From Vicia villosa (Eukaryota > Streptophyta > Magnoliopsida > Fabales > Fabaceae): a stretch of DNA of 64,000 nt. Each line of letters starts with the position of its first letter. Positions within the stretch are counted from its first letter, which is position 1. The notes below the pieces were generated by a model. The model saw nothing but the letters and a program-made list of their open reading frames with translations. It had not been told where the DNA came from and ran no database searches. The position numbers were made by a program, and so were the translations under genes. Positions 1 to 64,000 of the stretch are shown here, piece by piece. The DNA lies in assembly GCF_029867415.1 (NCBI RefSeq), contig NC_081182.1, positions 15,002,497 to 15,066,496 on the forward strand, written 5' to 3'.

Positions 1-1
1 G

Positions 2-436
2 GCAGCTCATTTGCTTGTTGTGTTGATGCTGATATGTCTGCATTCAGAATCAATAGTGTCATTTCAACCAGAAAATTCCATCTGTTGCCAAGGTAATATT
101 AAAAACAACAGAAGCCACAGAAGAAGACAACAATATAGGAATCAAACAACACAATTTCCACTAAATTTCTAACCACCATCTAACAACATAAGTAACCAGG
201 TTATATATGATGATAAAAGGCTAGGAGCTTTAATAATTGAAGCAGTGCAATTAGTATCATCAAATCAATCAAGCACAACATTTGTAGACAACTCATCGAA
301 TGTATTTTACACTTCTCTCAATCGAGAAGAACTAAACGCTATAAAAGAGAGAGGGCGAGACCCTGCAGAGGATTTGAATAAGCTTATGAGAAGTCGGGGT
401 ATTTCGGTTGAAAAATTTCAGTTATTCATAGACTAA
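2..436 (+). CDS. possible last two exons of an unknown gene (partial)
   Basis: I do not recognise this protein. A frame open from base 2 can be joined from base 92 to base 246 through a phase-1 GT-AG intron (GT at 93-94, CAG at 243-245). The joined frame stays open to the TAA stop at 434-436, giving about 93 visible codons. The first part is hydrophobic (AAHLLVVLMLICLHSE). The second part is hydrophilic and ends in a charged stretch (EELNAIKERGRDPAEDLNKL). The 5' part of the gene would lie outside the window. The matching intron phase is the only positive evidence. It could equally be a chance frame, a captured fragment or transposon coding debris. Confidence 0.3.
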
Positions 437-1079
437 CACCGCTAAATTGTCTGGCACATGTTGTATGAATGCCAGACATCTACTCAAAGAGTGTTGTGTT
501 GTAGCAAAGAGAAAAAAAACAATTTCTTTGACACTTGTGTGACTTTTTGACACGTGTTGTACGGGTGTCATACAAATGCCCTTTGGACACGGAAACAAAC
601 AGAGGCCAACTTGTACGTAGAAAAGAAAGCAAGTAGTGTGTGCATGTGTATAGTAATATAGTTACACTGCAAATGAGGGTTGAGTGATATAGTCCAATAA
701 TTTTAGGTAAAGGGAGATCAAAGAACTTTTTGTCCAAAACACTAAAACGAGTATAGAGTGAATGGTCAATCTCAATCCTTCAAACTTAATACAAGACAAG
801 CATTATGTAACGATTGGTGTCAATTAATCAATTTAATTAACTCTATAAACCAAGTTAATAACTTACTTAAAAGACAATTATACTAAAGGATTGAGAGTCT
901 TAGACTGACCAAATGTCTAGCTGACAAAACCTTCTGCAAAGCCTTGACATCAGCTTGAAAACCAGAAGACACTTGTCAGCTCTGTCCAAAAACATAGGAT
1001 CAACATTAACATAACTAAAAAAGAGTGTCCTTTTCAAAATTTTGCAATAACAAAAAAACAATTGGGTTTGAGCAAAGTT
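437..1079. other. no gene seen
   Basis: AT-rich DNA with short spurious frames. An inverted motif pair around 444-475 (TGTCTGGCACATG and GAATGCCAGACAT) can form a small hairpin. Exons 3 onward of the adjacent proteasome fragment were looked for here on the minus strand and not found. Confidence 0.4.
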
Positions 1080-1332
1080 TTATATGGCGTACAGGTGGGA
1101 GATTTTGGAGTAATCGCGAGTGAGGATGTTGTAACCAGAGGACATTCTGGTATCTGCTGCAATAACACAGTAGTCTGATCCGGCAACGGCAACACAGGAT
1201 CTAGAAACAATAATGATAGTATTAAAAAGATAATAATTGTAAAATAGTTGATTAAACAACAGACAAGAGAATAGAGAGAGAGTACCCTCCATTGTTGTCA
1301 TATGGAGACCAATTCGCGTGTTCTTTAGTCAT
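1080..1332 (-). pseudogene. truncated 20S proteasome subunit beta type-1 (PBF1-like) fragment
   Basis: Only the N-terminus of the beta-1-type subunit of the 20S proteasome core is present. ATG is at 1332. Exon 1 (1332-1286) encodes [16 protein letters not shown]. An 85-bp intron (1285-1201; GT...CTAG, phase 2) follows. Exon 2 (from 1200) encodes [20 protein letters not shown] followed by [15 protein letters not shown], which I recognise from plant PBF1. A second donor-like site (CCT then GTACGC) sits where the next intron would be expected, but no further exon is found to the left and the frame stops at 1080. A functional protein of this family is over 200 residues; this is about 54 codons. 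It may be a recently truncated gene or a fragment captured by a transposon. Confidence 0.8.
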
Positions 1333-1969
1333 GCTTGATACCACTGGAAAACACAAGACCCAAAAATGTTAACAAGAATTCATTCATATCCAAAGAACAC
1401 AACCCAATTTCAATATTCTAATTGTGAAAACGAGAAAGTCGAACACAAACCAATTTCTACTTTTTAAGTGTGAAAACGAGAAAGTCTCACCGTGGCGGAG
1501 CAAGTCTTTGAATTGGTGGTCGGAAAGTCTCACCGTGGCGGGACAAGGGTTTCTATGTAGTTCCAAATTCTACTATTCGTTTCTTTCTTTCCTTACTGCT
1601 TTTTTTCTTCTTCTTCCTTTTTGGATATTGGGCCTTTATTTGGGGGTATAGGCCTTAAGGTTGACTGACAAGACATCGAGGTTAGCGAATTTCTTCACAA
1701 ATGTTTGTTTTTCTAGCGCAGCACACGAAAATATTTAAATACTCCTAAATTTTGGAGATATATTTTCGGAATGCACCAAGATGTAATAAACACAAACTTT
1801 CTTAGAGTTACATTTCTGATTTCAAATCGATAGTATATTTACGAAAAAATGCCTTACAGAATACACGAAAACAGAATTGAAATACACGAACTTCACAAAA
1901 TCAAAATACCACTGATATCATAAAATAAGCAATACATAGGAGATTTTAACATAGATCAAACATTACACT
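1333..1969. other. 5' flank of the proteasome fragment, with short direct repeats
   Basis: This looks like leader and promoter DNA of the PBF1 fragment. It has direct repeats: GTGAAAACGAGAAAGTC occurs near 1423 and again near 1471, and GTCTCACCGTGGCG occurs near 1486 and 1527. A polypyrimidine run occupies 1573-1625. I see no further gene between 1660 and 1969. Confidence 0.4.
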
Positions 1970-2280
1970 TCAATATCCAGGTGGACGTTGCAACATCTTG
2001 ATAATATCATCAACCGATCTCGAAATAGTCGCATTCAGCTTGATGGAAACTTTTTATTCTATATGGGTAAAAGTATTACACATAGCTCATAAATCAGCGC
2101 CCGTCTTCAGCTCAAGGTTGATGAACTCAAGCTTCCCTTCGTTGCCAATGGATGGCAAGCGGTACTCGATCTTCACAATTTTGCGATTGTCACCATATGG
2201 TAGAAGGTTTTGTAATATATATTGCAGATCTTCAAGAGCGGTGTACTCGTTGTTCTTAAATTGTCTGGATGTTCATTATG
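1970..2280 (-). pseudogene. small transposon-derived ORF with stops and frameshift
   Basis: Read on the minus strand, a frame of about 100 codons begins with FKNNEYTALEDLQYILQNLL and ends with SVDDIIKMLQRPPGY. It is broken by a TGA near 2085, a TAA near 2047 and a small deletion just after the ATG-like start near 2279. The pattern is characteristic of a short protein found in many legume transposon-rich loci, whose biochemical role I do not know. A TATA-like box lies about 45 bases upstream, and a palindromic GGAGATGCATCTCC motif lies at about 2425, the motif that also borders the PMD element at 23-31 kb. I infer that it is a decayed MULE-type cargo ORF. Confidence 0.5.
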
Positions 2281-2321
2281 GATTTTTGTGTTTTAGTATG
2301 AAACAATATGACAAGTGAGTT

Positions 2322-2329
2322 TATTTATA
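2322..2329 (-). promoter_or_regulatory. TATA-like box of the decayed small ORF
   Basis: TATAAATA on the minus strand, about 45 bases upstream of the inferred start of the broken ORF ending at 1970. Confidence 0.35.
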
Positions 2330-2396
2330 GTAATGGGGTGAGATATTATGGACCACACAAACCCTATCTACGGATAAAGAATGTAGCACAATGTAA

Positions 2397-2455
2397 CTCC
2401 GGAACCACCCTTATTTATTATGGAGATGCATCTCCGGAAACTTCCCTAATATTAA
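2397..2455. repeat. isolated copy of the GGAGATGCATCTCC palindrome
   Basis: An imperfect palindrome, GGAGATGCATCTCCGG, sits beside a second CTCCGGAA. It matches the subterminal palindromes of the PMD element at 23.3-31.5 kb, so a related element or its remnant probably existed here. Confidence 0.5.
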
Positions 2456-2755
2456 CAGAACAGAAACATATACAACTAATTATATTGAATGCTGGTATTT
2501 TTGGACAAACTAAAAAATGCTTATATTTACAGCATAATACATTAAAAAAATGTCATATACAATAAAATGATAAATAACTAATTAAATGATCCGAAATAAT
2601 TGTCGCCGGCCAAATCATTTACAGGTGGTACCCCTTTGACTTTTCCTTATTTTTCCTATTTCAATGTTGTTCAATTTGGTGAACTCTAGCATCCTTTTAA
2701 TAAATTGGTCCGTCCAAGTCTCAAATTGAATTCTATAATGATTCGCTCACTCTGA

Positions 2756-4632
2756 TTATGTAAGTGGTATAGGGAATCCCAATTTCAAATTCACTTGATG
2801 AAAATGCTGCGAATTTGAAACCCACCTAACACAGATGATACGATCATTGAAATTTGATGGTGGAGTAGTGCATAGTGGGAAATAAGTTTCCGAGAAACTG
2901 TATCTTGTAAGATTAATACACTCTCTCATACACATTTGGTTTAAGATGACACATCTCAAGGAAGCGCGTCCATTTTTCCACTGGTGCATGTCCATTGATG
3001 CAAGGTACAAGAGCGTGATAAATTTCTTCAGCTTTCTTTTTATTCTTGAGCACCCTGTGTATAATTCTCTATTGCTCCTCAACTATTTGATAAGAGTATC
3101 GCAGACAAGTTGGTGATCCTCTTATACTTTACCGAGCAAACAAAAAACAACCAGAAACCCACAATTACCGTCACCCCTGACATTGACGATCCGTTCAATA
3201 TAATTGTGCATAAAAATTGACATCTCCTTGATGAATGTATTTTGGGTGAAGGTGGTGGTTTGCTACTGCGGGTTCCTTTGAAAACACTTTTCTGAGATTT
3301 TGGAGTCGGTGAATCGAGAAAATTTTTGTCAACATGTTCAAAATATGATGGACTCCTCACTGTTAAATTGTCGTTCGATGTAGGTTTCACCTTCTTAGGT
3401 GCTTCTTTCATTTTTACCGGTTGAGAGGGTGGTTTCAAGTAGAGCTGTCAATATGGGCTACCCGACCCTAAACGGGTCGGCCCTAGCGGGCACTGGGCTT
3501 TTCAGGGCTGGGCCAAAAAGGCCCTGGATAATATCGGCTTGGGATTTACTACCCGAGTCCGACCCTAGATGGGTTTCGGGCTACCCGGTCCTAAATGGGC
3601 TTTTTTATTTAAAAAAATTAAAATAAAAACTCCATAATATTTATTATAAATAAAATTAAAAATTATTATGTTATTTTAAACATAATACATTTTTAAGTAC
3701 TATATTATCTCTTATAAATACTATAATGTGTTTCTAAATATAATATAGGTCTAAATTGTATAAAATAATACTTGAACATTTATTATAAGAGAAAAATTAA
3801 TATAATATGATGAAAAAATGTTGATTATATTAGTGTATAATATTTAAAAGAGAAAGATTGAATAAAATAGAGATAAAATTTAGTGAAGGGAGAAAAATCA
3901 ATATGCTACTTTGGAGTAAGATAATATAAATATTAATATATTTTTTTAAAATTTATAATTATGCGGGCCTGATGGGCTACCCACGTCCCACGGCCCATAT
4001 GGGCTAGCCCTAATGTGTAGCGGGCTTTTAAGGGCTGGGCTAAAAAGGCCCTGAAAAATATGGGCTCTAATTTTAAGGCTCAAGCCCTATGATTTTTTGG
4101 GCCTGACGGGCCGGCCCCTATGGGCTAGCCCATTTTAACAGCTCTAGTTTCAAGTGTGTGGTCTTCGGGAATGTAATCTCCCTCAATTGCTCTTTGATGT
4201 GGAGTTTTGTGGGGCTTTCAAAAATATTTCTTGTATCGTTTCCCATTATGTCAGGATGCAGATATTCGATTTGATGTCTAACACCGTCATCTTCAAAACT
4301 GAGCCTCTTCCAGTGACTGCATACCTTGTCCATTCTTATTGGGTAATCAAGTTTCACTTTTTTAGATATGACACAAGAAATGAGAGACCATATATTTTCA
4401 CAAGTGTGCAACCACACTTTGAGCTATCAGAACCTACATTAGAAGCTCGTTTGACTTCGTGAAAAATATAATTTAGAGCTGATCGAGATATGTTGCTGAC
4501 CAACTGAGAATATAGAGTGTTGTCTTTGAATCTGTGTTCCAACACTGTGATATTACGACTAAATGATGTTTCTATCTCATTATACTGGTTAGTATCATTT
4601 GGTTCACAGATGCCTAATCCGCACACAAACAC
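2756..4632 (-). pseudogene. MULE/FAR1-like transposase C-terminus with SWIM and OTU-type domains, broken
   Basis: Three consecutive minus-strand frames belong to one Mutator-like/FAR1-type transposase of the legume form with a C-terminal OTU-like cysteine-protease domain. From N to C: EVKRASNVGSDSSKCGCTLV, a decayed SWIM-type zinc motif (about 4440); SHWKRLSFEDDGVRHQIEYL (about 4330); a basic linker with PPSQPVKMKEAPKKVKP (about 3430); SPSYFEHVDKNF; then ERIVNVRGDGNCGF, the OTU active-site motif GDGNC (about 3190); and INLTRYSFSETYFPL (about 2910). The SWIM region, the sequence after GDGNC and the linker carry stops and frameshifts, and the N-terminal catalytic half is missing. The coding sequence is also split at 3440-4146 by a hAT MITE: the frame ending in TTHLK before it resumes as PPSQPVK after it. 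Certainly inactive. Confidence 0.75.
3440..4146. mobile_element. non-autonomous hAT-type MITE, 707 bp
   Basis: The terminal inverted repeats are TAGAGCTGTCAATATGGGCTA on the left and, inverted, TAGAGCTGTTAAAATGGGCTA on the right. They are flanked by an exact 8-bp target duplication, GTTTCAAG (3432-3439 and 4147-4154), the length typical of hAT transposases. Subterminal DNA is rich in GGGCCT/GGGCTA words and the core is very AT-rich. There is no coding capacity. It sits inside the MULE-OTU pseudogene and so is younger than it. Confidence 0.9.
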
Positions 4633-5675
4633 CCTTTCTATTTCTCAACAAACTCTTCAAACAAGCAGGAACAGACTCAACTTGGTTTGTTGTTGTAGAT
4701 TTCAAAAATGTTAAGAAATGAGAGAGTTATGATGTTGTGACCAAGTGACTTGCCATACTTGTTTTTAGGCCAACCAAACATGTGCCAACTTGTAATTTTT
4801 GCTATTTCTTTGCATTCAATGGCCCAATAATGAACACTTGAATGTCAAATAGAGAAATCTTGATTGTCCCCTTGAAATACTTTGATGATAGCTTGAGAAT
4901 TTGATGGAGATGGCATGGAAATGAACATATGAACTACACTTGAATCATCTTAGAGATCATGCACCAAATTTGAACTTCTCTTTATCAAATGATGTCGAAT
5001 GAAGCTTGGCATGAATATGACCTAAGATTGTAGGTCATGCTTTAAAGTAAAAAGTCCTTTGGACCACTTGTTGACCAAAGTTTGACTTTGTGGACCAAAA
5101 GCCTAATTTAGAATCAAGCTTGATCTTTTGATATCTTCAACCACAAACCAAGTAATCTTGAATCTCACGTCATTCTTGATCATTGAATAAGATCTTATTA
5201 GGCATTAAACACTCTTTTGATTCTTTGATTGCAAACCCTATCTTGTACAATAAAAAAAGAGCAACACATATTTTTGTATATTGAATAAGGTTAGTAAAAG
5301 TTAAAATGTAAGTAATCATAGATGCAAAAAGAAACACAATGCTTGGTGATCTCTCACTAGAGACAAACCAAAGGGTTAAGGGTTAGGAGGATGCCATGCT
5401 TGTGATCTTTGATTAATAGATGCAAATAATATGATAGGTGGAATATTAGGGGGTAAAAATTAGGATATGACAGTATGGACTAGGCTTTTTTTAACAAATT
5501 TGCATCAAACTCTCCATTCTTCTCCGACTGGCATCAGAACTCTATCATGTGGCTTAATGAATAACGGTTCAATTGGTCTGACCTACTCTAGTGATACTAA
5601 TGATATTTTGTGTTGGTAGTGGTTCTTCTAATCAATTGATGGTGAATATTTTTTTATAGTAAACATAAACATTCA
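4633..5675. other. unclassified AT-rich spacer
   Basis: No frame I can support. The 5020-5240 part reads like decayed LTR-retrotransposon non-coding sequence (repeated TTTGACTTTGTGGACC-like words), but no termini are visible. Confidence 0.35.
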
Positions 5676-6600
5676 TTAGATGAAAAAGAAAGAGTACAAG
5701 CATAGTGAAAGACAACGTGTAAGGGCATTTCCCATCCACATTTTAAAACTAACACTAGTAAATAAGCCAATCAGAATTTGGACAACAAACAATTTTGAGA
5801 AGTTAATAAACAGTGGAGCATTACAAATCCAATTTCTTGATCCAAGCAACCCTTCAAATATCTTCCACAAAAGATAAAGGAGTTTGGGAACCAGAATCTT
5901 TAAATCTATCCAGTTACAAATTATTTCTTTGACTTTATCACGCACAGTTCGATTATACAGGTTCTCTAACTTGAAAAAACTCACCATCTTTGAAAGAAGC
6001 ATTTGTTGAGTGGAAGAAAGAGTCTGGCTTGTAATGACCACACTTAGAGTTTTACTCAAAAACACGTTGTCTCCATCCAAAACTCTTTGGGGCATTTCAA
6101 CAAACATCTTGAATACACACTTAAAATAGACTAAACAACATAACATTCAACACTGAAACAGACAGAAAACCAGAATAACAATAAACAGAGAAACAATAAT
6201 TAATACCCAAACACCATTTCTTGTTGATATCGAAGCTTCTCGTGGCGGCGGTTCTGGTGGAGGTCGTTTGCCGTGGTTGCTGTTCCAAATCTTTGGCCCC
6301 ATGGTTGGTGAAGCTGGACTTGGATTTGCGGCTGCGAACACCTGATGGTTGTTGACGGAGAGGAAAGAAACCATGGTAGATGTTGAAGGAAGGATATGGC
6401 AAAAAACCATTAGAGAAGAATAGTTCAAAGGAAAGGAAGTGAGAGATGGAAAACCCACAAAGGGAGAGAAACCTCCAATAGGGAGGATGGAGCCTCCATG
6501 ATAAAGGAGAGAAGCTCCGAAATCGGAGAGGGGATGGTGGCGGCTCTGTGATAGCACAAAGTAAAACCCTAGTTTTAGAGAGAGGGTAAAACTTCTCTCT
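5676..6600 (-). CDS. possible gene of unknown function, structure unresolved
   Basis: I do not recognise this. On the minus strand a frame opens at 6557 (or internally near 6374) and encodes a proline-rich stretch (GKRPPPEPPPREASIS) before running into an intron-like hydrophobic segment with a donor GTGTTTGGG near 6210. A second exon-like block at 6095-5985 begins MFVEMPQRVLDGDNVFLSK and ends at a GTGAG donor. A telobox-like AAACCCTAG, usual in plant 5' leaders, and paired GAGAGAGAG tracts lie at 6565-6600. These hint at a real or recently dead multi-exon gene, but neither the domain nor the exon chain could be fixed by eye. Confidence 0.25.
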
Positions 6601-7240
6601 CTAAAACGCCTAGTTCATTTTCTACTAGATGTTGCTTTAATGCTTGCATTCTTTATTGGGTTGGTGCCTTCTTTTTAATGCTTGCATTCTCATTTATAAA
6701 AATATTCGTTTTTTATTATATTATTTTCAATATTTATTGGTGTTTAATTTCTCAAAAAATATTTAATATGATTAAGTGATTTTAAAAAAAATATTTTAAC
6801 TATGAAATTTTAAAAATTTATATTAAGCTTATTGTAAATGTTTTCATTCCATTGTCAACAGTATTACAAGATTTTAAATTTTAATTAACTTTTTAGTCGT
6901 CAATAATTTTGTTGTGATTGTTTTTATTATAAATTTAAATTAGTATATTGTAATTTAAACATTACTATATATGTGCTAATGATTTTTAGTGACCCATTTT
7001 TGAAATATTAACTTTAATTTTTTAAAAATAAATTATAATTAATGTATCAAAATCTTAATTTTACATTTATTATATTATTTTTAAAAAATATATTTAAACT
7101 TTATCAAAAAAATTATGCGTGTTGTTCTTCGATTAAAAGTAATATATGAATGATAATATTAAAATAATTTAATAAAATAGAAGTAATTATAGTATTAAAT
7201 TAATATTATAGAATAGTTAAATTTTGTAACACTCCGTGCA
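6601..7240. other. very AT-rich spacer, no gene
   Basis: Poly-A/T and TTTAAA-rich DNA without meaningful frames. It ends in TGTAACACTCCG, which resembles the start of a chromovirus-type LTR. Confidence 0.4.
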
Positions 7241-7763
7241 TAGGGGTGAAAATAGGCTAGGCTAGGCCAGACTTTAGAAGGCCTAAGCCTGACCTACGAT
7301 AAATTTAAAAGGCCAAAGTCTGGCCTATGGCCTATCATAGACTCAGATTTTTGGTCTGGCCTGACCTTTTTAAAAGTCTGGTCTGACCTGAAAGCCTATT
7401 TAAAAGCCTGTATCTCATTAAAACTTTCAATTAATTCATTTTACTTAAGAAGCCTTATAGGTCAGTATATACGCATATATATAAGTCGACCTATTTAGCC
7501 TTTGTTCTAATATATATGCATATACGGGCTAGCCTATTTAGCGTTTTTTTCTAATATATATGCATACATGAGCCAATCTATTTAGCATATCTCTAATATA
7601 TATGAAAATATTGGCCGGCCTATAGGACTTCATAGGGTTTTTTAATAGCATAAGCCTGACCTATTTAATAAAACAGACTTTTAAAAAAGCCTAAGCCTGA
7701 CCTAGTCTTAAGTTGGCTAGGTTATAGGCCGATGTAGGCCGACCTAGCCTATTCTCACCCCTA
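7241..7763. mobile_element. non-autonomous hAT-type MITE, 523 bp
   Basis: Terminal inverted repeats are TAGGGGTGAAAATAGGCTAG on the left and the complement of CTAGCCTATTCTCACCCCTA on the right. The flanking 8-mers TCCGTGCA (7233-7240) and CCCGTACA (7764-7771) agree at six of eight positions, consistent with an aged 8-bp hAT target duplication. Internally it is built of GGCCT/AGGCC words. Non-coding. Confidence 0.8.
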
Positions 7764-8572
7764 CCCGTACATACACGTCTAGAATAATATGTAGCGATGT
7801 TATAACTGGTACATAGAAACATACATAAGTTGGAAAAGAAAAGAAAATAAAATCGTATACAAAACAACTCCTGCTACAAAAATGTATACATCACACTTGT
7901 CCATAACACTACACAGCGGAAAGGCATCGTCTAGAGAGGTCATCCTGTCATCTGCTTGTCCACTGTCTTCAACAAGAATCATCTAAAAATTCATCTACAA
8001 CAACCTGTTCCTGAAAAAATTAAGAGGATTGGGGTGAGATTACTAAATCTTAGTGAGTCTCCATATCTTATGGGTTCACTCGGTTCTGCAAGGTACATGC
8101 AATCAAACAGATCCGCCGTGGATCTGGGTTTTTCCTCATGGTCGGGTACAAATACACAAAAGGGAAATATCACCATTAGATGTCCCATAACTAACCGATG
8201 TGATAGCAGCAAGTACACAATCAAACACACAAGTATGCATACTCGTATCCATATACGGGGAATCCAGGAGCACGTTAATGCCTCTATGTCGGTCATATAA
8301 TCACACCCTCGATGGGTTATCCCCCATGCCTAATGTCAAGAGACTTGCACACGCACACCGCAAGTGAATCAGATATGTCCTACATGGAAATCTATCTTTG
8401 ACAAGTTACAACGGTGACATTGCCAATGTGGCGTCACGACCCCGTCAATCACCATACGCAGATGTGATCGCCATAGTGGAAAATACGCCATCAAGACTAC
8501 ATGGGCCCACTAGGTGAAAGCCTAGTGGCATTGCCTACGTGGCACTACTAGAGATGAGTTAATCCGCTACGA

Positions 8573-10335
8573 TAGGGGTGGACAACGGGCCGAGTTGGGC
8601 GGGTTAAAACCTAGCCCAACCCGCGGATGCATTAATATCGCCCATTTCCGCCCAATTTTAACTTCGATTTAGACGGATTGGGTATAAATGGGTTGCGGGT
8701 TAAAACGGACGGGTTAATCGATTTATTGGGTTGATAATATTTAAAGGTTCAATAAAAATTTACAACTTTTTCTTAAAATGTACAGTTATTACATCATATA
8801 ATTTTCAAATTCAATAATGGACCAAACATTAAACTTGGACCAACAAAATCTACATTTTCCTACTTCAACATTTCCTCTGCTATTCCATCAGCATTTTAAC
8901 ATTTCCAGGACTTGCAATTGTATCTCCACTAGGTCCACATTGTCCTATACTTAAACTGTTTTCCTGTCACTACAATATTGAAGTTAATTTTTTCCAATAT
9001 ACTACTCAAAATGAAATACAAATAGATCAAATAATATACTTTTAATATATAAACCAGGTATTCTAATATAACTTAGGTGTGATAGTTATAGAATGTATTC
9101 GAATAGAACTAGGTATGATAGTTTATCAAAATTAACTAGACCACATGATCACTACAAGTTACCTAGAGAAAAACTAGCTATAACATCTAAGTTACAATTT
9201 GTTTTAGTCCAGAATAATAACAGATAAATTGGGCAAACTGCTAACATGTTTATGAGGCACATCCTTTACTCTCTTGCTGGTATGAAATTGACTTAATTTA
9301 ATTTTCTCTATCTTTTATCAATTCACATCAACCAAAAACGATAACAACCAAATAATCATATGGTAATTTGAATTTTAACAGCATTTAAGCATATGATCAT
9401 ACCTGAATTCAAACGTAATTAGTACTCCGGCAACGACCGAACACCGTGGCGACCACAATCAACCTTAACATTATTAAGGAAAAAACCAAATATATTTTAG
9501 GCAATTAGTGATAAAGCAAAGCAAATTAGGTGAAGGCATTGAAGAATCTGTTTACTAAAAAAACTTATTGAACTTGAAAATCAGTTTTAAATGTCTAAAG
9601 AATTTACATGTTAAAGAAAACATTACTTAGAAACTTCATCTGTTTAACATATTTTTAGTAACTTCATCCTTTACTTGAGAAGATTCTGCATAAAATGGAA
9701 GAACATATTTTCTTAATAATATGATAAAGAGTTTGTGATCCAAATTTAAAAAAAAAAAATAATCAATCTCTTGCAGAAGCTGCTATTACTTAAAAGTTTC
9801 AGAAAATGACATAGGAAATATGAAGGAGTTCTTACAGATAGCAACAATGACCCAAGTTTGTGAAAAACAAATAAACGATGAAAAAAATCCACATTCATTT
9901 TATATATAATTTTCAGAGCAACAGGTTCATCCTCATACATACCATGGTAAAGCCTACCGTGAGCTCCATAAGCAAACCTAAGACCAACAAAGAGCTTACA
10001 AAGGTGAACAAATTCATTTTGATATGCGACTGCAGACACGTTCACTTGCGGCGGAGTTGTGCAAGGGTTTTTCTTCGTTTATGTTTATGTGGGAGAAATG
10101 AGGATTGAAACATACATATAATAAAACGGCTGCGTATTAGTAATTATGTTCAACTGGATCGGGCGGTTATGGGTACCGCCAGTTGTTTCTCCGTGAACTG
10201 AACCGCCCGTTATGATCCGCCACAGACCGCACTGTGTGGCCCGCCAAACTGCTTGACCGTTTGAAACTGTATTTTTCGGTTTTTTCTTTCGGTTTTTATG
10301 GACTGGGTCGGTTTACAGTTCCTTGTCCAACCCTA
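8573..10335. mobile_element. hAT-type non-autonomous element, 1763 bp, carrying a kinase gene fragment
   Basis: The left end TAGGGGTGGACAACGGGC pairs, inverted, with the right end (inverted: TAGGGTTGGACAAGGAAC). The flanking 8-mers CGCTACGA (8565-8572) and CGATATGA (10336-10343) match at six of eight positions, as expected for an old 8-bp hAT target duplication. The ends are rich in GGGCGGGTT/CCGCCCG words. The interior has no transposase but contains a minus-strand Raf-like kinase exon (9906-10045), so this looks like gene capture by a hAT-type element. Confidence 0.65.
9906..10045 (-). pseudogene. Raf-like (HT1-type) MAPKKK kinase exon fragment
   Basis: The minus-strand frame reads LCKLFVGLRFAYGAHGRLYH and continues GMYEDEPVALKII. 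This is the start of the kinase domain of plant Raf-like kinases: a glycine-rich-loop variant (FAYGAHGRLYHG) followed by the VALK motif with the ATP-binding lysine. After II the frame enters AT-rich sequence, as at an exon boundary. The rest of the kinase (HRD and DFG motifs) is absent from the region. It lies inside the hAT-type element at 8573-10335 and cannot make an active kinase. Confidence 0.75.
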
Positions 10336-10370
10336 CGATATGATATTGCTTAAGTGGCATCGCAACCCCA

Positions 10371-10825
10371 TCATACCAAGCACGTCGATGCTTTCATAAT
10401 GCCAGCGTAGAAACGCCCTTACGGACCCTCGTCGGGACATCGCAATGGTAGCTCAGGTGTCACTACGCCAAACAAGACCTTATACATCACTTATTGAGAA
10501 GCGCTGGCTAATGTGGCCCTGTACCAACACTTTTGTAAAGCGCTTTCTAAAGCAACCCCTTTAGCAGCGCTTTTAAGAAGCGTTGTCTAAGGCAGCCCCT
10601 TTACCAGCGCTTTTCCTTATTTTTGTATACAGTTTTTGTGTGTTATTTTTTATTTCACTTATAGCAGCGCTTTTGTATAAAAGCGCTGTCTAATGTGGGC
10701 TGTCTAAAAGCCTTTTTGGGCGTAGTGTGTGTACAATATACCAAGAACGTCGATGCTTTCATAATCCCAACGCGGAAACGCCCTTACGGACCCACGCCAG
10801 GTTATCGCAATGGTAGCTCAAAGAA
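10371..10825. repeat. about 85-bp direct duplication flanking the CACTA mini-element
   Basis: The block starting ATACCAAGCACGTCGATGCT at about 10374 and ending at CGCAATGGTAGCTCA is repeated from about 10737 to 10820 with a few substitutions. The two copies lie either side of the 267-bp CACTA mini-element. Confidence 0.7.
10461..10727. mobile_element. CACTA (En/Spm) mini-element, 267 bp
   Basis: It begins CACTACGCCAAAC and ends in the inverse, TTTTTGGGCGTAGTG. A 3-bp target duplication TGT lies at 10458-10460 and 10728-10730, as CACTA transposases make. Subterminal words AGCGCTTT/AAGCGCTG recur at least six times. No coding capacity. Confidence 0.88.
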
Positions 10826-11877
10826 ATGCCTAGTAGCTAGGCCTGCTCCGATTCAAGCATACAATAAGTTGCACACAAGATTCGCCTAAACTGAACATCA
10901 TGTCCATGTTTGCCCTGTCAGTGCTACTCAGAAGTACACAGGATTGCCTAAACTAGGTGACCATGCCAGGTTTGCCCTGTCAGTACTCTCACTAGTACAC
11001 AGGATTCGCCTATACTGGGTGTCATGCCAGGTTTGCCCTGTCAGTACTTCACACACAATACAATCAGAAAATAAGGCATATCAACATAACATAATACATA
11101 ATGCACCATATACCTGAATCAACATTTTCATGATCATACACAATCATAACATTTTCCAATATAATGCATCTCTTCCACGTGCATACATGCAACTAGTATA
11201 TGAGTGATCATAACATGGTATTATGCATTTTCCAACACACCTCATAAGTCTTAGAAGACTAGGGAGGCATCAGGTTCCCTAAACGGAACGAAACTGCACT
11301 CCGGGGGAATATAACATACATATTTCACCCAACAAAGCTCACTAAGCGGGGTCCCTACACTCTCAAATCAAACATTCTGGTTTGGGGACCAATTTTATTA
11401 GATAGTACATCTAAATAGCTTTCCAACGATATAAACTTTACGTCATTCTGATACCCTAGGCGAAAGTTATGAATATTTGAAGTTAGAATTTTCTCCTTCA
11501 GACCCTGCTGTACCCGGGTACCCTCTATGCCGTACACGGTTACACCCCCTAAAATTAGCCTATTTACACCTCTATTTGAGATGTACCCGGGTACTCTCTA
11601 TGCATGCTGTACCCGGTTACACCTGTGCAGAATGCAGAAAAACTTGCATTTTCACACACCAGTCCCAATTTCTTCCAATTCATAACCACACAATTTTCCA
11701 ATTGACATCCAAACATGTTCACACACCAATATAGCATGATTTTTAATAGAAGGAGCATAAATTAACAACATGCAATAGCAATTATCACTAAAATCCACAA
11801 AACTCCAATTTCATGCAAAATCCCTCTCTTGGAACAATGTTTTTCTGGTTTCAAAACCTAATCCGATATGTCCTTAT

Positions 11878-11886
11878 CTCTCTCTC

Positions 11887-11918
<32 letters not shown>
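11878..11918. repeat. TC microsatellite
   Basis: (TC)n interrupted once by a CAC, about 40 bases. Confidence 0.95.
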
Positions 11919-11925
<7 letters not shown>

Positions 11926-12029
11926 ATCTTTCTTCGTTTTCTAATTTCTCAGATCTGAATTTCTACCTCCTCTTTATTTTAACAAGTGTTTTTTGTGAAA
12001 TTAACATATCATGAAGAGATGGCTCCTAA

Positions 12030-12170
12030 AATAAGTGTGAACGCACGAGTAACACACCAATACGTGTGAATGCACGGGTTACCAAGCCAAAATCTGTGTG
12101 AACACACAGGTAACACACTAGTATCATGTGAACACACGGATAACCAGACCAAAATCCTTGTGAACGCCCA
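12030..12170. repeat. cluster of Helitron-3'-end-like hairpins
   Basis: Several tandem copies of a unit like GTGTGAACRCACRGGTAACAC occur here: a short hairpin (GTGTG...CACAC), then about ten bases, and in one copy CACTAGT at 12115-12121. A hairpin followed by CTRR(T) is the form of a Helitron 3' terminus. A diverged copy lies at about 12485-12560. Confidence 0.45.
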
Positions 12171-12705
12171 TATTATTACATATTTTTTACAATTAAAGAA
12201 AATAAAAGTAAATATATTTAAAATAGTGTATGAATCCAAACACGAGAAAAATATGTTGTTTTTTAATTGCTCATGTGTCTAATATTTTTATTTTACAATT
12301 ATTTTTAATTTAATATACAATTAAGATATTATATGATTAATTAAAATATATATTATTGATGTCGATAAAATTTTGTTTTTATTTTTAAAATATGTTTTTC
12401 TTTTAGAAAGAATAAACTACGTACTTTGGTAAAACTATTTTGTTTTTCTTATTTACACTTTTATTAAATTTTGAAAACAAAAGCGTGCATAGCACACCGG
12501 TACCCGTGCGGACGCACTGCTAACCATATTAAAATCTGCGCAAACGCACGAGTTTAATATATGAAATGTTAAAATATATATTATTGACATGTAAAACAAT
12601 TTTAGTACAACCATTTTATTTTATTTTCAAAATATGTCCATCCTTTTATATTTAAATAGAAAAACATATTTTTAATTCAAATATGTCTTTCTCATATTTA
12701 AATAT

Positions 12706-12710
<5 letters not shown>

Positions 12711-12785
<75 letters not shown>
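12711..12785. repeat. TA microsatellite
   Basis: Uninterrupted (TA)n, about 37 units, directly next to the left end of the MITE-like repeat at 12787. Confidence 0.97.
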
Positions 12786-12786
<1 letters not shown>

Positions 12787-12788
<2 letters not shown>

Positions 12789-13311
12789 GGCTAAATATGT
12801 TTCTGGTTCCTAAAAATTATTAGATTTTGTTTTTGATTCCTATAAAAAAATGTAATGTTTTAGTTCATATAAAATTATTATGCACGATATTTTAGTTTCC
12901 GCTGTTAAACCAATGTGTATTTTCGAATAATTATTTTGGAGACATGTTTAAAATATTATAAATAGTTCTTTGAAAAAAAAATTAAAATTTTGATTTTGAA
13001 GTCGTTATTTTTATTACTTTTATCATTATCTTTTAAAAATTAAAAAAATTCAAATTTAATTCTTCTCATTTTTATAAAATTCTAAAATTTGATAAATAAA
13101 TATTTTGCACTATTTTAAACATGAATGAAAAATTTATTCCAAAATTTAAAAGTTAAAGGGTAATTAAACAATTTTTAAAATTTTAGAAAATAACAGAGAC
13201 TAAAACCGCATGGATAAAAATTTTGTAGGAACAAAAATATGTTATTTTTTTAATAAAGACAAAAATAAAATTTAAAATATTTATAAGGAGAAAAACATAT
13301 TTTATCCTATA
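12787..13311. mobile_element. MITE-like legume repeat
   Basis: The left end AGGGCTAAATATGTTTCTGG and the right end (inverse of AAAACATATTTTATCCT) form a long imperfect inverted repeat. The phrase TAAATATGTTTTTGGTYCCT is one I know as a very common non-coding repeat family in legume genomes. The TA-rich flank prevents recognition of a target duplication. No coding capacity. Confidence 0.55.
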
Positions 13312-13607
13312 TATTACCATTGGATTAAAAAAATAATTAAATGACATTTAAGTTATAGTTATGAATATAATTAAGAATGCAACATTTGTTATGTAAAATT
13401 TAATAAAAATATAACATTAAATTTAATTCTTATAGATTATTTTCTTTTTTATGAGATTTGTATTTAATAGTTTTTCTTACGAATATTTATTTTTAAAACA
13501 TATACATTCATTTTTCATCTGAATTTTTTTTGTTGTTAATTAATAATTAGTATTTTATAATTTGTTTAAAATTTTATGATAAGCTAGTTATAAATACGCA
13601 CTCAAAA

Positions 13608-13642
13608 TCTATATCCGTGCAAATTCACGGGTATCTCACTAG
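13608..13642 (+). mobile_element. Helitron-like 3' terminus
   Basis: CCGTG-CAAATT-CACGG forms a 5-bp-stem hairpin followed by GTATCT and CACTAG|T. A hairpin about ten bases before CTAG, with T following, is the diagnostic 3' end of Helitrons. The 5' TC end was not identified, so the extent of the element is unknown. It lies about 270 bp upstream of the TATA box of the first DEFL gene. Confidence 0.5.
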
Positions 13643-13906
13643 TTATAATATTAAATTAAAATAATAGAACAATCGAAAAGTCTAATTAAATCCTTATAAA
13701 AGCTTATGTGGCAGTATTATATAAAAAGAAACATAGGGTAGGAAAATATATTTGACAGGTATCTCTTTTCTCAAATTTTATAAGTGATATCAATCGGTAA
13801 AACTTTCCCACACGGTTTTAACCAACTTATTTTTATCAAAATGTCTTCTTCTTAGGCAAAGCCACATCAATCAATTCATTTTCTCAATTAAGGAAACACA
13901 GAGTGC

Positions 13907-13914
13907 TATAAATT
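13907..13914 (+). promoter_or_regulatory. TATA box and conserved promoter of DEFL copy 1
   Basis: TATAAATT lies 69 bases before the ATG. The preceding block (from about 13830: TTTATCAAAATGTCTTCTTC, later TTCTCAATTAAGGAAACA) and the following TTGGAGTGATRTGAAGCCAA are conserved in all five DEFL loci of the window. Conservation of a promoter across copies whose mature peptides diverge suggests shared expression. Confidence 0.8.
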
Positions 13915-13982
13915 GGAGTGATGTGAAGCCAATTTAAATCCATGCAAAACAAGAAAAGAGATAAGAATAAGAATATAGTGGT

Positions 13983-14309
13983 ATGGCAAAAACTAGTGCT
14001 TCATTTGTTCTAGCTGTCCTTGTAGTAGCAATATTTCTGAATGGCTATAAAGCTGCTGAGAGTTTAGAAAGCGGTAATCAACCTAAGAAAGGTGAAGCTA
14101 ATATATTTAAGTATTGTTCTAATAAGTTTAAATTCATGTTTCTTTTTATCTTTGTAACTTTGTGCATTGTTTCCATAATTGCAGCAGGACTAGACTCAGG
14201 TAATTGCGTTGGGCCGGTAGAATGTACGAGTGTAAGGTGTTCCGCATTTTGTTGGAAAAGAGGCATTTCTGGTGGCTATTGTGCAACGCCATTTGAGTGT
14301 TGTTGTTGA
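13983..14309 (+). CDS. secreted defensin-like (DEFL) cysteine-rich peptide, copy 1
   Basis: Two exons: 13983-14091 and 14185-14309, with a 93-bp phase-1 GT-AG intron ending TTGCAG|CAGG. Exon 1 encodes a signal peptide (MAKTSASFVLAVLVVAIFLN) and a short acidic/basic propeptide. Exon 2 encodes the mature part with eight cysteines spaced C-x5-C-x4-C-x3-C-x9-C-x5-C-C-C, ending at the stop. The CxxxC, GYC and CxC elements are those of the cysteine-stabilised alpha-beta fold of plant defensin-like/LCR peptides. The product should be secreted, of about 65 residues when spliced. Such peptides serve in defence, reproduction or nodules; the sequence does not say which. Exon 1 is nearly invariant between copies while the mature part varies. 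Unlike its relatives, this copy has no stop codon in the intron, so an unspliced frame is also open. It is not an albumin-1 or a typical four- or six-cysteine nodule peptide by spacing. Confidence 0.8.
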   Translation: MAKTSASFVLAVLVVAIFLNGYKAAESLESGNQPKKGEANIFKYCSNKFKFMFLFIFVTLCIVSIIAAGLDSGNCVGPVECTSVRCSAFCWKRGISGGYCATPFECCC

Positions 14310-15059
14310 GGAGTTAAGAGATCTATGTTTGATAAAACTATACATTCTATATTAAGAATTGCCAGTAAAAAAGTGAAATATCCTACCACTTATCCAGACG
14401 ATTTTACATATATGTTTAGACTAAAATAATCTTGACGGTTGTGTAACGTGATATGAAAGTATACATAATCAAACAACTAATAAACAAAGGAAGAGATTAT
14501 GCGCACAAACATATAGGTTTTAAGGCATATATATAACATAATGTATTTTCAATAATATTATTTGTAGTTTACAAACTTGACTTTTCTTCGTATATGAATT
14601 GATTGGAATAAATTCACCTTTAGAGAGAATTTGCTTAAGTGGAGGTGTTAATTGTTGACCCTATGGTGCCTCTTGTCCCATTTGTGAGGAAACGATAGAG
14701 TTAAATTCTCTCTCTCTTTTTCTTTTTCTTTTTTTAAATACTTGTGATCTTGTTTTTTCTATCTGCTATAAGATCTTTAATTGGTTGGCTTAGTAGATGG
14801 TTATGCTTAGTGATCCTAGGTTCCTTTTTGAGTTTTTTTCTAATTTTAAGTGGTAGAGCAAAGAGTATTGGTTGTTATGCTATGATTTGATATGCGGTTG
14901 TTTGGTCCAATTAGATTGATGAAAATGTCACAATTTTTATGGGTCTTTAACAAACATTAGAGAGGTGGAGGAGTGTTTTTATGGTGTGGTTCTTGAATTG
15001 GTTTTAAGGTAGATAAATGAGTAATTGAAGAGTCCTAATTTATGGTGGAGTCTGGGGTG
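14310..15059. repeat. downstream segment shared by DEFL copies 1, 2 and 3
   Basis: Non-coding DNA after copy 1 reappears after copies 2 (about 22060-22850) and 3 (about 35200-36020). Shared landmarks include AGAGATTATGCGCACAAA, TATATAACATAATGTATTTT and TTGTTAACCCTAATGATGCC-like text. So the duplication unit was larger than the gene. No gene seen. Confidence 0.7.
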
Positions 15060-15350
15060 ATGATAATAAAGCAGAAATCAAATGATATGTCGACTCTGAT
15101 TATGTAGGTTATATGAATTCCGAAAAATTTATTTCTGGATATGTTTTCACTATGTTTGGCACAACAATCAGTTGAAAAGCGACTCTTCAGAAGATTGTTT
15201 CCTTATTAACCAATGACCCGAAATATATTTCCTTCATAGAAGCTATAAAAGAAGCATTATGGCTTTAAGATTTTGCTAAGGAGCTAAAACTTCAAAGTTG
15301 GGTCATTACTGTTAAATGTAATAGTCAAAGTGTCATACATTTGTCGAAGA
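15060..15350 (+). pseudogene. decayed copia RNase H fragment
   Basis: Reading through stops gives YVDSDYVGYMNSEKFISGY and later FTMFGTTIS, EAIKEALWL and KELKLQS, which parallel the RNase H of the intact copia element at 58.7-63.6 kb (YVDSDYAGCMDSRKSISGY, FTMFGTAIS, EAVKEALWL). Only the C-terminal part of the polyprotein remains, with several stops. It is an old relic of the same or a closely related Tnt1-like family. Confidence 0.75.
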
Positions 15351-15354
15351 ATTC

Positions 15355-15600
15355 ATATATTACTAGCGTAAAAAAGTTTCATAAAGACGATGTTACTAGC
15401 GTTTGCTTTTTAATCTATTTTTTAGCTTCATTTTATGATCTCTTTTGGCAGACGCTACTTAGTATTGGCCAGACGCCACTACTAGCTTTAAGGATGGAGA
15501 CGTCAGCCTCTACACTAACACTAAATCGATGCTAACAAACCACTAGCGTCCATTTTTTGCTGACGTTTCTGAGCATTTTTCTCGTAATGATAGATTTAAG
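15355..15600. mobile_element. probable CACTA-type MITE remnant
   Basis: The right end, read inverted, is CATTACGAGAAAAATGCTCAG, one base from a CACTA-type terminus. The body repeats ACTAGCGT/GACGCTAC/GACGTC words. No left terminus or target duplication is clear. Confidence 0.35.
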
Positions 15601-15699
15601 AAATCTCAACGTGCATATTAACCAAACAAAGGACAATCAACCACACACTAGTATTTCTAATCATCATTAAATAGTTGTCTACAACTGTCATCTAGATAC

Positions 15700-16520
15700 C
15701 AAAGCTGAGATTAATGTTAAAAGCAAAATTGAAAATCAAAACACCTTTACACTATTTAATGAAGAATTAATGGAGCTGTTATCGGAGGTTTCTTTGGATA
15801 GAGAGGTCAAAAACGGGTACGAGTGTAAGATGTTGGGAGATGGCGGTTTCTCTGTTCAGTCTTGTTACGAGTTATTCTTGGATGCAGAATATGCTGGGTT
15901 TGCTTGTCAGGATGATACCGCAAGGGTGCTGGCTGCTATGTGGAAGATTGAAGCTCCTCCTAAAATGCTTTTTTTTAGTTGGAGAGTATTACTTAAGAGA
16001 ATTGCTACAGAAGATCAACTTATAAGACGCAACATATTGTCGGTAAGTAACAATCCTTATTGTGTTTTCTGTTTGTTGCAAGAAGAATCTATTGCCCACA
16101 TCTTTGGATTATGTTCTTTTGCGGATAGCATTTGGCGTAGAGTGTTGATTTGGTTAGAACCTTTTGAAGAGATGAATTTAGAGGAATTCAAGTCTTTTTT
16201 CTTCTTTATTGAGAAAATTAAGGATGCATTGAACAGGAAAGTAGTTGCTGTTATTTGGTTAGTTACAATATAGAGTATTTGGCTTTCTAGAAATGACTTC
16301 ATATTCAACAACATAAACCCTACTTTTGATGATTGTATGTCAGCTTTTATATTTAGATAGTGGATTTGGTTATCGTCGTGTAATCCTTTATTATCAGGTT
16401 GTGATTTTTATACTTGGAATATTTTTCCTTTCCTTTGTTTTGGGAGGTAGAGGTTTTCCGTTTTGTTTCTTTGGTTGAGTAGCCTTCTACTCGATTTAAT
16501 AGATATCTTGCCTATTAAAA
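15700..16520 (+). pseudogene. L1-type LINE 3' fragment with zf-RVT domain
   Basis: A 167-codon open stretch (15770-16273) encodes the zinc-binding region found at the end of plant LINE reverse transcriptases (zf-RVT): MWKIEAPPKMLFFSWRVLLK followed by RIATEDQL, then CVFCLLQEESIAHIFGLC, a C-x2-C...H...C motif. The 3' part continues out of frame to CTATTAAAAAAATAC, a short A-tail at about 16515. The endonuclease and reverse-transcriptase catalytic core are absent, so this is a 5'-truncated dead copy. Confidence 0.8.
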
Positions 16521-16539
16521 AAATACACCTTTACACTCT

Positions 16540-17130
16540 TTTTGATTTTTTAATTTTTAAAATTCTAAAATTGAAAATAATTTTGGAAAACTGTGTTTAA
16601 AAAGAAGAAATCTAAACAAGTTTTTTCTAAAACAAATTTTAAAACTCAAAAATAGTTTTTAAAACTTAACGAAACAAACCCTTAAAAATTATGTAGAAGG
16701 AAACAATGATTCATAAAGATAGAGATATCAACCTTAATAGTTAATATGAAAAACAAGGATACCAACTTCAAGGTTTCTTATGCAATGAAAAATGCAGTGA
16801 CGAATGCATGTATATAATTATGTAGAAGAAACAATGATAATTCGAAAAGAATGAAATATTCCGTAACTAATTAAGTTTTATTTAAGTCTTCTAATATCAA
16901 TCAATTGGTAAATTAATTAGCCTTCACATTTGGCACCATGCATATGCATGCTTTCTACACGGTTTTAACTTTTAACAAACTTTCATTTATCAAAATGTCT
17001 TCTTCTCACGCAAAGTCTCATTAATTAATTCATTTTCTCATTTAAGAAAACATGTAGTGCTATAAATTGGAGTGATATGAAGCCAACTTTATTCCATTCC
17101 AAATAATAATATTCATTAGAAGTAAAAAGT
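16540..17130 (+). pseudogene. DEFL locus relic: promoter without coding exons
   Basis: From 16980 this matches the conserved DEFL promoter (TTTATCAAAATGTCTTCTTC, TATAAATT at 17061-17068, GGAGTGATATGAAGCCAA). After AGAAGTAAAAAGTG the expected ATGGC and signal-peptide exon are missing, and LINE sequence begins about 30 bases later. The upstream part (16540-16720) matches 57798-57940 at the other relic. The gene was lost, perhaps by deletion accompanying LINE insertion. Confidence 0.7.
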
Positions 17131-17159
17131 GTTTGAGTTTAAATGTTAGTGACTAATTT

Positions 17160-18830
17160 TTTTTATAAGCAAGAGATATATTGATTAGAGAACAGAAGTT
17201 CTCGAAACGAAATACAAAGACAACTCGAGCACAAAGCCGAGCAGAAAATTACACGCTAATTGCGATTTACGACAAGTAAAAATAGACAACTCGAGCATAA
17301 AGCCGAGCAGAAAATTACACGCTAATTGCGATTTACGACAAGTAAAAATAAGGATTTCTACTAAATTCATAAAAAGTACAATTGGGTTGCATAATTTTCC
17401 CAACAAAAGACCACCACCAAACCAACGCTTTGACGCCCCACACTATATTGGAGATATTCCACATGTCATTCCTAAAAATTATACTGTTTCTTGCCGTCCA
17501 CAAATACCAATAAACTGCTAGCCACACCACTCCTTCCTTTCCCTTTCTAACCTTGTTTTTCTTGCCTTCTAAGCACCAATACAAAAAGATCTCCTTTAAG
17601 TTGCCCTTCTTATAGTCATCCATGCCCAACCACTCAGCTACATCCTTCCATACAAAATCTGAGGCTTGACAAAACAATAAACAGTGGAGCACAGTTTCTT
17701 CGTTCTCTCCATAGAAAACGCACAAAGAATTCGAGATAAGCAAAATACCTTTTTTTACAGAGAGCTTCTCTCGTCGGAAGTTTGTTGACGAAACTTCTCC
17801 AACCAAACACTTTAATTTTTAAAGGAACGTCGGTCTTCCACAGCATTTTGAACGTCGTGTCGTGTCTGCCCGAAGGACCGTAAGGAGTCTTCTCCCTGGC
17901 TAGAATTTCCGCACAAGATTTTATAGAGAAAGAACTGTCCTTCTCAGCGAACCAAAGCACATGATCGGCACAGTCATGGATCGGACATTCAGTCCCCAAC
18001 ATCTACTGTAGCAGTAGCACAGTATCTGCTACCGCCTGGCTGCCACGGCTGGAACTTTGAGCACCAAAATCGGACCAGGCCCAGCTTCCATCATGACATC
18101 TGCCCATTGCAGCTACCGATGCTACCTGTAAAACAGAATCATAATAAACTGTAGGAAAGGCATCTTTTAGCACCCCCGATTGCGACCAATTTGAGTGCCA
18201 AAAATAAGTCCGGTATCCATTTCCCATCTCAACCTTGCAAGCTGAATTGAAAAAGTCAAAAGGTTTTTTTTTGTCTAAAGCTAATATATCGACCCACCAA
18301 GTAGAGCACGCTGCATCACCTTTAACTTTGCTTCCTCCTTGCACCACCCGAAGAATAATGTCCCCATATGTTGCCTTTAACACTTCGTACCATAACATCT
18401 CAGTTTCAACTAGAACTATCCATTTCCACTTATTTAGTAACGCCAAATTAAAGTCCTCTAAACTTCTAACACCCAGCCCTCCTTTCTCCTTTGGCAAACA
18501 AATCTCTTCCCATCTTGTCCAACGAATGCACCTTTTAGCTTCCCCCCCTCACAAAAAATTGCTTTGAATTCTTACCATTTCCTTAATCACTCTCTTAGGT
18601 GCTTTGTAGAAAGAAAGAGTAAAGATCGCCATACTACCTAACATCGACTTGATAAGCGTAAGTCTTCCTCCTATGCTAAGAAGTCTTCCTTTCTAAGAAG
18701 CCAAATTCTTCCTCATTTTTACTATAATCGGTTCCCAAGTAGCGGCTCTCCTAGGATTGCTACCAATACGGATACCCAAAAATGTGAATTCCTTATCCTC
18801 CCTTCTACACGCTAAGAAATTCATTGTTTT
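17160..18830 (-). pseudogene. 5'-truncated L1-type LINE (RT C-terminus and zf-RVT)
   Basis: From right to left on the minus strand: an RT thumb-like region (GGRLTLIKSMLGSMAIFTLS, about 18650), then KEKGGLGVRSLEDFNLALLN, KWKW (18490-18430), a typical plant LINE motif, a region ending VADTVLLLQ, then the zf-RVT part (KMLWKTDVPLKIKVFGWRSF, about 17850; CVFYGENEETVLHCLLFC, about 17710) and the C-terminus WWSFVGKIMQPNCTFYEFSR. There is one in-frame TAG (18003-18005) and a frameshift near 17800. The tail ends in TTATAAAAAAAAT near 17160. A tandem repeat of about 75 bp (17215-17346; CAACTCGAGCAYAAAGCCGA) marks its 3' UTR. Catalytic RT YADD and endonuclease lie outside the retained part. Confidence 0.85.
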
Positions 18831-19565
18831 AAAGTGTGTATGATTTAGACAAAATTCATTGTTTGAATAAAAAATTGAAAAAATTATTTAAATGATAGAA
18901 ATTTATATAGTGTTTTATCTAAGTTCAATTTAATGATATTGAAGAGCACATAAAATCAAACAATTTAAATTTTCTCTCCTAATCTATAGAATGTGAATGT
19001 CAAATTGATAACTATTATTATTTTAAAATTTTCAAGTTCGTTCTCATATTTTTCAAAATTATAAAATTGACCATCAAATTTTTTTTAAAAAAATTGTAAA
19101 TTGGTCTTTAACAATTTTCCAATTTTACAATTTAGTCCATAGAATGATTTTAAAATTATAAATTGGTCCATATTGTATATATTTTAAATTTGATCCAAAA
19201 AATTTAGAATTTATGAAAATGACCCAAAATATATAGCAATGAATTATTTTATTCCTTTACCCAAACAAAGCAATTAAAAAATAAATAAGTCAAATAATTT
19301 GAGTCGGTTAGGATTTTATATTTCATAAAAATTTCCTATTACCATATATTAATGAGCGAATATAATAATTTGAGGAAACTTAAATGATTTTTAAAAAATT
19401 CAATATTTGGATAAAAAATATGTAGAATTGTTAAAATGATGGAATTCTATGAAATATTTTAATAATCTTTAAAAGACACCAAAAATTAAAGAAGTTCAAA
19501 TTCTTCTCATACTCCATAGAATTTGAATATCAAATAGACTAATATTATTATCTTAATTTTGCAAA
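18831..19565. other. AT-rich spacer, no gene
   Basis: Low-complexity AT-rich DNA. The phrases TTTAAATTTTCTCTC...AATGTCAAATTGATAA (about 18960) and AATTTTCAAGTTCGTTCTCATA recur at 19500 and at the very end of the window (63910-64000), so this is an unclassified dispersed repeat, perhaps the preferred background of the LINEs. Confidence 0.4.
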
Positions 19566-20815
19566 TTGGTCTTGGTATTAGAAGATTGGAAGACTTTAAT
19601 GTGGTGCTTCTTCTTAAGTGGAGATGGCGGATATTGGTTGATTCAAACTCTTTATGGATGGATATATATATTGAAAGCACGGTACGTCGACATTAAGATT
19701 CGGGTAGCGGGAAAAGGCAGGAATGTTCATGAGTATACCTCTAAATCTCTATGGTGGTCGGATATTCTTTTACTTGCTAAAAAAATTCCGGAGGATTTTT
19801 TTTGTGAACAATTTAGATTTCAAAGTTGGTGATGATTTTACTACTTCCTTTTGGCTTTCTTCTTGGTTGAAAGAGGAAACTATTAGTTCTTTATTTCCTT
19901 CTCTTTTTGCTATTTCCCGTTTGCAGGATGCTTCCATTGCTAGCACGGGAGGTTGGATTAATGGGGAGTGGCATTGGAATGATTTTGGAAATCCGATTTT
20001 TCCGGATTCGGAGACAGGGGCAGCAGCGATGCTGCGTTTACTGTTGGGGCAGCAGCCCTCCGTATCGATGGTTTGCGCCGCGGACGTTCCGAGGTGGAGG
20101 AGGACGGAGGATTTTCGGTTTTCGCTTTCATCGTGTTACGGAGCGTTATGTGTTAGGTACACTCAATATGGCCCTCCTAATTGTTTTGATTTCGTGTGGG
20201 ATTATTTATGGAAGATTGAAGCCCCGTTAAAATGCAAAGCTTTTGAATGGAAGTGTTTTTTAAACAGAATTGCAACAAAGGACTTGCTTGTGCACCGGGA
20301 TATTTCTTTTGCCCCTTCTAATTTAGCTTGTGTTTTCTGTGATGGTTGTGCGGAATCTTCTTCCCATTATCTTCTTCTTTGTCAGAGGGTGAATGAGGTT
20401 TGGTTGCAAATTGCTAGTTGGATTGGTTTGTCGGACTATAAAGCGGGTGATTTTAAGGAGAGTTTTTGGAAATGGCATTTGTTTTGTAGAAGGAAGAATT
20501 TGAAAAAAGGGAAGGTGGGGTGCGTGTGGTTGACAACGATATGGAGTTTATGGGTTTTTAAAAACGGTATTATTTTCAAGGATTGGGTTTGGAATTCCCG
20601 GGATGCGGTTTGGGGGGTGAAAGCATTGTTATGGAGATGGGCTTTCATTGAGAATATTTCTCAACCCAATTGTAACTTTTATGAGTTTGACAAAAACTCT
20701 TTGTTATACTTTAGTTAGGTTTTAATTGATGGACAATTTTTTCCCGCGATTTCGACCGTTCTTTTGTAATCTTGTTTTGTAAACGTTTGTTCCATTTAAT
20801 ATATCTTGATTAAAA
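19566..20815 (+). pseudogene. 5'-truncated L1-type LINE with zf-RVT domain
   Basis: Begins abruptly within the motif equivalent to GLGVRSLEDFN (here LGIRRLEDFNVVLLL after shifting frame). A frame change occurs at the T8 run 19796-19803, after which 19723-20718 stays open to the natural stop. It encodes GDDFTTSFWLSSWL, DYLWKIEAPLKCKAFEWKCF, LNRIATKD and CVFCDGCAESSSHYLLLC, the zf-RVT cysteines, then WAFIENISQPNCNFYEFDKN at the C-terminus. The 3' UTR ends TATCTTGATTAAAAAAAA near 20819. It belongs to the same LINE group as 17160-18830 (opposite orientation). Dead for lack of endonuclease and RT core. Confidence 0.85.
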
Positions 20816-21299
20816 AAAATCATATAATCGTAGTATTATATAAATTATGTAGTTATCGTGTCTACTCTCTTTCATTCCCAATCCTATACAGTCTACCAAA
20901 TTTATCCATGTTCAAGCATATTTCCTTTTTTTTCAAAAATGTTGGTATATAAGACAAAATAATGCGATATACCAAATTTATCAATGTCCAAGCATGTTTC
21001 CTTTATCGATCTCCAAGCATATTTTCTTTTTTTTAAAAAAATGTTGATATATAAGACAAAATAATGCAACATATATAAACTAATTTTTCTTTTAAAACTC
21101 TTCTAAAATGGTGGAAATGAGGCAAATTAATTACAATATATATAAATTAGGTTCTCTTTTGAAACTCTTTTGAAATGGTAGTTTTGATACAAATTAATTG
21201 CAATATATACAAACAAGTTTTTCTATCACGTAACAAATTAAACTCTATTTATTTCTTCAAATAACAATCAATTGGTCACATTAATTAACTTAATTTTAT
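20816..21299. other. AT-rich upstream region of DEFL copy 2
   Basis: Contains tandem-like repeats of ATATATAAGACAAAATAATGC and TCTTTTRAAACTCTTYTRAAATGG, each two or three times. No gene. Confidence 0.45.
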
Positions 21300-21369
21300 C
21301 AAAATGTATTTTTCTCACGCAAAGCCACCTTAATTATTTTCTTTTTTCAATTAAGGAAATCATTGGTGT

Positions 21370-21377
21370 TATAAATT
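21370..21377 (+). promoter_or_regulatory. TATA box of DEFL copy 2
   Basis: TATAAATT lies 91 bases before the ATG, in the same conserved context (TTGGAGT...ATGAAGCCAATT) as copy 1. Confidence 0.75.
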
Positions 21378-21467
21378 GGAGTATTATGAAGCCAATTAAT
21401 TATATTCAATATTACCAAACAATATTATCGATAAGAAGAAGAAGAATAAAAAAATAAAAAAAGCTTT

Positions 21468-21818
21468 ATGGCTAAAAGCAGTGCTTCAGTTGTTCTAGCT
21501 GTTCTTGCTGTAGCATTATTTCTGAATGGCTATAATGCTGCTGAGAGTGTAGAAACAGATAATCAACAACCTGAGAAAGGTGAAGCTGATATTTAATTAA
21601 GTATTGTTCTGATTACTATAAGAACTTCTAATATGTTTAAGTTCATCCTTCTCCTAACTGTGTGCATTGTTTCCATAATTGCAGCAGGACTAGACGGAGT
21701 TTGCGCTGAGCTGCAAGGATGTATTGAGGTAACCTGTTCCCTCTATTGTGCGTTAAGAGGTTATTCTGGCGGCTATTGTCCAAAGCCGTCTGAGTGTTGT
21801 TGCGGTGAAGGAGTTTGA
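21468..21818 (+). CDS. secreted defensin-like (DEFL) cysteine-rich peptide, copy 2
   Basis: Exon 1 is 21468-21579, the intron 21580-21684 (GTGAAG...TTGCAG, phase 1) and exon 2 21685-21818. The start ATG follows AAGCTTT, as in copy 3. The signal peptide begins MAKSSASVVLAVLAVALFLN. Exon 2 carries the same eight-cysteine framework, C-x5-C-x4-C-x3-C-x9-C-x5-C-C-C, followed by a five-residue tail. The intron contains in-frame TAA codons, so splicing is required to make the peptide. The copy is intact, with no disabling change seen. Mature residues between cysteines differ strongly from copy 1 while the signal exon is nearly the same, a pattern typical of diversifying secreted peptides. Confidence 0.82.
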
Positions 21819-22839
21819 GATATATATGTTTGATAACTGTACATTCTATATATGATTGTACAAGTATATTAACAAAACAGTCTTTAAGGTTCTTATTAAA
21901 ATAAGTTGGAAAAAACACTATTGTAAGTTCAATTTCGATGGAATTTCCTATATTAATAATTGCCAGAAATAAAGTAAAATACCTTTGATCTTATCCGTAC
22001 AATGTTGCATATATATGATATGGTTATACTAAAATGAACTTGACGGGCGGTCGTGGAATGGTTGTGTAATAATGTGATGTGAAAGTATATACAATGAAAA
22101 CTACTAATAAATATTAGAGTTTCTCGTAACATAACTTTACAAGACCGATTTATAAATTGAGCGGTGTCACTCTATATAAATTATTTTAATATAATATTTT
22201 TAATTAATGTGAGACTTTAAAATCTTTCTAACAATAAACAAAGAAGAGATTATGCGCACAAAGATATTAGTTTAATTACAAATTTGAAGTATGTAGGATT
22301 TAGTTAATTTGTTGTTATCACGTAGTGTTGAACTTTTAAGTGTTTAAAGAGAGTCCGAAAAATCAAATCAACCTAATATTAGTTTTTCTTATAGAATTGC
22401 TACAACAATATTAAGGAATATATAACATAATGTATTTTCAATAATATTATTGTAGTTTGCGAGCTTGATTTTTTTTTAGTATTTGAATTGCTTGGACTTT
22501 CTGTAAAGTGATAGTATTTTTTACAGCTTTTACAATATGTTTTCATTTAGAGGGAATTTCCTTTAAGTGGGGTAATTAATTGTTAACCCTAATGATGCCT
22601 TTTGTTCCCTTTGTGCGGTTTGATAGAATTAAATTCTCATTTATTTATTACATGTGATGTCTATGTGGTATAAAATTTTTAAGTGGTTAGGTTGATAGAT
22701 GGTTATGCTTTGTGATCTTACGTTCTTTTTTTAGTTTTTTCTAACCTTAAGTGGTAGGTTAAAGATATTGATAGTTATACATGGGGTTGTCGGGTAAAAT
22801 TAAATTGCTAAAAATGTCACTATTTGTTATGGGTTTTTA
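21819..22839. repeat. downstream segment shared with DEFL copy 3
   Basis: Non-coding. Matches 34996-36010 almost continuously, for example TATATGATTGTACAAGTATATT, AAAATAAGTTGGARAAAACAC and TTAGTTAATTTGTTGTTATC. Copies 2 and 3 are therefore the closest pair. Confidence 0.75.
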
Positions 22840-23064
22840 ACAAGTTATACAAGGCGATCGCTCGAATCCAGTCCAAAAAGATCAAAACAAACAAAAAACA
22901 GCTAGTTAAGCATTAACTTAACCAAATGAACTCGTTACTTCCTATTATTCCAACCTCTATACACTATCATGTATATAATCCTATCTTATATTTTTAGTTT
23001 GTATATCATTGCCAAAACTCTTATCATTTTTGTGCCGCCAAATTTCATAGACGCATTCTGGGTT
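22840..23064 (-). pseudogene. LINE 3' tail remnant
   Basis: Matches 36015-36240 (AAGGCGATCGCTCG, CCAGTCCAAAAAGATCAAAAC, TTTCATAGACGCATT), where the same text continues into a recognisable LINE zf-RVT frame. Here it breaks off at about 23064. Because it is present at the same place behind copies 2 and 3, the LINE was already there when the unit duplicated. Confidence 0.6.
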
Positions 23065-23255
23065 TGATATGAATCTTCATCTTCAAAGATAGTTTTAGTG
23101 ATGATTTCTGACTTTTAGTGACGGACAGTCTTCCACGTGGCATACAAAAATACCTAGTTGACATGCCACGTAAGCCTCCGTTAGTGGAATCTAATGGGAA
23201 GGACCAATTTTGAGGATGGAAAATATTGCGAGGACCATTGTTTGAAAAAAAATTG
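23065..23255. other. spacer left of the PMD element
   Basis: Non-coding. Contains TTTTAGTGACGGACAGTC and a short inverted pair, CCACGTGGCAT/ATGCCACGT (about 23134-23171), suggestive of a MITE piece. Ends in a poly-A run next to the left end of the PMD element. Confidence 0.35.
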
Positions 23256-23317
23256 ACAATTTCTTTATAGACCCCCCTGGGGTGAGAACCCTGCTGGAAA
23301 ACCCATAATACCCCTGG

Positions 23318-23541
23318 CTTCGGAGATGCATCTCCGAAGTCACTTTTTTTCCTATTTTCTCAGAATTCAGAGATGCATCTCCGAAAACACCCATTTTTGG
23401 GTGTTTTCGTAAATGCATCTCCGAAAGCACTTATTTTTCAATTTAAACTTTAGATTTAAACTGTCAGGTGTTTTTTCGGAGACGCATCTCTGAAAACACC
23501 CATTTTCACATTTCCCATTATTCGGGAGATGCATCTCCAAA
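23318..23541. repeat. left subterminal palindrome cluster of the PMD element
   Basis: Copies of TTCGGAGATGCATCTCCGAA: near-perfect at 23318-23339, and diverged at about 23367, 23409, 23475 and 23524. Each is centred on ATGCAT. They may be transposase-binding sites. Confidence 0.8.
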
Positions 23542-25622
23542 ATATGCTCCGAGTTAAAACAATGATTAATCCCATATTTTACATTAGTCGACAAAATTGC
23601 AAAATAGAATCAGATAACATGTAAATTAGAATAAAATACCAATACTATTAATACGAAAATAGTTGTACGGGTAAGTGCTCAGTGTCAAAATAATACAACA
23701 CGAATAAAAAAAGTCATGAATAAAAAATAAATAGGCAACTGCGATGCCTAATGCGAACATCCTGCGACCTCCTGTGCCTCCTATACGCTGCCGCACCGAC
23801 CGCGTCACTGACCATCCTCTCCATAGTGGCAACTGCCTCTAGTCCGCCCTGCTCAATGATACCTCTATCAAATGCATCCTGCCCAAGCATTTCTATCTGC
23901 TGGCATACCGGAAGCAGATCAGTGGTATGGTCATCCTCGGTCTGCTGGTTCTCCAAGATCTCCTCATGTGCTGGCCTAGGTGGATCTCCGGGAGTGTCGG
24001 GTGTCATTAAAGGATGTGACATCCGATAAAACCATGTCACGTACTCATCTACTAAGTGCCACCCCTGGGTGGCCACCATATGCTGATACTCCTCAGGCAC
24101 CAAATGATGCGCCCAATCCTCAAATATAGTAGGGAGGCCCACTCGAGTAACGGTGTCGGGAGCAGCCTCAAACGAAGACCTCGGTATCATCTGCACACGT
24201 CCAAACTGCCTTATGCACCGCTCCGGCAGATACCTGACCATGGTGTTGGTCCCACATACCAACCATCCAGAATATAATGCGATGCGGTCGAATGGGACAA
24301 CATCGCGGTAATCAGTGAAGGGCATCCAACGGATGTCCTTGTGCACAGTGCGTTCGAGGTACACGTGATACGGGACCACTGCGTTATTCCCCCTTTGGAG
24401 GACGTATCGTGCGGTCCTGGGCATGGCGTCATCGTACACAGGTTCAATGTCGAAACCGTGGATGCGGTGGAAGTATGAGATGATCCATCCCTGAAACACA
24501 AATACGATACGATAATATGTTGAAAAAATATGAATCATAATTAAATGTGAAATAATTAAAAAGAAACGTACCGTGAGGAGTGTGCAAGATCCTGTCAACT
24601 GTCTGGTCCTCCAGTTGGAGGCTTCACTCAGCTTCTGGTATAGGTATACCAGAATGGCTGCCCCCTAGTTCCATTGGTCAACTGTAGTCAGATCGATAAA
24701 GTACCAGAGATAAGTCATGTTGATGTAGGTTGCACTTTTGTCCACAAAGAGTGCAGTGCATACCAAGAACATGAACCAACACCGCAGAACGCAAGCACGC
24801 TGATACTTAGTAAAAAACTCGTCACCCTCCTGTTCAAACTCCGTTCCTGCCACCAAGTGGTTCTCATAAAGCTATTTCAAGTTGGAGAACCAGATATGCA
24901 CCCCACTCGTCACTCTGCACTCATAATCCGTCATGTTTGGGTCCATACCCAGATAGTCCACCATCCATTCTATGGCCTCAACCATCTGAATCCGAGAATG
25001 GTCCAGTAACCTCCCTCTGATCGGCAGGTGGAGCAGACAGGCCACATTGTGTAAGGTGATCGTCAACTCCCCAACAGGAAGTTGGAAAGAAAATGTCTCA
25101 TTGTGCCACTGCTCGACAAAAGCCCCCAGCATGCTATGGCTGATGGTACTATATCTGGTCATGCATAATCCGCCAAGCCCGCTCGCAGCTACAACATCAT
25201 TAAACCACTGAGCCCGTATTTTAAACAAAGAAAATATTTTCCGCGCATGGTTCACAGATTTTATGGTCGGTCGTTCCTGTCACAACAAAAACAAAAACAA
25301 AAAACATTGTTAGTTAGACCGTTAGGAGAAAGCGGAATAAAAACGGTTAAATTATAAAGTGTAATTAAAAAAACTACCTCTCCCTCCCAAACACGTCGAG
25401 CGACGTGGTCATGGTAGAAAATCAACATAGAAGTGTCTGTAGGCCCTCCTGGGTAGCCCTCCTCCTCCTCCGCATCATCCTCCTCGTGCTCAGGGTGAAC
25501 ATTGGGTATCTCCTCCTCCTCATGTCTCACCTCCTCGTACTCCTCACGTACCACCTTCTCACGAGAGGAAGACGTCTGAGCCAGCCGACTCCTCGATCCA
25601 GATGAGGAATTTGGATGCGCCT

Positions 25623-27044
25623 TGTTAAGTGCCAAAATGTAGTTATTTTGTGTTTGTAAATAGTTTCACTTATCGATACTTTTTGTTAATACCGTTCGAA
25701 TAATACCTCGTATTGTGTATAAATACGTATACTTTGTGAATAGATGTATTTTCATATACTTTTATACTTTTTGATAGTTTTCTATTCATTTTGTAGGTAT
25801 TGAGGCGTATTTGGAGCATGAGCAATAACGTGGCGAAGACACGACTTCAAACGCGCGATTTTGAGCGGCGAAATCAATTCATTCGGCGAATAAAGCTCAA
25901 AAACAAAGAATAATAAATCAAAAATTTAGTTGATATTTTGTCATTGTTAGATTGGAAATTGAATAAGCTTTCCAACGCTTCGAACCGGGCGCAAATCGGA
26001 GTTACGGTTCTCAAGTTACGTCATTTTTACTAAAAGCTGTTTTTTTCAATACAGCAGGTTGGGCTCGACGCGCGCTCCTGCGAGCGACCCGCGCTGAAAG
26101 GCGGTTTAGAAAGTCATAAAAGAGGAAAAATCACATTTTTGAGAGATGGTTGGATATTTTAGAGCTCCAATCCATCCAATAGCATTTTTTTAGTTGAATG
26201 ATGCTAGAAAACACATTGGAGTTGTCAAATGAATGATCCGGGGTTGAATCCTTCATCAATCGGAGCCGACAAACCGTAAGATTTTTGGGTTTTTCTTCTT
26301 TTCTTCTCTTTGTGGTTTTATTTGTGTGTTTTGTATATATATACTTTGATCTCATGTATATTTGTCGCCCATGGCGTTGTATAAAGTTTGCTTTACAATC
26401 TAAACTTGTTGTTTTTCCTGATTTTTTACATCTTGATGTTTGGGTTATGTTTGGTGGGTTGTTTTGCATCTTTATGTTAGGGGTTTGTGTTGTTGTAGAG
26501 ATAGACCTCACAAATCTTGATTAGGAGAGATAATCATTAGCTTCTTGATTCTAGAGATAGATGAAGAGTTAATGTTCACTTTGTGTTGGTTCGTAATACT
26601 ACCGGGTTGTTTGATTGGTGGAGAGATCGTCGATCCAGCAATATTTTAATTTAACATGGTAAGCTACCGTATGTTTGATTGGTGGAGAAATCGTCAACTA
26701 AGCATACGATAGAACTCGTGGAGGTGTTTGGATACGAATGCTGACAGCAGGTAACACGTGAATGGTTTAAGGAGTATAGTAGACTGAGTGCAACTGGTCG
26801 ATAAGTTTAAGTTTGTGAAGAGTAGATTATATGCAATACTTGATAGTTTCTTCTATTTGAAGAATGTATTCTTTTTGTGTTGATATTTACTTTTCCATTT
26901 CATATTTAAATTCATTCAAAACCCAAACTCATAACTAAGAATTCGTCGAACGGCAATTCAGTAGCACTAATCTCTGTGGACACGATAAATTCCCGGATAA
27001 ATACTTCCAAAACTTTTGTTGCTTGCCGCTCTACCGCTTCAACA
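25623..27044 (+). repeat. 5' LTR of the Athila-related element
   Basis: Starts TGTTAAG, ends TTCAACA. TATA-like TATAAATA at 25718-25725. Carries a CpG-dense patch at 26045-26100. Confidence 0.92.
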
Positions 27045-27047
27045 AAA

Positions 27048-27065
27048 TGGCGCTGTTGTCGGGGA
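27048..27065 (+). promoter_or_regulatory. primer binding site
   Basis: TGGCGCTGTTGTCGGGGA, three bases after the 5' LTR. Differs at two positions from the tRNA-Asp-type TGGCGCCGTTGCCGGGGA used by Athila-like elements. Confidence 0.8.
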
Positions 27066-27254
27066 TTGGTGTTTCTATTGAATTCGCATTGCGATAGTTT
27101 CTTTGTTTTTGAGTTTTGTGAATATCGTATATTTTGTGCATATTCTCATACTTGTATATTTTTGTATATTGATACATGTTTATATTTTCATACTTATACA
27201 TGTTTGTGTGTTTGATTTTGTTCCTCTTCACTTTTGCTATTTAGCAAGGTGAAG

Positions 27255-27323
27255 TTGGCTAAACAAATTGAACTCAGATAGTTCGTAAATTCTAAATCTT
27301 CACTTTTCAATTTGTTTAGCCAA
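27255..27323. repeat. perfect 18-bp inverted repeat in the LARD leader
   Basis: TTGGCTAAACAAATTGAA (27255-27272) is followed after 33 bases by its exact reverse complement (27306-27323). In RNA it would form a strong stem about 190 bases after the PBS, where packaging or dimerisation signals are expected. Confidence 0.85.
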
Positions 27324-27829
27324 TTAAGGATTTTGTAAATATTGCGTTTTATGTATATTTGTGTTTTTACACATACTTGTGTATACTTTTGCTTTTGATT
27401 CGTTTGTTAAGTGTTTGGGCAGGTCGCTTTCTTTAGGTTGTGTTTGAGGCGAAAGCATTGGCGTACTGCGAGGAAGTTACTTACCATTCACGAAACAATA
27501 AAGGCGTCGAGCTAACAACGTTAAACGAGCGCTTGTTGGGAGGCACCCCAATGATTTTATTTTTCTGTTTTAGTTTTCTGTAAATGAGTAGTGTAGGTGT
27601 TAATTGATGGCGCACTTAAATTCTGTTTTTCTGAGTTGGTTCTGTTTTTCTGGTGTAGCGCGCGTCGCGCATCCTGGGAGCTGAAGAGCTTGGTTAGGCA
27701 GAACTGCGCCCGCGTCGCGCGGTCTTAAGGGCGCATCGCGCGCTGTGTTGCTTTTGACCAGTGAATTCTTTTTAATTGTTCGCTTGGCCCGCCTTTTTCC
27801 CACTTACCCTAAGGCTTTATAGTATAGTA

Positions 27830-27973
27830 CTCCCTCCGTCCCAAATTATAAGAGAAATTTACTTTTTAGATTCATTGAATAATTAATGTATTTGGTCTGT
27901 ATATAGACCAAATACATTAATTATTTAATGAATCAAAAAAGAGAATTTCTCTTATAATTTGGGACAGAGGGAG
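27830..27973. mobile_element. Stowaway (Tc1/mariner) MITE, 144 bp
   Basis: CTCCCTCCGTCCCAAATTAT at the left pairs over most of its length with ATAATTTGGGACAGAGGGAG at the right. TA flanks both sides (27828-27829, 27974-27975). Almost entirely palindromic; non-coding. Nested inside the Athila-related element. Confidence 0.93.
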
Positions 27974-29337
27974 TATTTTATAGTTTTATTTTTTTAAATT
28001 ATCTTGTTTGTGTTTAGATTCAAATTTTGGCCCGATTACTTGGAGTCTCATTTGGTAATTCTCCAATTATGATAGATTCAACATGCCGGTTGTGCAGTAA
28101 TGATTTTTCAAATTTGTACGTCGCAAGGTACTCGTTTATCGCTTTCTATAGTATAGCATGTTTATGAGACTTTTCATTTGTACAAATTTCATATTACTCA
28201 TTCTTTTTGCATAACTTGCTCATGACTTGAATCACAATTAGTTTTCCCTTTTTACCATAAATGTGAGGTGGCTTTCCATTGTGTATATATGCGAGAGACC
28301 GACATTTCTTGTTCTAACTGGATATTATTACGTTTAATCTTTCGTTTGTATTGATTTTGTGAATGCACAAAAGTGATCAATGCACTTGTTTGATTTTGAG
28401 CACAACTACCATAGCCAAATATTCAATTCACCTTGTGAGTGTGTGATCATTAGTAACCCCTTTGAGCCTTTATCATTGTCCATTTTGTTTTTGAACTTGA
28501 GACATAGTTCACATTTTGATGGATTTTGATTATTGTTTTTCTTGAACCCTTAACTATGATGTTTAGTTGTATTTTTACCTTACCTTAGAAAGTAGGGAGT
28601 ATTCACTTTATGTTGTGGTTGAATTCAAGTTGGGGAGAGGATGTTTGCCCATTTATATTGTGGTTGATATGAGGTTGTGAAAAGAAAAAGAAAGAAAAGA
28701 AAAGAAAATGTGTGAAAAAAGAAAGAAAAGAAAAGAAAATATCAAAAAGAGTTTGGAATAAGATTTGTCTTAATAAGTATTGTGTTTGGTGTGAAACATG
28801 TGATGAAGAAGAAGTTTGATTGAAATTTCATTGTTTGAAACTTTGTAGAAGTAATTACTCCCTTAGGTTTAGGCAAGTTTTTGTTTCGATTAACTTTAGG
28901 ACTTATCACTTGTTTGTTAACCGAGCCACATTACAACCTTGAAAGCCCTTGTGATTCGTGTCGTTGCATTTTCAATACTATTTTTAGATGAACGCATAAT
29001 TTTGTCTTTTATTTGCAAGATTGTTGGATGAGTGTTCAAAGTCCTCACCTTTCGGTGTTTTTCATCTACCGATGAGTTTTTGCTAGGCGTGATTCATTAT
29101 TGAGCTTGTTTTTGTTTAGAATGTTTTGTATGATTATTGTACTTAGGATTGGTTTCATTTTCATGCGTCGTTGTAGGATTGTGGTAAGTTTTTACTTTGT
29201 TTGTACGTTTTTGGTTTGAACTGTGCAATTGTTTCGTTTTCTAAACTGTGTTGATTCTTGATTCTTTGGATTTTTACTTTTGATTCTTTGAGTGTTTGGC
29301 CTTGTTTGAGGACAAACAAATTCAAGTTGGGGAGAGT

Positions 29338-30758
29338 TGTTAAGTGCCAAAATGTAGTTATTTTGTGTTTGTAAATAGTGGCACTTATCGATACTTTTTG
29401 TTAATACCATTTGAATAATACCCCGTTTTGTGTATAAATACATATACTTTGTGAATAGATGTATTTTCATATACTTTTATACTTTTTGATAGCTTTCTAT
29501 TCATTTTGTAGGTATTGAGTCGTATTTGGAGCATGAGCAATAACGTGGCGAAGACACGACTTCAAACGCGCGATTTTGAGCGGCGGAATCAATTCATTCG
29601 ACAAATAAAGCTCAAAACCAAAGAATAATAAATCAACAATTTGGTTGATATGTTGTCATTGTTAGATTGGAAATTGAATAAGCTTTCCAACGCTTCGAAC
29701 CAGGCGCAAATCGGAGTTACGGTTCTCAAGTTACGTCATTTTTACTAAAAGCTGTTTTTTCAATACAGCAGGTTGGGCGCGACGAGCGCTCCAGCGCGCG
29801 ACGCGCGCTCAAGGGCGGTTTAGAAAGTCATAAAAGAGGAAAAATCACATTTTTTAGAGATGGTTGGATATTTTAGAGCTCCAATCCATCCAATAGCATT
29901 TTTTGAGTGGAATGATGCTAGAAAACACACTGGAGTTGTCAAATGGATGATCCGGGGTTGAATCCTTCATCAATCGGAGCCGACAAACCGTAAGATTTTT
30001 GGGTTTTTCTTCTTTTCTTCTCTTTGTGGTTTCATTTGTGGGCTTTGTATATATATACTTTGATCTCATGTATATTTGTCGCCCATGGCGTTGTATAAAG
30101 TTTGCTTTACAAACTAAACTTGTTGTTTTTCTTGATTTTTTACATTTTGATGTTTGGGTTATGTTTGGTGGGTTGTTTTGGATCTTTATGTTAGGGGTTT
30201 GTGTTGTTGTAGAGATAGACCTCACAAATCTTGATTAGGAGAGATAATCATTAGCTTCTTGATTCTAGAGATAGATGAAGAGTTAATGTTCACTTTGTGT
30301 TGGTTCGTAATACTACCGGGTTGTTTGATTGGTGGATAGATCGTCGATCGAGCAATATTTTAATTTAACACGGTAAGCTACGGTATGTTTGATTGGTGGA
30401 GAAATCGTCAACTAAGCATACGATAGAACTCGTGGAGGTGTTTGGATACGAATGCCGACAGCAGGTAACACGTGAATGGTTTAAGGAGTATAGTAGACTG
30501 AGTGCAACTGGTCGATAAGTTTAAGTTTGTGAAGAGTAGATTATATGCAATACTTGATAGTTTCTTCTATTTGAAGAATGTATTCTTTTTGTGTTGATAT
30601 TTACTTTTCCATTTCATATTTAAATTCATTCAAAACCCAAACTCATAACTAAGAATTCGTCGAACGGCAATTCAGTAGCACTAATCTCTGTGGACACGAT
30701 AAATTCCCGGATAAATACTTCCAAAACTTTTGTTGCTTGCCGCTCTACCGCTTCAACA
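29338..30758 (+). repeat. 3' LTR of the Athila-related element
   Basis: Matches 25623-27044. Preceded by the purine tract TTGGGGAGAG; followed by the target duplication CGCCT. Confidence 0.92.
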
Positions 30759-30964
30759 CGCCTCATCTATTTGGACGGGTACTCGTACTCGACCCCGTCC
30801 TCGTGTCGATGCTAGCTGTGCCCCCCGCTCGCGTCGAGCCGATGCGGTCTGGGTCTCCCTACTTTGTCTAAGTCGTGTCTGATTTCCTGACATTTTCCTG
30901 AAAAAATTGAAACCGATAAGACGGCGAAACAATTAAGAAAATAAAAAAACAATTCAGACTACAT

Positions 30965-31463
30965 TTCGGATGTGCATTTCCGAAACTGGTTAGAGAGGTG
31001 TTTTCGGAAGTGCACTTCCAAAAAAACCAGCGAACTCCATTTTCTGCAGAAACCCATTTCTTGTCCTAACCCATTCAAAATCCTATTTTTATCAACAATA
31101 CACTACCATTTACCCATAATAACTTAAACCTACTACACTTTGCTAATTTCTAACAGCCCTAAATTGATTAACAATGCTAGAGTTCAAAGTTCAAAGCTGT
31201 GAAACTTACAAATTGTATGAAGCTTTGAATGTAGACTTTGAATGTTGTAGAGCAACTTTAGAGGTCAAAGTTTGTGTAGTAGTAGGAATAAATGGTTTTT
31301 GTTTTGAATAAACAGCAAAACGCATGTATTTTCAGAGATGCATCTCTGAAAGGGAGATTTCGGAGATGCATATCCGAAAACACCTTTTTTTTAATGAAAA
31401 AAATGATTTCGGAGATGCATATCCGAAATCACCATTTTTGATGACTTCGGAGATGCACTTCCT
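30965..31463. repeat. right subterminal palindrome cluster of the PMD element
   Basis: Copies of the palindrome at about 30965 (TTCGGATGTGCATTTCCGAA), 31003, 31331, 31359 (TTCGGAGATGCATATCCGAA), 31409 and 31445. 31080-31320 between them holds only AT-rich non-coding DNA. Confidence 0.8.
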
Positions 31464-31533
31464 AAATATAGGGCCGTTTTTGGAATTTCGCTGCGGGTTT
31501 CTAAGAAGGTAGAAGGCTGAATAAAGAAATTGT

Positions 31534-32079
31534 TAAAAAAAAAATTATAGGAAGTAAAATTGAAGGTTAATTACCATATTTTTAAGACCCCATACATGTT
31601 TAATCCAAAATATAAATCAATAACATGAATTTTTTTTAATGATTAATAGACATTTTCTTTCTTCTACTATATTTCTCGTCAATATAATTCTAACTTGAAA
31701 AATACTTAATTAAATAAAAATGACGCCCAATATATTAAATTATGTTAAAAAGAAATACTCACATTTATTGTACAACGTGCATGCGTTGAATAAGATTTTA
31801 TATTGCAAAAGAAACTTGTGTCTATTCCTAAATATTATTAGAGTGTCACACTATGAAAAAAATACACATTTGAAAATATCACATCTCTTAAACACTTAAT
31901 TAAAATATTTTTGTTCTTCTAAAATAGCAATATTTGTAATTGATCTAAGTGGATTCGACAGTTTTTTATGTTACACTGATATAGCCGTATACTTGTGATA
32001 TTAAATATCTCATCTCTTGAGTACTTACTCAAAAAAAGTTTTCTTCTAATTGAAATCAATTTGTAAATTAATTAACTCT
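31534..32079. other. upstream DNA of DEFL copy 3, left of the CACTA insertion
   Basis: AT-rich and non-coding. Its right end (TTGTAAATTAATTAACTCT) corresponds to the sequence before the DEFL promoter at the 17-kb relic (TTGGTAAATTAATTAGCC), which shows it is promoter-distal DNA of copy 3 separated by the CACTA element. Confidence 0.5.
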
Positions 32080-34475
32080 CACTATGAGAAATACTCGAAT
32101 TTCCTGCGGATTTACCTGCTGATAGAGGAGCTTACCAAAAACAGTTTCCAAATTCCAATTGAACAGTCTTTGAGTCCATATTAGCTTTAAGGTTTAAACT
32201 CTAAAACTCCATTGGTGTTCATTAGCTCAACAACGCTTAATAAACGTATTATAAGAAACAAAATCAGGTTTCACAGAGAGCTGAACAGGAAGATCCCTAA
32301 AAAGCGTGTTAACATGTTTTTAACAGTCATATACCTCCAATAGCAAACGGTTGTTGTACAATTGTTCCACCTAGAGGAACTCCGTAAATCCAATCCATTG
32401 TTATATTTACAATGAACACTAATCAATTTTCATAGATAATAAAAAAGATCACTACACATACTGTTGATGTATCAAGAATCATCAAGAATGATCAATATTT
32501 GTAAAGAACAATGATAAAAAACGTACAATCGGAGAAGCATTATTGCGCTGAAGAGATAGAGTATTAAATCCCAGCCTATCCAAAAACTTGCATCAAAGGT
32601 AGTCATTCTCCATCCATGTGATACCTACTTGTAACACCGCAATATGATTAACTGCATAAATCATGATTTACATCAGTTGTGTGGTAAGATCTATATTTAG
32701 TAGATCTATTTCATCATGGTATCGTAGATATAAAAATCCATCAAGGCATATATGAATATAAGATGAAAACGTTTCACAAACTAAGGGCCATCATTAAACA
32801 TTCATACTTAATTAAACAAAAAAAGTGACAAGTGCAGACATGTATACCTGAAGCTCCACACCAGACTTCAAACAGCAGTGTATTCCAATAATTTTTTATG
32901 TTCGGTTACTCATAAAAAAGTACCAACGCGACCACCACATCATTGAAAATGGCTCCGAAGTGCATCACGCCACTGCAACAAGTACCAACGCGCTCCTCAG
33001 CCGACGCGACCACCACATCATTGAAAACGACCATCGTTTCTCCATTTATGTTCGGTTACTCCACCTTTCGTGAATCGCTTTTGCTTTCCTCGTTCTATTT
33101 CACCCTTTTGTTCTGATTACGAGTTTGAAAGTTGTGTATGGTTGCTGTTGGATCTATTGTTGTTTATAATTTTTACCATGAGAGGGAGAGAGAGAGACTT
33201 GTGCGTGATTTTGAAAAGGTAAAGAGGGATACCGTTTTCGAGTTTAATGAAGGACCCTTTTTCTTCTGTTTTCTCCTTAAGAAATAATACAATTCACATT
33301 AAAAAATTTATTAATATAATAATAATAATAATATTAAATGATTGATTAAAATTTTATTAACTTTTCTATATAGGCTATAGGAAAAACATTAAACAGATAT
33401 ATAAATACACACTTCTTTTATTCATACACACTAATCAACTTATAATTAATAAATAATTTTATAATAAATAATTATAAAACATATTAATTTTGATAATAAT
33501 TATTATATTTATAAAATATTTTTTTGATAAAATTATAATAGACATTATTAGTTTTAGAAAACATTTAAATTTATTAAAAAAATTTACAAAAACAATTTTG
33601 TAAAGTGTTTTTAAATGAGAGGCTTTATAAACAGGATTATTTTGGTACAAAAATATAATTAACCAGTCAGCAATTCTACAAAAATTTATAAGAGTTCAAA
33701 AAATTGATAAAAAATTCACAGAAAAATTTATAGACAATATACCAAATGTTCATGAAAATATATGATAATTTTTTATTACAAACTTATCACAATTTAAAAT
33801 ATTGTCATAGTGGTATATTATTTAGTCTAATATATGAAAGATACTCTAGAAATTACATTTAATTTAAAAAATTACTCTCTCTGTCCCAAATTATAAGAGA
33901 AATTCACTTTTTAATAATTTTGAAAAACTACTTTTTCTAATATATAGAAGATAGTAAATTCGATTCCTACTCTAAAAATTACATTAAATTTAAAATACTA
34001 TCTTTTATTAAATTTTTAAATATTACTTTTATTTTTAGAAAATATTTAAATTTATTAAATTTTTTTGGAAAAAAACATTATATTTTAAAAGAAAAAAATT
34101 TTACATTATTATAATTTCAAAAAAAAATTAAAATAAAAAAAAATATTAAAATATAATACAAAATAAAATCCGCAGCAAATTTTCCTGCGGATTATGAAAT
34201 GAGGTTTGATTTTATTCTAAACAGAAATTCCGCAGCAAATTCTGCAGAAACGTTTCCTGCGAAATTACCTGCGGATCATGTAATGCAGTTTGGTTTTTAA
34301 TTCATTTTATATCTTCCGCAGCTAAATCCGCAGGTATTCCTGCGGAATTTTCTGAAAACCGTTATCCGCAGGAAAGTTTATTTTGTTTATTAAATTTGCA
34401 GGAAATTCCGCAGGTAAACCTGCGGAATATTTTCCGCAGGAAATTCCGCAGGTAATCTCTGTATTTCTAGTAGTG
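32080..34475. mobile_element. non-autonomous CACTA element, 2396 bp, in the promoter region of DEFL copy 3
   Basis: The left end CACTATGAGAAATACTCGAA and the right end inverted CACTACTAGAAATACAGAGA match in the CACTA-type pattern. A 3-bp target duplication TCT flanks it (32077-32079, 34476-34478). Subterminal TTTCCTGCGGA/TCCGCAGGAAA palindromes recur at least eight times between 34160 and 34455 and at 32100. No transposase frame. The core has an internal direct repeat (ACCAACGCGACCACCACATC at about 32925 and 33005) and a Stowaway-type terminus fragment at 33872-33905. It ends 177 bases before the DEFL copy 3 ATG. Confidence 0.85.
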
Positions 34476-34567
34476 TCTCATATTTAACTAACTTATTTTT
34501 ATCAAAATATCTTCTTCTCACACAAAACCACATTAGTTAATTCATATTCTCTTTTAAGGAAACATAT

Positions 34568-34580
34568 AGTGCTAAAAATT
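34568..34580 (+). promoter_or_regulatory. DEFL copy 3 promoter with altered TATA box
   Basis: The position of TATAAATT in the other four loci reads TAAAAATT here, in an otherwise conserved context (AGTGCT...GGAGTCATATCAAGCCAA). Confidence 0.7.
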
Positions 34581-34651
34581 GGAGTCATATCAAGCCAATT
34601 TTATTCCATGCAAAACAAGATTATCATTAAGAATAAAAAAAATATAGCTTT

Positions 34652-34995
34652 ATGGCTAAAAGCAGTGCTTCAGTTGTTCTAGCTGTCCTTGTTGTAGCAT
34701 TATTTCTGAATGGCAATAATGCTGCTGAGAGTGTAGAAAGCGGTAATCAACCTAAGATAGGTGAAGCTAATATTTAAGTATTGTTCTGATTACTATAAGA
34801 ACTTCTAATAAGTTTAAATTCATCCTTCTCCTAACTGTGTGCGTTGTTTCCATAATTGCAGCAGGAGTAGTCACAGTTTGCGTTGGGCTGCAAGGATGTT
34901 CTGTTGTAACCTGTGCCATAATTTGTTCGAATAGAGATTTTTCTGGCAGCTTTTGTGCAAAGCCGTCTGAGTGTTGTTGCGGTGGAGCAGTTTGA
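34652..34995 (+). CDS. secreted defensin-like (DEFL) cysteine-rich peptide, copy 3
   Basis: Exon 1 is 34652-34760, the intron 34761-34861 (GTGAAG...TTGCAG, phase 1, with an in-frame TAA) and exon 2 34862-34995. The signal peptide (MAKSSASVVLAVLVVALFLN) is almost identical to copy 2. The mature part keeps the eight cysteines with the family spacing C-x5-C-x4-C-x3-C-x9-C-x5-C-C-C; the conserved glycine-glycine before the fifth cysteine is GS here. No coding lesion is seen. Expression may differ: the TATA box is changed and a 2.4-kb CACTA element sits 177 bases upstream. Without expression data it cannot be said whether this copy is active. Confidence 0.8.
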
Positions 34996-36014
34996 GAAAT
35001 CTATGTTCGATAACTGTACATTCTATATATGATTGTACAAGTATATTAGCAAAATAGTCTTTAAGGTTCTTATTAAAATAAGTTGGAGAAAACACTATTG
35101 TAAGTTCAATTTTGATGGAATTTGCCTCAAATAAAGTAAAATACCTTTGATCTTATCCGTACAATGTTACATGTATATGATTAGACTAAAATAGACTTGA
35201 TGGTTGTGGAATGGTTGTGTAATAATTGTGGAATGGTTGTGTAATAATGTGATGCATGTGAAAGTATATACAATCAAAACTACTAATAAATATTAGAGTT
35301 TGTCCTAACACAACTTTATAAAACGGATTTTGAGCGATGTCACTTTATATAAACTATTTTAATACTATATTTTCAATTAATGTGAGACTTTAAAATCTTT
35401 CTACCAATAAACAAAGAAGAGATTATGCGCACAAAGATATTAGTTTAATTACAAATTTGAAGTATGTAGGATTTAGTTAATTTGTTGTTATCACGTAGTA
35501 TTGAACTTTTAAGTGTTTAAAGAGAGTCGGAAAAATCAAATCAACCTAATATTAGTTTTTCTTTTAGAATTGCTACAACAATATTAAGGAATATATAACA
35601 TAATGTATTTTTCAATAATATTATTTGTAGTTTGCGAACTTGATTTTTTCTAGTATTTGAAATGTTTGGACTTTCTCTAAAGCGATAGTATTTTTTATAG
35701 CTTTTACAATATAAGTTTTCATTTAGAGAGAATTTGCTTAAGTGGGGTAATTAATTGTTAACCCTAATGATGCCTCTTGTCCCCTTTGTGGGGGTTTGAT
35801 AGAATTAAATTCTCATTTATTTGTTACTTGTGATGTCTATGTGTTATAGAATCTTTAAGTAGTTAGGTTGGCAGATGGTTATGCTTTGTGATCTTAAGTT
35901 CTTTTTTTAGTTTTTTTTTAACTTTAAGTAGTAGGTTAAAGATATTGGTAGTTATACATGCGGTTGTCGGGTAAACTTAAATTGCTAAAAATGTCACTAT
36001 TTTTTATGGGTTTA
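34996..36014. repeat. downstream segment shared with DEFL copy 2
   Basis: Non-coding; matches 21819-22840. A local tandem duplication, TTGTGGAATGGTTGTGTAATAA, occurs twice at 35214-35248. Confidence 0.75.
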
Positions 36015-36718
36015 TAACAAGCTATACAAGGCGATCGCTCGGATCCAGTCCAAAAAGATCAAAACAAACAAAAAAGGCTAGTTAAGCATTAACTTAACCA
36101 AATGAACTCGTAACCTCCTATTGTCCCAACCTCTATACACTATCATGTCTATATCATATCTAATATATTCTTATTTTTTATATCATTACCAAAACTCTTG
36201 TCATTTCTGTGTTGCCAAATTTCATAGACGCATTATGTAGCTGCCTGTTTCAAAACCATAGCCTGATTGCCTTTGCCTTTGCTATTCTGAACTATCCACT
36301 CGATCTCCTGCTTCCACCCTTCAGGTTTGTGTTGAATTTGGATCCAATTCAAAACCTTTTCCCAAATAGTGCTCATCGCCTTACATTCAAACAGTAGGTG
36401 TTGTTGACTCTCCACTTCTATGCAAAAATAACACCTCGTATTATCGATCAACCCTTATTTATGAAGCCTCTCCTTTGTTGCCAATCTCTCGTGGCACGCT
36501 ATCCACCTTTAGGGTGATATATTGCAGTGCATAATACATCATCTTCATGTTGAAATTTTGTTGTTAAGCCATTTTATTTCAAGTTGGTATCACGTTGATG
36601 CCATCCCTTTGTTTGAGAATATTTTACATAATCCATGAGTAGTTATCTTTCACTTTCACATCCATCAGGGTTTGCTTCCTTAAGTAGTAGATATGCACCC
36701 ATTTCACCCATAAACTAT
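36015..36718 (-). pseudogene. L1-type LINE fragment (left part), split by the Ty3 element
   Basis: The minus-strand frame at 36451-36233 encodes DNTRCYFCIEVESQQHLLFE followed by C, the zf-RVT C-x2-C...H...C motif of plant LINEs, then IWEKVLNWIQIQH. Further right the text reads SLWVKWVHIYYLRKQTLMDV with stops. The LINE is cut at 36718 by the Ty3 element and continues at 52424 (LNLVVWNKMNLVKLL). The 3' end lies near 36015. Confidence 0.75.
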
Positions 36719-37702
36719 TGTTAGCTGAAGATTTCGTCTTGTAATATTTGTCCTTCGAAGAAGTGAAAAATCGAAGGAAAGATGGTTACTGATGGCCATC
36801 CCTTAAAAATAAAAGATGGCTACTGATGGCCATGCTTCGAGAATAAAGATTTCTAAGTTCGTTATGAAGATAATGAATACTGAAAGCTAGCGAAAGTATG
36901 TGTCTTCGGGGACTTAGATAAAATTTATAAAATATATTCAAGTATTACTACTTAGCATGTTTTCGTAGTGTTTTTTACACTGCCACGCGTCGAAGACAGA
37001 CTCAGGCGGGAAGATTCGAAATTCGAAGACGGTTTCGTAACTGTCCAAGAAACAGATGGCATCGCTGGAAGTTCTTATGAGAGACGTGGCAGCAGATTAG
37101 TGTAGGACCGTTAAGGTCGAAACTAGTATAAATAGGAGTCTTAATGTTAGGATTCTGTGTGTTCATCTTGTACAAATCACTCACATATTTACTCAAGTAT
37201 CAAGCGTTAAGAGAAAGAGTTCGCTGAGAAAATGTACGTATGACACCACCACTTTAATACATGTGTATTATCTTTCGTTTTCGAATATCTTTCAGAATTA
37301 CTGCATTCCATTTACTTCTTGCCATTTACATTTCTGTATCTTTACTTTAATGTCATTTACTTTCGAATTACTTTCATGTCATTTATTTTCAAAGTCTTTA
37401 ACGTTTCTGCATTCTAAGATTCTTTACGTTTTAACAGTCCTTTTAGTTTCATATGTTATGTTACTTATCTTTTCATTAAAATCATACTTACATATAACAA
37501 AGTGATTATCAAGATTACTTGTTCTTTAATCGAACAACGCTTATTGACGAAGACGAATCATGAATATGGTTCAAATGAACATTGATAACAATCTTTTTGA
37601 CTATGTGTCCTAGGATCAATCTAGTCGATCCTGCGAGTAACCAAATCATATTTATTATAGTTAGGAAGACTAGCGGTTGTTTACCGGAAATCACCGTAAA
37701 CA
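36719..37702 (+). repeat. 5' LTR of the Tat element
   Basis: TATA box TATAAATA at 37137-37144. An internal near-duplication, GATGGTTACTGATGGCCATC / GATGGCTACTGATGGCCATG, occurs at about 36781 and 36815. Confidence 0.93.
37137..37144 (+). promoter_or_regulatory. LTR promoter TATA box
   Basis: TATAAATA in the 5' LTR; the same sequence is at 51848-51855 in the 3' LTR. It should drive the genomic RNA of the Tat element. Confidence 0.75.
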
Positions 37703-37705
37703 AAT

Positions 37706-37724
37706 TGGCACGGCCTGGTGGGAC
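37706..37724 (+). promoter_or_regulatory. primer binding site of the Tat element
   Basis: TGGCACGGCCTGGTGGGA begins four bases after the 5' LTR. TGG is the complement of a tRNA CCA end, and GGTGGGA has the form of a T-stem, so a tRNA primer is expected; I could not name it from memory. Confidence 0.65.
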
Positions 37725-37837
37725 AGTGTCAAGCGGATTGTTTTAATCAATTGCTTTATTTTTGTCTAGACAATATCAAGACCTTGTATGAACCTTAGGA
37801 ACGGTAAATTAACGAACAGTGCACAACCGATTCCCAA

Positions 37838-37885
37838 ATGAAGGTACAACAGGAAAATGGTCGTTACGGCCAGTGCAGGGGGTGA
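37838..37885 (+). promoter_or_regulatory. upstream ORF overlapping the gag start
   Basis: ATG at 37838 opens a 15-codon frame ending TGA at 37883-37885. It overlaps the gag ATG (37857) in another frame and could lower gag initiation. Confidence 0.4.
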
Positions 37886-40800
37886 TCAAGATCCCCCACA
37901 AGGTTCAGGATCAGGAGCGGCAAATTTGACTTCCACTCAAGGAACACGGGATACAACGAGTCCAAATGGATCGAGACCTGCAGATAATTCCCAGGCCATG
38001 CCTGAAAATAATACAGGACCCTCAGGGACTATTCTAGTTTCAGTGTCGACAACCGCACCCTCATCCACAAGTGCAGAGGACTTACCGTTTTCCTCGACAA
38101 ATGCTGCAAACAATTTGTTTGGTCAAGGCACGAATTCTGCTTTCGAATGGAGACCAAATAATCCATATGGAATGCCGTACCAATATGGAACAGGCGTACG
38201 AGGGGCAGGACCTATATATGCCCCAACTAACAATGCGACATTTTCACCGAATGTTGGTTCAGTGGGTCGAAGTGCACACAACACTAGTTTTTCTACCCAG
38301 ATGCCCCACTTTACCACAAATAACCAAGCAGCATTTCGACAAGAAATGGATGCAAGCAACCATGATATGCTAGGGGCTTTGGCCAGAGAATTGACTTCAA
38401 TTTTAAACCCACTAGTGACAAATATTGCTACTACAAATAGGGAAAACGTGGAGACTTTCCAAAAGATATCATCTCAAATGGATCGAATGGCAGAGTTCAT
38501 GGGAGTAACACCACCTAGAAGGAAAGACAAACAACCTTCGAATTAAGAAGAGAGGCCCATTATGGAACGTGTACAAGATATAGTTCTGTTATCTAGGACA
38601 GCCACTAGGGATGTAGGCCCCTCACGAAGAACAGAGACGATCGAAGGAACTCCAGTAATTAACTTAGAGGCTTCAAATCAAAGAACCATCCCCGTTCGAC
38701 AGGAAACGGAGGAGGAGCGACCCAGATTAAGGATTGTGGGTAGGAACGAACACCCAGATGAGGTTGTCCAAAGAGTCAGAAGAGAAAATCTGGCTACAGA
38801 AAATAACTTAACTGCCATGATAGAAAGGGTTATGGCCAATAATGGCCTTAGTACTGGACTTAGACGTCCAAATTATACATCCCCTATATCAGATTATATC
38901 ATGCAGACAGAATTGCCTAGGGGCACTAAGGTACCCAAATTTACAAAATTTTCAGGCGAAACTAATGAGTCAACGGTGGAACATATTGCTAGATATTTGA
39001 CAGAAGCAGGAGACTTAGCGGGAAACGAGGATTTAAGGATCAAATATTTCCCTAGTTCGCTGACAAAAAATGCCTTCATTTGGTTTACTACTTTGCCACC
39101 AAATTCGATAGATGCGTGGGCATACTTAGAAAGGTTGTTCCATGAGCAATTCTACATGGGCCAAACTAAGATAAGTTTGAAAGAATTGGCCAGTGTTAAG
39201 AGAAAATTCACAGAAACAATTGATGACTACTTGAATAGGTTCCGTCTGTTGAAATCAAGGTGTTTTACAACAGTCCCAGAGCATGAACTTGTCGAGATGG
39301 CTGCGGGGGGTCTAGATTATTCAATAAGAAAGAAACTAGATACCCAATACCTTAGGGACATGGCCCAATTAGCAGACAGGGTTCGATAGGTCGAACGTCT
39401 GAAGGCAGAAAAAGTTAGGGCAAATAAAAGTTATAAGAAGGAAAGGGTAGCGTACGTCGAAGCCGAGGACGCTGATGATGAGTCTTTCAATGACTCATAT
39501 AGCCCTGAAGAAGTCGAAATAGACTTGGCTGAGTTGAAAGAGGCGCCACCTTATGCCTGCAAATTGCTAAATCCTGCAAATGGAAAAAACCCAGTAGAAA
39601 ACGATAAGAATGATAGGTTCCCTAAGAAAACTTATACATTCGACGTTACCAAGTGTGATGAAATATTTGATTTACTGGTAAAAGATGGCCAAATGATACT
39701 GCCTCCAAATTCCAAAATTCCTCCGTTGGAACAACGGAAGAAAAGAGGTTTTTGTAAATATCATGGTTTTTTAGGCCATAAAACTTCTCAATGTTTTCTT
39801 TTCAGGGATCTAATTCAAAATGCTATCAATGATGGGAGGTTGAAGTTTGCTGACAAGACCAAGAGTCACATGAGGGTCGATACCAATCCCCTGAACATTG
39901 CTGACGCTAGCCTCTGTGAGGTAGAAGATATCAACATGGTGGAGGCATCTGAAGTCGAAGTTGTGGAAACTAAAACAATGTTCAATGGAAAGCAGGCTAC
40001 TGAAAGCCTAAATGGTGACATAGTCTTCAATACTGATGTTGAAGAATCTTCCAAGACAGAGATAACTGAAGCATCGAAGGAAGAAAACAGTGAGGCCACT
40101 GAAGACCTCAGGATGAAACTCCAGAAAATCCAAATCTCTGAAGTTCCTCCAGCAGTGGTTAACATGGTCAGCGCCAGACGCCTAGTGTCTGAGTTTGGCG
40201 AACTAGAGACATGGCTGACGAGGCAAAATGGGGGCACCGAAGTTCCTCCAAAAACTGAGAGCCTCAAAGACTACCTTTGGAATTGCCATGAGAGAAATGG
40301 TGGTAAAAAATGGATGTGTCCAAGGTGTTCGATCATGCTTAATCGAAAGGTCGAAGCCAACTTCGAAAAGGCTCGACGTGAAAGATGGGAACACCCAGGA
40401 AGAGAGCCAAATCCCTTACTACAACTCTACCCAAGGATGGAGGAAAGCTTAGTAGGATTTTTGGTCAGATGCCACAAAGGAAACACTGAAGTTGCTCTGT
40501 GCCCCAGATGTGGGGCAGTCTATGATGAAATGCTAGCACGATCATTCGAACGTGTGTACTGCTACATGAGTCGAGAAACTCAGGGGTTGCGTCCTAACCT
40601 GTACGGTTTCGACATATGGACTCCAACAGAGAGGCCTGATAGCCCACACCCTAGAGCTCGAAGGGTAACATTCAAAATCCCCGCAGATCCACCCAGGGAT
40701 AGGTGGGTGCAAGCTGATGCAAGAACCAACAAATGGCGAAGTTGGGACCAAGGAGGGAGAACTGCAATGGCATATAGGAAACAATTTCAAAGGCCAAGTC

Positions 40801-41921
40801 GAGAGGCGTATCGATTGGAGAATTATAAAGGAAAAAATCCTATGTCTCGGTCCCAGTGGAGAAGGCATCAGAGAATAAAAAAGGCTCAGAAGGAATACAG
40901 GCCAAGAGAAACTGGAGAATCTAGTAGCAACCAAGTCCTACACCAGGGGGCAAAATCAAACAAACCTCCGGTGGAACGCAGATTATTCGAAGCTGAAAAA
41001 CTCTTGGATGAAGAAGAAAAGATGCATTCAAATTCCTGGAAAGAAGAGGATAGAATGACAAATGATTTTGATTCTGATGGAGTGCCATCTATAAACTTGA
41101 ATTGCAATGTTGTATCCGTACTCCCTCACGAGTTTAATCAGGAAACCGAAGTAGAAGACTGTGAAGAGGCTGATATCGAAGAAATGGCAAAACACAGACC
41201 TGTGTGTTACTATGTGCTGAATAATGGTGCAGTTGAAGAACAGAATGCTTTCTTCGAAAGGCCTGATGAGGGTATGCGAAATCATTTGAAGCCACTCTAT
41301 ATCAGGGCAAAGATTGAGAATGTTGGCATTAATAAAGTCCTAGTTGATGGGGGAGCAGCAGTGAACCTAATGCCTCAATACATGCTAAAGAGAATTGGTA
41401 TGTTCGATACGGATATAAGGCCACATAACATGGTTTTATCTAACTACGAAGACAAAATAGGACAAACACTGGGAGTCGTTCAGGTCAATTTGACAGTAGG
41501 CTCAATTACCAGGCCAACTATGTTTATGGTTATACCAGCAAAAGCAAACTACAACCTTTTGCTTGGTAGAGAATGGATTCATGGGGTAGCAGCTGTGCCC
41601 TCAACAATGCATCAGAGGGTGACAATTTGGAGGGAAGATGGTATAGTGGAGAATATCGAAGGTGATCAAAGTTACTATGTGGCTGAAGTCAACCAGGTGA
41701 ATAAAACCAACTTCGATAGGAACCTGGCAAACATAGGCCCTTGTCATGCTGCAGAAGAAATGTATACCCCAAATAAGAATGCATTGTACTATTTAACTTT
41801 ACACCCAAATGGATTCCAATGGGATAGAGAGATCATGGATGGTCCAGCAGATACAGCACCATTGGAGAATTATCCGACAGTACGGCCAACAGGCTGGGAC
41901 GATGACATTAATCATGTCTGA
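37857..41921 (+). pseudogene. Tat element gag-protease frame with two nonsense codons
   Basis: A single reading frame of 1355 codons, intact except for TAA at 38544-38546 and TAG at 39387-39389. Both fit CAA/CAG-to-stop changes, since the protein resumes without loss on each side. Residues 1-229 are low-complexity (Gly/Ser/Asn-rich). The Retrotrans_gag capsid region lies about 38880-39360 (KYFPSSLTKNAFIWFTTLPP; LERLFHEQFY; DDYLNRFRLLKSRC). A knuckle-like FCKYHGFLGHKTSQC is at about 39750. Two CH-x8/9-CPRC modules follow at 40284-40328 and 40470-40511. The aspartic protease is near 41340 (VDGGAAVNLMP, with Gly in place of Ser/Thr after the catalytic Asp, which I recall as usual in this lineage) with the partner motif YNLLLGREWIHG. 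The frame ends in TGA overlapping the pol ATG. It supplies capsid and protease for virus-like particles. Confidence 0.88.
40284..40511 (+). other. tandem CH-x(8,9)-CPRC putative zinc-binding modules
   Basis: NCHERNGGKKWMCPRC and RCHKGNTEVALCPRC lie about 60 residues apart between the gag knuckle and the protease. Each has four potential metal ligands, Cys-His and Cys-Cys. I do not know a named domain for them. Confidence 0.6.
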
Positions 41922-44900
41922 GTCTTCGTTCTTCGAAAAGATTTCGGCCTATGTGGCCGAGAACAAAAGGAAGGCGGCTCTCGAAGCCGAACTATCAGAT
42001 ACAAAGATAGATGCAGTTCTAACCAAAGAAGGAATAACAGAATTGGAGATACGTACGAGTTTCGAACTCTCTGAAGACACGGCTCCAGACGAAGAGATCA
42101 TAAGAGAAGAACCAAATCAAAGGTTAGATGCAATATACGACGAGGAACCTTTGGGATTCGAAAAAGACCCAATGGCGTCGAACATAAAGATGTTGGCCCA
42201 AGATCCACTTGAAGAGGTAAATCTTGGAGACAATGATCAAAAAAGGATAAGATATATCAGCGCAAAACTAGAACCAGAATTAAAAACAACGGTCATCAAA
42301 ATGCTGAAAGAAAACAGAGATTGTTTTGTTTGGGATTATGATGAGATGCCTGGTCTAGGAAGAGACTTATTCGAATTAAAATTACCAATAAAAGAAGGGA
42401 AGAAGCCTATAAAACAAACTCCCAGAAGATTCGCGCCAGAGATTCACTCGAAGATTAAAGCAGAGGTCGAAAGGCTCTTGCGTTGCAAATTTATCCAAAC
42501 TACAAGGTATGTTGAATGGATTGCTAATATAGTACCTGTAATTAAAAAGAATGGCTCATTAAGAGTATGCATAGACTTTCGTGACCTTAATGCAGCTACT
42601 CCTAAAGACGAGTATCCCATGCCTGTAGCGGAAATGCTAGTAGACTCAGCCGCAGGTTTTGAGTATTTGAGCATGTTGGATGGATATTCGGGATACAATC
42701 AAATCTTTATAGCAGAAGATGATGTATCCAAAACAGCATTTCGTTGCCCAGGGGCAATAGGCACTTACGAATGGGTTGTGATGCCTTTTGGTTTGAAAAA
42801 TGCTGGGGCAACTTATCAAAGAGCAATGAATTCTATATTTCATGACTTTATAGAAACATTCATGCAAGTATATATAGATGACATTGTGGTAAAATCTACC
42901 TCAGGTATGAGTCATCTCGATCATCTGAGCCAATCATTCGAAAGAATGAGGAAATATGGCTTGAAGATGAACCCCCTCAAATGTGCTTTCTTTGTGCAGG
43001 CAGGTGATTTCTTGGGTTTCGTAGTCCACAAAAAAGGGATAGAAATTAACCAGAACAAGACAGAAGCCATTGTGGAAACCAAGTCTCCATCCACGAAGAA
43101 AGAACTTCAATCATTATTGGGTAAGATAAATTTCTTAAGGAGATTTATCTCTAACTTGAGTGGACGCACGCAAGCTTTCTCACCTCTACTACGGCTTAAG
43201 CAAGGAAAGTTTGAATGGCGTGCTGAACATCAAGAAGCTTTTGATCAGATAAAGCAATACTTGACTTGTCCACCAATTCTGTCTCCCCCAAATGGGAAGA
43301 AGCACATGCGCCTATACATTTCAGCGTCAGATAAAACAATAGGCAGCATGCTGGCACAAGAAGATGAGAATGGCATCGAAAGAGCCATTTATTACTTAAG
43401 TAGAGTACTCAATGATGCAGAGACTAGATATACTGATATAGAAAAGCTCTGCCTTTGCTTGTATTTCTCCTGTATCAAACTTAAGTATTATATAAAGCCA
43501 GTTGATGTTTACGTTTCATCTCATTGTGATGTTATTAAACATATGTTATCTAAGCCAATACTACATAGTCGAATTGGCAAGTGGGCTTTGGCCCTTACTG
43601 AATATTCATTAATATTTCAGCCTCTCAAGGCAATGAAAGGTCAAATTGTGTCAGACTTCATTGTCGACCATGCGGTGGTTGAGAATCATCAGCATTATGT
43701 GGACTTAAAACCTTGGAAGTTATACTTCGATGGTTCAACGCATAGAGAGGGTACTGGAGTTGGAATGTTGATAATTTCTCCTGATGGAATTCCAACAAAG
43801 CTCAAGTATAAAATCGAAGGTCCATTATGCTCCAACAATGAAGCTGAATACGAAGCATTAATTGCTGGACTTGAGGCTTTGTTAGAATTGGGGGCAACCA
43901 GAGTCGAAATTAAAGGAGACTCCGAATTGGTCATCAAACAATTGACAAAGGAGTACAAGTGTATCAAAGAGAATTTGATCATGTATTTTGTCATTGCAAA
44001 TAGGCTACTCAAAAGATTCGAATATGTGGAATTAAAACACGTATCAAGGGTGAATAACCAGGAAGCAAACGACTTGGCACAATTAGCCTCAGGATATAAA
44101 GTACCAAAAGAAAAGTTGGAGGAATTGATTGAAGTAAGAGGAAGAGCAATGTCGACTAAACTCTCTCCAAGTGATCTAGAGAACTCACAGTTGGGTTATG
44201 CCAACAAAGAAGAATTTGAAGTACTAAATATAGACTCGTTGGCAGACACAGATTGGAGGAGTCCAATTATTAACTATCTGAAAAATCCTTCGACGGATAC
44301 AGATAGGAAAATCAAGTATAGAGCCTTGTCATATTTCCTGATGGGAAATGAATTGTTCAAGAAAACTCCTGAAGGGGTATTGTTGAAATGCTTGGGTGAA
44401 GCAGAAGCATACTTGGCTCTGTCGAACGTACATAGTGGGGCATGTGGTGCACATCAAGCAGGGCCCAAAATGAAATGGCTCTTGTTTCGTTATGGGATGT
44501 ATTGGCCTTCGATGTTAAAAGATTGCATAGAGTTTGCGAAAGGGTGCCAAGAGTGCCAAGAACATGCAGGTATCCAACACGCTCCAGCAAACGAATTAGG
44601 TACGATAGTAAAACCGTGGCCTTTTAGGGGATGGGCATTAGATTTGATTGGAGAAATTCACCCCAAGTCATCTAAAGGTCAAAGGTACATTTTGGTAGGA
44701 ATAGACTATTTCACAAAATGGGTCGAAGCAATACCACTGGCAAATGTGGATCAAGAGGTTGTGATTGAGTTTATTCAGAAACATATTATATATAGGTTTG
44801 GAATTCCAGAAAGTATAACAACCGATCAGGGATCAGTCTTTACTGGACGAAAAATGCAAGACTTTGCCAGAGAAATAGGTTTCAAGTTATTTACTTCTAC

Positions 44901-45522
44901 ACCTTACTACGCTCAAGCAAATGGACAGGTTGAAGCAGCAAACAAAATTATAATTGGCCTTATTAAGAAACATGTGGGAAAGAAACCCAAGAATTGGCAT
45001 AAGACTTTAGATCAAGCACTCTGGGCTTGTCGAACATCTCCAAAAGAAGCTACAAATACAACTCCTTTCCAGTTGACATTTGGACATGATGCAGTACTCC
45101 CAATTGAGATATATTTGCAATCGGTGAGAATACAAAGACAAGCAGACATTCCTCCCAACGTGTACTGGGAGTTAATGATGAATGAGTTAGTAGATTTGGA
45201 CGAAGACAGACTTCGAGCACTGGAAATGATAAAAAGGCAAAAGGAAAGAGTGTCCAGAGCATACAACAAAAAGGTGAAAGGTAAAACTTTTGTTAATAAT
45301 GACTTAGTTTGGAAAGTTATTTTACCTATAGATCGAAAGAATCAGGCACTTGGTAAATGGTCCCCACATTGGGAAGGACCCTTTCGAATCTTAAAAGTAT
45401 TTTCGAACAATGCTTACGAAATTGAAGAGTTAGCAAAAGATCGTAGGATCTTAAGAGTAAACGGGAAATATTTGAAGAGATATAAACCAAGTATGTACGA
45501 AGTAAAGATTACAAAAACGTAG
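41914..45522 (+). CDS. Tat element Pol: reverse transcriptase, RNase H, archaeal-type RNase H, integrase
   Basis: An open frame of 1202 residues from ATG 41914 (first in-frame ATG after the end of the protease frame; the frame itself is open from 41809). RT: FRDLNAATPKDEYPMP, motif LDGYSGYNQI and the catalytic YIDDIVVK (about residue 320). Native RNase H: LYISASDKTIGSMLAQ and following, about residues 470-560. A second, archaeal-type RNase H starts LYFDGSTHREGTGVG at about residue 603, with NNEAEYEALIAGLEAL. Integrase: HHCC zinc finger from VHSGACGAHQ (about 839) to GCQECQ (about 878); DDE triad in WALDLIG (about 909), TTDQGS (about 970) and GQVEAANK (about 1006). The C-terminus WEGPFRILKV resembles the GPF/Y module; no chromodomain. 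All catalytic motifs look intact. The start overlaps the gag-pro stop as ATGTCTGA. Confidence 0.93.
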   Translation: MSESSFFEKISAYVAENKRKAALEAELSDTKIDAVLTKEGITELEIRTSFELSEDTAPDEEIIREEPNQRLDAIYDEEPLGFEKDPMASNIKMLAQDPLEEVNLGDNDQKRIRYISAKLEPELKTTVIKMLKENRDCFVWDYDEMPGLGRDLFELKLPIKEGKKPIKQTPRRFAPEIHSKIKAEVERLLRCKFIQTTRYVEWIANIVPVIKKNGSLRVCIDFRDLNAATPKDEYPMPVAEMLVDSAAGFEYLSMLDGYSGYNQIFIAEDDVSKTAFRCPGAIGTYEWVVMPFGLKNAGATYQRAMNSIFHDFIETFMQVYIDDIVVKSTSGMSHLDHLSQSFERMRKYGLKMNPLKCAFFVQAGDFLGFVVHKKGIEINQNKTEAIVETKSPSTKKELQSLLGKINFLRRFISNLSGRTQAFSPLLRLKQGKFEWRAEHQEAFDQIKQYLTCPPILSPPNGKKHMRLYISASDKTIGSMLAQEDENGIERAIYYLSRVLNDAETRYTDIEKLCLCLYFSCIKLKYYIKPVDVYVSSHCDVIKHMLSKPILHSRIGKWALALTEYSLIFQPLKAMKGQIVSDFIVDHAVVENHQHYVDLKPWKLYFDGSTHREGTGVGMLIISPDGIPTKLKYKIEGPLCSNNEAEYEALIAGLEALLELGATRVEIKGDSELVIKQLTKEYKCIKENLIMYFVIANRLLKRFEYVELKHVSRVNNQEANDLAQLASGYKVPKEKLEELIEVRGRAMSTKLSPSDLENSQLGYANKEEFEVLNIDSLADTDWRSPIINYLKNPSTDTDRKIKYRALSYFLMGNELFKKTPEGVLLKCLGEAEAYLALSNVHSGACGAHQAGPKMKWLLFRYGMYWPSMLKDCIEFAKGCQECQEHAGIQHAPANELGTIVKPWPFRGWALDLIGEIHPKSSKGQRYILVGIDYFTKWVEAIPLANVDQEVVIEFIQKHIIYRFGIPESITTDQGSVFTGRKMQDFAREIGFKLFTSTPYYAQANGQVEAANKIIIGLIKKHVGKKPKNWHKTLDQALWACRTSPKEATNTTPFQLTFGHDAVLPIEIYLQSVRIQRQADIPPNVYWELMMNELVDLDEDRLRALEMIKRQKERVSRAYNKKVKGKTFVNNDLVWKVILPIDRKNQALGKWSPHWEGPFRILKVFSNNAYEIEELAKDRRILRVNGKYLKRYKPSMYEVKITKT

Positions 45523-45762
45523 ATACTCAGGGTACTACGAAAGCCAAAATGGTCAGGCATGTGTCAAAACATATATGTCACATTGGTCAAAATGGCTTTA
45601 CAATCAGAATAGATTGTTAAATGGAAGGAAAAGAGTCTAAAGAGACACCAAAATATTTTTCATTCATAATAGAGTACGTGCATTACAAAGAGATCCAAAG
45701 AACAGGATCTGAGATTACAAAAAGAAAAAAGCATATAAAAAAAACCCTAAGAGAAAAACTTG
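45523..45762. other. spacer between pol and the first antisense gene
   Basis: Convergent 3' ends: pol stops at 45522 and the antisense ORF at 45763. AAAAA-rich in the middle; may hold 3'-end signals for both strands. Confidence 0.4.
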
Positions 45763-46497
45763 CTAGTTAATCCTTTGGTCTAAACCTTCCAAGGACAGCA
45801 CAGGCGAGGGTTCAGCTTCGAACATATCCATGGCTCCAGAAATGCGCATCCTCTTCACTACACCTTTCCTAAGGAAAATGTAACTGAGGAGTCTCCCGTA
45901 TGGAAGACAGGTCACGCTCCCTTGACGGTTGACACCAATGGAGACAGCCTTAACAAGTCCTTTAAAGATCATCAAAGGAATGTTAATTTTCTTCCCTCGA
46001 AGACCACAAAGGATAAACTCCAAGTCTTCAACCATGATGTTGTTTTCATCAATCCTCTGAGGTTGAAAATTTCCCACGAGCATCTGGTGCCAGATCCTGA
46101 TAACTTTGGCACTGAAGCGGTCGTTATCCATAAGAGTTCTCAACATGAGATGAGTAGTCATGTTGAAACTGTTGTCATCAAAAGTTTCCCCAGAGTTACT
46201 GCATCTCATTAGGTTGGCAATAGTGGTGGGAGTGATGCTAAGACGAGCATGTCGAATAGCAGAATCAATGGTGGTCCTACCTTCAGGATCTATGCGTAAG
46301 GACGCATTCATCCAGAATTCTGCCAACATGTTGGGGTAGATAGCACCCTCCAAGACTTCTTCAAAATAGAAGTCCAGTTCTTGATTGACAAAGAGGGTTT
46401 CGATGTTGATGAAGTTACGAACAAGTTCATCCTCAGAAAGTCTGAACTCGTTCTTGAGGAGGGCTTTGATGTTATTAAAGGAAAGAGGTCCAGCCAT
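45763..46497 (-). CDS. antisense ORF of the Tat element, 'putative plant transposon protein'-like
   Basis: 244 codons from ATG 46497 (MAGPLSFNNIKALLKNEFRL); an in-frame ATG upstream at 46575 would add 26 residues. The start at 46497 is preferred because the extension is basic and of leader type. Recognisable text: AIYPNMLAEFWMNASLRIDP, then ITPTTIANLMRCSNSGETFD, and LMLRTLMDNDRFSAKVIRIW. It resembles the domain annotated in legume genomes as 'putative plant transposon protein', of unknown biochemistry. A clean TATA box lies at 46606-46614 on the same strand. No stop or frameshift is visible, so the ORF has been kept open in a young element. Role in the retrotransposon cycle unknown. Confidence 0.75.
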   Translation of the reverse strand: MAGPLSFNNIKALLKNEFRLSEDELVRNFINIETLFVNQELDFYFEEVLEGAIYPNMLAEFWMNASLRIDPEGRTTIDSAIRHARLSITPTTIANLMRCSNSGETFDDNSFNMTTHLMLRTLMDNDRFSAKVIRIWHQMLVGNFQPQRIDENNIMVEDLEFILCGLRGKKINIPLMIFKGLVKAVSIGVNRQGSVTCLPYGRLLSYIFLRKGVVKRMRISGAMDMFEAEPSPVLSLEGLDQRIN

Positions 46498-46605
46498 TGC
46501 AAGGAAAAGAAAGGTTTTTGAGAAAGAAGTTGTGTGTTTTCTTTTTTCTGTGTTTAGTTTGGAGAGAAAGCGCATGAATGAAGAAATGAAGGCAATATTA
46601 GACCC

Positions 46606-46614
46606 TTTATATAG
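46606..46614 (-). promoter_or_regulatory. TATA box of the short antisense gene
   Basis: CTATATAAAG read on the minus strand, about 110 bases upstream of ATG 46497 and 35 upstream of ATG 46575. Confidence 0.6.
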
Positions 46615-46619
46615 ACTGG

Positions 46620-47176
46620 GGATACTGAAGGGTGGTTTTAAATTGTTAATGATTGATTGGACTGCGTTTAGTTTTCCAAAGAGAGAAGTTATGGCTTCCG
46701 CCGTTTCCCGCCCTTGGAAGTTGAGAAGTAATCATGAAACTGATGCACGCACGTCTTAAATTGACGGTTTGGAGAAAGTGACGTCACTGTTCAATAATGA
46801 TTATGGCTAGAGAAGTGGAAACGTCAAGTCTAGAGGCAAGGATGCTGCGAAGGATGTTCAGGGTCTATACGTTGCATTAAATAAAAGCACTGTAGAAAAT
46901 CTAAAGATATATTTTGGCAGAAATTGAAAGATTCGCTAAAGTAGTGCTGGCGAACATTGTAGATATAAACGAAGAAAATAGAAGTCAAGCATACAAATAG
47001 ATGTTTCTACAAAAGCTTCGATTACAAAACGAAAATGCAACAAGTTACAGGATTGGAGACAGCTAGTTAAAATCCTCAGGGAGATTGTTTTTAATCTTCA
47101 AGTATTGAGTTTCCCACGAAGACATACGAAGCTCAATTAGTGCCCGTTGTTTCTTCAATCTTTCGACCTCTGGCAC
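46620..47176. other. spacer between the two antisense genes
   Basis: No supported frame. Probably promoter of the short antisense gene and 3' UTR of the long one. Confidence 0.4.
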
Positions 47177-50100
47177 TTATTTCTGTGCAGTCTCGAAATG
47201 TTTAATCCCCGACTGCACCACTTCGAGCAAATCCTGTTGGTTGGATTTTTGTATGGCTGCCTGACAACGTTCAGCTTCCTTTATCTTGTCCTCAAGTACC
47301 TTTATCTCTTGTTTCCAAGAGTTGATGTTCTTCTCATAATCATCAAAAGCCTTCTGATTTTCTGAATGCTTAAGCTTGAGGGCCTCACCTTGTTTCGTTG
47401 CATCCACAGCAGAGTTCCATGAAGAGTCATGAGAGGCCATTGTCTCAGATAGCTCTTTTTCAACATTTTGCTTTCGAAGAATGTTGGCCTGGAGTTGATC
47501 AATCAGAGAACCTAGCAGAACAATTACCTCCGAAACTTCTGTGGAGACTTGAAGCAAATCTACTTTCTTTAAAAGTTGATTTAAGTTGTGACTCTTAATA
47601 GGTTCCCGGCTGAGAACATCCACAAGATTGACCCCAAAGAACCTCTCTTTTATTTGTCGAAGGAGGCTAGGAATATCTTCCTTGTCACTAGATTCTACAG
47701 TCACAGCTGGAGAGACATCAAGTTCCGAAGGCGAAGAAGTATTCACATTCACGATAGCCTTTAGGAAACTAAGAGGATCAGTTTGCTTAAGTTGTTCCAG
47801 CTCCGAAGGAGTAGGCTTCGCAGGGGCAAGCGTCGAAGTTGTCCCAGGAATGGCTTCTGTATCAAGAGTCGAAGTTCCTTGAGGATCTTGTTTTTCTGGT
47901 TTAGAAGTCTCCTCCATAGCATCTTGCTCCGATGCAGTATCTTCGCTGTCATGTGGTTGTAGGTTCACATTGTCGCTGCCTGAGAATGGGTGATCTTCTT
48001 CCAGATTTTTGTCTTGGTGAGTAGGTGGGGATTCGTCAGTGGATTGGCTTTCTTCGATTGGTTCATTAGGCAATATGGTGGCGGTTGGCCTAGCATCTTC
48101 GAAGACTGGGGAAAGAACATGAGTTTTGTTTTGAGAGGTATCTGTATTAAAACGGAGCAGAGTTAGTCATAAAGATAAGCCTTCGAGGGGTTTATTGACG
48201 AAAGTTAAAGATTGGCGATTACCGTAAAGTTTGTCAACATTAATGGTAAGGCCATGATCCTTAAAACCTGAAGTGGCAGTGCCAGCATCATCCTGCAATA
48301 ACAAGGTAAAATGTCAGTTCAATCATTTAGTTAAAATTACAGGATAATATGTGGGGTGAAACCCAAATACCTTGGTTGGGATATTATCTGGACTTGAATT
48401 ATGACTTTCAACAATGAAAGCATTGCTGGCAACTTTTAAAGGAGATTCTTCAGAGGATGCCTTATCGCCAGGAGAAGCAGCTTTAGAGGGACTTATCTCT
48501 TTCCCTTTTCTTGAAGGGGTAACAGCTTTTTGTTTCTTCCTGTGTCCTTGTCTAGTACGAGGAGGGGATTTATCTTCGCCATCTGAGGCAGCTGTCGAAG
48601 AAACTTTCCGCTTCGAACCTGTTGGGGGTTTCGAGCTCTGGAAAATAGATGATAAGTAAGATGAGTACTACTCACAGATTGTACAAGATTAAGAATATGA
48701 GATGGGTATGTACCGTGGGTTTCTTGTCAGTAATGATGGAGTCACTCTCACTTGGTTTGTTGCTTTTAGATATCCCAGAATCCTTTTGGGCAGGAGCTTC
48801 CTTAATCTTCCTCCTTCGTGCAACAGCTGTAGTTGAAACTGAAATCAGTATATTAGCAAAGAAAAGAAAAGTCAGTCGAAAAGATTGTCTGAATCCAAAC
48901 CTTCAGGTATTGGAGTCAAGACACGAACATGTTCAAGATCTATATGTAGATGTCCTTTGAAAGTATCCAAGGTATGCTTAGTCGGAACCACTCGTTCGGC
49001 GCGTTTTTTAGTACTGTTTTGAAGGTCTTTTAGAACGTTGCCACACACAAACCAATTTGGAAAAGGAGGGCTCAAAGCCACACCAAAATCCGCACTTGGC
49101 AGTGGAGGGAATTTTGGAGGATTAAGTTTGAAAGCCACTTCATAACGTAGTTCTGGTCGAACATACGAGGGCAATTTCAACTTATCTAGTTTGGCGGAAA
49201 ACTTTTCGCGCAAAATGACTGCAGCCTCACGAACGGTCTGACTAAGATCATCAGGCCTGTAGATAGTTTCAAAGAATTTTTGAAAAGCTTGGATTTCTTT
49301 AATATGAGTTGAAGTACCTTTGTGAAAATTCTCCTGCACATCAGCAAAAGCTGCAGTTAGTTCTTGAGCAAGACTATCGGCGTCAAAGATTTGGGAGCTA
49401 TAATAATCCGTCCACCATTGGTGAAAATCTGGTGTAGAGTAAAAAGCAGGTTCGAAAGGAATAGGAGAAAAATTGGTGGTGCCAACGTATTTGTTGATCT
49501 TTGTTTCACATTCTCCTTCAGTCAAGTACAAGGTATGGAAACACATATGGCTCCTTTTCTCATATAAGCACTTGGGTTTTATTTGAACCAACCCAAACTG
49601 TCTCGAGACCAAATTTGGTTGATAGCACACGAGAATACATTGACCTTTTGATGGTCGAAGGCGATGAGAAAATAACCTTGGAGTCAGAAAGGCTTTCCAA
49701 ATTTCCATAGACTCAGTTTGTTGATCTTGAGATGTTGATGGGAATTTTCGAGTAAACCATTCGGGACCTATTGTTCTGTGTACAAACGGGGCCATAGAAG
49801 GATCGAACTGATTACGCTGGGCAAACATCATTGAATACGCCAGAAAGTGTTCACGAAGCTTCCCAGTTTCTTCTTTCGGAGTCAGGTAAGCCAATCTGGT
49901 CCCTTCTATAGTTCGATTCTTGATTTTGCTATCTTCCTCATTGACGTTTCCTCGAAAGGGAAGATGAGTTTCGAATGTAGCGTTAAGCCACAGTTGCAAT
50001 AGCCAGAAAGGACCAGCATAAAGCAAAGTACCGGATTTGTAATTCTTGGTAAGGTTTGCAGCTTCGCTGAGGTTTTCATAAAGAAACCCTAAAAGCAGTT

Positions 50101-50989
50101 GGCTGAGGTTGAGCTTTTTTCCAGCATGCAACTGATTAGCCATGCAAAGGTATCTCTTTGCAACTTGTATGGATCTTGAGCAGAAGGCACATCGTGAGAG
50201 CCATAGCGCTAAGAAAGCAATATGCTCTTCATCGGATACTGCCGTTTCGGTGGTGATATGGTGCTTCTGGATGAATGCAGTATAAGTGACTATCGAGTCA
50301 TTAAAACCAATAGTATCAGTATCCATCTCATTGGGATCGAAGGTTTCGCCAGTTGGTCGAAGTCCTGTAATCGCAGCCACATCGAAAAGAGTGGGGGTAA
50401 CCATTCCACATGGGAGATGGAAAGTGTTGTGAGAAGCATCCCAAAAGTGAACCGCTGCTACTAGCATGGGTTGGTTATATTCTAAGCCTGTTTTTGACAG
50501 TTGAATCAAATCGTATATTCCTAACGATTTCCAGAAGGATTCTTTCTGTTTCTCTACTTTTTCTAGCCAGGCATAGTACAAATCAGGATCTATGGCTAAG
50601 GGAATTGACCTAAACACTTTTACAACGTTGGTCATATAGTTTAACCTAATTTTCGTCAAAGCCAAAGGGGTTACAGTTGAAGTTTCTTCAATGTTAGCAG
50701 ATTTTCCTGAGGGAGAACAACCATCTTCATCTATCTTAGTTTTGCTAACTAATGGTATAGTCTTGTAATAAGCAGGGAAGAATCTATTCAGAGATGAAAT
50801 ATTTTCACCTGGTAACGGACCCATAAAAGCAAGAGATTTTCCAGAAAGTTCAAAGGGAATGATTACCTGGGAAGCGTAAATAGCGCGTATTTCTTCGGTG
50901 TTAGGGTTTGGAATGTGCTCTTGTTCCCCAGACCGTGTTGTTGATTGGAGCTTCAGAACAGGTTGAAGAACATTTGAAGATGAAGCCAT
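47177..50989 (-). CDS. antisense five-exon plant mobile domain (PMD) plus coiled-coil gene of the Tat element
   Basis: From ATG 50989 (MASSSNVLQPVLKLQS), five exons on the minus strand: 50989-48901, 48838-48714, 48637-48371, 48292-48223 and 48141-47177. Introns are 62, 76, 78 and 81 bp, all GT...AG, and the phases fit. Spliced length is 3516 bases, 1171 codons plus stop, with no interruption. Exon 1 carries the aminotransferase-like PMD: IRLNYMTNVVKVFRSIPLAI, FWDASHNTFHLPCGMVTPTL, FDVAAITGLRPTGETF, LALWLSRCAFC. Exons 2-4 encode a basic, Ser/Lys-rich linker (STTAVARRRKIKEAP; KPPTGSKRKVSS). Exon 5 is acidic, then forms a coiled coil (SWKQEIKVLEDKIKEAERCQ). PMD proteins are DNA/chromatin-associated in plants; the Tat lineage is known to carry antisense extra ORFs. 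What this protein does for the element is unknown. The domain call is by motif recognition. Confidence 0.82.
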
Positions 50990-51101
50990 AGAGAGATTTT
51001 GATTAAGAAAGCAAGATTTTGAAAAGATTGAGGATGTTGGTTTTCCGTTGAAGAGGATGAAGAAATAGGAATGAAAGGTTGTATAGAAGTGCAAGACCAA
51101 G

Positions 51102-51109
51102 TATTTAAA
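51102..51109 (-). promoter_or_regulatory. candidate TATA box of the long antisense gene
   Basis: TTTAAATA on the minus strand, about 115 bases upstream of ATG 50989. Confidence 0.45.
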
Positions 51110-51425
51110 GGTTTAACGGAAACTCTTTTTAAATCTTTTGGGTAAAACCCAAAGAACACGTGGCGGCTGGTGATTTAATCCGACGGTGGTTGAATAAATT
51201 GGCTTCACTCCTAGTATGTAGGAGTAATGATCAAGAAGTAAGGTCAAAAACGTGGGAATGTAAGTTATGAGAAGATATCTTTGAAAATGACAAGACGTTT
51301 CGGGAACAGGGTCATCAATGATTATGACGTTAGTCAGCAGTCTTGGAACTCTCAAAGATCAATAAGAAACGAAATCTTATGATGACAAGAAACGCCTATT
51401 TCTGTTGATTTTCGAAACAGACATT

Positions 51426-51439
51426 TATTGGGGGCAATT
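51426..51439 (+). promoter_or_regulatory. polypurine tract of the Tat element
   Basis: ATTGGGGGCAATT directly before the 3' LTR, the usual place for plus-strand priming. Confidence 0.75.
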
Positions 51440-52423
51440 TGTTAGCTGAAGATTTCGTCTTGTAATATTTGTCCTTCGAAGAAGTGGAAAATCGAAGGAA
51501 AGATGGTTACTGATGGCCATCCCTTAAAAATAAAAGATGGCTACTGATGGCCATGCTTCGAGAATAAAGATTTCTAAGTTCGTTATGAAGATAATGAATA
51601 CTGAAAGCTAGCGAAAGTATGTGTCTTCGGGGACTTAGATAAAATTTATAAAATATATTCAAGTATTACTACTTAGCGTGTTTTCGTGGTGTTTTTTACA
51701 CTGCCACGCGTCGAAGACAGACTCAGGCGGGAAGATTCGAAATTCGAAGACGGTTTCGTAGCTGTCCAAGAAACAGATGGCATCGCTGGAAGTTCTTATG
51801 AGAGACGTGGCAGCAGATTAGTGTAGGACCGTTAAGGTCGAAACTAGTATAAATAGGAGTCTTAATGTTAGGATTCTGTGTGTACATCTTGTACAAATCA
51901 CTCACATATTTACTCAAGTATCAAGCGTTAAGAGAAAGAGTTCGCTGAGAAAATGTACGTATGACACCACCACTTTAATACATGTGTATTATCTTTCGTT
52001 TTCGAATATCTTTCAGAATTACTGCATTCCATTTACTTCTTGCCATTTACATTTCTGTATCTTTACTTTAATGTCATTTACTTTCGAATTACTTTCATGT
52101 CATTTATTTTCAAAGTCTTTAACGTTTCTGCATTCTAAGATTCTTTACGTTTTAACAGTCCTTTTAGTTTCATATGTTATGTTACTTATCTTTTCATTAA
52201 AATCATACTTACATATAACAAAGTGATTATCAAGATTACTTGTTCTTTAATCGAACAACGCTTATTGACGAAGACGAATCATGAATATGGTTCAAATGAA
52301 CATTGATAACAATCTTTTTGACTATGTGTCCTAGGATCAATCTAGTCGATCCTGCGAGTAACCAAATCATATTTATTATAGTTTGGAAGACTAGCGGTTG
52401 TTTATCGGAAATCACCGTAAACA
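51440..52423 (+). repeat. 3' LTR of the Tat element
   Basis: 984 bp, about seven differences from the 5' LTR; followed by the target duplication ACTAT. Confidence 0.93.
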
Positions 52424-52523
52424 ACTATATGATTTTCCACTTAAATTTCATAAAAGCTTAACTAAATTCATTTTGTTCCAAACAACCAGGTTCACCATTC
52501 TCAGCCCACCGTGACTTTTAGGG
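52424..52523 (-). pseudogene. LINE fragment (right part), continuation of 36015-36718
   Basis: Minus-strand text LNLVVWNKMNLVKLL...NLSGKSYS leads directly, across the Tat insertion, into SLWVKWVHIYYL. This order is typical of plant LINE ORF2. Confidence 0.65.
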
Positions 52524-54032
52524 TTGCAGACTGTTTGACATGGCATTGTACTGTGCACAAATGGTTTAAGTCCAAACATTCATGGATTCCATGTGGCATA
52601 GCAGGTCAAAGATCGTTTTATTGGTCATATCCTTATTAAGGGCCTTGCTACAGGCAATATTGTTTCTCATAAGCTTGGAACTTATGATAAGCTACTAAGA
52701 GATATTTTTAAGTCTTCAAAGACTTTCCATTTTGAGAGTTTTGAAGGGTAATTTGGGAATTTTGTACTGCTTAAGAATCATAGCAGCTATTGTCTAGGAG
52801 GCGTGTCAACAACATTATTTCTTTCTCATCTAATGAAGCGTACAAATCCATAGAAGCATGTTCCAATAACATAGAAAATATTGTCATTTAAAATGTTGGA
52901 ACATTTTTCTGCAATCAATGCTTGGAAAGAGATAAAGGAGAAAAAAATAACATTTATCTCTCTTATGATGAGTGGTGCACTGTTTCTAAGAATGATTTAA
53001 CGTCTTTCAAGTACTCTCTCATTGACTGAGTTGTCGTTACAAACAAGGAATCGTTACAAAGAAGTTAACTCTTTTTACATTTAAATACCTTACTGGTTGT
53101 TCCTCCTCTCAAGCTGCGTTTCAACATGAGAAAATAAAACAAAAATGCTAAGGATAAAAAGGATCTCCTACTAAAAGCCAATAAGGAAAAAGATATTGAT
53201 CCAAAAAAGATTGAGTCCAATGTTGGAACATCTACTGGAGCATCAGTAACATGAAGAAATTTATGCCAAAGATGAAGTCCTTTAAGAAAACTCATGTTCA
53301 AGACTCTAATTTAGATGTTGATGAAGATTGGGTCAACTTCAAGGACTCAGGTGAAAGGATTGAGTAGTTTTTTTTTATTTCTCTCAAAATAAAAAAAAAG
53401 TGTTGTCTTTGTTTTTTTTTCTTCTTTCTAGTGTCTTTGTACACACATTCTTTTTTTTCTTTCAATTTTTGGCTAAAAATGGAGAGTATAGTGTGTTAAG
53501 TTGTTATCAGTAGGATTAATATTGTTTTTATTTTTTTAGGAGTAAAGAGTGTTGCATGACACATGTCTTGACATGTTAATTAGTAGAGTCTAGTTTAGTT
53601 GCTTGCTGTATGCAATTATATAGGGGGGAGTTAATGCTGATTGCTATTTCTAATGATGGGTGCATGATGTTCTACCAGATGTTCAAACATCTTGAGTGTT
53701 GAGGTTTATGAAGATCCTTGGCTATTGTGCTCTGAGTTATATATGTTGCTTCTACTACATTATCTTCTAATGTGGCGAACTTGGATAGTTCAAGTATGGG
53801 TTCAGGTTGGTTTTTTTGTGCTTCGGGAAAAGTTTCTTCTTCCACTTGAAGGGGAAAATTAGTTCTCTGTGACAAGAATTGGTTATGTTTGATAGGGGAA
53901 GTATTCTTGAATAGATCAAAAATAGCATGTAATCCCTGATATACGTTTATGTCTAATTGTACAAGCTATTAAGCTGTGTTAAAGAAACTGTCTGATTGTA
54001 CAAGCTGTTGAGCTGTGTTAATGTATTGAAAA
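52524..54032 (+). pseudogene. decayed SIRE-like copia internal sequence
   Basis: At about 52560-52620 the plus strand reads VHKWFKSKHSWI then a frame break, matching the SIRE-type SKHSWYLDSGCSRHM protease region. The rest is too decayed to assign; a 38-codon open remnant ends DEDWVNFKDSGERIE at about 53367. A purine-rich 53150-53230 block and tandem ATTGTACAAGCTRTTRAGCT repeats (53957, 53996) are also present. The orientation agrees with the PPT and LTR at 56.1 kb, so I take this as the remains of one element, shortened by deletion. Confidence 0.45.
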
Positions 54033-55936
54033 TGTAACACCCCATAAAATTCTTTATTTAATTTAATTAATTTTTGGATTAAATATTATAATTATTTGAG
54101 TCAACTGAGAATAATGGAAATAATGAGGCTAATGGGCCAGGGTCGCGTGTAGTAGAAGGGGGGGTGTCAGTGGTGAAGCCCATTACTAATGATAAGCTTA
54201 TTTTCATAAAATAGAAGGAGTTGTGGAATAGAGAGAATTACAGCGTTTTGGGAAAAGAAGTCTGAACGTGAAAAGAGGAGAAGAGCGAAGAAGTGCGATG
54301 CGAAGAAGAACGAAGAATCAACCTTCAAGTAAGGGGGGACTCTTCCGTTTATCTTCTATTATGGGATTATAGGTAGTATGATAGAATTTGATCGTGTTAT
54401 TCGGATCAATTGGGTTATGCTTAGGTTGTAGAAATGTTAGGTTTTTGGGGGAATTGATTTATAATGAATTGTATTGATCGTGTGTGGTGATAATTGGACG
54501 GTTGAATGTATTATAAATGTGTTATAATATGTGTTATTTCACTGTATGCGAAATCTGGTTGGAGTGAGTTTGGTTTGGTAGTGATTCGGTGAAAGAGGGA
54601 CGAAATCCCAGGCTGTTTTCTGCTATTCGGAGCGCTGGAAATCGCCAGTTCGCGCCGCGTCCAGGAGTTGGCGCCGCGAACTGCTTGGCAGAAGGCCAGG
54701 AAGTTTTTGTTGTGCTCAGTACGCGCCGCGAGAGTATGGCCGCGCCGCGAAGGCGTAGTTTCTTCTCGTTCCGCGCCGTGAAACCTTGTTTGCGCCGCGA
54801 AGGCGTTGTTCAGATTCGTTCCGCGCCGCGAATGTGTGTGGCGCCGCGTGCTGTTAGTTGTTGCGACAGGCCGTTTTGAAAAGTTTAAAAATGTGTAACT
54901 TTTAAACCGTAAGCCGGATTTTGGTGCCGTTTCGAGTACAGTGAAGCTAATCAAATAATTTATATACTCAAATGGTGTTTTGAGTTGTGGCTCGAATTAT
55001 TTTTGAAACACTCGATCTTATTTGTTGTGGTGGGATATGCTTATAGGTTCACTAATGAATGTCTTATCTGTATGATGACGTGGTTATAACTGGTGTTTAT
55101 TATACATGTATTGTTGGTATGAAATATGTGTTTTATTGATGATTATGACATTGATCGATATATGTGGGTGATGAGCATGTTATGGTTGATGCATGCATTC
55201 ATAATCATTTTGTGGCTGGTCCTTGACGATGGTGGATCAGTGGTAGCTACTTCCCATTGTGTGGAATTAGTGAGTGGGTGTTACCGTATCCTTGACGATG
55301 GTGGGTCGGTGAGTTGGGTTATCCCAGATTTTGGTACCACATGCATGTAGTTGCATTGCATTAGGCTGTTTCGCTATTATAACATGAATGGAAGATTGTC
55401 CAATGTTATAATATGTGTTAATTGGGTTGTTTGCTTGCTGATTGTATGATTTGAATCTGATCATAACTGTGATTGGGTGAATGGCATGTGAAATGATATT
55501 TTATTATCTATATCTTATAACATTAGTTAAATGTGAATGAGACTCACCCTTACTGTTGTTATTTTTCAGATTGAGGAGTAGCTCTCGTACTTGGTGAGGA
55601 TTAGCTCGTCAAGTAGTTCGTTAGAGTCAGTTGGGTCCGTGTCATGCTCTGGTCGTGTAACACTGGGGGCGTCGTTTAGAGTTACTTGTTAAACTTTTTA
55701 TTTTGGATGGATTTTTATGTTAACGTCTTAAGTCTGTGACTTGGCTGGTTGTTATTCAGATGTTAAAGATAATTCCGCTGTGTTAAACATGATGATCTGA
55801 ATAAATTTGGTTGACGTTCTCTTTTATGGCATGACATGAGTATTATTGCTTAATTATTTGGAAGTTGTAATGCCCTTTTTCATGTTTACTCTGATTATTA
55901 TTTATTATTTATGCGGGGTATTAGAAGGGTGTTACA
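54033..55936. mobile_element. solo LTR of a Ty3 (chromovirus-type) element, 1904 bp
   Basis: Starts TGTAACACCCC and ends GGGTGTTACA, inverted ends usual for Tekay/Del-type LTRs. The target duplication GAAAA (54028-54032, 55937-55941) is exact. No PBS, PPT or internal region remains, so it arose by LTR-LTR recombination. It contains a CpG-rich GCGCCGCGAA repeat array (54645-54850) and a near-duplication, CCTTGACGATGGTGGRTC, at 55220 and 55290. Nested in the SIRE-like remnant. Confidence 0.85.
54645..54850. repeat. GCGCCGCG repeat array within the solo LTR
   Basis: The words GCGCCGCGAA, GCGCCGCGT and GCGCCGTGAA occur about nine times in 200 bases, in an otherwise AT-rich window. Confidence 0.9.
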
Positions 55937-55941
55937 GAAAA

Positions 55942-56097
55942 CAATGATGTAATCTCATATATGATTAAACGATTATAGAATTTACAAAGTTTACATGTTT
56001 TCATGAAGCTTGTGTTTTTTGGTTTGTGGTTTTATTCCTATCTCAAGAATTAATTGTGATTTGGTTGTTATAGCCAAACTTTGCCAAAGGGGGATAT
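55942..56097 (+). pseudogene. 3' untranslated end and PPT of the SIRE-like element
   Basis: Non-coding DNA that ends in CCAAAGGGGGATAT (56084-56097), a SIRE/Maximus-type polypurine tract immediately before the LTR. Confidence 0.7.
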
Positions 56098-57339
56098 TGT
56101 TAGTACCATGGTTTTAGGATTGGCAACAATTTTGCTAAAACATGGTTCATGACAGATGCTGAGCAAGATTTCATAACATCTTAATCAAACTGATACAGTA
56201 GTATGTGAAGGTTGCATTGAAGACAAATGTTCTGACAAATATTTTCACATGCTAAACCAGAACATTAGTATAGGCTATTTTACATCTTGACTAATTTGAT
56301 TTGATTATGTTATATTTCTTTTAGATATATTACAGATATATTCTCCGGTCAAGAAGATTTAATCTGGAACAAGTGAATTAAATCTCCAACAAAATTAAAG
56401 TTTTTAAAATTGGATGATTGAGACAATTTAGGAAACTTGAAGATTTGTTCCAAGATTCAAAGAGATTTCTCTCCAGATTTGTTGCAGCTCTCAGCTTGTG
56501 GATCAAGTAATATTTGGCTGAAGACTTCAAAGCCCATGGACTTCTGAGTAGTATTTAAACAGAGCCCTAGATCTAATGTAACTTGAACTTTCACAATTGT
56601 AAAATTAGGAGAAGGTTAGAAGTCTTAGGTTTTGAGTGTCTCTTGTGTTTTAAGTCACCCAGGTATCTTTTGATACAGTGTGGTAGACTAATTGTTACTT
56701 GATTTTTTGTCAAGTTGTTGCTCTTACTCTTACAGCTTTTAAGCATATAGTTGAGTATTGTTCTTGATTGAAACTTTTAAGAAAAACTAAATATTGTGTA
56801 TTTGAAAGTGTAATCTTTCTACTGGGTTCTTTAGATTCCAGTCATAAGGTTTGTGACAGAGTTTATCACAACGGTGATTGGAAGTGAGATGGTGATTTCT
56901 CATATCTAGATGGTGATTTTTATGTAGAATTTGCACGAGGTAGTGATTAGGAGAAAAGTTATAAACTGAGATTGTTTAGGCTTTGAACTAATTCTATTAT
57001 AGTTGATTTCCTTCCTGGCATGATAGCCCACCAGATTAGGTGTTGTTGCAGTGAATTGGATTAACAATTGACTGTGTTATATATTTACCATTTTGCAAAG
57101 TAATTCTGCATGATTTTTATTTTGTAAAATGTGTTTTATCAGCAGAAGATGTCAAAACATCTGTCTTGACATTTTTATTTTGTGTTGAGACATCTGTCTG
57201 AACTTGTCTCCGTAATTGTTCATCATTCTGTAGTTTAAATTTACTTATCTACAGTCTGGTGTGGTTTGTTATGTTCTGTCTGTCAATAGATATTGTAACA
57301 TCTGTCTTGATATTAGGTTCTGATGTTGGAACATTAACA
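56098..57339 (+). repeat. 3' LTR of a SIRE-like copia element, 1242 bp
   Basis: Begins TGTTAGTACCATGG after the purine tract and ends GGAACATTAACA; TGTTA...TAACA form the short terminal inverted repeat. Internal ACATCTGTCTTGACA words recur around 57140-57310. No second LTR is in the window. Orientation plus. Confidence 0.7.
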
Positions 57340-57797
57340 ATGATATGTATTGCAAGTGTCAGAATTTCAATCACAATTTTTCTACATTGTAATATATACG
57401 TTTGGTAACTAATAATTTTTTTTTAAAGAATACCTCTTATTTTTTACTAATTAATTAAATGATGCAATTTTTTAAATTAAATAATTTTCTTGAATAAACT
57501 TAAATATTTTTTAATTTTTATAAAATTAAATTAATTTATAATATTAAACAAAGTAATTAAATATTTTTTAAAATTAAATTAAAGTTTAATATATGATATT
57601 GTAAATATTTTTATTCAAGGATATTTGTGTCATTCAAATATTATATACATTTCTTTCTCTTTTATTTCTCTCATCTTTCCCTTATATCAAACATTACATC
57701 AAATTCACTTTATTTCTCATCTCTTTCTCTCTTCTCATAGTCTCTCTTACTTATTTATCTCTTCATACTTTCTCTCTACAACCAATCTCACTGTTAA
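57340..57797. other. AT-rich spacer, no gene
   Basis: AT-rich (57400-57600), then a CT-rich TCTCTTTCTCTC tract (57650-57780). No coding frames. Confidence 0.4.
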
Positions 57798-58345
57798 TTT
57801 TTAAGACTCTAAAATTGAAAATTATTTTAGAAAACTGTGTTTAAAAAGAAGCAATTTAAACACGTTTTTTCTAAAACAAATTTTAAAAACTGAAAAATAG
57901 TTTTTAAAACTTAACAAAACAAACCTTTGAAATTTATGTAGAAGACGATGACTCTTAAAGATAACGATATCAACCTTAATATGAATAAACAAGGACACCA
58001 ACTTCAAGGATATGCCATGAAATATATAGTGACAAATGCATGTATATAATTATGTAGAAGAAAACAATGGTAATTCGAAAAGAATGAGATATTACGTAAC
58101 TAATTAATTTTTATTTAGTTAGCCTTCACATTTAGACCAATGCATATGCATGCTTCCCACACGGTTTTAACAAACTTCATTTTATCAAAATGTTTTCTTC
58201 TCACGCCAAGCATCATTAATTAATTCATTTCTCATTTAAGAAAACATATAGTGCTATAAATTGGAGTGATATGAAGCCAATTTTATTCCATGCCAAACAA
58301 TATTATTTATAAGAAATAAAAAGTTTTATGGCAAAAACGTTAATT
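57798..58345 (+). pseudogene. DEFL locus relic: promoter and start codon, gene lost
   Basis: The conserved DEFL promoter is complete (TTTATCAAAATGTTTTCTTC; TATAAATT at 58255-58262; GGAGTGATATGAAGCCAATTTT) and leads to ATGGCAAAAACG at 58328, the first four codons of copy 1 (Met-Ala-Lys-Thr). Then the frame stops (TTAATTTAA) and a long TA microsatellite begins. Upstream text matches the relic at 16540-17130. Confidence 0.75.
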
Positions 58346-58361
58346 TAATTTAAATATACTC

Positions 58362-58364
<3 letters not shown>

Positions 58365-58448
<84 letters not shown>
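58365..58448. repeat. TA microsatellite
   Basis: Uninterrupted (AT)n, about 42 units, 25 bases after the truncated DEFL start. Confidence 0.97.
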
Positions 58449-58451
<3 letters not shown>

Positions 58452-58705
58452 AAGGGCACATTTTAATGAGATATTTATAGAAAAAAAATTTTGGAACGTG
58501 TGCATTCAATGTATCGAAATATATATATAAAAGATCACGAGTATATTTAAATTAAAAATTTCTTTTTACACGAAATACACGAATTTTAATGAGAGAATTT
58601 AATCTTTTGAGGACATTTAAAATGTTTTGTATAAAAGTTATTGTTTGCATAACAAAATTGGAAGAATTGTTAAAATATGGAAACCTGTAGTATTTTGTTT
58701 AAGTT
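58449..58705. other. spacer left of the copia element
   Basis: AT-rich, no DEFL exon 2 found. Ends in the target site AAGTT. Confidence 0.4.
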
Positions 58706-59140
58706 TGTTGTGAATTGAATACCAAGAACAAAGTATAATAGGGAATTAGGGAGGAGAAGAAGAACACAATATTTGGTTATAACTGCTATTCTTTTACTTT
58801 CTCTTAAAACAAGATTACAAGTTTACAAGAATAACAAATAACCTCTCTCACCCTAAATTAGGATTTGCAGCTTTTCAATGATGAGAGACTAGTATGCTAT
58901 TTATAATAAAACCTAACATACTAACTAATGGGCTTTTTCCACAAGGCCCATTACACAAGTCAACTTAATAAACAAGCTAACTTAACAAATTAGGGTTTAA
59001 ACACTAAAACCTAATTTAACATGCTAACAACCCTAGCATCTTCGACACAAGCATGTGAACAACCTTCGACTTCATGCTTAACCCTGTCGAACCAAGAAGC
59101 TACCCTTCGGCCATACTAGAGTTCGATCCAAAATCTCACA
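58706..59140 (-). repeat. 3' LTR of the copia element
   Basis: TGTTGTGAATTG...AAATCTCACA in plus orientation, 435 bp. Confidence 0.95.
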
Positions 59141-59154
59141 AATCTCCACCTTGG
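59141..59154 (-). promoter_or_regulatory. polypurine tract of the copia element
   Basis: Minus strand AAGGTGGAGATT, next to the 3' LTR. Confidence 0.75.
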
Positions 59155-59183
59155 ATCTAACTCTACAACATCAAGGGAACAAA

Positions 59184-62100
59184 CTAGCTTTCTTCATGCA
59201 GCTTTATCAACTGCATACAGTGGAAAAACTTGCAACTCGGCAATGTCTTGGTGATCATATCAGCAGCATTGTCTTCAGTCGAAACCTTCAGCACTTGGAC
59301 TTCTCCACGCTCGATTACTCCTCTGACGAAATGCAGCCTCACATCAATGTGCTTAGTTCGCTCATGATAGGCTGAATTCTTCGATAGGTGTATTGCACTT
59401 TGACTATCACATTTAACAGTGATACCTCGACCTTGAAGTTTCAGCTCCTTCGCAAAACCTTCAAGCCACAATGCTTCTTTCACAGCTTCAGTTAGGGCAA
59501 TATACTCCGCTTCAGTGGTTGATAGAGCAACAACCTTCTGAAGTGTTGCTTTCCAACTAATTGCAGTGCCAAACATAGTGAAAACATATCCAGAAATAGA
59601 TTTTCTGGAATCCATACAACCTGCATAATCAGAGTCGACATATCCTTCTATTACTGCTTTACTATCTTCACCCAAGGCTCCACCATAAATTAGGACTCTA
59701 TTCAGAGACCCATTTATGTACCTTAAAATCCACTTCAATGCTTGCCAGTGAGCCTTTCCAGGATTCGCCATGTACCTGCTTACAAGACTGACTGCGTAAG
59801 CTATGTCGGGTCTAGTACAGACCATAGCATACATCAAAGAGCCGACTATATTAGCATATGGGATGCTATTCATATAGACTCTTTCGACATCAGTACTGGG
59901 ACACTGATCAATACTCAGCTTGAATTGAGGGTTTGTTGGAGTCACAACTGGCTTCGAATTCGACATACCAAACTTTTCAAGAATCTTCCGTAGATATGCC
60001 TCTTGAGATAAGCATATCTTCGACTTCTTTCTATTTCTCCGAATGTCAATTCCAAGAATCCTGGAAGCAGCTCCCAGATCCTTCATATCGAACTCCTTAT
60101 TGAGTTCAGCCTTCACCCTCATCACATCTTCAACACTGTTGCTTGCTATGAGAATATCATCCACATAAAGCAACAAAATAACAAATGAATTACCAGGTCG
60201 AAATCTGAAGTAAACGCAGTGGTCGAACTGACTTCTAATGAAACTTATGCGTGCCATGAACTTGTCGAATCTCTTATTCCACTGTCGAGGAGATTGTTTC
60301 AGCCCATACAAAGATCTCTTTAACTTGCACACATAATTTTCCTTCCCCTTTTCGACATACCCTTCAGGTTGCCTCATCAGGATCGTTTCATCTAGATCAC
60401 CATACAAGAACGCAGTCTTCACATCCATCTGTTCCAGTTCAAGATCGAACTGTGCCACCATGGCAAGCAACATTCGAATGGACCTATGCTTCACAACAGG
60501 AGAAAACACATCATTGAAGTCGACACCTTCTTTCTGAGTGAAACCCCTTGCAACTAACCTTGCCTTGTATCTTTTCGACGTCACTCCTTCAATTCCTTCC
60601 TTAACTTTGAAAATCCATTTACAGCTGACTAACCTTGCCCCATCAGGTTTCTTGATCAGTTCCCAGGTATGATTATCATGAAGAGATTTTATCTCATCAT
60701 CCATGGCCTTCAGCCATTCAGTCTTATTTCGACTCCTCATAACTTCCTTATAGTCTCTAGGTTCTTCGTCTAGAACCTCACTTGCAGAGATTAAGGCATA
60801 AGCTATAAGATCTGCATATCCAAGTCTCTGAGGTGGCTTGATGACTCTTCTCGACCTATCTCTCGACAATAGGTAGTCATCGTCAGTTTCCTCAACTTCA
60901 GCATCTTCTGCTTCTTCTTCGACTTCATCTGGGATATGCAATTCAGCATCAACATGCTCCACCTCAACAGGAATCTCTACTTGTTCCAGCTCTTCGTCAG
61001 ATGTTTCTGTACTTCGACCAACATCATCAGTTTTCTTAAAAGCCATTTCAGCTTCATTAAAAACTACATCTCGACTGGTGATACACCTCCTGTGACCTGG
61101 CTCTAGGCACCATAGCCTATAAGCTTTGACTCCATCAGGGTATCCCATGAACATGCATTTCAGAGCTCTAGGTTCGACCTTGTCTTGCCTAATGTGAGCA
61201 TAGGCTACGCAGCCAAATACTCTCAGTTTGTCGAGATCTGGTGGATGTCCCGACCAAACTTCTTCAGGTGTCTTCATATCTAACGCTGTCGAAGGACATC
61301 TATTTATCAGATATGTTGCTGTCGAAACAGCCTCAGCCCAGAACACCTTCTTTAACCCCGCACTAGTCAACATGCATCTGACTCTCTCCAAAATAGTTCG
61401 ATTAAATCTTTCAGCCAAACCATTTTGCTGTGGAGTACCTGCAGTAGTTCTGTGCCTTGCAATACCAAAGGCAGCACAAAAACTGTCGAATGCCTCATTG
61501 CAAAATTCAAGGCCATTGTCGGTTCTCAACCTCTTGACCTTCCTGCCAGTCTGATTTTCAACCAGAGTCTTCCAACTTTTGAAATTCTCAAAAGTTTCAT
61601 CCTTAGTCTTCTGGATGAATACCCATAATTTTCTGGAATAATCATCTACTATGGATAGAAAATACCTTGCTCCTGAATGTGATGCACACCTTGCAGGCCC
61701 CCAAAGATCAGCATGGATGTAATCAAGGGATCCATGTGTTCTTTGTTTGCCTTTGTTGAACTTCACTCTGCAAGATTTTCCAAGTACACAGGGTTCACAA
61801 AACTTCAGCTTTTCGACTTTGTCTCCACCAAGCAGATTTTGTTTCCCTAATTCGACCAGACCCCTTTCACTGACATGGCCCAATCTCATGTGCCAGATTT
61901 CTGTCTTCGACAAAGGTTTCGTGGATACAACATTTGTCGAACCACTTACAACTTCAGCCTCAAGGGTATATAAGCCTTGTTTCTTCACGCCTCTCAAGAC
62001 TTCCTTCGACCCCTTCATGACTCTTAGGATACTTTTCTCTCCTTGGAAAACATATCCTTTCTTGTCGAATTCACCAAGAGAAAGCAAATTTCTCTTCAAA

Positions 62101-63146
62101 TCAGGAACATACCTGACTTCAGTCAACAACCTTATTGACTCATCATGGAGCTTGAATCTCACAGATCCAACACCTGCAATCTTGCAAGCCTTGTTGTTTC
62201 CCAGCAATACTGATCCACCATCTTGATCACATAATTCCTCGAACAAGTCTTTGTTTGGAGTCATGTGCCAAGTGCAACCTGAATCCATAATCCACTCCTT
62301 CTTAGAGTCACTGCTTGAAACCACAAGAACATCAGATGATTCGAAATCATCTTGAACAATGGCAGCGTTGCCATTATCCTTACCTCCATGATATTTCAGG
62401 CGTTCAGGGCACACCTTTCTTGTGTGACCCTCCTTCTTACAATGGTAGCATCGAATGCCAGATGCTTCGCCACCGTAAGACTTCGACTGGCTTTTGCCTT
62501 TCTTCTTGTCAAACTTACCATCCTTTCGTAAGAGTTTTCCTTTAACGGCCAAACCTTCGCCAACAGTCGAAGGTTTATGCTCCTTTCGTTCATTCAAGTC
62601 CTTAGAGTACAAGGCTGATTGAACTTCTTCAAACGTCAGGGACTCCCTTCCATACAAGAGAGTTTCTTTGAAGTGAGCATGTGATCGAGGCAAAGAACAC
62701 AATAGTAACAGCGCTTGATCTTCATCATCGATCTTCACATCAATATTTTCAAGATCAAGAATCAGCTTGTTGAACATATCCAACTGCTCAGCCAATACTT
62801 TGTCTTCAATCATCTTGAATGAATACAAAGCTTGCTTCAGGTAGAGTCGATTTACCAGCGATTTGGTCATATACAAACTTTCAAGTTTCACCCATAACCC
62901 TGATGCCGTCGTCTCCTTTGATACCTGCCGGAGAACCTTATCACCAAGGCTCAACAGAATTGCGCTGTGTGCTTTCTCGATCATAGTTGTCTTCTCCGCT
63001 GCCGTTAATGCAGCATTCATGGCTGCCTCTCCCTTCAACGCTTCCAAACAACCCTGCTGAACCAGTAGGGCTTTCATCTTCAAGCGCCACAGACCGAAAT
63101 CATTCACTCCGGTGAACTTTTCAATCTCATACTTTGTTGAAGGCAT
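59184..63146 (-). CDS. copia Gag-Pol polyprotein, 1320 residues
   Basis: Start chosen at ATG 63146 (MPSTKYEIEKFTGVNDFGLW), the normal Tnt1-like Gag N-terminus; the frame is open upstream into the LTR with a further ATG at 63233. Order: Gag (UBN2-type: LKMKALLVQQGCLEAL), zinc knuckle CYHCKKEGHTRKVC (about residue 232), protease WIMDSGCTWHMTP (about 287), GAG-pre-integrase (IWHMRLGHVSERGL), integrase core with HADLWGP (about 477), DNGLEF and QQNGLAERFNRT, reverse transcriptase (KYKARLVARGFTQKEGVDF; catalytic YVDDILIAS, about 995), RNase H (YVDSDYAGC, about 1173; STTEAEYIAL). The stop TAG is at 59184-59186. All catalytic motifs are present and no stop or shift is seen. Length is normal for the family. 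It serves retrotransposition only. Confidence 0.95.
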   Translation of the reverse strand: MPSTKYEIEKFTGVNDFGLWRLKMKALLVQQGCLEALKGEAAMNAALTAAEKTTMIEKAHSAILLSLGDKVLRQVSKETTASGLWVKLESLYMTKSLVNRLYLKQALYSFKMIEDKVLAEQLDMFNKLILDLENIDVKIDDEDQALLLLCSLPRSHAHFKETLLYGRESLTFEEVQSALYSKDLNERKEHKPSTVGEGLAVKGKLLRKDGKFDKKKGKSQSKSYGGEASGIRCYHCKKEGHTRKVCPERLKYHGGKDNGNAAIVQDDFESSDVLVVSSSDSKKEWIMDSGCTWHMTPNKDLFEELCDQDGGSVLLGNNKACKIAGVGSVRFKLHDESIRLLTEVRYVPDLKRNLLSLGEFDKKGYVFQGEKSILRVMKGSKEVLRGVKKQGLYTLEAEVVSGSTNVVSTKPLSKTEIWHMRLGHVSERGLVELGKQNLLGGDKVEKLKFCEPCVLGKSCRVKFNKGKQRTHGSLDYIHADLWGPARCASHSGARYFLSIVDDYSRKLWVFIQKTKDETFENFKSWKTLVENQTGRKVKRLRTDNGLEFCNEAFDSFCAAFGIARHRTTAGTPQQNGLAERFNRTILERVRCMLTSAGLKKVFWAEAVSTATYLINRCPSTALDMKTPEEVWSGHPPDLDKLRVFGCVAYAHIRQDKVEPRALKCMFMGYPDGVKAYRLWCLEPGHRRCITSRDVVFNEAEMAFKKTDDVGRSTETSDEELEQVEIPVEVEHVDAELHIPDEVEEEAEDAEVEETDDDYLLSRDRSRRVIKPPQRLGYADLIAYALISASEVLDEEPRDYKEVMRSRNKTEWLKAMDDEIKSLHDNHTWELIKKPDGARLVSCKWIFKVKEGIEGVTSKRYKARLVARGFTQKEGVDFNDVFSPVVKHRSIRMLLAMVAQFDLELEQMDVKTAFLYGDLDETILMRQPEGYVEKGKENYVCKLKRSLYGLKQSPRQWNKRFDKFMARISFIRSQFDHCVYFRFRPGNSFVILLLYVDDILIASNSVEDVMRVKAELNKEFDMKDLGAASRILGIDIRRNRKKSKICLSQEAYLRKILEKFGMSNSKPVVTPTNPQFKLSIDQCPSTDVERVYMNSIPYANIVGSLMYAMVCTRPDIAYAVSLVSRYMANPGKAHWQALKWILRYINGSLNRVLIYGGALGEDSKAVIEGYVDSDYAGCMDSRKSISGYVFTMFGTAISWKATLQKVVALSTTEAEYIALTEAVKEALWLEGFAKELKLQGRGITVKCDSQSAIHLSKNSAYHERTKHIDVRLHFVRGVIERGEVQVLKVSTEDNAADMITKTLPSCKFFHCMQLIKLHEES

Positions 63147-63171
63147 CTTCTCCACGCTCACCGCACCAATT
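63147..63171 (-). promoter_or_regulatory. very short leader and atypical primer binding site of the copia element
   Basis: Only 25 bases separate the 5' LTR and the gag ATG. The first text after the LTR is AATTGGTGCGGTGAGCGTGG, which has TGG but not the usual initiator-methionine-tRNA site TGGTATCAGAGC. Confidence 0.6.
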
Positions 63172-63606
63172 TGTTGTGAATTGAATACCAAGAACAAAGT
63201 ATAATAGGGAATTAGGGAGGAGAAGAAGAACACAATATTTGGTTATAACTGCTATTCTTTTACTTTCTCTTAAAACAAGATTACAAGTTTACAAGAATAA
63301 CAAATAACCTCTCTCACCCTAAATTAGGATTTGCAGCTTTTCAATGATGAGAGACTAGTATGCTATTTATAATAAAACCTAACATACTAACTAATGGGCT
63401 TTTTCCACAAGGCCCATTACACAAGTCAACTTAATAAACAAGCTAACTTAACAAATTAGGGTTTAAACACTAAAACCTAATTTAACATGCTAACAACCCT
63501 AGCATCTTCGACACAAGCATGTGAACAACCTTCGACTTCATGCTTAACCCTGTCGAACCAAGAAGCTACCCTTCGGCCATACTAGAGTTCGATCCAAAAT
63601 CTCACA
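63172..63606 (-). repeat. 5' LTR of the copia element
   Basis: 435 bp; minus-strand TATA box TATAAATA at 63371-63364 is the likely promoter. Confidence 0.95.
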
Positions 63607-63611
63607 AAGTT

Positions 63612-63905
63612 CAATTTTTTTTTTATAAACAACCATTTTGATTAGAGAATGGAGTACTAGGGGTACTCCAACCCTTACAAAACAAAGAACCAACAATATA
63701 CAAATAACCTACAATTCAAAATATCAACAACAAAGTAAAGGGTTTTTGTACCATTCATAAAAACTACAAATTATTCTATCCTTGCTTTCTATGGCTAACC
63801 ACCACCAAGAGTATTTCATTATTCCATAGAATAGTTCATCCTCATCCATGATTGCATTGTTGAAAATGATGTCATTTCTCATCTTCCAAATATTTCAGCA
63901 CACTG
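63612..63905 (-). pseudogene. LINE 3' end remnant
   Basis: Minus strand: IWKMRNDIIFNNAIMDEDEL, then YSWWWLAIESKDRIICSFYE, the C-terminal text of plant LINE ORF2, ending in a 3' UTR and A-tail (TTATAAAAAAAAAATT) at 63612-63627. Breaks off near 63905 (5'-truncated). The copia target site abuts its tail. Confidence 0.75.
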
Positions 63906-64000
63906 AAACTAAAGAATTTAAATTTTCTCTCATATTTCATATAATGAATGTCTAATTGCTAATTATTATTATTTCAAAATTTTCTAGTTGGTTCTCATAT
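63906..64000. other. unclassified AT-rich repeat at window end
   Basis: Matches 18955-19050 and 19490-19570 (TTTAAATTTTCTCTC...AATGTC; AAAATTTTC...GTTCTCATA). No gene. Confidence 0.4.

What the first reader, a model, noticed from the sequence alone, without database searches (positions are those of the whole stretch)
47177..50989. Antisense five-exon PMD/coiled-coil gene inside a young Ty3 retrotransposon
Four GT-AG introns of 62-81 bp on the strand opposite to gag-pol join five minus-strand exons into one uninterrupted frame of 1171 codons, with consistent phases. The element is young (about seven LTR differences in 984 bp), so intact splice sites and frame mean recent selection or very recent origin. 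Antisense extra ORFs are known in the Tat lineage; a complete spliced PMD plus basic linker plus coiled-coil gene is, as far as I know, poorly characterised. Introns on the minus strand survive retrotransposition because the sense genomic RNA does not splice them. PMD host proteins act in silencing, so the cargo could be a silencing suppressor (inference).
Basis: partly seen in the sequence, partly recalled or inferred. Interest (0 to 1): 0.88.

Follow-up and report, generated by a model that had tools for sequence, protein, structure and literature searches.

The report
Spliced antisense gene inside plant retrotransposon
A recently inserted plant jumping element carries, on the strand opposite to its own replication genes, a real five-exon gene and a smaller second gene; such extra cargo is a known kind of thing, but this intron-containing form is unusual and its job is unproven.

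Summary
A Ty3 element at 36719-52423 (984-bp LTRs, 7 differences, 5-bp target duplication) carries a minus-strand five-exon gene for 1171 aa with a clear plant mobile domain (PMD). It is not chance: the spliced protein aligns end to end with pea and clover proteins, and relatives continue across junctions 2, 3 and 4 at the same residue (16 of 24, 14 of 29 and 4 of 30 that cross them). Junction 1 is weaker (0 of 8); two close relatives carry an intron-sized in-frame insert there. Amino-acid changes between copies are conservative, which suggests protein-level selection. Corrections: the stop at 47177 is premature (22 of 25 relatives reaching it run on 35-40 residues), and gag is broken, so this copy looks non-autonomous. 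Both have a TATA-like box 114-120 bp before the ATG. Antisense ORFs in Tat elements and PMD ORFs in Ogre are published; a spliced multi-exon one I did not find in the papers searched. Best reading: an accessory gene with its own promoter whose nuclear protein interferes with PMD-dependent silencing; that last step is inference. No transcript data, own-genome search or usable fold was obtained.

The parts
36719..37702 (+). 5' LTR, 984 bp; TSD ACTAT at 36714-36718
37842..39386 (+). gag frame, broken by stops at 38544 and 39387; Retrotrans_gag domain in the piece 38547-39386
   Evidence: stops; PF03732 E 2.6e-12
39390..41921 (+). end of gag and protease frame (weak protease match, below cut-off)
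41797..45522 (+). pol frame: RT, RNase H, second RNase H-like domain (RVT_3), integrase
45763..46497 (-). second antisense gene, 244 aa, PF20167-like (below cut-off)
   Evidence: 12 relatives 64-90% identical
46606..46613 (-). TATA-like box (TATATAAA) 114-116 bp before the ATG of the second antisense gene
47066..47176 (-). untranslated remnant of the conserved C-terminal tail behind the premature stop
47177..47179 (-). premature stop, 38 codons before the end of most relatives that reach it
   Evidence: 19 of 25 run on exactly 38 residues
47177..48141 (-). exon 5 (acidic stretch, helical tail)
48142..48222 (-). intron 4, 81 bp
   Evidence: junction matched in 4 of 30
48223..48292 (-). exon 4
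48293..48370 (-). intron 3, 78 bp
   Evidence: junction matched in 14 of 29
48371..48637 (-). exon 3 (basic linker)
48638..48713 (-). intron 2, 76 bp
   Evidence: junction matched in 16 of 24
48714..48838 (-). exon 2
48839..48900 (-). intron 1, 62 bp
   Evidence: no exact match in 8, intron-sized inserts in P0003 and P0062
48901..50989 (-). exon 1 with the start codon
49412..50521 (-). plant mobile domain PF10536 (residues 157-526)
   Evidence: converted from residues
51102..51109 (-). TATA-like box (TTTAAATA) 120 bp before the ATG of the five-exon gene
51440..52423 (+). 3' LTR, 984 bp; TSD ACTAT at 52424-52428

Best explanation
A Tat-lineage Ty3 retrotransposon of a vetch-like legume carries an antisense accessory cassette of two genes between pol and the 3' LTR. 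The larger is a five-exon gene for a plant-mobile-domain protein with a basic linker and a helical tail. The genes are read from their own promoters, not from the LTR. The introns persist because the packaged sense RNA shows them reversed (CT...AC) and cannot splice them. The protein most likely works in the nucleus and in trans, competing with or rewiring the host's PMD-phosphatase silencing module, so that family copies, including defective ones such as this, stay transcribed. Shown here: gene structure, homology, signs of protein-level selection, two antisense genes. Inferred: promoters, splicing in vivo, nuclear site, silencing target. My estimates: real gene under selection in the family 0.95; expressed as spliced mRNA 0.8; nuclear 0.6; acts on PMD silencing 0.35-0.4.
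For: Structure and PMD. Full-length relatives in pea and clover. Junctions 2-4 recur at the same residue. Conservative amino-acid changes in 10 of 10 comparisons. TATA-like boxes at 114-120 bp before both ATGs, the only matches of my four patterns on that strand in 45500-51600. Basic linker with HRKKQK. Precedents: Grande gene23, antisense, nuclear, own promoter (PMC7264820); host PMD proteins MAIN and MAIL1 bind PP7L and repress TEs, and genic PMDs are proposed to derive from TEs (PMC7156037).
Against: No RNA evidence was seen. Junction 1 has no exact spliced match (0 of 8). This copy's protein is truncated and a 98% identical relative (P0031) has a changed frame near the same end. No interaction, localisation or fold data (models at pLDDT 37-38). 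The antisense position in other copies was not seen. The selection test uses database proteins, which favour open frames.
Confidence: 0.4

Rival explanations
1. A real accessory gene, but its protein serves the element's own cycle (nuclear import, chromatin docking or integration-site choice, or control of its own transcription) and not anti-silencing.
For: Same anatomy and selection evidence. The 2020 review and the 2025 Retand paper favour a regulatory or accessory role for antisense proteins.
Against: Nothing specific; a PMD is shared with known silencing proteins, which tips the balance slightly.
Confidence: 0.33
2. A passenger: a captured gene now decaying, with no use to the element.
For: This copy has a premature stop and a broken gag; P0031 has a frame change.
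Against: Homology over the whole length to pea and clover proteins and conservative changes in 10 of 10 comparisons point to long-term constraint in the family.
Confidence: 0.12
3. The antisense RNA, not the protein, is the working part (double-stranded RNA or interference with sense transcription).
For: Antisense transcription in such elements is reported and an RNA role has been suggested (PMC7264820).
Against: Conservation is at protein level; an RNA role needs no open frame or splicing.
Confidence: 0.08
4. The five-exon model is a wrong join of two or more separate antisense ORFs.
For: 83 GT..AG pairs of 60-100 bp exist in the 1001-bp region. Junction 1 has no exact match. Many database models hold only exon 1 or only exons 2-5.
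Against: One continuous protein in pea and in clover covers exons 1-5. P0003 and P0062 join exons 1, 2 and 3 in one frame with intron-sized inserts.
Confidence: 0.05

Closest known systems
Ogre-lineage (Tat, Ty3) extra ORFs with PMD (Neumann et al. 2019, PMC6317226; section 13 and passages read)
   Same: Tat element with two RNase H domains before integrase and a PMD-bearing extra ORF (57% of Ogre there)
   Different: That survey took uninterrupted ORFs of at least 250 codons; here the PMD gene is five exons, antisense, with a second antisense gene beside it. Whether this element is Ogre was not settled.
Retand antisense ORFs (Vicient 2025, PMC11963269; parts 1-3 of 5 and passages read)
   Same: Antisense coding region between pol and 3' LTR, long internal region
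   Different: There TRP28 (PF04195) dominates and introns are not mentioned; here PMD and a PF20167-like protein, no PF04195 match
Grande gene23 (maize), as described in PMC7264820 (parts 1-2 of 3 read)
   Same: Antisense accessory gene with its own promoter; nuclear protein
   Different: No PMD or splicing is mentioned there
Arabidopsis MAIN, MAIL1 and PP7L silencing module (PMC7156037; abstract, introduction, passages)
   Same: Share the PMD family
   Different: Host genes that repress TEs; this gene is TE-borne, with a long basic linker and helical tail
Antisense genes of HTLV and related viruses (PMC8622228, passages; PMC11963269 background)
   Same: Works like: antisense, spliced transcripts (HTLV-2 to -4), nuclear regulatory proteins (HBZ, APH-2)
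   Different: Unrelated proteins and elements; analogy only

Membership tests
Tat lineage of Ty3 elements | Two RNase H domains; in angiosperm members the extra one lies between RNase H and integrase | tested here: met
   RT_RNaseH 501-603, RVT_3 644-763, rve 942-1038 of the pol frame; criterion from PMC6317226
Ogre | Position in RT/RH/INT tree | not tested
   No reference sequences at hand
Ogre | Gag-protease and RT frames separated by a spacer or intron | tested here: inconclusive
   Stop-to-stop frames overlap (39390-41921, 41797-45522); no splice test made
Ogre | Primer site for tRNA-Arg (as PMC9289625 gives it) | tested here: inconclusive
   Sequence behind the LTR read but not assigned to a tRNA
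Ogre | PMD in an extra ORF (57% of elements) | tested here: met
Retand | Antisense ORF with TRP28 (PF04195) between pol and 3' LTR | tested here: not met
   Antisense genes present, but neither matched PF04195 at E up to 0.01
Plant mobile domain family PF10536 | Match above the curated cut-off over the whole domain | tested here: met
   121.9 bits against 34.9, profile 1-346 of 347
Antisense accessory ORFs between pol and 3' LTR (aORF-3R) | Position and orientation | tested here: met
Antisense accessory ORFs between pol and 3' LTR (aORF-3R) | Present in most copies of the family | not tested
   Own-genome search did not complete (nine tries, last)
Transposase_32 PF20167 (second antisense gene) | Match above the curated cut-off | tested here: inconclusive
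   32.6 bits against 45; 8 of its 12 relatives carry PF20167 as precomputed domain, but the three rescanned were also below the cut-off
PMD-PP7L silencing module | Physical interaction with PP7L or MAIL-type proteins | not testable with these tools
   Needs co-immunoprecipitation or two-hybrid

The most novel reading that the evidence does not exclude
A Ty3 element runs a two-gene antisense counter-defence unit: private promoters, a multi-exon mRNA whose introns make it look like a host transcript and so less prone to silencing, and a PMD protein that acts as a decoy in the host PMD-phosphatase silencing complex and keeps even gag-defective family members active.
Probability: 0.2. Interest if true: 0.88.

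Novelty: new variant of a known kind. Interest (0 to 1): 0.6.

Why it matters
If true, plant retrotransposons carry host-style multi-exon genes on their silent strand, where retrotransposition cannot strip the introns. Surveys based on uninterrupted ORFs (at least 250 codons, or 600 bp) would have split such genes and missed parts of them. It would also make testable why the PMD, a host silencing factor today, is so common in transposons: perhaps as an antagonist, or a co-opted tool, of the pathway that later domesticated it.

Tried and rejected
Fold route: AlphaFold models of the second antisense protein and of exon 1 had mean pLDDT 37.7 and 36.8, so no fold search was made. No PDB sequence match for exon 1 at E up to 10.

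Common origin of the two antisense proteins: a short stretch looks alike by eye (TPT...GETFD), but profile-profile comparison gave no support (probability 0.2%). Not claimed.

Other DNA copies: 5 and 20 pattern matches in viral contigs and genome contigs, none a relative. The search of the window's own genome did not complete, so copy number, dN/dS and the context of other copies are missing.

Primer site: the sequence behind the 5' LTR (TGGCACGGCC...) was not assigned to a tRNA.

A second PMD in the window (23717-25279) was considered as copy or source; tblastn with the five-exon protein found no similarity there at E 0.01.

Full report
Observation. Minus-strand exons 50989-48901, 48838-48714, 48637-48371, 48292-48223 and 48141-47177 are separated by GT-AG introns of 62, 76, 78 and 81 bp and give 1171 codons and one terminal stop. 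Introns are AT-rich (32-38% GC) against exons (41-45%), and reading on from exon 1 without splicing meets two in-frame stops. The protein has a PMD at residues 157-526 (E 4.5e-35).

Element. LTRs 36719-37702 and 51440-52423 (984 bp, 7 differences) and a 5-bp duplication ACTAT bound the element. With a rate of 1.3e-8 per site and year (recalled), 7 differences mean roughly 0.3 million years. The pol frame 41797-45522 has RT, RNase H, a second RNase H-like domain and integrase, the order given for angiosperm Ogre and Retand (PMC6317226 section 13). The gag frame has stops at 38544 and 39387, so this copy cannot make its Gag-protease by plain translation. The closest proteins for exon 1 are from Vicia villosa (87-91%), so the source is probably a vetch or near relative (inference).

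Is the gene real? The spliced protein aligns over residues 10-1171 with a 1154-aa pea protein at 38% identity and over 1-1169 with an 1100-aa clover protein at 29%. Three protein searches gave 62 relatives, 12 of them for the second antisense gene. Over the other 50, a junction counted as matched if at least 6 of 15 residues agree on both sides with no gap. Junction 2: 16 of the 24 that cross it. Junction 3: 14 of 29. Junction 4: 4 of 30. Junction 1: 0 of 8. The rest either diverge too far or are gapped (P0062 at junction 2, P0004 at 3, P0049 and P0053 at 4, P0003 and P0062 at 1). At junction 1, P0003 and P0062 run through in-frame inserts of 21 and 20 residues; P0062 has 25 more at junction 2. 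These have the size of the introns, so other copies probably hold introns at the same places that their models read through. Two models, P0001 and P0002, end just inside intron 1; P0004 and P0030 begin exon 2 at the predicted acceptor. All of these are predicted models; no RNA support was seen.

Selection. Without DNA of relatives I could not compute dN/dS. Instead I compared observed one-step amino-acid differences with random single-base changes of the window's codons (transitions weighted 4:1). In 10 of 10 comparisons (3 for exon 1, 1 for exons 2-5, 6 for the second gene) the observed changes were more conservative; 0 to 2 of 2000 simulations reached the observed value. The comparisons share the window sequence and are not independent, and protein databases favour open frames. 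The full-length match to pea and clover is the stronger argument.

(1) The stop at 47179-47177 is premature: 25 of the 50 relatives reach this point; 19 run on for exactly 38 residues, 3 for 35 or 40, and 3 for 2, 7 and 21. The frame behind the stop still matches the lost tail. Intact copies therefore exist. The closest relative of exon 5, P0031 (98%), shifts frame shortly before this point and is not among the 25. (2) A second antisense gene, 45763-46497, 244 aa, with 12 relatives at 64-90% identity and a sub-threshold PF20167 match (32.6 bits against 45). (3) Each antisense gene has a TATA-like box 114-120 bp before its ATG, the only matches of my four patterns on that strand in 45500-51600. 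Both lie outside the LTR, which fits private promoters, as reported for Grande gene23 (PMC7264820).

Mechanism. Best guess: an accessory gene, expressed as a spliced antisense mRNA, giving a nuclear protein (basic linker with HRKKQK) that acts in trans on the host's PMD-dependent silencing. Arabidopsis MAIN and MAIL1, PMD proteins proposed to derive from transposons, bind PP7L and repress TEs (PMC7156037: abstract, introduction and passages). A TE-borne PMD could compete with them. A role in nuclear import or integration is nearly as likely. Antisense RNA alone is less likely, because the constraint seen is on the protein. The coiled coil is weak: 36 of 2000 shuffles for residues 1060-1171, 219, 785 and 264 of 2000 for three shorter stretches, and 10 of 2000 for the tail of the pea relative.

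Known or new. [quoted passage not shown] PMC11963269, parts 1-3 of 5). PMD was found in extra ORFs of 57% of Ogre elements and in Gypsy consensuses of ten species (PMC9289625, passages). Those two ORF surveys used uninterrupted frames: at least 250 codons, or ORF Finder with at least 600 bp. I found no description of a multi-exon antisense PMD gene in the eight paper searches that bear on it; the lists were cut (15 of 27, 10 of 1,125, 12 of 187), most papers were seen as listings only, and the library lacks most subscription papers, so this is not proof of absence. The 2020 review itself asks for a look at antisense and spliced transcripts. Hence: new variant of a known kind.

Limits. The own-genome search did not answer in nine tries (last). 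Structure models were unusable. The genomic context of relatives is unknown; only cluster sizes of up to 115 sequences suggest that they are repeats too. The clade within Tat is open: PMD points to Ogre, but the spacer between its sense frames is not evident, the primer site was not assigned, and no RT tree was made.

Noticed in passing
23717-24664 and 24875-25279 (-): Pieces of a second, decayed PMD gene (PF10536, E 4e-12 and 5e-11) with no tblastn similarity to the five-exon protein.
   Followed up: partly
58704-63608 (-): A Ty1/copia element with an open 1352-aa frame (59187-63242) and 100% identical 439-bp direct repeats at both ends: probably a very recent, possibly autonomous insertion.
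   Followed up: no
25622-27044 and 29337-30758: Direct repeat of about 1.4 kb, 97% identical, 3.7 kb apart, possibly LTRs of a short element; no coding domain was looked for beyond frames of 70 aa.
   Followed up: no
41797-41921 (+): The gag-protease and RT frames overlap in different frames; whether a frameshift or an intron joins them, as in Ogre, was not tested.
   Followed up: no
15671-16270 and 19708-20715 (+): Frames with the zf-RVT domain, probably remains of LINE-type elements.
   Followed up: no
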